DNA of 33,697 bases. It comes from an uncultured Lachnospiraceae bacterium (lineage in GTDB: Bacteria; Bacillota; Clostridia; Lachnospirales; Lachnospiraceae). Where the stretch lies: positions 1-33,697 of the forward strand of contig CANQUA010000037.1 in the NCBI GenBank assembly GCA_947626915.1, read 5' to 3'. The notes under the pieces were generated by a model. That model was given only the letters and a program-made list of their open reading frames with translations, was not told where the DNA came from and did not search any database. The translations under genes were made by a program, and so were the position numbers. Below are positions 1-33,697 of the stretch, piece after piece (within the stretch, counting starts at the first letter, position 1; each line of letters opens with the position of its first letter).

Positions 1-315
1 AGCAACGAGGAACTGATTGCTATTACCAAAGAACTTGCGGATACGCTGCGAAAGAACAAAACGGTTGATTGGCAAAGGCGGGAATCAGCAAGAGCTAAAA
101 TGCGTATGCTCATCAAAAAACTGCTTAAAAGGCATAAATATCCGCCCGAGGGGATGGAAGACGCGGTTCAAACCGTTATGACCCAGTGCGAACTGTGGAC
201 TGATTACACGGATATGGATGAACCGAAACAGAAAATTATTGAGTATTCTTTCCAACCGGAACAAAATTTAAGGATGGTTGCAGAAGAGCCTGTGCCATAC
301 GGGAGTGAAAATTGA
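1..315 (+). CDS. hsdR: Type I restriction enzyme R subunit, C-terminal end (partial)
   Basis: The window opens inside this gene; frame 1 is open from base 1 to the TGA at 313-315, giving the last 104 residues. The segment KNKTVDWQRRESARAKMRML followed by KYPPEGMEDAVQTVMTQCE is the conserved C-terminal helical region of HsdR proteins (DUF3387-type), which contacts the HsdM/HsdS core. HsdR is the ATP-dependent translocase and nuclease subunit that cleaves unmodified DNA; its helicase and nuclease domains would lie upstream, outside the window. An intrinsic terminator follows 6 nt after the stop, so hsdR ends its transcription unit. The ATG at 100 is internal and not a start. Whether the full system is intact cannot be seen here. 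Confidence 0.85.
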   Translation, partial: SNEELIAITKELADTLRKNKTVDWQRRESARAKMRMLIKKLLKRHKYPPEGMEDAVQTVMTQCELWTDYTDMDEPKQKIIEYSFQPEQNLRMVAEEPVPYGSEN

Positions 316-320
316 TTTGT

Positions 321-362
321 AAAAGACCGGGGTGAATCGTTGGATTCTCCCGGTCTTTCTTC
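321..362 (+). terminator. Intrinsic terminator of hsdR
   Basis: A perfect 10-bp stem, AAAGACCGGG (322-331) with CCCGGTCTTT (349-358), encloses a 17-nt loop and runs into a T-rich tract (TTTCTTCT). It begins 6 nt after the hsdR stop. The remaining 140 bases to the next gene are AT-rich and show no further feature. Confidence 0.85.
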
Positions 363-505
363 TACACAATTTCAAACATAGTTCCCAAACACTATTGTCT
401 TTTAATTTATTCTTTCCAGGTTATTCCTCTCTTGTGATTCCAAAAATGTTTCATTCATGCTCTTATAAATATTATGCACTCGCTGCACCGTCTGCACAGT
501 TGTTC

Positions 506-1018
506 CTACGCCTTTCCCATATCAGCTTGCGTCAAATAAACTTTTACTTCTTTTCTTAGCCCATTGCTTATCCGAATTCCGCAATTCATCATAGTTTCTA
601 TACAGGAATCTATTTCTTCGGCCGTTACCAGAGTTTCATCAAATGCCAGGAGAAGGATGCCCAGAGTTCCGGTAATAGGAATACCCATTTGCTGTGCCAC
701 GCGTCTGCCCTTATGCTCATCTACAAGAAGCAGGTCCGCTTCCAGTTCTTCCGCTATTACAATAGCCTCACTTTCCCCCGCGTCCAATCCCGTAACCCTT
801 TGCAGAATACTCACAGACTTTTTTTCGACAACATCCCTTACCCGAACATAAGGACATGACCTGACAGTTTCCGCTTCATCAGCAAATGCACTATTAGAAA
901 CCAACTCCGTAAATACCGCTTGCGGAATGATGATCTCGCCAAACAGCTTCTTTAAGAGTTCCAGCTGTCCTGCTTTAAGCAAAGAAATAATCGGCGTTGT
1001 ATCAGAAATAACTATCAT
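506..1018 (-). CDS. DUF3368 PIN-like nuclease, probable toxin of a TA pair
   Basis: A 170-residue protein starting MIVISDTTPIISLLKAGQ, which is the N-terminus of DUF3368 proteins, a PIN-domain-like RNase family. The acidic residue D6 of the first strand, the VFTELV helix with its glutamate and the LLLVDEHKGRRVA segment carrying a further aspartate fit the PIN acidic metal site. Length is normal for the family (about 150-170). The start codon overlaps the stop of the upstream UPF0175 gene as ATGA, so the two are translationally coupled, and the pair is a common toxin-antitoxin-like arrangement. Target RNA is unknown. There is no clear terminator after the TAG. Function as a toxin is inferred from family and pairing. 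Confidence 0.8.
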   Translation of the reverse strand: MIVISDTTPIISLLKAGQLELLKKLFGEIIIPQAVFTELVSNSAFADEAETVRSCPYVRVRDVVEKKSVSILQRVTGLDAGESEAIVIAEELEADLLLVDEHKGRRVAQQMGIPITGTLGILLLAFDETLVTAEEIDSCIETMMNCGIRISNGLRKEVKVYLTQADMGKA

Positions 1019-1299
1019 ACCGCGTCTTTTCTCCTTGCCATTCTTACTGTCTCAATATCTTTCTCCAAATCAATCTCTGATTCTGTCAGATAATCCAGTC
1101 CCATCCGGCCGTAAAGCACAATCAAATCCAGCTTATGAATGCCGAGAATTTCCGCCGCTTTTCCATGAGAAATCGTACCATCCTGAACATACGGATATAA
1201 AAGCATGGCATTCCGCTTAAGCTGCGCTTCTCCATCCGCCAAAAGCACAAAGGGAACCATCTCTTCCGGAACCGTAATTTCTATCCGTTTCTGATTCAT
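1015..1299 (-). CDS. UPF0175 family protein, probable antitoxin
   Basis: A small protein of about 94 residues in which RIEITVPEEMVPFVLLADGEAQLKRNAMLLYPYVQDGTIS leads into SHGKAAEILGIHKLDLIVLYGRMGL, the helix-turn-helix-like core of the UPF0175 family. These proteins regularly sit upstream of DUF3368/PIN genes and are thought to act as DNA-binding antitoxins. The frame extends to an ATG at 1326, but a strong GGAGGAG site at 1306-1312 stands 6 nt before the ATG at 1299, so 1299 is preferred. The 3' end overlaps the toxin start by 4 nt. A near-consensus promoter lies about 55 nt upstream, so the pair is its own transcription unit and may be autoregulated (inference). Confidence 0.75.
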   Translation of the reverse strand: MNQKRIEITVPEEMVPFVLLADGEAQLKRNAMLLYPYVQDGTISHGKAAEILGIHKLDLIVLYGRMGLDYLTESEIDLEKDIETVRMARRKDAV

Positions 1300-1353
1300 T
1301 TCCTGCTCCTCCAATTCCATTTTCATATATCACCCGGGGCATTTTCTGATTTT

Positions 1354-1382
1354 ATTATATACATTCTAACCTATATGTTCAA
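1354..1382 (-). promoter_or_regulatory. Sigma-A-type promoter of the UPF0175/DUF3368 pair
   Basis: Read on the minus strand, TTGAAC (1382-1377) and TATAAT (1359-1354) are separated by exactly 17 nt. Transcription would start near 1347, leaving a leader of about 48 nt before the preferred ATG at 1299. Confidence 0.75.
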
Positions 1383-1404
1383 GGGGAACTTTAACGAGGA
1401 TAAA

Positions 1405-1468
1405 ATAAAAGAACCTCCTCTGCTCATGATATTGATATTGATATGCTCCCTCACAGCGGTCCTTTTAT
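1405..1468 (-). terminator. Possible terminator of the five-gene MoxR cluster
   Basis: ATAAAAGAACC (1405-1415) and GGTCCTTTTAT (1458-1468) are inverted repeats matching at 10 of 11 positions around a 42-nt loop. On the minus strand the hairpin is followed by TTTTATCC. The position is right for ending transcription of the cluster before the TA promoter, but the loop is long. The loop holds three tandem copies of a TATTGA-type hexamer (about 1426-1444). Confidence 0.35.
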
Positions 1469-1572
1469 TATCTCTGCATCTCCATTTTGTTGCTACGGTG
1501 GTGTGCCGCGGACTTACTGATCCCGAACTTCTTCGCCGTCTGCCTCACCGCCGCGTTGTGGTTTATGATGTA
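1468..1572 (-). pseudogene. Truncated SpoIIID-like helix-turn-helix fragment
   Basis: Directly after the DUF5682 stop, and in the same frame, the minus strand reads YIINHNAAVRQTAKKFGIS then KSAAHH, before diverging and ending at TAA (1468-1470). Known SpoIIID proteins carry YII..NATVRQTAKKFGIS then KSTVHKD at residues of about 15-40. SpoIIID is the mother-cell sporulation transcription factor. Here the first 14 or so residues, the rest of the protein and any start codon are missing, so only about 25 codons (1498-1572) are recognisable. The fragment's 3' end merges into the 23-bp repeat. It is probably debris from a recombination event that brought in or deleted flanking DNA; the identification is from motif memory, not alignment. 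Confidence 0.65.
1469..1491. repeat. Left copy of the 23-bp direct repeat flanking the MoxR cluster
   Basis: This 23-bp sequence, beginning TATCTCTGCATC and ending CATTTTGTT, recurs without mismatch and in the same orientation at 10231-10253. A perfect 23-mer is not expected by chance in 34 kb. The two copies lie just outside the last and first genes of the cluster. It could be a recombination site, an integration duplication or a homologous crossover point. Confidence 0.85.
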
Positions 1573-3834
1573 TCAGAAGTCGTCGAAGTCAAAGCTGCCC
1601 AGATCGGCGGCCAGGGCCTCGCTCTCTGCCCCGCTCAGCGCGGCGTTCACCGCCTCGCTGACGGCCTGGCCGTTGAGGCCCCATATTTCTCCCAGATTCT
1701 CCGCCACGGCGTCTTTCTCCCCCGCGGAAAAGTCGGCGAAAGCACGGCGCAGAAACACCAGCGCCCGCTTGAATTCGTTCTCGTCCAGGCCATCCAGGTA
1801 GTCGGAGAGGCTACGCCACAGACCTAACCGGGCGATAAGGGCGTAGCGGTTCCGCTGGGCCAGGCCCTCGAACCACCCGGCCCCCAGATCGGCGGGGACT
1901 CCTCGCGACAAGCGCCGCCTGACCTCCAGATCCAGCCTCTGTTCGCCCAAAGCGCCCCGTTCCAGCAGAATCGCGGCGGCAAGACCGGAGAGCCTGGGAT
2001 TCAAATCGTCCCTCCGGGCCACCTGCTCCAAGGCATCGATCCAGAGCCGGTTCTCCAGAAAATCATGGGCCAGAGCGACGGCGTTGAGGCGCTCCACAGC
2101 TGCACGCACCTCTTTTGCACCGGCATCGTCGCAGGAGCAGGCGCCAGGCAGAATGAGGCAACAGCGCAGGTAGATCTGCCTGATAATCGGCTCCAGAGGA
2201 GCCGGATCCAACCGGCGGATATTTCCGTATTTCAGCACCTCGGACAGCCGCATGGCTGTGGCGGCCAAATCCTCCAAAGAGGCGGCGTCCACCGTCATGG
2301 CCTGCAAAGCCGCCGTGGCGTAGCCCACCGCCCCGGCCATACCGCAGGTGAAGGCGTCTTCAATGACGGCAGCGATATCCGACATGCCGGACGCGCCCTC
2401 CACCCGCTCTTTCATCCGGAAAGAAGCGGCCTGGGCCACAGTGTCTCCCTTGAGGGCGGACTCCACCAGTTCGATCTCCGCCTCCGGCGTCCAGCGGCAG
2501 ACCCAGCGCTCCGCCCAGGTGGCGCTGTCCTGACTGACGGCCTGCTTCTGCCCAAAGGAAACCTCCAGCACCCGCAGGCGGTGGAGGAAGAAAGACCGCT
2601 CCAGATCCAGAAAAGCCGCTTTTTGCGACTTCACCGTCCGGTTCTCCCGCAGATCCAGGGGCAGCTCCTGAGCGGTGAGGCCCCGGTATTTCTCCAGCTT
2701 CAGCTCTTTCATCTGGCGGTAAAAATCCGCCTGGATGCTGGTGCGGCTGACCCCCTCGGGGATAGCGCCTACGGCCGCGCCGATCTCGGTGTCGGCCACG
2801 CCCCTGCTGACAGCGGCGAAAGAACCGCCTCCCAGACAGGTCACTGCCGCGTCCCGCAAATCCCGGAGAGCGGGGACGGATGATCCTCGGAGATGGGCCA
2901 GCTCCCCCGCCAGCCGCGCCGCCTCGATCACCTGGGCGGAGGAGGCCGGATTCCCCTCTTCACGCAGATACCGGGCCACCCGGGAGAGATAGGACCTGGC
3001 GTGGAGCGTGGGATCCCCGGCGTTCAGCCCCTCCCAGATCAGGGAGTAGTAGGCCGGGGCCTTGTTTCCCGCGCCGTATCCCGAGCGAGTGGACAGGCGG
3101 TAGTAGGAATAAGGCATGAGGGTGCTGCTGGCCGACTCCCGGGGCAGATCCTTAAACTCTGCGTCCGTCATGGGCACGGCGGTTTTCAGTCCCTCCACAT
3201 GAAAAGCCCCGGTGACCACGACCATCTTCTCAGGGGCGAAGCCCTCCTGCATCGCCTCCTCGATGGTACGCCGCATATACGCCTCCCGCACCACCGTCTC
3301 GGACCAGTCAGGGCCCTGTCCGCCGGTGAGCGCCCGGAGCCTTTTCCCGAACTCCCCCGCTCCCCGGCGGTAGGCGTCGGGGGCGGCGGTGTGCTCCATG
3401 GTCCGCTCCCAGAACGTTTCGTGGCCGTCCTCGCCGGAATGGGCGTCCAGGGCGGCCCAGGCATCACTCCTATCCCCGGCGTCTGTCTCGTCTGCCTCCT
3501 GCCTGGCCTTTCCGAGAGCCAGAAATACGTCGGATGGCAGATCCATAAAGCGGCACTCCGCCCCATTTTCCCTCGCCCACAAAATGGCCTGATACTCGGG
3601 GGAGTACTCCGCAAAGGGGTATAGGATAGAGCGCACCGGAGCGGCCTGGGTGTAGGCCAGGATCGCAATGGGCGGCACGGTCTCCGGGGCGGCGATGTGC
3701 TCCATCTGCCCGGTCAAGTCCGACGGCCCCTCCACCAGCACCAGTTTCGGCTTCACCTCGTTAAGCAGCCGCCGGAGATGGTATGCCCCGGCGGGGGACA
3801 GGTGACGGATCCCAAAATAGATTGGCTCCTTCAT
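1573..3834 (-). CDS. DUF5682 family protein (YehM-like) of the MoxR/VWA/SWIM cluster
   Basis: A 753-residue protein, close in length to E. coli YehM. The N-terminal domain begins MKEPIYFGIRHLSPAGAYHL and continues with LVLVEGPSD (E35), WERTMEH near 142-148, REAYMRRTIEEA near 183 and MVVVTGAFHVEGL with H212. This layout of an N-terminal GIRH..P, a strand ending in EGP and a late GAFH resembles the fold shared by TraB/GumN, ChaN and erythromycin-esterase-like proteins (inference). The remaining ~500 residues are helical and alanine-rich with no known motif. The ATG at 3834 overlaps the MoxR stop as ATGA and has GGGAG upstream; the longer frame to 3873 would run into the MoxR gene and is rejected. 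It is the last gene of the cluster. Biochemical function is unknown. Confidence 0.8.
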   Translation of the reverse strand: MKEPIYFGIRHLSPAGAYHLRRLLNEVKPKLVLVEGPSDLTGQMEHIAAPETVPPIAILAYTQAAPVRSILYPFAEYSPEYQAILWARENGAECRFMDLPSDVFLALGKARQEADETDAGDRSDAWAALDAHSGEDGHETFWERTMEHTAAPDAYRRGAGEFGKRLRALTGGQGPDWSETVVREAYMRRTIEEAMQEGFAPEKMVVVTGAFHVEGLKTAVPMTDAEFKDLPRESASSTLMPYSYYRLSTRSGYGAGNKAPAYYSLIWEGLNAGDPTLHARSYLSRVARYLREEGNPASSAQVIEAARLAGELAHLRGSSVPALRDLRDAAVTCLGGGSFAAVSRGVADTEIGAAVGAIPEGVSRTSIQADFYRQMKELKLEKYRGLTAQELPLDLRENRTVKSQKAAFLDLERSFFLHRLRVLEVSFGQKQAVSQDSATWAERWVCRWTPEAEIELVESALKGDTVAQAASFRMKERVEGASGMSDIAAVIEDAFTCGMAGAVGYATAALQAMTVDAASLEDLAATAMRLSEVLKYGNIRRLDPAPLEPIIRQIYLRCCLILPGACSCDDAGAKEVRAAVERLNAVALAHDFLENRLWIDALEQVARRDDLNPRLSGLAAAILLERGALGEQRLDLEVRRRLSRGVPADLGAGWFEGLAQRNRYALIARLGLWRSLSDYLDGLDENEFKRALVFLRRAFADFSAGEKDAVAENLGEIWGLNGQAVSEAVNAALSGAESEALAADLGSFDFDDF

Positions 3835-4919
3835 CGGTTCAGCTCCCGGCAGGCGGCGTAGAGCCCTGCCCATTGTTTGCCCCGCTTGCGCATGATATTC
3901 TCCAGGTACTCCTTCCAGGCCAGGCCGTCCTTGTCCTCGTCCTTCACCACGGCCCCCTGGAGACCGGCGGCCAGGTCCTCGTCGGCCACCGTGCCATTGC
4001 CGAAGCTGCCCGCCAGGGCCATGGAACCTGCCAGCAGGGAAATGGCCTCGGCGGTGGACAGCACCCCGGTGGGAGTTTTCAGCTTCTGAGAAGCGTCCAG
4101 GGTCTGGCCGGAGCGCAGTTCCCGAAAGACGGTGCAGACCTTCTCCACAACTTCGTCGGCGGGGAGCTGAGCGTTCAGGTCCAGACTTCCCGCCAGCTGC
4201 TCCACCCGGCTTTTCACAATGTCCATCTCCTCCTCCAAGGTAGCCGGGGCGGGGAGGACCACGATGTTGAAGCGCCGCTTGAGGGCGGCGGACATCTCGT
4301 TGACCCCCTTGTCCCGGGTGTTGGCGGTGGCGATGATGGAGAATCCTTTCCTGGCCGGGACCTCGATGCCAAGCTCCGGGACGCTGACCCGCTTTTCGGA
4401 CAGCAGGGAGATCAGGGCGTCCTGGACCTCGCCGGCGCAGCGGGAGATCTCTTCAAACCTGGCGATGGTGCCCGTCTCCATGGCCCGGTACACCGGGCTT
4501 TTCAGCATGGCCGCCGGGGATGGCCCCTGGGCGATCAGCATGGCATAGTTCCAGGAATATTTAATCTGCTCCTCGGTAGTGCCGGCGGTGCCCTGGATCA
4601 CCTGGGTGGAGTCGCCGTTAATGGCGGCGCACAGGTGCTCGCTGAGCCAGCTCTTGGCGGTGCCAGGCTCGCCGATGAGCAGCAGGGCCCGGTCGGTGAC
4701 CAGGGTGGCGATGGCGATCTCCACCAGCCGCTGATCCCCGATGTACTTGGGCGTGATCAATGTGTCCCCTGCCCTGCCCCCGCAGATGTAGGTCCGCACC
4801 GACCGGGGGGACATGCGCCACCCGGCGGGGACGGGATCCCGCTCCGCCGTGATGAGGGCGTTCAGTTCTTTTTGATACAGTTCCTCCGCCGGGAGGTGCT
4901 GGATATTCTGGTCCGACAT
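3831..4919 (-). CDS. MoxR-type AAA+ ATPase (YehL-like)
   Basis: A 362-residue AAA+ ATPase. Walker A is GEPGTAKS (83-90), the Walker B region is FEEISRC (155-161), sensor 1 is ATANTRD (197-203), and KRRF (214-217) carries the arginine-finger region. These are MoxR-family features; the partners (VWA, SWIM, DUF5682) point to the YehL subfamily of MoxR proteins. MoxR ATPases usually remodel or activate client proteins together with a VWA partner encoded nearby, here the protein at 9018-10202. AGGAGGAGG stands 7-8 nt before the ATG. A 199-nt spacer separates it from the upstream gene, while downstream it overlaps the DUF5682 start by 4 nt. The client is unknown. Confidence 0.88.
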   Translation of the reverse strand: MSDQNIQHLPAEELYQKELNALITAERDPVPAGWRMSPRSVRTYICGGRAGDTLITPKYIGDQRLVEIAIATLVTDRALLLIGEPGTAKSWLSEHLCAAINGDSTQVIQGTAGTTEEQIKYSWNYAMLIAQGPSPAAMLKSPVYRAMETGTIARFEEISRCAGEVQDALISLLSEKRVSVPELGIEVPARKGFSIIATANTRDKGVNEMSAALKRRFNIVVLPAPATLEEEMDIVKSRVEQLAGSLDLNAQLPADEVVEKVCTVFRELRSGQTLDASQKLKTPTGVLSTAEAISLLAGSMALAGSFGNGTVADEDLAAGLQGAVVKDEDKDGLAWKEYLENIMRKRGKQWAGLYAACRELNR

Positions 4920-4951
4920 GGCCGGTCCTCCTCCTACAATAAAGTTGTGGT

Positions 4952-4984
4952 GGTTAGATACCTAACAGCCAGTTAGGACTAACC
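4952..4984. repeat. Inverted repeat in the leader of the MoxR gene
   Basis: GGTTAG, ATA, CCTAAC, AGCCA, GTTAGG, A, CTAACC form a two-part stem (6 + 6 bp) with an asymmetric internal loop and a 5-nt loop. It lies 33 nt upstream of the MoxR start in a 199-nt gap (4920-5118) that is poorer in GC than the genes around it. No U-tract follows on the minus strand, so it is more likely an operator, attenuator or RNA-processing element than a terminator. The same gap holds an isolated AAGGAGGA at about 5031-5038 (minus strand) without a convincing gene behind it. Confidence 0.6.
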
Positions 4985-5118
4985 GTTTTATTACTTAAGC
5001 TGTATAATGGCGGGGCATTGGTGTGACGGTATCCTCCTTGGACCTTTGGGTGTCCGTAAGTAAGCCTGTCAGCCAGCCTTCCATTTGCAGCCGTTCGATT
5101 TACGCAGGTTGGACTGCC

Positions 5119-7065
5119 TTACATGAATTGATCGGTGGTCATAACGGGGGCGTCCGTGATTTTTTCAACGAACGCTTTCAGCATCTCGATCGACCCCATT
5201 ACTCCCCCTGTTCCCAGGAGAACGATGGTCCCATTCTCCGCCAGACGGCAGACTTCCCGGGCCTCGGCCTGCTTGGCGGCCTTGTCCCCGGGGAGCGCCT
5301 GCAAAAATTCCTGGAGCTGCCACAGGCCAACCCGGCCGGTGTTGTTTTGGACCTGCTTCGCGTATTTCACCGCCAGTCCTTCACATTTCTTCCAGCCCAG
5401 ACGGTGCAGGTACGCAAGGTCATAGGCGTAAATCGTTTTCGCTTTCAGGCAGGACTGATAGAAATGTGCTCCGAACCGCTCCCGCAACGCCGGATCGTCC
5501 AGAGGGAAGAATTTCGTCATCCACAAACCGGTCCTGTCTTCCGTATGCATGGAAAGCAGAGCGGTATACCACCGCCTGTCCAGGGGCGCGATGGGCTGCC
5601 GGACCGCGATGATCCTCCCAACAGCCGGGTCGGACACGCTGAACTGGAAGTAGTGGCCCTGCTCCGGGCTCCACCAGAGGCGGGTAAACGCCTTAGAGAC
5701 GATCTCCGCCTTGGGCCGGCCCATCAGCTTGGGCGGGAGCCGCAGGAGGTATTTTGACCGCTCGTAGGCCTCTTCAGAGGAGCAGCGGAGCAGGACGGCG
5801 GTGAGCCCGGCGGCGGCATAGCCGGCGCTGACGGTGTTTTGCAGCTCCTCCGCCAGATCCAGCAGGTCAGGGGCGGGCTCATAGAGGAGCGTCCAGCGCA
5901 GCAGTTCGGCTGCGACCTCGCTGAAAGGCATGAGAGCGCCGGTGTCGACGGCTTTAAACTGGGCCTTTGGCTTGTTCTTGCTGGGCAGGGGGTTGGGCTT
6001 GTTATCCATCACCGGGCCCAGGGCGGCCATACGGCGGTAAATCTCGCAGATTTCCGGGCCGTGCTTACCGGGAAGCAGGCCGAGGCAATCCTGCAGCTGC
6101 TCCAGTTCCTCCTTGCCCAGGTGGGCGTTTTGGTCGGCCTCGAAAGGCTCCAGGCATTTCCCTATATCTTCGGCCACGATCCGGCTGACCGCAGAGGACG
6201 TGGCCAGAGCGGCATAGGAGAGCGCCTGCTTTTTCATCTTCTCGGAGGACAGCCAGAACTCGTTGGCCGCGGGGCAGTCCATCCGGGCCAGGGCGAAGCC
6301 CGCCATGCGCCTGGCGGGGCCTTTCTCCGTCCGGAACAGCTCGATCAGCTTCTCCGCGTTGCCCTCGTCCAGCCGCAGGGCAAACACCAACGCCCCCCGG
6401 ACGTCTTTCTCGGCCTCGGGAATATTTTGGAGGTAGAAATCGTTGGCTTTCGCCCCGGCGATGGCTTCGATGGTCTGCACCCGGCGAACCATGTCCCGCT
6501 TCCCCCTGGGGTCGAAGCCGTCCATCAGCATGGGCAGCACAGGTTCTCCCATGGCGCTGAGCCACTCCCGGGCTTTCTCGGCCAGCTCGCCGTATCCGGC
6601 CCCCAGGGCTTTCACCAGGGCGTCCCGGACACGGTAGTCGTCAAACAGCTCGGGCCGCTGATCGTGGGTCTCCGTGACAAAGGAATACTTTCCGCCGCCG
6701 GAGGTAGTCAGGGCCTCCAGCAGGGGAGCCAGGACGGAGTAGGGCGCATTGGAGAATACAGACCCGCAGGAAGTGATCTCCAGCGGCTCCACCTCGCCGG
6801 GGACGTTCACCGCCGCCTGGGTGCAGAGCACCGCGTCGGCTAATGTGATAGCGTCCAGCAGGTCCCCAGCCCGGTCAGGGCAGGCGGGATCCAGAACGGA
6901 GCGGCAGAGCTGCCCCAGTTTGGCAAACACCGGCGCAGCTTTCTCGAAAGGAGCAAAGCTGTCCATCGCCCGTCTCAGACGGAAGTCTTCGGCGGCCAGG
7001 GCGGCCCCGGCGATGATCGACGCCCGCAGGCAGGCGCGCAGTTCATACAAAGGCGTTAAATCCAT
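5119..7065 (-). CDS. Helical-repeat protein of the MoxR cluster (DUF5691-position gene)
   Basis: A 648-residue soluble protein without signal peptide or membrane segments. Its central part is a series of paired helices: the stretch from about residue 160 to 290 (EKAREWLSAMGEPVLPMLMD, VRRVQTIEAIAGAKANDFYL, VRGALVFALRLDEGNAEKLI) resembles HEAT/ARM repeats, suggesting a scaffold or substrate-binding role. I do not recognise the N- and C-terminal parts. In related clusters of other bacteria a DUF5691 protein occupies this place between SWIM and AAA genes, so it may be a divergent equivalent (inference from order, not sequence). AAGGAGGTGA stands 6-7 nt before the ATG, and the gene begins 14 nt after the SWIM stop, so the two are co-transcribed. 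Confidence 0.65.
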   Translation of the reverse strand: MDLTPLYELRACLRASIIAGAALAAEDFRLRRAMDSFAPFEKAAPVFAKLGQLCRSVLDPACPDRAGDLLDAITLADAVLCTQAAVNVPGEVEPLEITSCGSVFSNAPYSVLAPLLEALTTSGGGKYSFVTETHDQRPELFDDYRVRDALVKALGAGYGELAEKAREWLSAMGEPVLPMLMDGFDPRGKRDMVRRVQTIEAIAGAKANDFYLQNIPEAEKDVRGALVFALRLDEGNAEKLIELFRTEKGPARRMAGFALARMDCPAANEFWLSSEKMKKQALSYAALATSSAVSRIVAEDIGKCLEPFEADQNAHLGKEELEQLQDCLGLLPGKHGPEICEIYRRMAALGPVMDNKPNPLPSKNKPKAQFKAVDTGALMPFSEVAAELLRWTLLYEPAPDLLDLAEELQNTVSAGYAAAGLTAVLLRCSSEEAYERSKYLLRLPPKLMGRPKAEIVSKAFTRLWWSPEQGHYFQFSVSDPAVGRIIAVRQPIAPLDRRWYTALLSMHTEDRTGLWMTKFFPLDDPALRERFGAHFYQSCLKAKTIYAYDLAYLHRLGWKKCEGLAVKYAKQVQNNTGRVGLWQLQEFLQALPGDKAAKQAEAREVCRLAENGTIVLLGTGGVMGSIEMLKAFVEKITDAPVMTTDQFM

Positions 7066-7079
7066 GATAGCTCACCTCC

Positions 7080-8519
7080 TTAATACAGCAGGCGGACAAC
7101 GTCCGCGTCCGTGACAATGCTCAGCGGCTGGATTTTGAGCCGGCGTTCGGCGGCGTCATACCAAAACGCCCCCAGAAGCACCTGATTTTCCAGCAAAGCG
7201 GCGTCGGGCAGAGCAGACAGCCGGGAGATGGTAGGCTCCAGGCCGGGCATATCCCCCAGGGCCACTGCGACGCCGTTTTCATCCTGTACCACCAGAGCGT
7301 CCCCCGCCTTTCCGATACGCCGGAAACGCAGCAGGCTGCAGAGCATGGGATCAGACAGGGTATTTTTCAGGATGTTTTTCGCGTTCCTGGCCTCGGCCGC
7401 CAGGGATGCCGCCGCATAGGCCCGGAGGGCAGCGCAGTCCGCCGCCGTCAGCTCCCCGAAGGCGGCCTCCTCCCAGCGGATCCGCCGGTTGCCCTCGCCG
7501 GGATAATAAACGGCGGTGGGAACCGTTACGGCGCCAAAAACGGTGTCGTCCTGTTTAATGTATTTCAGGGCCTTGAAAGGCCGGTAGTTGCAGGTCACGC
7601 TGATCTCGCCGGTGTCCAGATCCGCCCAGACACCGGTGTCGGTGAACTGGTTCCGGGCCTCGTCGGCGCTGACCCAGAAAGCCAGCTGGGCCAGCCGCGC
7701 GTTTTCCTTACAGAGCCCCAGGGCGGCCAGCTCGTCCAACTTCCACACGCCGCCCAAATCCTCGAAGAGGGCGCTGTCGTCCTGGCCCACGTCGCCGCTG
7801 TCCAGCTTCTGACTCAGGTACTGTTTTGACTTCTTCACCAGCGCCCAAAGACGCTCCAGGGTGTCGATGGCGGCCTCATAGTGCCCGTCGCCGCCGTCAT
7901 TTTGGAAAGCGGAAATCTCAAAAATCAGCTGGTTCAGCAGCGCCTGGGGGCCGGGGAGGTAGTAATCCCCCAGCTGTTTGACCAGATTCCGATAGGTGGG
8001 CAGGGCCGCGCCTCCCATGGAGCCAAGGCCGGCGTTCAGCAGGTCCCGGACCAGCTGCTCGGTCAGCTCCACGCCCTCCAGCTGCTTTTGCAGCTTCTTG
8101 GTCCGGGCGGCCTTATTGACCCTGGGCGGCGTCCTGGGGGCGTCAGGCTCCTTTGGCGCGGCGGCTTTGGCGGCCCGCGCCTCCTTTTTGGCCCGCTTTT
8201 GCAGGATATCCTCGGGAATGGGCTGTACTGCAAAGTCCTTTCCGGCCATGATCTCATAGAGCAGGGCCAGGGAGTGCTTACAGGGAAACTGATGGCTGGG
8301 GCAGGAACAGCGGAACACCGGGGCGGCGGGCTCTAAAAAGTCCGCGGAGGTGATATAGCTGCTCTTGCCGCTGCCGGTACACTCCCCCAGGTAGAACGTG
8401 TCATCCTCGGAGCGTTCCAGCCGGATGAATCCTCCTTTTTGTGATATTTTTCGTCCATTGACGCTGGCCGCCGGGTTGGGGGCCAGGGAGTCGATGAACT
8501 GCTGGGTAATCTCTCGCAC
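7080..8519 (-). CDS. SWIM zinc-finger protein (YehQ-like)
   Basis: A 479-residue protein with a SWIM zinc-binding motif near the N-terminus: RCSCPSHQFPCKH, ligands C71, C73, C80 and H82 (CxC-x6-CxH). SWIM domains bind DNA or protein partners and occur in transposases, SNF2 proteins and the YehQ family. A lysine/alanine-rich linker (about 105-150, KKEARAAKAAAPKEPDAP) joins it to a larger domain of unknown function. The start is a GTG; AGGATG lies 7 nt upstream. A TATAAT box 35 nt upstream suggests its own promoter, separating this gene and those after it from the VWA gene 498 nt upstream. Partner in a MoxR/VWA machine by context; actual ligand unknown. Confidence 0.82.
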   Translation of the reverse strand: MREITQQFIDSLAPNPAASVNGRKISQKGGFIRLERSEDDTFYLGECTGSGKSSYITSADFLEPAAPVFRCSCPSHQFPCKHSLALLYEIMAGKDFAVQPIPEDILQKRAKKEARAAKAAAPKEPDAPRTPPRVNKAARTKKLQKQLEGVELTEQLVRDLLNAGLGSMGGAALPTYRNLVKQLGDYYLPGPQALLNQLIFEISAFQNDGGDGHYEAAIDTLERLWALVKKSKQYLSQKLDSGDVGQDDSALFEDLGGVWKLDELAALGLCKENARLAQLAFWVSADEARNQFTDTGVWADLDTGEISVTCNYRPFKALKYIKQDDTVFGAVTVPTAVYYPGEGNRRIRWEEAAFGELTAADCAALRAYAAASLAAEARNAKNILKNTLSDPMLCSLLRFRRIGKAGDALVVQDENGVAVALGDMPGLEPTISRLSALPDAALLENQVLLGAFWYDAAERRLKIQPLSIVTDADVVRLLY

Positions 8520-8553
8520 AAAACCACATCCTTTCTGCTGACGTACGGTACAT

Positions 8554-8582
8554 ATTATACATCACCCTATCTGAAAGCAAAA
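8554..8582 (-). promoter_or_regulatory. Probable promoter of the SWIM-to-DUF5682 genes
   Basis: TATAAT (8559-8554, minus strand) is a perfect -10 box about 35 nt upstream of the GTG start. The -35 region at 16-17 nt spacing is weak (TTTTGC/TTTGCT), so either the promoter is weak or an activator is needed. Confidence 0.5.
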
Positions 8583-8591
8583 GAGGGTTCT

Positions 8592-8791
8592 GTTAAATTT
8601 CTGCCCGGTAAATGGTTACCGTTCACTCCGCGCCATTCGCAAAGCCGCGCTTACGCGCTTTCCATCGCTTCGCGATTACCTTTGCTCATAAAATGGCGCT
8701 CCCTTCGTCCGTCCATCCAAGAGCAGATATTCGCGCAAGCACGAATCTGCCCCTTGGCTGGCGGACGAGTGAACCGTAGCAGTAAATTTCC
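8592..8791. repeat. Highly structured intergenic element between VWA and SWIM genes
   Basis: An imperfect large inverted repeat bounds the element: AAATTTCTGC (8597-8606) and GTTCACTC (8621-8628) against GAGTGAAC (8767-8774) and GCAGTAAATTT (about 8779-8789). Inside are two branched stems. The first pairs GCGCCATT (8630-8637) and GCAAAG with CTTTGC and AATGGCGC (8692-8699), enclosing two small hairpins (GCGCTTACGCGC and ATCGCTTCGCGAT). The second pairs GTCCG (8707-8711), CCAAG and GCAGATATTCG with CGAATCTGC, CTTGG and CGGAC (8762-8766). No reading frame is credible. It looks like a dispersed clostridial intergenic repeat or a small structured RNA; other copies would lie outside the window. 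Confidence 0.6.
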
Positions 8792-8886
8792 GGCCGGAAC
8801 CATTGCCCGGCAAACGCCGCGTCGGCATGGAGTCAGACAATGCCCAATCCGGGAGGGAACGCCCTGTCTGCCACAGGAAATAAACA

Positions 8887-8923
8887 CAGCGCCCCAGGCC
8901 AGGCGAACTGGCCTGAGGCGCTG
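8887..8923 (-). terminator. Probable terminator of the VWA gene
   Basis: A 16-bp stem (8887-8902 with 8908-8923) closes a 5-nt loop. On the minus-strand RNA it is fully paired with one G-U, has a UUCGC loop and is followed by TGTTTATTT. It is about 95 nt after the VWA stop; a less regular GC-rich hairpin lies directly after the stop at about 8985-9012. Confidence 0.6.
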
Positions 8924-9017
8924 AAATTTCAATGCTTTCTTTACGCCGTACCAGGCGGAACCACCGGCCGGACATCATAAACGAGGCCCCCGCCGCGGCT
9001 CAGCGGGGCGGCCCTGA

Positions 9018-10202
9018 TTAGGAATGAGAAGCGCGGCGAAGCGTTTGAAATTCATTCAGATCCTGTCCCTTCAGCGCCCGCTCCAGCAGCTGGGGCAGCA
9101 GTTCCGGGCTACAGGCAAAAACCGGGATGTCCAGTCCTGCCACTTTCTGAGCCATCTGGGTATCGCAGCAGGGCCTGCCCTGGCCGGAAATGGCCAGCAG
9201 GCACACCACCGTGACGCCGTCCTCTTTCATCTCCCCCAGCCGCCGCAGCAGGGCCGCCCGGTTGCCCCCTTCCTCCAGGTCGGTAATCAGGAAGAACAGG
9301 GTTTTTCGGGGATTCTCCACAAACTTCTGACAGTAGGCCACCGATTTGTCGATATCGGTCCCGCCTCCCAGCTGGAAGCCGAAGAGCAAGTCCACCGGGT
9401 CGGCGCACTGGTCCGTCAAATCCACGATGTTGGTGTCGAAAGCCACCACCCGGGTTTTCAGCGAGGCCATGCTGGCCAGAATGCAGCTCATAACGGAAGC
9501 ATAGATCACGGACTCTCCCATGGAGCCGCTCTGATCCACATCCAGAATAACCGTCCACTTGTTTGCGCCGGCGGCGTTTGTGCGGTCAAAGAAATAAAAT
9601 TTCTCCGGAATGATGGTCCGCCGCGCCGGGTCATAGTGTTTGAGATTTCGGTCAATGGTCCGTTTGTAGTCCAGGGCCGCTGCAGATGGGATGGGAGAAT
9701 GTGTCCGCCGGTTCACCGCCGCCGTCACCGCCCGGCGGATGTCCTGCTCCAGGAGTTTATTGATCTCGTCCACAATTCTCCTGATATAGATTCGAACGCT
9801 CTCCTTGCTGCGCCTGGGAATCTGCTCTTTCAGCATGAGAATGGCAGCGGCCAGATCCAGGTCGGGCTCCAGATTTTCCAGCAGCTCAGGCTCGAGGAGC
9901 AGCTGTTTCAGGCCGCATCGGTTCATGGCGTCCCCCTGAATAACGGTGACCAGATCCCGGTCAAAGAGCGTTCGCACATCACCCAGCCATCGGGCAATCT
10001 GAGGGTTAGAGGGTCCGCGGCCCGCGCCTGCGCCGCTGGGTCCGAAACCTCCGGCATCCGCCCGATTATAGATGGCGGCCAGGGCCTGGTCCATCAGGTC
10101 GAACTCACCGGTGAGTTCCCCGCCGCCCATATCGGAAAACCGCTGCCGGCTGTCTGAACCCAGAATGAGCCGCCAGCGCCGGATGCGGGTCTGGTCGTCC
10201 AT
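9018..10202 (-). CDS. VWA-domain protein (YehP-like), partner of the MoxR ATPase
   Basis: A 394-residue protein with a C-terminal von Willebrand factor A domain. The metal-ion-dependent adhesion site is complete: DQSGS (223-227), threonine T282 in GGGTDID, and D308 in LITDLEEGG. The N-terminal half is helical with a glycine-rich linker near residue 50-65. VWA proteins encoded beside MoxR ATPases act as adaptors presenting a client to the ATPase. The frame extends to an ATG at 10229, but GGGAGA stands about 7 nt before the ATG at 10202, and the resulting length fits YehP (about 380). It is the first gene of the cluster; the right copy of the 23-bp repeat lies 28 nt upstream of the start and so may form part of its leader or promoter. 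Confidence 0.85.
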   Translation of the reverse strand: MDDQTRIRRWRLILGSDSRQRFSDMGGGELTGEFDLMDQALAAIYNRADAGGFGPSGAGAGRGPSNPQIARWLGDVRTLFDRDLVTVIQGDAMNRCGLKQLLLEPELLENLEPDLDLAAAILMLKEQIPRRSKESVRIYIRRIVDEINKLLEQDIRRAVTAAVNRRTHSPIPSAAALDYKRTIDRNLKHYDPARRTIIPEKFYFFDRTNAAGANKWTVILDVDQSGSMGESVIYASVMSCILASMASLKTRVVAFDTNIVDLTDQCADPVDLLFGFQLGGGTDIDKSVAYCQKFVENPRKTLFFLITDLEEGGNRAALLRRLGEMKEDGVTVVCLLAISGQGRPCCDTQMAQKVAGLDIPVFACSPELLPQLLERALKGQDLNEFQTLRRASHS

Positions 10203-10230
10203 ATCGATCTCTCCCTTCCATAAGCGCATC

Positions 10231-10253
10231 TATCTCTGCATCTCCATTTTGTT
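10231..10253. repeat. Right copy of the 23-bp direct repeat flanking the MoxR cluster
   Basis: Identical in sequence and orientation to 1469-1491. The identity ends exactly: beyond it the left copy continues GCTACGG and the right copy ACAACAA. It sits between the VWA start and a GC-rich stretch (10254-10380) in which I see no gene. Confidence 0.85.
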
Positions 10254-10380
10254 ACAACAACCTGCACCGCCCCGTCCCCGCGCCCGTCCCATACCGGTCC
10301 CTTTCCCCGGTCCGGTCCGCAACGGCGCCGGGCACGTTCCGGCCGCCCCGGCATTGCCGCGGAACTGCCGGATGAAGGTC

Positions 10381-10416
10381 AAAAGGGCCGCCGCCCGAAA
10401 TCATTCGCACGGCGGC
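10381..10416 (-). terminator. Intrinsic terminator of the beta-helix surface protein
   Basis: On the minus strand GCCGCCGTGCGAA (10416-10404) pairs with TTCGGGCGGCGGC (10399-10387) over 13 positions with one mismatch and one G-U, closing a 4-nt loop and followed by CCCTTTT. It lies 14 nt after the stop of the gene at 10430. Confidence 0.75.
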
Positions 10417-10429
10417 TCCGACGCGTCGC

Positions 10430-12367
10430 TTACTCCGCCAGTTCGTCCGGCAGAATGTAAAATGTGCTGGTCGTATCGCCCAAAAGCTCCGCGGCCTTTT
10501 CTTTCAGATCCGGATCGTCGATATACCATACGTCAGAGAATGCGGCGAACAGGCGGCCGGGGTGCTGCACGTAAACATTGTTGCCGTAATCCGGGTCCGT
10601 CCCGAAATCGTCGCTGCGGTTGCGGTAAACGTTGAGCAGCGCATTGTTTGTAAAACCGTTTTCCGTACAGTAAAAGACATTGTCCCGGATCAGGCACTTG
10701 CCGAAATGGTGCGGCGGCATGGACACCGAACCCTGCGAATAGCGGTACCCGCCGCTGTCAAACGATCCGGTATGCCAGATCTGATTGCCTGTTACCTGCA
10801 CATCGTCCAGATACTGAATCGCCTCAGCCGTCGCATCCATCGAAATTCCCATGGTATCCACCATCACATTATCCTGGATGTAATAAAACCCGTGAATGAT
10901 TTCGGTCTCATTCAGATTACATTCAAATGTGATCGCGGCTCCGTCGTGGAAATAATTGTGCCGGAACGTGGAATTGCACACGACGCTGTAAATGCCGTCG
11001 CCGTGAACAAATACCGTGTTCCCGCCGTCTGCGTAAGAATGATAGTCAAAAACGCAGCCGCCGCTGTAGCCGAACTCGCAGTTCTGGACGATCGTATCAT
11101 GGACGGCGTCGTAATCCTCTTCTTTCTGGGCCGTTTTAATATCGGCGACGCCGCTGTAGCGGAAACTCAGATTGTCGAGAACGATATTCGGAACGCTCAG
11201 CCATACGCTGGCCGTCATATTGTGCTGGGCAAACTCTACGGAATCAAACAACGCTCCCGGATTCCCGGCGTCATAGCGCACATAGACCGGCCCCAGGCCG
11301 TCAGGATGGCCGTATACGCCGTCCGTGCAGACCACCTCCGGGCGGCAGAGGAACGTCGCGTCCTCCATCAGCGTTTCCCAGGGCGTGTAGAGACGGTCCT
11401 TGAGCTGCACGCTGTAATCCGCCTGCATCAAAAATTGATCGTTCTCGCAGGAGATGTATCCGGTTTCCGGCGTCCAGGCCTCGTAAACGCGCCGGACGAC
11501 CACCTCGCCGCCGCCCAGCACGACCATGGCAGTGTCCGGGAGGGAACGATAAAATTTCCAGATTTTCTTGCCCGTATCGTCCGAATAAACCAGCTCCCAT
11601 TTTTCCGCGCCGGTCCCGTTTTCCCAGGACGGCGTGATGATCGGCTTCGGCCCCTCGCCATAGGCGGAATACGTCACGCCGGGAGAATTGATCTCAAGGC
11701 CGGGCACGCCGTCTTCCCCGTAGCGGAAAATGTCGCCGCGCTTAAAGAAGATCGCGTCGCCGGGCTGCAGCGGCTTGTAAATGGTGTTAGAGAGATTCTG
11801 CCACGCCGTCTCCGGCGTCAGGCCGTCGTTCATATCGTTGCCCGTGCTGCTGGACACATAATACGCCGTGCCCGTGTACGTTTCGCCCGGGATAAATGTA
11901 TCCGAACGAACAATGGCCGTCTCCGAATTCTGGATCTCGTCGATCGCGGCCCGGAGCCGGGCTTTCAGCGCCTGATCTTCCTCTTTTGTGATCACGGCGG
12001 CCCCGCCCGTTCTGTCTTCCTCTTTCTGCGTCCCACTTTCAGCGTCCGCGTTCTGTGCTGCGGGCGCTGAGGCCCGGTTCTTCACCGCGCCGTTTTCCAT
12101 CCACGCGCCGTCTGCATTCACCGTGTAACCGTCCGGCGTCGTAGTGCCGGCGTACATATAACCCGCCGCATCGAAGCAGTAACACTCTTCCACGCCGTCC
12201 TGATTGCCGTCCAGCCACTTCCATTCGCCGTGCGGATAACTGCCGTCGTCGTTTCTCCACCACCAGCCGGCGTCATCTTTCAGCCACTGCCCCGCAAAAG
12301 CCGTCATGTTTCCCGCCATCGCCGCCGTCAGCACCAGGGCGGCTGCCGCCATCCATTTCTTCCTCAT
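10430..12367 (-). CDS. Secreted cell-wall-binding protein with right-handed beta-helix
   Basis: A 645-residue exported protein. MRKKWMAAAALVLTAAMAGN followed by MTAFAG is a signal peptide; next come choline-binding-type wall repeats (WLKDDAGWWWRNDDGSYPHG and YCFDAAGYMYAGTTTPDGYT), a short charged linker (QNADAESGTQKEEDRTGG) and, from about residue 150, a domain starting TYTGTAYYVSSSTGNDMNDG, the typical entry to parallel beta-helix enzymes of polysaccharide lyase or glycosidase type. Later segments (VPNIVLDNLSFRYSGVADI, DTIVQNCEFGYSGGCVFDY, NSTFRHNYFHDGAAITFE) are helix coils. It is likely wall-attached and acts on, or binds, a glycan. The ATG at 12367 with AGAGGAA upstream is chosen over 12406 because it gives a normal signal peptide. 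It has its own consensus promoter and terminator. Substrate unknown. Confidence 0.78.
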   Translation of the reverse strand: MRKKWMAAAALVLTAAMAGNMTAFAGQWLKDDAGWWWRNDDGSYPHGEWKWLDGNQDGVEECYCFDAAGYMYAGTTTPDGYTVNADGAWMENGAVKNRASAPAAQNADAESGTQKEEDRTGGAAVITKEEDQALKARLRAAIDEIQNSETAIVRSDTFIPGETYTGTAYYVSSSTGNDMNDGLTPETAWQNLSNTIYKPLQPGDAIFFKRGDIFRYGEDGVPGLEINSPGVTYSAYGEGPKPIITPSWENGTGAEKWELVYSDDTGKKIWKFYRSLPDTAMVVLGGGEVVVRRVYEAWTPETGYISCENDQFLMQADYSVQLKDRLYTPWETLMEDATFLCRPEVVCTDGVYGHPDGLGPVYVRYDAGNPGALFDSVEFAQHNMTASVWLSVPNIVLDNLSFRYSGVADIKTAQKEEDYDAVHDTIVQNCEFGYSGGCVFDYHSYADGGNTVFVHGDGIYSVVCNSTFRHNYFHDGAAITFECNLNETEIIHGFYYIQDNVMVDTMGISMDATAEAIQYLDDVQVTGNQIWHTGSFDSGGYRYSQGSVSMPPHHFGKCLIRDNVFYCTENGFTNNALLNVYRNRSDDFGTDPDYGNNVYVQHPGRLFAAFSDVWYIDDPDLKEKAAELLGDTTSTFYILPDELAE

Positions 12368-12418
12368 ACACGTTCCTCTCATTTTGTTTGAACATTTTCC
12401 GGACATCCTGATAATTTA

Positions 12419-12446
12419 ATTATAATCTCTGCAATGACTTTGTCAA
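12419..12446 (-). promoter_or_regulatory. Consensus sigma-A promoter of the beta-helix gene
   Basis: On the minus strand TTGACA (12446-12441) and TATAAT (12424-12419) both match the consensus perfectly, with 16-nt spacing. It lies in the 93-nt gap after the DUF2079 gene, so the surface protein can be expressed independently and probably strongly. Confidence 0.85.
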
Positions 12447-12460
12447 TCTTTCTTCTATGT

Positions 12461-14428
12461 TTAGCGGAGCAGCGTCTCGGGCCGCCCCCTGCGGTAGATC
12501 GCCAGCACAGAATCCAGTCTCTCATATTCCTCATATCCATTCGCCTCCAGCAGTTCCGTCAGGTTGTCAAGACCATTGTCCCGGCCGCCTGACGCGTATT
12601 TTTGGTAATCGCTGTCCGAGGACAGGTCCAGAACAATATATTCGGCGGACAGCAAATGCTCCGCGGAACAATAACGGATGTCATAGAGCGTTTCCCGCCG
12701 GGAAAGATAAGCGGTGTAAAATGTGGAAGCGGCGGCCGGCGCATGCTCCGGAATCGTGTCCAGCGTGTCCCGGATATTTTGATAATATTCATAATACCGG
12801 ACCGCCTGCACCGGGTAACGCGCCGCCTTAGGCACGACTGCCCCGCCAAAACCAGCCGCGCTGACCAAAACGGCGGCGGCCAGGACGAGGAAGCGGCGCC
12901 GTCCATTCCGCAGGTCCGACAAATTCAAAACGGTCAGATAAATAAGAGACGCGCCGGAACCGAACATATATTGAAAGAAAATATCGTGCTGATACCGATA
13001 ATCGGACATGAGATTCACCAGGATATAGGGAATCAGCAAAATATACCTCTCATACCGCCGCGTCAGCAGCGGCAGCCCCAGAAGCGGCAGAAGCGTCATC
13101 GCGATAAAACGCAGTTTTTCCGTGTCTGCACATTCGTAAACCGCTTTCATGGGATTCAGAAACACGGACCTGACGACCGCCGCCAGGGAAGAAGAACCGT
13201 CATACAGAAAATTCCCGTAACGGTACGTCATAACGCCGTCCCCGTACCGCGCCAGGTATCCTGTTGCGAGAAAGAACCATCCCAGCGACGCCGCCAGCAA
13301 TGCGGTCCCGACCGCAAGGTTCCGCCAATCCGGCTTTCCGGGCCGCAGAACGGTTCTGACGATCAGCCACAGCGCCGCTGCCGCCACATAGACAGCGGCA
13401 TCCTCTTTCACCATCCAGACCAGGACGGCCGCCCCAATGGTCAGGGCGGAACGCCCGCTTTCGATTCCGCAGAACATCCAGAGAATCAGCGGCGTCAGGA
13501 AACAGTTTTCGTGAAGATCGTAACCGGCTCCGCCGGAATAAGCCGGGTACAGAAACAAAACGGCGCAGAGCATGACTCTCTGTCCGCCTGTCAGGCTGCG
13601 GCGCTTCCCGATTTCCCAAAGCGGGATCACGGCGGACGTCATTACCGCGGCCTGGAGCACCTGCAGCGCGGCGGGCACGGGCGCCAGCCGGTAAAACGGC
13701 AGCATGAGGTAATAAATCGGGGAAACATGCACGGCAAAATGAGACAGCAGACCATCCCGCTCCAGCGTCGTCATGGGCAGGCCGGACTCTTTCATGTAGT
13801 AAAACATCTGGGAAAAGATGCCGAAATCATAGGTCGGGGAACTGAAGCAATACACCCGGCCTACCGTCCACGCGCTGACAAACAGGAAAAAAGCGGCGGA
13901 CAATCCCGCGGAAAGCCAGAGATACACCCGGCGCGTTCGTTTCGGGGCCAGGGCGAATTCATGGAGTTTGCCGCGATGTCCTGGTTCTGCCGCAGGCTCC
14001 CGGGACCCGTCCCAGCCATAAACGGCGAACAGAATCAGCACTGCCAGCACCCCGGCACAGATCATCAGAAATCCCTGCCCTCCGGACGCGCGCAGAGCGG
14101 AAACAATCAGAACCGCACCGGCCGCAGCCATCCCCCACCGCTCAAAGATTCTCGTATTTAAGGAACAGGACAGCCCGGTTAGAAAAAAGAAAATGGTACC
14201 GGTTATTCCAACCACCCGCGCAGGCGACATATTCGCCAGCCCGTTTAACAACGCCAGGTCCCGCAGTTCGCCCGGAAGCATAATATATTCTGCCGTCACC
14301 GCCGACAGCCAGGAAAGAATGATACGGCGCACAAAGCCGGGAACCGAAAGGAAGGCCCGGCCGGCGTCCTTATGTAAGAAATGACGTCCCCGGTCTGTTT
14401 TTCGCGCCCAAAATTTGTATTTTAACAT
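12461..14428 (-). CDS. DUF2079 family multi-pass membrane protein
   Basis: A 655-residue integral membrane protein with about a dozen hydrophobic segments. The diagnostic DUF2079 region is TYDFGIFSQMFYYMKESGLP, then HFAVHVSPIYYLMLPFYRLA and LQVLQAAVMTSAVIPLWEIG. The family has the layout of GT-C glycosyltransferases or lipid-linked sugar transferases: an early acidic residue on the outer face, many helices, and a C-terminal outer domain (here about residues 535-655 with YEYYQNIRDTLDTIPEHAPA). Activity is not established. The basic N-terminus (MLKYKFWARKTDRGRHFLHK) is cytoplasmic. GGGAGGTGTT stands before the ATG but can pair with an upstream complement, suggesting translational control. It follows the sensor kinase gene by 124 nt and may be in the same operon. 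Confidence 0.82.
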   Translation of the reverse strand: MLKYKFWARKTDRGRHFLHKDAGRAFLSVPGFVRRIILSWLSAVTAEYIMLPGELRDLALLNGLANMSPARVVGITGTIFFFLTGLSCSLNTRIFERWGMAAAGAVLIVSALRASGGQGFLMICAGVLAVLILFAVYGWDGSREPAAEPGHRGKLHEFALAPKRTRRVYLWLSAGLSAAFFLFVSAWTVGRVYCFSSPTYDFGIFSQMFYYMKESGLPMTTLERDGLLSHFAVHVSPIYYLMLPFYRLAPVPAALQVLQAAVMTSAVIPLWEIGKRRSLTGGQRVMLCAVLFLYPAYSGGAGYDLHENCFLTPLILWMFCGIESGRSALTIGAAVLVWMVKEDAAVYVAAAALWLIVRTVLRPGKPDWRNLAVGTALLAASLGWFFLATGYLARYGDGVMTYRYGNFLYDGSSSLAAVVRSVFLNPMKAVYECADTEKLRFIAMTLLPLLGLPLLTRRYERYILLIPYILVNLMSDYRYQHDIFFQYMFGSGASLIYLTVLNLSDLRNGRRRFLVLAAAVLVSAAGFGGAVVPKAARYPVQAVRYYEYYQNIRDTLDTIPEHAPAAASTFYTAYLSRRETLYDIRYCSAEHLLSAEYIVLDLSSDSDYQKYASGGRDNGLDNLTELLEANGYEEYERLDSVLAIYRRGRPETLLR

Positions 14429-14432
14429 GACA

Positions 14433-14466
14433 ACACCTCCCGCTGCCTAAATGGTACAGGAGGTGT
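14433..14466 (-). promoter_or_regulatory. Hairpin that can hide the ribosome-binding site of the DUF2079 gene
   Basis: On the minus-strand RNA, ACACCTCC (14466-14459) is exactly complementary to GGAGGTGT (14440-14433), which contains the Shine-Dalgarno site 5-9 nt before the ATG at 14428; the loop is 18 nt. Closing this 8-bp stem would block initiation. No U-tract follows, so it is not a terminator. Confidence 0.55.
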
Positions 14467-14552
14467 CTTTCATAAAATCGGGATAAATCTTACAAGTCTC
14501 TTTCAGTTTCCGGCGGGTCCGCGTTCGGTCCGGCCCGTTTCCGACAGTCTTT

Positions 14553-16256
14553 TCACTGACGCATTCGCTTTTCTTTTCCTTTCTCTCCTTGCATCGGGGG
14601 CGCTTTCGTCTGCTCCTTCTCTTCCTTCGTCTGCTCCGCTTTCGGCAGCTCCACGACGGCGCTGAACTGGTCGCCGTCTATCAGGACCCGGAACGTGCCG
14701 CCGACAGATTCCGTATAAGTTTGGGCGATCGCCAGACCCAGCCCGCTGCCCTGGGTGGAGCGGGCCTGATCGCCGCGGGCAAACCGCTGTACGATCTCGT
14801 CCGGTTTGAAATCCATTTCGTAGGAAGCGGTGTTCATCATCCGGATCCGGAAGTTATGGTCCGTTTCCTTCACGTCCAGATAAATGCGGGTGCCGGCCAG
14901 CGCATATTTGATGGCGTTGCCGAGCAGATTGGCAAAAACCTGGTGCATCCTGGCCCCATCGGTGACGATCGGGATGGCATCCGCTCCGTAACTGCGGCGC
15001 ACGGTCAGTCCGGCGCTCGTCAGCTGATCGTCGAACAGGCCGATGGTCTGCTCCAGCAGGCGCACCAGATCGATCGGCTCCTTCCTGCTTTCCGCGACGC
15101 CGCTGGATACCTTCGTCAGCTCAAACAGGGATTCCACCAGGTCATTCATATAGCCGGCCTTCTGATACAGGCGGCGGAGCTGTTCCTGCCCTTCCGGCGA
15201 CAAGGTTTCCTTCTGCAGCAGTTCGCTGTACCCGAGGATCGAGGTTAACGGGGTGCGCAGGTCGTGAGAAACATTGGAAATCAGCTCGACCTTGAAACGC
15301 TCACTGGCGACGGCGGCGCGGACCGCTTCCTCATGCTGCGCCCGCATTTCCAGAAGCTGAGCTTCCGTCCGGGAAAATGCCCCGCTGCCTACGGTAATCG
15401 GCCTGCCCCGCTGATAATTATCAAGCTGTTTTCTGAAATGATCCAGATCGGCGCCGTATCTCCACAGGCAGACCCACCCAAACGAAGCGGCGGCCAGACA
15501 GCTCAAAAAAACAGCCGCCGAACCCGTATGGCCGGAAACGGTCTCGATGAAAAACCAGACGAATCCGGCCGTGGTGAGGAATCCCCATCCGGTCAGCACC
15601 AGCAGGGACATCTGCGGCGTGCCGCACCGGCCGGCGATCCGGCGGACCAGGCACCAGGACAGCGGACATCCGGCCCGCACCCATCCGAACAATTCGCGGA
15701 TGCTCATCAGGATGAAAAATGTCATGACAATCCCGGGGAGTATCACCGGCTGCAGGACCACACTGCCCCCCAGGAGGTAAAGCCCATTCTGATAAACCCG
15801 GCTTGCCGCGGTCAGCGCAGCGAGGATCAGGCCGACGCCATCCGGCCCGCAGATCGGCTCCTTCTGTGAAAGGACAAAAATCGCCGCGCCCGCGGCGGCA
15901 ATGGCGGCAAAGGAAAAAAACGCTCCAAACAGCTGCTCCATGCGGTGGGACATCCCGGCATCCTCGCCGAATCCGGACCACAGCGAGAACTCTCCGACGA
16001 TTCCGCTCCCGTCACGACCGGCCTCGTTCCCTTCCGCCGCGGCGTTGTCTTCGGGCCGAACCGCCGCTTTGGAATTTTCCCCGTATTCCTCCGAAATTGC
16101 CGCCGTTGACGTCCGGACAACGATCGTCCCCCTCATGGAGGTCTCGACAATGCCGCTCTCCGGGCGGCCGGCAAGCATCCAGCTCCCCAGCGTCCAGCAG
16201 ACTGACGCAAGGAAAATCAGGCACAACGCGATGGTATTACGGCGCTTCAAAGACAT
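14553..16256 (-). CDS. Membrane sensor histidine kinase
   Basis: A 567-residue kinase. An N-terminal membrane helix (LCLIFLASVCWTLGSWMLAG) is followed by an outer loop of about 80 residues, then five or so further helices (about 110-265), a linker, and the kinase core: H-box NVSHDLRTPLTS with the phospho-accepting His331, N-box HQVFANLLGNAIKYA, and G2 box GSGLGLAIAQ. The usual DxGxG of the G1 box is replaced by NTASYEM, as in other VanS-like kinases of this group. The tail from about 535 is highly charged. A TTG at 16262 is possible, but GGGGGA stands 6 nt before the ATG at 16256. It overlaps the response-regulator gene by 20 nt, so the two form one unit. The signal is unknown; envelope stress is a guess from neighbours. 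Confidence 0.88.
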   Translation of the reverse strand: MSLKRRNTIALCLIFLASVCWTLGSWMLAGRPESGIVETSMRGTIVVRTSTAAISEEYGENSKAAVRPEDNAAAEGNEAGRDGSGIVGEFSLWSGFGEDAGMSHRMEQLFGAFFSFAAIAAAGAAIFVLSQKEPICGPDGVGLILAALTAASRVYQNGLYLLGGSVVLQPVILPGIVMTFFILMSIRELFGWVRAGCPLSWCLVRRIAGRCGTPQMSLLVLTGWGFLTTAGFVWFFIETVSGHTGSAAVFLSCLAAASFGWVCLWRYGADLDHFRKQLDNYQRGRPITVGSGAFSRTEAQLLEMRAQHEEAVRAAVASERFKVELISNVSHDLRTPLTSILGYSELLQKETLSPEGQEQLRRLYQKAGYMNDLVESLFELTKVSSGVAESRKEPIDLVRLLEQTIGLFDDQLTSAGLTVRRSYGADAIPIVTDGARMHQVFANLLGNAIKYALAGTRIYLDVKETDHNFRIRMMNTASYEMDFKPDEIVQRFARGDQARSTQGSGLGLAIAQTYTESVGGTFRVLIDGDQFSAVVELPKAEQTKEEKEQTKAPPMQGEKGKEKRMRQ

Positions 16257-16941
16257 ATCCAATCCCCCATACTACTTTCAGATATTCCGGTTTTTTCGGA
16301 TTCAGTTCCAGCTTTTCCCGGATGCGGCTGATATGGACCATAACGGTATTTTCCACGGCATAGGCGTCGCTTTTCCATACCCGCTCATAGATCTCTTCCG
16401 CGGAAAACACCCGGCCCGGCTGGGACATCATCATCTGCAGAATCTTAAACTCCGTCGCCGTCAGCCGCACTGCGTCTCCCCGGACGATCAGCTGCTTGGT
16501 GGCCGTATTCAAAACAATATCGCCCACCCGGATCTGGTCCTCGGACTTCATTTCCCGGATGGAACCCAGATCATCATAGCGGCGCAGGAGCGCCCTGACT
16601 CTCGCAAGCAGCTCCTGCTGATAGAACGGTTTGACTAAATAATCGTCCGCTCCGGCCTCCAGCCCAAGCACCCGGTCCGAACCCTCCGCCTTGGCGGAGA
16701 GCATCAGAATCGGAACGTTGCTGCTTTGGCGGATGCGCATAGTCGCAATGATCCCATTGCACTGCGGCATCATCACGTCCATAATAATCAGATGCGGATG
16801 CCTGATGTCCACAATATGGCAGGCCGTCTCGCCGTCATGGGCGGTCAGCACCTGATAACCTGCCTGTTTTAAAGCCGTTTCGATAATATTTACAATCGAA
16901 AAATCATCGTCGACCACAAGGATCCGATAGGTGTCTGCCAT
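16237..16941 (-). CDS. OmpR-family response regulator
   Basis: A 234-residue two-domain regulator. The receiver has the acidic pair DDD (11-13), phospho-acceptor D55 in MDVMMP and K104 in LVKPF. The C-terminal winged helix contains LTATEFKILQMMMSQPGRVF and the recognition region YAVENTVMVHISRIREKLEL. Partner of the overlapping kinase gene. GGGAGGAA stands 6 nt before the ATG. Likely targets are the DUF2079 and beta-helix genes downstream (inference from position). No clear promoter is visible upstream, where repeats begin. Confidence 0.9.
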   Translation of the reverse strand: MADTYRILVVDDDFSIVNIIETALKQAGYQVLTAHDGETACHIVDIRHPHLIIMDVMMPQCNGIIATMRIRQSSNVPILMLSAKAEGSDRVLGLEAGADDYLVKPFYQQELLARVRALLRRYDDLGSIREMKSEDQIRVGDIVLNTATKQLIVRGDAVRLTATEFKILQMMMSQPGRVFSAEEIYERVWKSDAYAVENTVMVHISRIREKLELNPKKPEYLKVVWGIGYVFEAP

Positions 16942-17105
16942 AAAAATTCCTCCCGCTGTGAATCGTCATAACCTTTGTGTCCGGCCGCCGGCGCAATGGC
17001 CGGCAGGTACTGCCTTTTTCGCTTTCTGAAAGTGAAAGCAACCTCAACTTCCCCCTCGCGGCTGGTTCCGCGGCTTCCGGATAAAGGGAACGGGGCCGCT
17101 GCCTT

Positions 17106-17279
17106 CTCTGCTCTCACGGGTCCCGCGGCTGCAGAACGCCTCGACGCCGCGCTATTATTAGCATAACATAGATGGGGTCCGGCTTCCATAAAAGAGAATG
17201 GAGCCTTTGGCTCCTCTGCTCTCACGGGTCCCGCAGCCGCGGAATGCCTCGACGCGGCGTTATTATTAGCATAACACAG
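17106..17279. repeat. Two tandem copies of a ~108-bp non-coding unit
   Basis: The 66-bp cores at 17106-17171 and 17214-17279 start CTCTGCTCTCACGGGTCCCG and end with TATTATTAGCATAACA; they agree at about 59 of 66 positions and are exactly 108 bp apart. The sequence before each core is also related (TTCCGGATAAAGGGAACGG against TTCCATAAAAGAGAATGG). The unit contains a small hairpin (GGAGCCTTTGGCTCC at 17200-17214). It lies upstream of the response regulator in the 865-nt gene-free stretch 16942-17806. Confidence 0.8.
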
Positions 17280-17319
17280 AAACATGAAAAGCGCTATGAA
17301 TAACGTACAGGATTTCTGT

Positions 17320-17530
17320 GCCATTGCATGCAGTTTATTGCGGCAGGCAGACTAGACTACACCGGACGCCATCCTGTTTATTGCGGTGGACAGACCCAAT
17401 CACACCTGCCGCTATTCAGTTCATCTCCGTGGACAGACCAACCACACCTGCCGCTATTCAGTTCATCTCCGTGGACAGGCCAAACCACTCCTGCCGCTAT
17501 TCAGTTCATTGCGGCAAGCAAAATCAAACC
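17320..17530. repeat. Imperfect tandem repeats of 42-43 bp
   Basis: The phrase CCTGCCGCTATTCAGTTCAT begins at 17405, 17447 and 17490; in between stands TCTCCGTGGACAGACCAACC or a close variant. More diverged copies with TTTATTGCGG(T/C)GGACAGAC precede it at about 17320 and 17362. In total about five units. The copies touch each other without spacers, which excludes CRISPR. The stretch lies between divergently read genes. Confidence 0.8.
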
Positions 17531-17607
17531 GCGCCGCACGCACCCCGCCGCGGCCCACCAACTGCCGGTCCAAAGTCAAACAGCAAGCGTCAATCCGTAA
17601 GATTATA

Positions 17608-17636
17608 TTTGCAAAAAGGCCGAAAACGTATATAAT
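17608..17636 (+). promoter_or_regulatory. Promoter of the M61-like peptidase gene
   Basis: TTTGCA (17608-17613) and TATAAT (17631-17636) are 17 nt apart. The predicted start near 17643 gives a leader of about 165 nt in which only a small hairpin (CCGTTTTACGG) is visible. Confidence 0.65.
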
Positions 17637-17806
17637 AAATCCCGTATCCATCCGTTTTACGGAAAACATCCTGATTTTGCAGAAAACGCTATGCGGCTGG
17701 TTTTTGAACCTTTGCAGACAGGAAAACGATAAGCAGAAAACGCCGGGCCATGCGTCCCGTCTGCTTCCGTGAGAAACACATCCAGCCGAAAAAGGAGGCA
17801 TCCCAT

Positions 17807-19195
17807 ATGGATTTGCTCACACTGACACTGAAACCACGCTGGGGGAATGATACGGTAGCCGATCTGATTGTTTCCGCCTCTTTTCCCGCGGCGGCCATTC
17901 CATCTGAGCCGGGAAAGCCGGAACTGTCTTATCCGGAAATCGCTTACGGCGGCCGCTGCCCCTTCCCGGATTATGAAATCCTGGCGCTGACCGATGACCT
18001 CGGCGACATGCCTTACCATCTGGACAGCACGGCCAGCTTCTATGATTCGGCCCCCTGCAGGGGGATCTTTTTTGAACGGCCGGCCAACGGAACCCTCCGC
18101 TGGAGTACCCGGCTGCTCCCGCGCATTCTTCCGGAGGGCTACCAAAGCAGCCCCTACTTTGATTTCCGCGCGGAGCCGCTGGGGCTGAACGGCTGCGGAC
18201 TCTTCGCTTTTATCCTGCCGCAGACCGGCGACGTTCCGCTTCTGACGCGGCTCGATTGGGACCTGTCCGAAATGCCGGAGGGCGCACGCGGAATCTGGTC
18301 CTTCGGAGAAGGGACCGTAGAAAAAGTGCTGACCAGCTGGCAGGTCCGCATGACATTGTTCAACACCGGCCTCATGCACTGTTTTGAGCGGGACGGTCTC
18401 GGCGTATACTGGTTTTCCCAGCCTGACATGGACGTAGCGGCCATTGCCGAACGGCTGTACCCGATCTACCGGTATATGAAGGATTATTTTCACGACACGG
18501 AGAGCCGGTTCCGGGTCTTTCTGCGCAGGGATCCCTTCCGCTTCAGCGGCGGCGGTTCCGCCTGCCCCTATTCCTTTATCTCCGGCTACAGCGCTTACGG
18601 AGGAACCGACGAAGCCCATTGGTTCGATGTGCTGATCCACGAAATGACCCACACCTGGCCCGCCATGGAAGATCCGGCTGACGGAGACAGCGCCTGGTTC
18701 TGCGAGGGCTGTACGGAATTTTACAGCACGCTGCTGCCTTATCGGGGCGGTTTCCTGGACGCGGAGGCCACCGTGCGTTCGCTGAATGATAAGATCACCG
18801 GCTGTTACCTGAACAACCGCTACCGCCTGACGCCCAACGCGGAGCTGCCGGCCATCCAGTGGCAGGACCTGCGGGCGCAGAAGATTCCTTACGGCCGGGG
18901 ATTTTTATATCTGGCCAATGTCGACGCCCGGCTCCGCAGACTCGGCAAAGGCAGCATTGACGAATTTGTCATTCCCCACGATATCCTCCATCCCTCCACG
19001 CAGCAGGAATGGGTCGATTTCGTCCGGGCCAAACTGGGCGAAAGCGGTCTGCGGGAATTTCAGGATATGCTCGACGGGAAACTCATCATTCCGGAAGAAA
19101 ATCTGTTCGGTCCGGACATCGTCACCGTACAGAGCGAGGTCGAATTGGACGGGGAAAAAGTAATCAGCTGGCACTGGGAGGTGCGGCAAAAATAA
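17807..19195 (+). CDS. M61-like zinc metallopeptidase, cytosolic
   Basis: A 462-residue protein with a gluzincin active site: H278-E-M-T-H282 TW and, 18 residues after H282, E300 in WFCEGCTEFYS. The HExxHTW followed by WFxEG is characteristic of the M61 (glycyl aminopeptidase-like) branch. The N-terminal 200 residues are beta-rich, as in M61/M1 proteins. There is no signal peptide or lipobox, so it should act in the cytosol. AAAGGAGG stands 7-8 nt before the ATG at 17807; the frame extension to 17750 is rejected for lack of a ribosome site. It is the only complete plus-strand gene in the window and converges with the lipoprotein gene, with 50 nt between stops. Natural substrate unknown. Confidence 0.75.
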   Translation: MDLLTLTLKPRWGNDTVADLIVSASFPAAAIPSEPGKPELSYPEIAYGGRCPFPDYEILALTDDLGDMPYHLDSTASFYDSAPCRGIFFERPANGTLRWSTRLLPRILPEGYQSSPYFDFRAEPLGLNGCGLFAFILPQTGDVPLLTRLDWDLSEMPEGARGIWSFGEGTVEKVLTSWQVRMTLFNTGLMHCFERDGLGVYWFSQPDMDVAAIAERLYPIYRYMKDYFHDTESRFRVFLRRDPFRFSGGGSACPYSFISGYSAYGGTDEAHWFDVLIHEMTHTWPAMEDPADGDSAWFCEGCTEFYSTLLPYRGGFLDAEATVRSLNDKITGCYLNNRYRLTPNAELPAIQWQDLRAQKIPYGRGFLYLANVDARLRRLGKGSIDEFVIPHDILHPSTQQEWVDFVRAKLGESGLREFQDMLDGKLIIPEENLFGPDIVTVQSEVELDGEKVISWHWEVRQK

Positions 19196-19245
19196 AGCTT
19201 TGCCGACCCGTTTATAAACCGCCGCACCGCCTGCGAGCCGCGGTC

Positions 19246-20619
19246 TCAGGGATTGCAGCGCTTACAGGGATCATATCCCATCCCGATGACCTCCTCGCGG
19301 GTCCCGTTGTAGAACAGTTTGTTGCTCTCTTTCATTTGTTTGACGCTGGAGCAGGACGGAATATGGAATTTGTGGGTATTGGTATTCAGGACATAATCGG
19401 TCCCTGATCCCGCCTGAGCAGAATCGTCCTGCTGCCCGGCGCCGCTTTCTCCGCCCGCCGGATCCTCTCCGGATTCCGTCCCGGGTTCTGCCTCGGCCGG
19501 CGCTCTCCCCGCGCTCCCCAGCGTGTCGGCGTCCGCATTGCGCTCCACCGCAAAGGACACGGTTTCTCCGTCGCTGGTACAGACGATATCCCCCTGCAGA
19601 TCGGTGCGGTAAACCTGCGCGCCGGCATCCCGCAGACGGCTCAGGGTTTCCTCCGTCGGGTGCCCGTAAGAATTGTCCGCTCCCACGGAAATCACCGCGT
19701 ACTGCGGCATGATCTCCCGCAAAAAGGGATAGGTCGTGGACGTTTCACTGCCGTGGTGCCCCACCTTCAGAACCGTGCTTTCCAGCTCATAGCCTGCCGC
19801 CAGAATGTCCTGCTCCTCCTCCCTCTCAGCGTCCCCCGTAAACAGAAACGAAGTATTCCCGTATACGACGCGCAAAACGATGGAAGTGTTGTTAGGGTCG
19901 GGAGCATCCAGACGGATCGGCCCCAGGATCTGCACGGACGCGCTGCCCAGGGAAAAACTGCCGCCGGCCGCGGGAACCGTTATCTCCACGCCCTGCTTCC
20001 CCAGATACGTCACAAAACTGTTAAACGCGCGGCTGTCATAGCTCGTCACCGGACACAGCGCGCAGCCTGCGGTCGCATAATTCAGCGCGCCGGCCAGTCC
20101 GCCCACATGATCCTCATGGGCGTGGGTGCAGACAATGCAGTCCAGATAATCTACGGAACGGTCTTTCAGATACGTGTAAATGAGGCTGGAATCCGCCGCG
20201 TTGCCGCCGTCGATCAGCATGGCGTGGCCGTCGCAGAACACCAGGGCCGCGTCCGCCTGCCCCACATCAATGAAATGCACCTCAAAGCTGCCGGAAGCAT
20301 CCGGTTCCGCGGCACCGGCTTCTGTATCTTCCATTGCAGCCGCCACGCCCGCACCGTCTTCCATTCCCGCGGTACGGGCTGTCGTTTCCTCCCCTTCCGC
20401 CTTTCCGGCCGTCGGAGCAGGGGCGTTCCCGGAGTCCGTGCTTTCCGCGGCGGTTCCGGATTTGTCTTTCACGCCGCTTGCCGGCGTTTCTTCCGTCCCG
20501 GCTTCTACGACAAAAGGCGCCGTTTCTCCCGCGTGGCTTTCCTCCGTGCTGCACCCGGAAAGAAGCGCCGCCAGCAGAAACGCCGCGCCCAAAAACACTG
20601 TCTTTATGTACTTTTTCAT
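19246..20619 (-). CDS. ComEC/Rec2-related metallo-beta-lactamase-fold lipoprotein
   Basis: A 457-residue lipoprotein: signal peptide with lipobox LLSGC (C23), then a low-complexity Thr/Glu/Ala linker to about residue 112. The metallo-beta-lactamase domain begins HFIDVGQADAALVF (115-128) with the metal motif THAHEDH (165-171) and a later VGHHGSETSTTYPFL. These are the hallmarks of the ComEC C-terminal hydrolase family, which probably cleaves phosphodiesters (nucleic acid or lipid-linked). The C-terminal 50 residues (YVLNTNTHKFHIPSCSSVKQ to CKRCNP) are the small cysteine/histidine module often attached to secreted nucleases. Located on the outer face of the membrane. The ribosome site (GCGGGAA) is modest and a minisatellite lies directly upstream. 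Confidence 0.85.
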   Translation of the reverse strand: MKKYIKTVFLGAAFLLAALLSGCSTEESHAGETAPFVVEAGTEETPASGVKDKSGTAAESTDSGNAPAPTAGKAEGEETTARTAGMEDGAGVAAAMEDTEAGAAEPDASGSFEVHFIDVGQADAALVFCDGHAMLIDGGNAADSSLIYTYLKDRSVDYLDCIVCTHAHEDHVGGLAGALNYATAGCALCPVTSYDSRAFNSFVTYLGKQGVEITVPAAGGSFSLGSASVQILGPIRLDAPDPNNTSIVLRVVYGNTSFLFTGDAEREEEQDILAAGYELESTVLKVGHHGSETSTTYPFLREIMPQYAVISVGADNSYGHPTEETLSRLRDAGAQVYRTDLQGDIVCTSDGETVSFAVERNADADTLGSAGRAPAEAEPGTESGEDPAGGESGAGQQDDSAQAGSGTDYVLNTNTHKFHIPSCSSVKQMKESNKLFYNGTREEVIGMGYDPCKRCNP

Positions 20620-20667
20620 TGGTAATTTCCCGCTTTCTCTTTCGTATTTCCGCTTACGCCTTTATTC

Positions 20668-20905
20668 CCTGTGATCCGCTTTTCTACTTTCCCGTCCGAT
20701 CCGTATTTCCGCTTTTCCGCAGACCGTACTTCCGCTTTCCCGCGGTCCGCATTTCCACTTTCCCGTCCGATCCGCATTTCCGTTTCCCCGCAGATCGTAC
20801 TTCCGCTTCCCCGTGATCCGTATTTCCACTTCCCCGTCCGGTCCACATTTCCGCCCCCGTGGTCCGCACTTTCCCGCTTCCCCGTCCGTTTCGTCTCCCC
20901 GCAGC
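20668..20905. repeat. Minisatellite of 23-24 bp units with 71-nt higher-order period
   Basis: About ten related units of the form CCCGTCCGATCCGTATTTCCGCTTT follow each other, differing in the first third. Units with CCCGTCCG start at 20691, 20762 and 20833, exactly 71 nt apart, and again at 20881. Between them come units with CGCAGA(C/T)CGTACTTCCGC and then units with GGTCCGCATTTCCAC or GATCCGTATTTCCAC. So three-unit blocks were themselves duplicated. It fills the gap between the lipoprotein and four-helix protein genes. Confidence 0.85.
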
Positions 20906-20906
20906 T

Positions 20907-21278
20907 TCATCCGGCCAGCAGATTGATCAGCGTCCCGGTCCCGAAGGAGAACACATTCGCCAGCAGGGAAAACCAAAAAGGCCGGACGATCTCTGCGGAG
21001 AAGCGCCGGTAACAGCGCCACTCCACGACCACCGCCAGACCTTCCAGCAAAAGGGTCGCCGGGATCATCCACAGGCCGGACTGCCCGGCAGCATCCAGCA
21101 GCGATTCCGCGGCGTAAAATAACGCAACCACCGGCGGATTGGTCAGACAATTAACCAGGGCGACCAGGATCAGTTCCCGGCGCGCCCGGTACCCGTATAA
21201 AACCGCGTAACCTTCCTCCATCAACAGCGTCAGGAGCAGGGACGCCGCCATTATCCCCGCCATGAGCCGGTTCTCCAT
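20907..21278 (-). CDS. Small four-helix membrane protein, paralogue of 22700-23101
   Basis: A 123-residue membrane protein with about four hydrophobic segments. I do not recognise a named family. It shares a pattern with the protein at 22700-23101: EE-x-Y, LYGYRARRE, VNC in the first half, and LLLEGLAVVVEWRCY, then RPFWFSLLANVFSFGTG in the second half. The start at 21278 lies inside the 3' end of the MFS gene (28-nt overlap) with only a weak ribosome site, implying coupled translation; the extension to 21455 in the MFS frame region is rejected because it lacks hydrophobic or family character. Possibly an accessory subunit of the transporter (inference). Confidence 0.6.
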   Translation of the reverse strand: MENRLMAGIMAASLLLTLLMEEGYAVLYGYRARRELILVALVNCLTNPPVVALFYAAESLLDAAGQSGLWMIPATLLLEGLAVVVEWRCYRRFSAEIVRPFWFSLLANVFSFGTGTLINLLAG

Positions 21279-22366
21279 TGAAACGCCGCCATCAAAAGGA
21301 CCATGGAAAGCACCGCCGCTCCCGCATAGGCGGCCGGATTCACGAGCAGGCTCCCGTATCCCAGATAATAGGGAACAAAGCCGATGAACAGCGCAAATTT
21401 CAGCAGCCCGAACGCGAAACCTTTCGCCCCGGTCATCTGCCGCGAAGCTGCCCACAGCATCACAGGCATCGTCATATTAAACAGAAATACCGCGCAGACC
21501 CCGACCGCCGGAATACCGCTGCCCAGATAGCACGCGGCCGCCAATCCCAGCGACAATACCGACGCCCGCCCGGGTCCCAGACGGTCCATCAGGAAACCGC
21601 CTGCCGCCTTGCCCAAGGCCATCGCCAGAACCAGCAGGAACGCCCAGGCCCCGTTCCCCTTCCACGGAAAATCCTGGTACATCCCTATGTAGGACCACAG
21701 CACCGCCACCAAAAACAGCGGTACGAACGGCAGCCATCCGGCTTCCGTTTTCAGATCAAACTCACTGTTTCCGGTCCGCATCCCGGCCCCATACCGCTTC
21801 CGGCTGCTCATCCAGATCCCCGTCGCCAGCAGGAAAAGCCCGGCAGCCACCGGCACGGTCGCCGAAAACGTGTTTCCGCTCAAGAGTCTCCCGAAATACA
21901 GCCCCACCGCCCCGGGAGCCACAAAAACGCCCAGAGCCGACGCCTTTTCGCCGCCTGCGTTCATTGCCTCCAGTCCGCCGCCCACATGAAACAGACCGTT
22001 TCCGATGCCGGCGGTCACAGCAACCGTCACTCTCACGAACCCCGCCGCCTGCCGCACCATTTCTCCGCCGCCTGATCCGGCCAGCGCAGAAAAGCCAGCC
22101 ATGGCCAGAAGCGAAGCGGCCACCAGCACACAGCCTGCCGCCGCAACCGCTCCGTTCCTGTTCCACGAATCCGCCAGCATCCCCAGCGGCATCTGTCCGG
22201 CGAACGCGCAAAAATTATACAGCAGGATGCTCCAGGCAAAACCGGGCAGTTCCACGCAAAAACGCAGCATCAGATACGCGCAGCTTAAATCTACCCAAAA
22301 ATGAGCCGCCGCATACAACACACCGGATACGCGCGCCGTCCGGTCGGATAATTTTTCTCCGCTCAT
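21251..22366 (-). CDS. MFS-type transporter
   Basis: A 371-residue protein with 10-12 hydrophobic segments. The motif QMPLGMLADSWNRN between helices 2 and 3 fits the MFS motif A region (G-x-x-x-D-R-x-x-R). IGNGLFHVGGGLEAMNAGGE, APGAVGLYFGRLL and GKAAGGFLMDRLGPGR are other membrane-loop signatures. Slightly shorter than typical 400-residue MFS carriers. GGAG stands 7 nt before the ATG. It lies between the 70-residue protein (70 nt upstream) and the four-helix protein (overlapping downstream), so it probably forms a module with them. Substrate unknown. Confidence 0.72.
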   Translation of the reverse strand: MSGEKLSDRTARVSGVLYAAAHFWVDLSCAYLMLRFCVELPGFAWSILLYNFCAFAGQMPLGMLADSWNRNGAVAAAGCVLVAASLLAMAGFSALAGSGGGEMVRQAAGFVRVTVAVTAGIGNGLFHVGGGLEAMNAGGEKASALGVFVAPGAVGLYFGRLLSGNTFSATVPVAAGLFLLATGIWMSSRKRYGAGMRTGNSEFDLKTEAGWLPFVPLFLVAVLWSYIGMYQDFPWKGNGAWAFLLVLAMALGKAAGGFLMDRLGPGRASVLSLGLAAACYLGSGIPAVGVCAVFLFNMTMPVMLWAASRQMTGAKGFAFGLLKFALFIGFVPYYLGYGSLLVNPAAYAGAAVLSMVLLMAAFQWRTGSWRG

Positions 22367-22436
22367 ATGTTCTCCGCCGTCCTTTCAACACATGGACGAC
22401 CCGCATACCGGCCAAAGCCGCGGATCGCCCCTGCAG

Positions 22437-22649
22437 TTATTTGTTTTTCATCTTCCGCCTGTGCACCAGAGCGATCACCACCGTAACCACGGTCACAATC
22501 GCGATCAGTATGTAAACCCCTGTATGCACCAAAAAAGATTCCCGGACCTCCTCTCCGAGGTCGAACGCCACCATATCCGCCCAGACCGGCGCGGCCATTG
22601 TCAGCATTAAAAATACTGTCGCACAGAAAACAGACATCCATTTTTTCAT
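22437..22649 (-). CDS. Small exported membrane-anchored protein
   Basis: A 70-residue protein: signal peptide MKKWMSVFCATVFLMLTMAA ending PVWA, a short acidic segment (DMVAFDLGEEVRESFLVHTG) outside, then one membrane helix (VYILIAIVTVVTVVIALV) and a basic cytoplasmic tail HRRKMKNK. After cleavage about 46 residues would remain. GGAGGG stands about 8 nt before the ATG. It is flanked by the MFS gene and one of the two paralogous four-helix genes. No family recognised; possibly a regulatory or assembly peptide of the transporter. Confidence 0.65.
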   Translation of the reverse strand: MKKWMSVFCATVFLMLTMAAPVWADMVAFDLGEEVRESFLVHTGVYILIAIVTVVTVVIALVHRRKMKNK

Positions 22650-22699
22650 CTTGCTTCTCCCTCCTGATTCGTTCTTTTATTTACAGACCCGGCCTTCGC

Positions 22700-23101
22700 T
22701 TAAAGCACAACGTTCATTTTCCAAATGACCCACAGCGTGAGCAGGCAGCCCACGCAGCAGGAAAATATCTCGGCCAGCAGCGCAAAGCAGAACGGCGCGT
22801 CAATCCCTTCTGTATTTCCGTAATAATAGCGTCCCTTGAACCACACCGCAATCGCTTCCATGACCAGAAGCACCAGCAGGAACCGCCAGCCCGCGAACAC
22901 GGAAAAAACAGCCTGGATCCAGGCAAGTGTATGCAAAATACATATCTGACAATTTGCGATGGCTACCGCTCCCATTTCCCTCCAGTCCCGGCAGCCATAC
23001 AAGAACAAATACAGTTCCTCCAGCAAAATAGACATTGCAAGCGGCCATAAAATAAGAAACAGCAGCAGCAATCCCCACGCAATGATATATTCAATATCCA
23101 T
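22700..23101 (-). CDS. Small four-helix membrane protein, paralogue of 20907-21278
   Basis: A 133-residue integral membrane protein. First helix WGLLLLFLILWPLAMSILL, then EELYLFLYGCRDWREM with a conserved loop, two central helices, and LLVMEAIAVWFKGRYYYG followed by PFCFALLAEIFSCCVGCLL. The same order of residues appears in the 123-residue protein at the other end of the module. GGAGG (23114-23110) stands 8 nt before the ATG at 23101, which is preferred over the ATG at 23116. It begins 18 nt after the oxidoreductase stop, so it is probably co-transcribed with it. Function unknown. Confidence 0.62.
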   Translation of the reverse strand: MDIEYIIAWGLLLLFLILWPLAMSILLEELYLFLYGCRDWREMGAVAIANCQICILHTLAWIQAVFSVFAGWRFLLVLLVMEAIAVWFKGRYYYGNTEGIDAPFCFALLAEIFSCCVGCLLTLWVIWKMNVVL

Positions 23102-23119
23102 CTCCTGATCCTCCATTCG

Positions 23120-24133
23120 TCAAAAACGTTTCGATCTTTTCAGGGTCTCACCAGCTGTATCGGATTCCATCGGATACACGATCCCCCACTGCCGCCGCAG
23201 TTCGTCCATCCAGCCCATGATCCGCAGCGTCTCCGCGTGCGGCATGGCCGGGCACTCGCTCCAGCCCTCCCGGATCGCCTCCGCGCAGGCCTCCACCTCA
23301 TACTCGTAACCATTGATCTGGTCCGCAGGCGGCAGATAGGAAGCGATCATTCGGCGGCCCGCATCATACACGCGGATTTCTTCCGGATTGTTGATATTTT
23401 CCACTTCCACATACCCTTTTTCACAATAGATCACGCCGCGCCGGTCGCTGAGCCCCATGGCGCTGCTGGTCAGCACGGCCATCCTGCCGTCCCGGTACGT
23501 CAGCGTAATGCTGTGCTGCAGATCCACGCCGGTTTCTCCCAGCACCACATGGCCGGAAATTTCTTTTATGTCATCCCCAAACGCCATGGACGCGAAGGTC
23601 AGCGTATAGACCCCCAGATCCAGCAGCGCGCCGCCGGCCAGCTCCGGCCGCCAAATCCGCTCCACATGACTGATCTGATAGGAAAGATTGGCCGTCAGCA
23701 TACAGGGTTTCCCGACGATTCCGCTCTCCAGCACTTCCTTCAGCGTCCTGCCCATGGGCATATAACGGGGCCAGATCGCTTCCGCCAGCAAAAGTCCCTT
23801 TTCCCCGGCCAGCGCGCAGAGCTCCGCGGCCTGCGCTTCATTGACCGTAAAGGCCTTTTCGCAAAGCACATGCTTCCCATGCTCCAGCGACAGTTTCGCG
23901 TGTTCATAGTGGTGGGAATGGGGCGTGGCCACATAGACCAGCTCCACCTCCGGATCCCGCACCATTTCCTCATAGGAACCGTAGGCTTTCGCAAAACCGA
24001 ACCGCTCCGCGAACGCTTTCGCCTTCTCCGCGTCTCTGGACGCGATCGCGTACCGCTCCATGCCGTCCATCTGCGCCAACGTCCGCGCCATGGTTCCGGC
24101 TATGCCGCCTGCCCCGATTATACCGACTTTCAT
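23120..24133 (-). CDS. Gfo/Idh/MocA family oxidoreductase
   Basis: A 337-residue NAD(P)-dependent oxidoreductase. The Rossmann fold starts KVGIIGAGGIAGTMA; VYVATPHSHHYEHAKLSLEH and GKHVLCEKAF carry the conserved catalytic lysine (EK motif). The C-terminal domain contains GGALLDLGVYTLTFA, as in dihydrodiol dehydrogenase-like and glucose-fructose oxidoreductase-like members. The substrate is probably a sugar or cyclitol. AGGAGGG stands before the ATG at 24133, so the extension to 24151 is not used. First gene of a likely unit with the downstream membrane module, although no functional link is evident. Confidence 0.88.
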   Translation of the reverse strand: MKVGIIGAGGIAGTMARTLAQMDGMERYAIASRDAEKAKAFAERFGFAKAYGSYEEMVRDPEVELVYVATPHSHHYEHAKLSLEHGKHVLCEKAFTVNEAQAAELCALAGEKGLLLAEAIWPRYMPMGRTLKEVLESGIVGKPCMLTANLSYQISHVERIWRPELAGGALLDLGVYTLTFASMAFGDDIKEISGHVVLGETGVDLQHSITLTYRDGRMAVLTSSAMGLSDRRGVIYCEKGYVEVENINNPEEIRVYDAGRRMIASYLPPADQINGYEYEVEACAEAIREGWSECPAMPHAETLRIMGWMDELRRQWGIVYPMESDTAGETLKRSKRF

Positions 24134-24226
24134 CCTGTGCCCTCCTGTCATGGATCATGATTTATTTTGAAAATGTCGTGCCGCTCTCCCCAATACTTCT
24201 ACCGCAGACAGCCGCCGCACGTAAAA

Positions 24227-25270
24227 TCATTTTTTAATCATGCTGGCGTAAAAGTCCTGCTCGCCCGCCGGAATCTTTAGCGCAGTCATGGCCTGCTGAG
24301 CTGTCCACCCCATCGTCTCCATCAGATTTGTGACAGATGCCAAGACGCCCTCTCTCAGGCCTTCTTTCACTCCTTCTTCTCTGCCTTCTTTCCTACCTTT
24401 TATAATACCTTCTTTCATTCCCTTTTCCATCTCTCTCGCCGCTACTCTATCAAGCACATGACTCATATCCTCTACCTCGCTTTCCAACTCTCTCGTCATC
24501 GCAATATCAAACTCTTCCTTCAGGATCCTCTTCTTCTCCTCCGGCCTTCTCTCCTCAGAAAGAAGGACATCCAACAGTTTCAAAATCCCGCCGTATTTCT
24601 CATCCTCCGAACCCCCAAGACAGATCATGACCGCCGTCAGCAGATCATAATTCTCCTTTTTTTCTCTCGTCTCTCCGATCAGGTTCTCCTCACAGATCCG
24701 GTATCTGACTATCGTATTCTCACGGTGCTTCGGCGGCGCCAGACATATCCAGATCGAATAGACCTTTTTGATCTTCTCGTAATGGGCGTCCGTAAACTCC
24801 ACTCCATACTGAGCAGAGATCATCCTGCTGCAATAATAGATCCCCCGCCGGATGATCGGATAGCCGGGGTAAAACTGATTCTGCGCTTCCACATTGATGA
24901 TCAGACGTATGGGCTCATCGGACCGCGGGGCCAACGCATAGAATCGGATATCATACGTGACGGTTCCTTCGTTGATCGTGCTGTCCTCCGTCTTCGCCCC
25001 TTTGATCTGCTCCCCGCCTCCCGGCTTTTCATCCGGATTCACCGCAATCCCTGCGATATAGGGTTCGCCCTCGATATATCCCGCGGCAATCTCCTTCACA
25101 TCTACATCCCGGTATTCTTCCATACAGCTCTTCATGATCCAGGCAAGGATACTTTTGTTGGCCAGAAGACGCTTACAGGCCGCGTCGTAGGCTGCTTTTT
25201 CGCCGGCAGCGGCAATGCTTCCGGCAAGTGTGTTTTCGACAATCATATATCGCACTTTGCCTCCTGTCAT
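24227..25270 (-). CDS. Rpn family recombination-promoting nuclease / putative transposase
   Basis: A 347-residue PD-(D/E)XK nuclease of the Rpn (YhgA-like) family. ANKSILAWIMKS near the N-terminus, D107 in VTYDIRFYAL and the E-x-Q motif in LIINVEAQNQFYPGYP (E128, Q130) form the core; GIYYCSRMISAQ follows. The C-terminus has the charged glycine-spaced helix (KEGIIKGRKEGREEGVKEGL) typical of clostridial members. Rpn proteins promote recA-independent recombination and are often multicopy; no terminal inverted repeats or target duplications are visible, so it is not obviously a complete element. The start may be 25270 or the ATG at 25246; AGGAGG lies 13 nt before the latter. Confidence 0.82.
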   Translation of the reverse strand: MTGGKVRYMIVENTLAGSIAAAGEKAAYDAACKRLLANKSILAWIMKSCMEEYRDVDVKEIAAGYIEGEPYIAGIAVNPDEKPGGGEQIKGAKTEDSTINEGTVTYDIRFYALAPRSDEPIRLIINVEAQNQFYPGYPIIRRGIYYCSRMISAQYGVEFTDAHYEKIKKVYSIWICLAPPKHRENTIVRYRICEENLIGETREKKENYDLLTAVMICLGGSEDEKYGGILKLLDVLLSEERRPEEKKRILKEEFDIAMTRELESEVEDMSHVLDRVAAREMEKGMKEGIIKGRKEGREEGVKEGLREGVLASVTNLMETMGWTAQQAMTALKIPAGEQDFYASMIKK

Positions 25271-25299
25271 CCCACCCGCCGCTGCCTTATGCTCTCATT

Positions 25300-25500
25300 C
25301 TACCATAAAAACGAATAAGAATCCACCTTTTTAGCGTGAGAGATTAAGTTATAACAAAAATGCAGGAGGACCGCAAATGCGGCGGTTCCTCCCGTTATTT
25401 CGGAAGAACCGCCGTAGCCAGCCGGATAACAATATGTTGATAGTTTACTATCGATTTGCCTATATTGTATAGATAAATCCGGCACTCCATCTTAATGATT
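25300..25500. repeat. Gene-free stretch with a large hairpin upstream of the Rpn gene
   Basis: CGGCGGTTC (25380-25388) and GAACCGCCG (25406-25414) form a 9-bp stem, extendable by 3 bp past a mismatch. Neither side is followed by a T-tract, so a simple terminator is unlikely. The minus strand is open for 61 codons (25300-25485) but has no ribosome site and no protein-like composition. It may be a dispersed intergenic element associated with the Rpn gene. Confidence 0.4.
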
Positions 25501-25535
25501 AGCAAATGACAATTATTCGCCGCCAGCAGAACACT

Positions 25536-26213
25536 TCATTCCGCCGCCGGATATTCATTGCACAGCAGACGATAAGGCGACTCATCCTCCTCGATCGTCG
25601 GGAATCTTCCCACCTTCTCATAGAACCGGTTATCTGTATTATCATCGTTGCACATAGATACCTCGCCAATGAGAACGTCGCCAGTTCCGCAAACTACATC
25701 AAAATCATGATACTGATGAGGCCAGAGGGTGATACTCTCGCCAGACTTCAACTCCACCCCGGTTCCCGCAGGCACGTAATAGGACCGTCCGTCGGAATTG
25801 ACCAGCACATCCGTCGCTCCCAGTTCCCCATTATCATCCTCGTAGACATGAATGATAAGCGTACCGCCGCCCCGGTTGATGATATCTTCCGACTTCTTCC
25901 AATGGAAATGCAGCGGAAAATGCTGGCCCTCCCGAAGCATCAGAAGCTTCTCAGCATAGACCTTCTTATACTTAGGATTGTTCTGATTTCCGTTACGCAA
26001 CGTGACCAGCGCAAAGCCAATTTTTTCAAAATTCCCAAGTCCGCAGTCAGTGATATCCCAGCCAAGCATATTGTCGCGGATCTCATCGTACTCATGCCCC
26101 TTTGTCTTCCATTCCTCCGGCGTCCAATAGCAGAACGGCGGAAGATGAAAGCCTTTTTCATGGACCAGCTTTTCCATGTCTCGTATGTATTGATTAATCT
26201 CTGATCGTTTCAT
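25536..26213 (-). CDS. D-lyxose/D-mannose family sugar isomerase
   Basis: A 225-residue cupin isomerase of the D-lyxose ketol-isomerase family (EC 5.3.1.15), which interconverts D-lyxose and D-xylulose or D-mannose and D-fructose. The metal site is visible: H102 and H104 in LHFHWKKSEDI, E109, and H169 in LWPHQYHDF (numbers from ATG 26213). N-terminal KRSEINQYIRDMEKLVHEKG and WDITDCGLGNFEKIG are also characteristic. Length is normal. The ATG at 26213 is favoured over 26222 by similarity to family N-termini; GAGG and GGAA precede it. It is the last gene of the sugar locus, 86 nt after the oxidoreductase, and would feed the product sugar into central metabolism. Confidence 0.9.
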   Translation of the reverse strand: MKRSEINQYIRDMEKLVHEKGFHLPPFCYWTPEEWKTKGHEYDEIRDNMLGWDITDCGLGNFEKIGFALVTLRNGNQNNPKYKKVYAEKLLMLREGQHFPLHFHWKKSEDIINRGGGTLIIHVYEDDNGELGATDVLVNSDGRSYYVPAGTGVELKSGESITLWPHQYHDFDVVCGTGDVLIGEVSMCNDDNTDNRFYEKVGRFPTIEEDESPYRLLCNEYPAAE

Positions 26214-26299
26214 AACTTCCATTACCTCAAAAACTTCCTTTCCATTTTCATGTCCTTCTCATTTAGCTTGCGTACAGTCATCGACTATACCCATCCATG

Positions 26300-27292
26300 T
26301 TAATTCCGAATATCGAGACGGTAAACCTGCTCGACGACCCGCAAAGAGCGAAGCGCCTCATCCACTGTGCAGATAATTTCCTGTCTGCCCTGTACGGCAC
26401 GCAGAAACTCGGTGTCCTCGTCGCGGAACATATCATTGCGCTTCGTCGGATATTCCCTGACATCCCATGCGCGGGTGTCAGTGGTGTACCAGGAGAGCGT
26501 CGCCCGATCCCACGAAGCAAATTCAACAATAATGGTGCCCTTTACTCCGATGAGTTCAATCTGGCGGCGGCGCGGATGCTGGTAAAAATCGAGGTGGACG
26601 GTAGCTGCCATGCGGTCCCGGAAACGGAGCAGCAGCTCGATGGAATCGGGCGAGCTCATTCCCATATCGCTGAATGATCCATACACGGCGTGAACCTCCT
26701 CCACTGGCTGACCGGAGTACCATAGCGCAAGATCGAGGTCATGCACCAGCTCGAACGCACCCGAATAGCGTGAATAATACATATTCATGTAGTTGGGCTG
26801 GATTTCGGCAAATGGCTCTCCCATGAGCGCACGGATGTTTACCAGTCTCCCGATGACTCCCTGCTCCAGCAGCTTTTTGGCCCTGAGCAGCACCTCATGA
26901 TAGCGGAAACAGAAACCGACCATCACCTGTCTGCCGCATTCATTGGCAAGGGCTTTCAGCCCGTCCACCCCATCAGTAGAGTTTGACAACGGCTTTTCGA
27001 TGAACACATGGCAGCCTGCGCGCAGCACCTTTTCCGCCATTGAAAGGTGCATGGCGGTGGGGGTGAGGATAAATGCACCGTCAAACCGTCCGCTTGCGAG
27101 CGCCGCCTCATAATCCTCCACTATCTTTACCTGCGGCAGCAGCGCCTGCATGCTCTGCCGCTGCTCGGCGCTCGGGTCGCAGGCGGTAAGATGTGCCACG
27201 CCCAGATCGGTAAGTACCTGCGCATGGCGCTTGCCGATGGAGCCGCAGCCGACGATGAGAAGATTCAGTTTGGAAAAATCGTTCATTTGCAT
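26300..27292 (-). CDS. Gfo/Idh/MocA family oxidoreductase of the sugar locus
   Basis: A 330-residue NAD(P)-dependent dehydrogenase: LLIVGCGSIGKRHAQVL (nucleotide-binding loop), FILTPTAMHLSMAEKVLRAG, and HVFIEKPLSN with the catalytic lysine, followed by GFCFRYHEVLLRAKKLLEQG. It differs clearly from the other member at 23120. GGAGG stands 9 nt before the ATG at 27292, which lies 10 nt inside the dehydrogenase gene upstream, so the two are coupled. Likely substrate is a sugar or sugar acid released from the imported glycan; together with the SDR it could epimerise a hydroxyl by oxidation and reduction (inference). Confidence 0.88.
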   Translation of the reverse strand: MQMNDFSKLNLLIVGCGSIGKRHAQVLTDLGVAHLTACDPSAEQRQSMQALLPQVKIVEDYEAALASGRFDGAFILTPTAMHLSMAEKVLRAGCHVFIEKPLSNSTDGVDGLKALANECGRQVMVGFCFRYHEVLLRAKKLLEQGVIGRLVNIRALMGEPFAEIQPNYMNMYYSRYSGAFELVHDLDLALWYSGQPVEEVHAVYGSFSDMGMSSPDSIELLLRFRDRMAATVHLDFYQHPRRRQIELIGVKGTIIVEFASWDRATLSWYTTDTRAWDVREYPTKRNDMFRDEDTEFLRAVQGRQEIICTVDEALRSLRVVEQVYRLDIRN

Positions 27293-28101
27293 GTAGAAAA
27301 ACCTCCGTCCACGACAATATTCTGGCCAGTGACATAGGCGGCCGCATCGGATGCGAGGAAAACCACCGCTCCGAGCAGATCGCAGCCCATCCTGCCCATC
27401 CGCCCCAGCGGCGTGCGGGCGGAGTAGCCGCTCACAAACGCTTCGCTCAACTCAACCTTATCAAAGCCGCCGGGAGAGATACAATTGACCGTCACTCCGA
27501 ATGGCGCCATAAACGCGCCAAGGTCGCGCGTCATACCGATGACGCCGCCCTTGGCGGCAGCGTACTCCACGGACTGTTCCATCTTGTTGGCCTGATGGTA
27601 CATATCGCGGTTTCGTCCCACGATGCCCGCAATGGAGCCTAGATTGATGATGGTTCCCTTGCCCTGCTCCTTCATATATCCGCAGGCTGCGCGGCAGCAG
27701 AAAAGGGAGCCGGTAAGGTTCGTGTCAATCATATTCTGGATTGCGGCGGGGTCGCGCTGCAGGAAATTGCATTCGCCCGCCCCGGAGCCTCCGCCCGCAT
27801 TGTTGATCAGGATATCGATGCGTCCATAAAGTGCGATGGCTTTTTTCATCAATGTTTCGCAGCTGGAATAATCTCGTTGGTCGAGCGCCAGCCCAGAAGC
27901 CTCCGCACCCGTTTCCGCATGCAGCCTACTGGCGGCATCCTCGGCGCGCGCGGCGTCCCGCGAGGTGATGACGATGCGACAGCCGTATTCGGCCAGCGCC
28001 TGCGCGATATCCCATCCAAGACCGGCCGCGCCTCCCGTGACGATTGCGGTTTTCCCCGTCAATTCGAACAGTTTATGTACAGATTTTATCATATTACTCA
28101 T
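27283..28101 (-). CDS. Short-chain dehydrogenase/reductase
   Basis: A 272-residue classical SDR. TGGAAGLG (22-29) binds the cofactor, NNAG is at 100-103, and the catalytic residues S156, Y180 and K184 are in place (YAAAK). C-terminal ISPGGFDKVELSEAF and YVTGQNIVVDGGFS are family signatures; closest types are gluconate 5-dehydrogenase-like sugar enzymes. AGGAGG lies 14 nt before the ATG with a second GAGAAGAGA closer, so the start is fairly safe. It overlaps the next gene by 10 nt. Substrate unknown, probably a sugar or aldonate. Confidence 0.88.
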   Translation of the reverse strand: MSNMIKSVHKLFELTGKTAIVTGGAAGLGWDIAQALAEYGCRIVITSRDAARAEDAASRLHAETGAEASGLALDQRDYSSCETLMKKAIALYGRIDILINNAGGGSGAGECNFLQRDPAAIQNMIDTNLTGSLFCCRAACGYMKEQGKGTIINLGSIAGIVGRNRDMYHQANKMEQSVEYAAAKGGVIGMTRDLGAFMAPFGVTVNCISPGGFDKVELSEAFVSGYSARTPLGRMGRMGCDLLGAVVFLASDAAAYVTGQNIVVDGGFSTCK

Positions 28102-28158
28102 TCTCTTCTCATTTTCCTCCTCATTTTTTTCTGATCTGATAAAAAGCAGAATCCTCTA

Positions 28159-28629
28159 TCACATATTGCTTTCCAGAATCTTTACCACAACTTTCTTAAC
28201 TTTGGAAGACGCTCCATTGGCTGCCTTCGGTTTATGGCCGTCCCACGGAAAGAAAACTATACAGTCGCCGCTATGGCACGGCACCCGGACACCCGGACAG
28301 GAGTTATCAAACAGGATCGCATCTTTCTCCGGAATATAAGGGCCGGATGGAATCAAGGCAGAAACCGGCGCATAAGTCAGGAGCTCTGTTCCGCTGACGA
28401 TACACTGTATATCGGTATATTTTTTATGAGCCTCATAGACCGCCTCTTCCCAAGGAACAGTGGTGTAGGACATGACGCTGGCATAAACCGCCTTCCCGTC
28501 GATCTCATAACGGCCGTCGGCCAGATTGGCAAGATCGCTGGATTTAAGCCATTCAACAGCCTTGACGTATCGGTCCCCTATCCCCAATGCTTTGTAAAAA
28601 TCGAGATTTTCTATCAAGTCTAAAATCAT
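28159..28629 (-). CDS. YhcH/YjgK/YiaL family protein
   Basis: A 156-residue cupin-like protein of the YhcH/YjgK/YiaL (DUF386) family. The signature EAHKKYTDIQCIVSGTE (66 onwards) and FFPWDGHKPKAA (H132) carry the metal ligands. Members act on sugar anomers or acidic sugars (for example the sialic acid anomerase NanQ) and occur in catabolic operons for sugar acids. AGAGGAGA stands 5 nt before the ATG. It begins the right-hand half of the catabolic genes, 57 nt upstream of the SDR. The 400-odd bases upstream contain only a degraded-looking reading frame (28808-29038). Confidence 0.88.
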   Translation of the reverse strand: MILDLIENLDFYKALGIGDRYVKAVEWLKSSDLANLADGRYEIDGKAVYASVMSYTTVPWEEAVYEAHKKYTDIQCIVSGTELLTYAPVSALIPSGPYIPEKDAILFDNSCPGVRVPCHSGDCIVFFPWDGHKPKAANGASSKVKKVVVKILESNM

Positions 28630-28807
28630 GCTTTCTCCTCTGCTTTTTTCTTATTTATCGTTTCCTGTTTTCACTTCTCATTCCCTTTGGTTTTCCAATG
28701 AGGTTTCCATGCGCTTTTCCCATGATTTTTTTACGCAAATTTCTCGCACATCCTGCTGCCTCCCTCCTTTTCCGTCCGACGCCCAGGCACCGCAACAAAA
28801 GGCATCT

Positions 28808-29038
28808 TTATTTCCCCAGTTTCGCCGGGAACGTCTTCTTGGAATGGTTCTCACCGTTTTCATCCAAAATCTTCTCCACATAGCAGACAACGCTGCTTAA
28901 GCCAGCCTTCATATCGTTCAATTGGGTGCGCAGCTTGAACTGGCCCTCGCTGAACACATCTGCAATGATAAGGATTGCCAGCTCAGCCGTATAGCCCGTA
29001 TCACTCCTCGCGGCCTTCTTATTCCTCCTCTTTTTTGT
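28808..29038 (-). pseudogene. Open frame without start codon, possible gene remnant
   Basis: On the minus strand a frame of about 75 codons runs to a TAA at 28808-28810 and reads RSDTGYTAELAILIIADVFS, EGQFKLRTQLNDMKAGLSSV and VCYVEKILDENGENHS, which looks protein-like (mixed amphipathic helices) rather than random. A good AGAGGAGG site stands at the right distance upstream, but the codon there is AAG, not a start; no ATG, GTG or TTG fits. I do not recognise the family. It may be the remains of a small gene with a mutated start, or a displaced fragment. The stretch 28630-28807 shows nothing. Confidence 0.35.
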
Positions 29039-29045
29039 CTTTTAT

Positions 29046-30338
29046 TTAGCAGTTTAGCAATTCGTCCATTGGTTTCCCATCGGCTCCAGATAACTCCACC
29101 CCCAAAAGCTTTGCATAAGTGGGAGCCTGATCAATCAGTCTGCCTTTGGAAACTATTACGTTTTCTTTAAAGTCCGGTCCTTTTGCCAGGAATGTTGGCT
29201 GTGGTCCTTTTGACGGCAAATAACCGTGCGTTGCGCGGCCGGAACGATAATCTGAAACATTAAAATTAGATACTAGCGGGCGTTTATAACCATCACTGAA
29301 ACCAGTATATCCATCTCCCTCCAGAACGAAAGAGAATGATCCGCTCAGATGATATTGTTGTTTCGTTTCCTCTGTTTTAAATACCTGAGTAAATCCGTAG
29401 ATACCTTCCGCAGCCATATCATTTAATAATTTAAAAACCCTATTATAAAGCTCCTGATCAGATGAATCCTTTAAATACACCATTACAGACATTCCGGCGG
29501 CCAGACACCACGCATCCCAATCTTTAATGGTTCCGTCTTCGTTCTTCTGAATCAGTCCATGATCAGCCAGAATCACATTAGGATTAAGAATTCGTTTGCT
29601 TTCCATTTGCCCATGGTCACTGGTTAAAACCAGGTTCGTATTTTCAAGCTCTCCAATATCCTCTACAGCCTGCATAATCTCCCCCAGCCATCTGTCCGTC
29701 TCTTCAACTCCCAGCCGCACCTGCTCACCGAAAACGCCATATCTATGACGATAAGCGTCAATATTGGCCGGATGAAGAAACAACACATCCGGTTTACACT
29801 TACGGATCACATCACAGGTACATTTGATGACAAAGCGGTCGCGGAAAGGATGCTGCATGATTCCTACCGGATCTATATGCTTTTCAATGATTTCTATCAT
29901 CTGATTGTTGGATCCCATCCGACCGTAAGCCTCTCTGACCGTGTCTTCCGGCGATTGAGGCCAATATTCATCAATCAGATAATCAATATCGGGATGATTT
30001 CCTGTCACCGGCCAAAAAATAGCCGCTGTGCTGTAACCCCCCTTTTTGGCAGCGTGAAAAATATCATTTTTCCACTTTACTGCCTCATAATCCCAAATCC
30101 ACGGATTCGGCTTTTTTCCAGGAGCTAATTGGAAGTTGCCGCTGATTCCATGCTTATCGGGATACACACCTGTTGACATAGTGGTATGGCAAGGATAGGT
30201 AACTGTCGGATATACAGACTCTACCTGTTCCACCATGCAGCCACCCTCCAAATATTTTTTATAATTGGGAAGTGTTTTGAAATATTCCACATCCTCCCAT
30301 ACAAAGGCATCTGCTGAAAACACAATTAATTTTTTCAT
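29046..30338 (-). CDS. Type I phosphodiesterase / nucleotide pyrophosphatase (NPP-like)
   Basis: A 430-residue alkaline-phosphatase-superfamily enzyme. The metal ligand D10 is in IVFSADAF; the nucleophile is T47 in YPTVTYPCHTTMSTGVYPDKHGI (written in two parts: YPTVTYPCHTTM, STGVYPDKHGI). Further ligands are in HPANIDAYRHRYG, LTSDHGQME and the histidine of THGYLP. NPP enzymes cleave phosphodiester or pyrophosphate bonds, for example in nucleotide sugars or phospholipid head groups. No signal peptide, so cytosolic. AGGAAAGAGGAA stands 5-10 nt before the ATG. It lies 37 nt after the MBL lipoprotein in the same operon as the sugar permeases, suggesting a phosphodiester-containing substrate. Confidence 0.88.
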   Translation of the reverse strand: MKKLIVFSADAFVWEDVEYFKTLPNYKKYLEGGCMVEQVESVYPTVTYPCHTTMSTGVYPDKHGISGNFQLAPGKKPNPWIWDYEAVKWKNDIFHAAKKGGYSTAAIFWPVTGNHPDIDYLIDEYWPQSPEDTVREAYGRMGSNNQMIEIIEKHIDPVGIMQHPFRDRFVIKCTCDVIRKCKPDVLFLHPANIDAYRHRYGVFGEQVRLGVEETDRWLGEIMQAVEDIGELENTNLVLTSDHGQMESKRILNPNVILADHGLIQKNEDGTIKDWDAWCLAAGMSVMVYLKDSSDQELYNRVFKLLNDMAAEGIYGFTQVFKTEETKQQYHLSGSFSFVLEGDGYTGFSDGYKRPLVSNFNVSDYRSGRATHGYLPSKGPQPTFLAKGPDFKENVIVSKGRLIDQAPTYAKLLGVELSGADGKPMDELLNC

Positions 30339-30375
30339 AAATTCCTCTTTCCTATAATTTATATATTGCCGTCAC

Positions 30376-31782
30376 CTATTCTTCTCCATAAGCCGACCAT
30401 ATCTCCACCTCATCTGGCGAAAACGGAAGACTGAAAACGTAGATCTCACGACCTGCAACATAAGTATACTCGACGCACTCTTCCAGCACCTTGTTATAAG
30501 ACATGGCTTTATTAGTTGTATAAGACATATTGTTCGTTGCCCACAATGCCACTTTAGGTGAAATTGCCTGATTCAGCTCTACAGTCGCTCCCCTGTGTCC
30601 ATGATGAGCCACCTGCAAAATTCCAGCTTGCAATGTGTTTTTGCTATAAGCAGTCGTCAAAACCTCAGAAGAAATGGGACCACAGTCACCCAAATGCAAA
30701 ATCTTCTCACCATTCATTGTCAGAGTAAATACCAAAGAAGTACAATTATATCCAATATTATCAATAAAGGATGCCTTCACCGGATATAGTTCCCAGGTAT
30801 ACAGGATTTCCAACACACCATCTGCAAGATAAAAGATCTGGCCCGGATGAGCCTCTACCAGTTCAGCTCCCAATTTTTCTACTGCCTCCAGATATCTGCC
30901 CGGATTTTTTTCATTGGCCTTTGTAGATAATACTACTTCTTTCGAAGGCACATTGCTGATAAATTGCTTCACCGTCACACGATCGGCATAGGTGTCTGCA
31001 AAATGGAACAATGCCATCACATGGTCGTTATGAGTATGAGTAATCAACCATGCGGTAATCACAATATTCTCTGGATCCGGCGCCAATTTTACCAATGTCT
31101 CATAAATAGTGTCAGCACATTCCTGAGCATTATGTCCTCCATCAATGATGAAAAAAGTTCCGTCAGACAAACGGTAAATCATACAAAGTCCGGAATTTTC
31201 CGCACCATTATAATTTGTGGATACCAGGGTCATTAAGGGATCACAAACCTTTATATATTTCTCTGGTGAAGCACCGGGCAGGTCACCTGACGGTTCCGCT
31301 ACGATTCTCACAGAATAATCTAGCTCCGGCGTATAAAGAAGCGTCACAGTAACCTGATCATCCGTCCACGTAGCATAGTAGTTATCATCAATCTGATTTT
31401 CTGCATAAAACTGAAAGCCACTTTCTTTCAGGAGAAGTCCATATGTCTTAAGTTCATCTGCAGAATTGCTCTGACAGATTAGCATCTCAGCTCCATCTCC
31501 CATATTCTGAATCTTTATAAACTCCCCATTTTGATAAATCGGCAGAACTGCAAACAGACTACCCTTTTCAGGAATATAAGCCGGCTCCGCCTCATCTTCC
31601 ACCCTTTCCGCAGCTTCAGTTTCAACAGTTTCCGATATCTCTTCCATTTGCAATTCAGCTTCTGATAAATATTCTGTTTGACTGTTACCATATATTTGAC
31701 TCTTACTACAGGCAGAAAGTGTTCCTAATATCGCTGTCGCTGATAAAACTATCATAGAAATCCTCATTATACTACCTCTCAT
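30376..31782 (-). CDS. Metallo-beta-lactamase-fold lipoprotein of the sugar locus
   Basis: A 468-residue lipoprotein: lipobox LSAC with C25 (C20 if the ATG at 31767 is used), a Glu-rich linker to about 70, an extra domain of ~100 residues, and a metallo-beta-lactamase domain with IDGG (213-216), the metal motif THTHNDH (248-254), LHLGDCG and VAHHGHRGATVEL. It belongs to the ComEC-like hydrolase group but lacks the C-terminal Cys/His module of the other lipoprotein at 19246. Anchored outside the membrane, it could process the substrate before uptake. AAGGAG precedes the ATG at 31782 and AGAGG that at 31767; both are plausible. It starts 12 nt after the LplC-type gene. Confidence 0.85.
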   Translation of the reverse strand: MRGSIMRISMIVLSATAILGTLSACSKSQIYGNSQTEYLSEAELQMEEISETVETEAAERVEDEAEPAYIPEKGSLFAVLPIYQNGEFIKIQNMGDGAEMLICQSNSADELKTYGLLLKESGFQFYAENQIDDNYYATWTDDQVTVTLLYTPELDYSVRIVAEPSGDLPGASPEKYIKVCDPLMTLVSTNYNGAENSGLCMIYRLSDGTFFIIDGGHNAQECADTIYETLVKLAPDPENIVITAWLITHTHNDHVMALFHFADTYADRVTVKQFISNVPSKEVVLSTKANEKNPGRYLEAVEKLGAELVEAHPGQIFYLADGVLEILYTWELYPVKASFIDNIGYNCTSLVFTLTMNGEKILHLGDCGPISSEVLTTAYSKNTLQAGILQVAHHGHRGATVELNQAISPKVALWATNNMSYTTNKAMSYNKVLEECVEYTYVAGREIYVFSLPFSPDEVEIWSAYGEE

Positions 31783-31794
31783 CCGCTTCTCTCC

Positions 31795-32685
31795 TTAACC
31801 TTTCACACTGCCTACCATAACGCCTTTCACAAAATATTTCTGAATGAACGGGTAAACACAAATAATCGGTAATGTCGATATGACAATCGTTGCAGCCTGC
31901 ATCGCCTGTGTAGGCGGAGGAGCCTCGACTTCTACTCCCGCCATACCCAAATCTGCAATACCGGATGCCGCCGTTATCACATTTCTTAACAGATTCTGCA
32001 TGGGCAGCTTCGATGTCGTATTGATATAAAGCATAGAATCAAACCATGCGTTCCAATGACCAACCGCATAAAATAGCGCAATGGTTGCGATGGTTGCTTT
32101 TGACAATGGCAATACAATCTGCGTCAAAATCTGCACATTATTGGCGCCATCAATAATTGCAGCTTCCTCCATGCTTTCAGGAATCGCCATAAAAAAGTTA
32201 CGCATTACCAGCATATTCCAAGTCCCGATCAGGCCGGGAAGTATCATAGCCCAACGAGAATCGATCAGCCCTAAGCTTTTGATTACTAAAAATTTTGGAA
32301 TCATGCCGCCAGAAAAAAGCATAGTCAGTACCACATACCCGGTAATCAACGTACGGCCTTTTAAATTTCTTCTGGACAGTCCATAGGCAAAAGCAATCGT
32401 CATCAGCATCTGTAAAGATGTTCCTACTCCTACACGGAACAAGGTATTACCATAAGCACGCAGGATATTCCTTCTTGTCTTCCAAAGCATGTTATAAGCC
32501 GTAAAGTCAAATTTTTCAGGAATAATGATAAAAGAACCTCTTCTTGCTATCTCAGCCTGGCTCACAAAAGATGTCATAACTACAGTCAGTACTGGTATCA
32601 GGATAATTAATACCAACAGAACAAGAAGGACAATATCGACCATCTGAAATACATTTTCACTGGAAATATATCGTTTCTTTTTCAT
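31795..32685 (-). CDS. Carbohydrate ABC transporter permease, LplC/YtcP type
   Basis: A 296-residue inner-membrane permease with six helices. The cytoplasmic EAA loop, which contacts the ATPase, is MEEAAIIDGANNVQILTQIV. The N-terminal VLTVVMTSFVSQAEIARRGS and the C-terminal end IQKYFVKGVMVGSVKG are hallmarks of LplC-type permeases, which import complex oligosaccharides with an LplB partner, an extracellular binding lipoprotein and a shared MsmX-like ATPase encoded elsewhere. The ATG at 32685 overlaps the LplB stop as TAATG and has AGGAGGG upstream; a TTG at 32691 is possible but less likely. Confidence 0.92.
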   Translation of the reverse strand: MKKKRYISSENVFQMVDIVLLVLLVLIILIPVLTVVMTSFVSQAEIARRGSFIIIPEKFDFTAYNMLWKTRRNILRAYGNTLFRVGVGTSLQMLMTIAFAYGLSRRNLKGRTLITGYVVLTMLFSGGMIPKFLVIKSLGLIDSRWAMILPGLIGTWNMLVMRNFFMAIPESMEEAAIIDGANNVQILTQIVLPLSKATIATIALFYAVGHWNAWFDSMLYINTTSKLPMQNLLRNVITAASGIADLGMAGVEVEAPPPTQAMQAATIVISTLPIICVYPFIQKYFVKGVMVGSVKG

Positions 32686-33617
32686 TACCAAATTCCCTCC
32701 TGTCCCAGCTTTTTCACAATCGCATTGGATCCCAGTACCAGCACCAGTCCAACGACAGACTCAAACAGACCAACTGCTGTTGCAAAAGAATAATTCATAT
32801 TCCCCAAACCTTCGCGGTACACATAGGTACTGATAACATCTGCCGTTGAATAAATCTGCGAAGAATACAACAGCAGGATTTTACCGGAACCTACACTCAT
32901 CAATTCACCAATCTGAAGAATCAAGCGGATACAGATGACCGGCATAATTCCCGGTATCGTAATATGCCACATCCTTTTCAATACCCCGGCGCCGTCTACT
33001 TTGGCAGCATCATACAATTCCTGGTCAATGCCGGCCATGGCTGCAATATAAACGATACTGGACCAACCTATCCCCTGCCAGATGCCGGATGCCGTATATA
33101 TTGTTCTAAAATATTGAGGATAGCCTAAAAAGGCAATAGGCTCACCGCCGAAAAATTTTATAATAGCATTGATCAGACCGCCGTCTGTGGATACCAAATT
33201 TCGAATCATTCCGGCTACAATAACTGCGGATAAGAAATGCGGCAGATAAGATACCGTCTGCACCACCCGCTTAAAAATATTGCCGCGAAGTTCATTGATC
33301 AAAAGTGCCAGAACAATCGCCGCTGGAAACCCCCAGAGCAGATGATAAAGACTGATCAACAACGTATTCCTAATCAAACGCATACAATACGCTGATTTAA
33401 AAAATCTCATAAAATGCTTGAGCCCTACCCATTCTGAGGTAAAAATACCCTCCAACCCAAAAAACGGTTTGTAATCTTTGAATGCAATAATCAGGCCAAA
33501 CATAGGAAGATAGTGGAAAATAAAATAATAAATGATTCCCGGCGCCAGTAAGAGGTAGATAAACCTGTCTTTCTTCAAATAATATATTAAAGGTCTCTTT
33601 TTTTTATTTACCATCAT
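32685..33617 (-). CDS. Carbohydrate ABC transporter permease, LplB/YteP type
   Basis: A 310-residue permease with six helices. N-terminal DRFIYLLLAPGIIYYFIFHY then LPMFGLIIAFKDYKPFFG is the LplB signature; the EAA loop is ELYDAAKVDGAGVLKRMWHI. It forms the channel with the LplC-type partner whose gene overlaps by one base. The binding protein gene is expected upstream, outside the window; no ATPase is present. AAGGG stands a few bases before the ATG pair at 33612-33617, so either ATG may serve. The 80 bases upstream (33618-33697) are AT-rich with no clear promoter. Confidence 0.92.
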   Translation of the reverse strand: MMVNKKKRPLIYYLKKDRFIYLLLAPGIIYYFIFHYLPMFGLIIAFKDYKPFFGLEGIFTSEWVGLKHFMRFFKSAYCMRLIRNTLLISLYHLLWGFPAAIVLALLINELRGNIFKRVVQTVSYLPHFLSAVIVAGMIRNLVSTDGGLINAIIKFFGGEPIAFLGYPQYFRTIYTASGIWQGIGWSSIVYIAAMAGIDQELYDAAKVDGAGVLKRMWHITIPGIMPVICIRLILQIGELMSVGSGKILLLYSSQIYSTADVISTYVYREGLGNMNYSFATAVGLFESVVGLVLVLGSNAIVKKLGQEGIW

Positions 33618-33697
33618 TTCCCTTGTATGATGTATTTGTAACCGAATACACCACTTTTCCTTTCTTTTTATTGATATTGTGGTTTAATACAATTCAG

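What the first reader, a model, noticed from the sequence alone, without database searches (positions are those of the whole stretch)
1573..10202. Complete MoxR/VWA/SWIM/DUF5682 five-gene machine beside restriction and TA genes
Seen: VWA, SWIM, helical-repeat, AAA+ and DUF5682 genes in one orientation with short gaps or overlaps at most junctions; MIDAS, Walker and SWIM residues are all intact. Known: YehL is a recognised MoxR subfamily and E. coli yehLMPQ has the same components, with no established function. Inference: the neighbours (hsdR, DUF3368/UPF0175) and cassette-like borders suggest a defence or biological-conflict role, with DUF5682 as the effector and the VWA/SWIM/helical proteins as adaptor and sensor.
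Basis: partly seen in the sequence, partly recalled or inferred. Interest (0 to 1): 0.75.

Follow-up and report, generated by a model that had tools for sequence, protein, structure and literature searches.

The report
Motor-enzyme machine with changeable sensor arms
A gut bacterium carries a five-gene set, related to a little-studied one in E. coli, that looks like an ATP-driven machine pairing a probable enzyme with a fast-changing recognition protein; its job is unknown, and the idea that it fights viruses is not supported by its neighbours.

Summary
The five genes are real and intact: VWA, SWIM, HEAT-like, MoxR/YehL-type ATPase and DUF5682. They form a conserved module. All 65 type-A loci with enough flanking sequence hold all five, usually in the order SWIM-HEAT-MoxR-DUF5682-VWA. 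The window alone (1 of 101 loci) has VWA in front, followed by a terminator-like hairpin. E. coli yehLMPQ is a second subtype without a detected HEAT homologue.

The defence inference rests on hsdR and toxin-antitoxin neighbours. They differ in base composition and recur beside none of the 100 other loci. The E. coli DUF5682 gene is in 5284 of 5426 genomes. My reading: a receptor-gated remodelling/hydrolase machine, purpose unproven.

The parts
9018..10202 (-). VWA (CoxE-type) protein; ORF open from 10229, likely start at 10202; MIDAS residues present
   Evidence: PF05762 143.3 bits; 202 bits to E. coli YehP; translation
8887..8923 (-). Terminator-like hairpin between VWA and SWIM (16 pairs, 12 G-C, T-rich tail)
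   Evidence: longest stem of the 15 sites listed; consensus scan only (15 found, 10.7 expected)
7080..8519 (-). SWIM zinc-finger protein, 479 aa, GTG start
   Evidence: PF04434 22.9 bits, cut-off 19.6; C71, C73, C80, H82 invariant in 52 sequences
5119..7065 (-). HEAT/ARM-like helical repeat protein, 648 aa: better conserved N-half (about 1-250), variable C-half; putative recognition subunit
3831..4919 (-). MoxR AAA+ ATPase, YehL-like; Walker A GEPGTAKS
   Evidence: PF07728 130.8 bits; 250 bits to YehL
1573..3834 (-). DUF5682 protein: N-terminal TraB/Tiki-like domain (about residues 11-240 of the 766-aa ORF opened at 3873) plus C-terminal helical part; putative hydrolase effector

Best explanation
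A receptor-gated, ATP-driven remodelling and hydrolase machine. The HEAT protein is the recognition arm: its conserved N-half docks on the shared machine and its variable C-half binds a target, and some genomes carry 2-4 arms on one machine. The VWA protein and the MoxR ring form the motor/co-chaperone pair that grips and remodels the bound complex. This releases or feeds DUF5682, whose N-terminal TraB/Tiki-type domain probably hydrolyses a peptide or ester bond. The SWIM protein is a second, constant adaptor. Shown by computation: components, conserved order, co-occurrence, predicted folds, invariant residues and the variability pattern. Inferred: that DUF5682 is catalytically active, that the HEAT C-half binds targets and its N-half docks, the order of events, and the biological purpose (stress or quality control against conflict).
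Confidence: 0.42

Rival explanations
1. A maturation chaperone: VWA and MoxR act like NorD/NorQ or CoxE/CoxD and insert a metal or remodel a client, and DUF5682 is the client or a metal carrier (like ChaN), not a degradative effector.
For: The VWA is a CoxE-family protein (143 bits). MoxR-VWA pairs of this kind activate metal-cluster insertion (PMC7159879 section 8; start of the NorQD abstract in the listing). yehM was among genes mutated in copper-exposed E. coli (PMC12409786, two passages; [quoted passage not shown]
Against: No metalloenzyme is evident among the 25 largest neighbour clusters (by eye). A generic maturation factor does not explain the variable, amplified HEAT protein.
Confidence: 0.22
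2. An anti-phage defence system with HEAT proteins as phage sensors and DUF5682 as killer or target-cleaving effector.
For: Accessory in the genus (10 of 25 others). Two Desulfovibrio copies nest next to the window (SH-aLRT 98-99, quick tree, long branch, odd composition). Variable, amplified recognition subunit. Resembles MoxR-vWA conflict systems in composition. A few generic PADLOC ATPase families are slightly more frequent beside the module than in controls, e.g. AriA PDLC02980 in 4 of 140 and 4 of 137 against 2 of 136.
Against: PADLOC gives no hit for DUF5682, SWIM, HEAT or VWA; MoxR only at E 0.002-0.02. PADLOC family totals are not higher beside the module (111 and 169 against 158). hsdR/TA neighbours not conserved. 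E. coli yehM in 97% of genomes, chromosomal. Rare in phage collections (1 of 50,697 records; none confirmed in IMG/VR).
Confidence: 0.2
3. Ordinary housekeeping stress or protein-quality machine without a conflict role; HEAT varies only because it tracks fast-changing host clients.
For: Core in E. coli. Recurrent neighbours look like housekeeping genes (by eye). In six Lachnospiraceae loci a short gene follows VWA at -20 to 60 nt; in L051 it is ClpS, followed by a ClpA-like protein.
Against: Patchy in Bacillota. The six loci lie in one clade of seven (SH-aLRT 94), so they may be one event.
Confidence: 0.16

Closest known systems
E. coli yehL-yehM-yehP-yehQ (YehL subfamily of MoxR)
   Same: MoxR, DUF5682 and VWA homologues and a SWIM-motif protein side by side; profile comparison of the two DUF5682 types gives E 2.6e-71 over 719 columns
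   Different: HEAT and type-A SWIM profiles hit nothing in the 30-kb stretch; a DUF4132 protein (YehI) and a WGR protein (YehF) lie upstream; order M-D-V-Q; present in 97% of E. coli genomes
MoxR-vWA ternary conflict systems (Kaur et al. 2020, PMC7159879)
   Same: MoxR plus vWA pair with further components; MoxR scores 27.1 bits on bpMoxR (cut-off 27)
   Different: No VMAP, beta-propeller or effector-associated Pfam domain found in the five proteins; SWIM, YehL and DUF5682 do not occur in that paper's main text
TraB/Tiki/ChaN/Ere superfamily
   Same: Predicted fold of DUF5682 residues 11-236 and the H24 / E48 / H225 pattern
   Different: Fused to a helical C-terminus and built into a MoxR operon; lacks the ExH Glu of RRSP-type enzymes
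NorQ/NorD and CoxD/CoxE
   Same: MoxR plus CoxE-type VWA
   Different: No metalloenzyme in the module; extra SWIM, HEAT and DUF5682 proteins

Membership tests
Tiki/TraB superfamily (DUF5682 N-domain) | Common alpha/beta core fold | tested here: met
Tiki/TraB superfamily (DUF5682 N-domain) | GxxH, Glu and second His at strand ends | tested here: met
   H24, E48, H225 invariant in 11 of 11 (both types) and 63 of 63 (type A); G21 in 8 of 11 and 62 of 63. They lie in or just after strands 18-22, 44-50 and 217-222. Motif description recalled, and seen in two TraB-like proteins
Tiki/TraB superfamily (DUF5682 N-domain) | Score over a curated family cut-off | tested here: inconclusive
   Only the ChaN model, E 0.01, in 1 of 11 members
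RRSP/Ere-type 2His/2Glu Tiki enzymes | Glu of the ExH motif | tested here: not met
   Position 22 is I or V in 11 of 11 and 63 of 63 sequences; 2His/2Glu from PMC6254334 passages; mapping is my inference. So it is not filed with this branch
Tiki/TraB superfamily (DUF5682 N-domain) | Hydrolase activity | not testable with these tools
   needs biochemistry
YehL subfamily of MoxR | Similarity to YehL, beside DUF5682 and VWA genes | tested here: met
   250 bits to YehL; gene context
YehL subfamily of MoxR | Closer to YehL than to RavA or other MoxR subfamilies | not tested
   no tree of MoxR subfamilies was built
MoxR-vWA ternary conflict systems | MoxR plus vWA pair | tested here: met
MoxR-vWA ternary conflict systems | VMAP, beta-propeller or effector-associated third component | tested here: inconclusive
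   no such Pfam hit in the five proteins
Known anti-phage system | Match to a described defence family | tested here: not met
   PADLOC: none for four proteins, weak AAA hits (E 0.002-0.02) for MoxR
Known anti-phage system | Location in defence islands | tested here: inconclusive
   277 of 501 neighbour proteins scanned: 111 and 169 families, against 158 for 136 of 302 control proteins; no per-gene calls; controls are contig starts from a different set of mostly same-genus genomes
NorQ/CoxD-type metallo-chaperones | CoxE/NorD-type VWA partner | tested here: met
   PF05762 143.3 bits
NorQ/CoxD-type metallo-chaperones | Metalloenzyme client in the operon | tested here: inconclusive
   none evident among the 25 largest neighbour clusters (by eye); DUF5682 itself might bind metal

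The most novel reading that the evidence does not exclude
A bacterial machine with interchangeable receptors: one MoxR-VWA motor and one TraB/Tiki-fold hydrolase serve one to four HEAT receptors, whose docking halves are held alike within a genome while their target-binding halves diversify. It would be a specificity-swapping system for targeted hydrolysis, possibly immune-like, with E. coli yehLMPQ as a core-genome cousin.
Probability: 0.3. Interest if true: 0.85.

Novelty: new variant of a known kind. Interest (0 to 1): 0.55.

Why it matters
I found no established function for the YehL branch of MoxR, yet its DUF5682 gene sits in 97% of complete E. coli genomes. A predicted hydrolase fold for DUF5682 and a variable recognition subunit turn 'function unknown' into direct tests: which bond is cut, and what does each HEAT arm bind. 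It also shows that a defence label drawn from hsdR/TA neighbours was misleading here.

Tried and rejected
Rejected: defence by neighbourhood. The PADLOC comparison is coarse: family totals, not gene counts; 277 of 501 test and 136 of 302 control proteins were scanned; controls are not matched. Some generic families are slightly commoner in the test sets (mad3 5 and 5 against 3; AriA PDLC02980 4 and 4 against 2), and one neighbour matches NsnB at E 1.3e-89. In 15 other same-genus genomes, hsdR (PF04313) is found in 1 of 6 with the module and 8 of 9 without; kinship not corrected, not pursued.

Rejected: HEAT protein equals DUF4132/YehI (hhalign probability 1.9%). The SWIM proteins of the two types align only over 62 columns (probability 49%), and the type-A SWIM profile does not hit YehQ.

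Rejected: phage-borne cassette. One of 50,697 phage records matches, an unannotated faecal contig marked UNVERIFIED. The IMG/VR scan confirmed none of 16 pattern matches, but used only two short patterns. 37 of 72,556 plasmid records match; of the 20 listed several exceed 1 Mb.

Corrected on the way: the first gene call (33) missed genes hidden under longer antisense ORFs; one search replaces it. From L042 seemed to lack the downstream VWA; one search finds it, so the VWA-first order is seen in the window alone (1 of 101 loci). The type-A count includes three contigs fetched twice (L022/L081, L028/L094, L029/L088); drop L022, L028 and L029. Searches use the first gene call, so hidden genes could be missed there. 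The notes carry counts from before these corrections (one search has 11 of 25 where one search shows 10 of 25 others). The PDB sequence search with the DUF5682 profile found nothing. Foldseek on whole DUF5682 listed helical proteins. Rfam found nothing. Positive selection on HEAT was not seen. The small ORF 8676-8978 has no family and no homologue in the other loci.

Literature, as far as searched: DUF5682 in 0 papers of the library; none of the 10 listed of 923 papers joins MoxR with Tiki/TraB. Of yehM/P/Q papers (20 of 71 listed) I read passages of two: strain tables naming yehQ, outcome not seen, and a copper-evolution list naming yehM.

Full report
What was checked. The five reported genes exist at the stated place, in one orientation and without stops. 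Pfam confirms VWA_CoxE, SWIM, AAA_5 and DUF5682; the helical protein has no Pfam hit. The likely starts are 10202 for VWA and 3834 for DUF5682, the latter overlapping the MoxR stop by 4 nt. VWA is separated from SWIM by 498 nt with a 16-pair terminator-like hairpin at 8923-8887, so the 'five-gene operon' is here perhaps VWA plus a four-gene unit. The window is an entire contig of a 3.18 Mb draft genome.

The module. 69 had room for the whole module. Of these, 65 are type A, and all 65 hold SWIM, HEAT, MoxR, DUF5682 and VWA: 55 once each in the order S-H-M-D-V, five with two HEAT calls, three with three, one with four, and one with S and H swapped. Three of the 65 are second fetches of the same contig. 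Four of the 69 are type B (MoxR-DUF5682-VWA, then a YehQ-like protein; in three with a DUF4132 protein between). The other 32 loci, the window included, had too little sequence on one side. The window alone has VWA in front.

Co-occurrence. In the genus, SWIM and DUF5682 occur in the same 11 genomes (own plus 10 of 25 others); in the 19 same-genus genomes searched for HEAT it occurs in the same 9. Of the four DUF5682 genomes outside the genus, one has a partial type-A SWIM hit (G072) and three have none (G038 and G067 are type B; the copy of G041 lies on a short contig). G044 has only a broken SWIM relic without DUF5682. Distribution: DUF5682 passes its cut-off in 8 of 398 genomes drawn from the phylum, own genome included. 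The quick tree of 77 DUF5682 proteins places two Desulfovibrio copies next to the window (SH-aLRT 98-99), on a long branch and with flagged composition. In E. coli the homologue is core: 5284 of 5426 genomes, 5166 with at least 80% of the gene, 5289 of 5291 places on chromosomes.

The HEAT protein behaves like a recognition arm. In 47 complete loci, median pairwise identity is 0.78 MoxR, 0.68 VWA, 0.56 DUF5682, 0.45 SWIM and 0.28 HEAT; HEAT is lowest in 1079 of 1081 pairs, and its residues 1-250 are better conserved than the rest. Nine of 73 loci carry 2-4 full-length tandem copies. In 20 of 20 within-locus pairs the N-half is more alike than the C-half; between loci the same holds in 297 of 300 sampled pairs (of 3721). 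For two genomes (L104, L106), two pairs of copies match across genomes in the C-half (71% and 67%), while copies within a genome share 21-46% there but 63-80% in the N-half. This fits old duplicates whose N-halves stay alike and whose C-halves keep separate identities. dN/dS stays below 1 where it could be computed, so this is fast change, not proven positive selection. The model is an almost wholly helical solenoid resembling HEAT/ARM proteins.

Context. The hsdR fragment (1-315), DUF3368 (506-1018) and UPF0175 (1015-1326) are real, though the last two score just under their Pfam cut-offs (PADLOC PDC-S70 supports both). They have no homologue among the called genes of the 100 other loci. They are 43% G+C, the module 62.6%, five control stretches of the genome 55%. 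The largest neighbour clusters look like transporters, YebC, an aldo/keto reductase, PlsX/Rnc and, in one clade, ClpS-ClpA (names by eye, ClpS and the AAA+ protein confirmed in L051). PADLOC family totals do not exceed control.

Mechanism. In known MoxR-vWA pairs the vWA domain captures a peptide of a substrate and the ATPase remodels it (PMC7159879 section 8). I propose that HEAT picks the target, VWA-MoxR remodels the complex, and DUF5682 acts as hydrolase; SWIM is a constant adaptor. These roles are inference. YehL is one of seven named MoxR subfamilies (PMC3893208 passages). The module is a new variant of that known but unexplained kind.

Noticed in passing
window 1-1326: Contig starts inside an hsdR C-terminus (T1RH-like_C 83 bits), followed by a UPF0175/DUF3368 pair (PADLOC PDC-S70, best E 1.9e-44), at 43% G+C, unlike the module.
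   Followed up: partly
L051, L055, L056, L057, L068, L092: A short gene (ClpS by Pfam in L051) follows VWA at -20 to 60 nt in six Lachnospiraceae loci of one clade of seven; a ClpA-like gene comes next.
   Followed up: partly
G044:C35:192325-193633: SWIM gene in three pieces, one with an internal TAG, in a genome without DUF5682: perhaps a relic of a lost module.
   Followed up: no
genomes G001-G015: hsdR (PF04313) in 8 of 9 same-genus genomes without the module but 1 of 6 with it; kinship not corrected.
   Followed up: no
window 8887-8923: Terminator-like hairpin after VWA; the window is the only one of 101 loci with VWA in front.
   Followed up: partly
L096, L106, L112: Desulfovibrio (L096, L112) and Pseudoflavonifractor (L106) operons with 2-4 full HEAT genes in tandem.
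   Followed up: yes
window 28001-33697: Right end of the contig is also about 43% G+C, with a metallo-beta-lactamase-fold protein, a phosphodiesterase and transporter-like genes (by eye).
   Followed up: no
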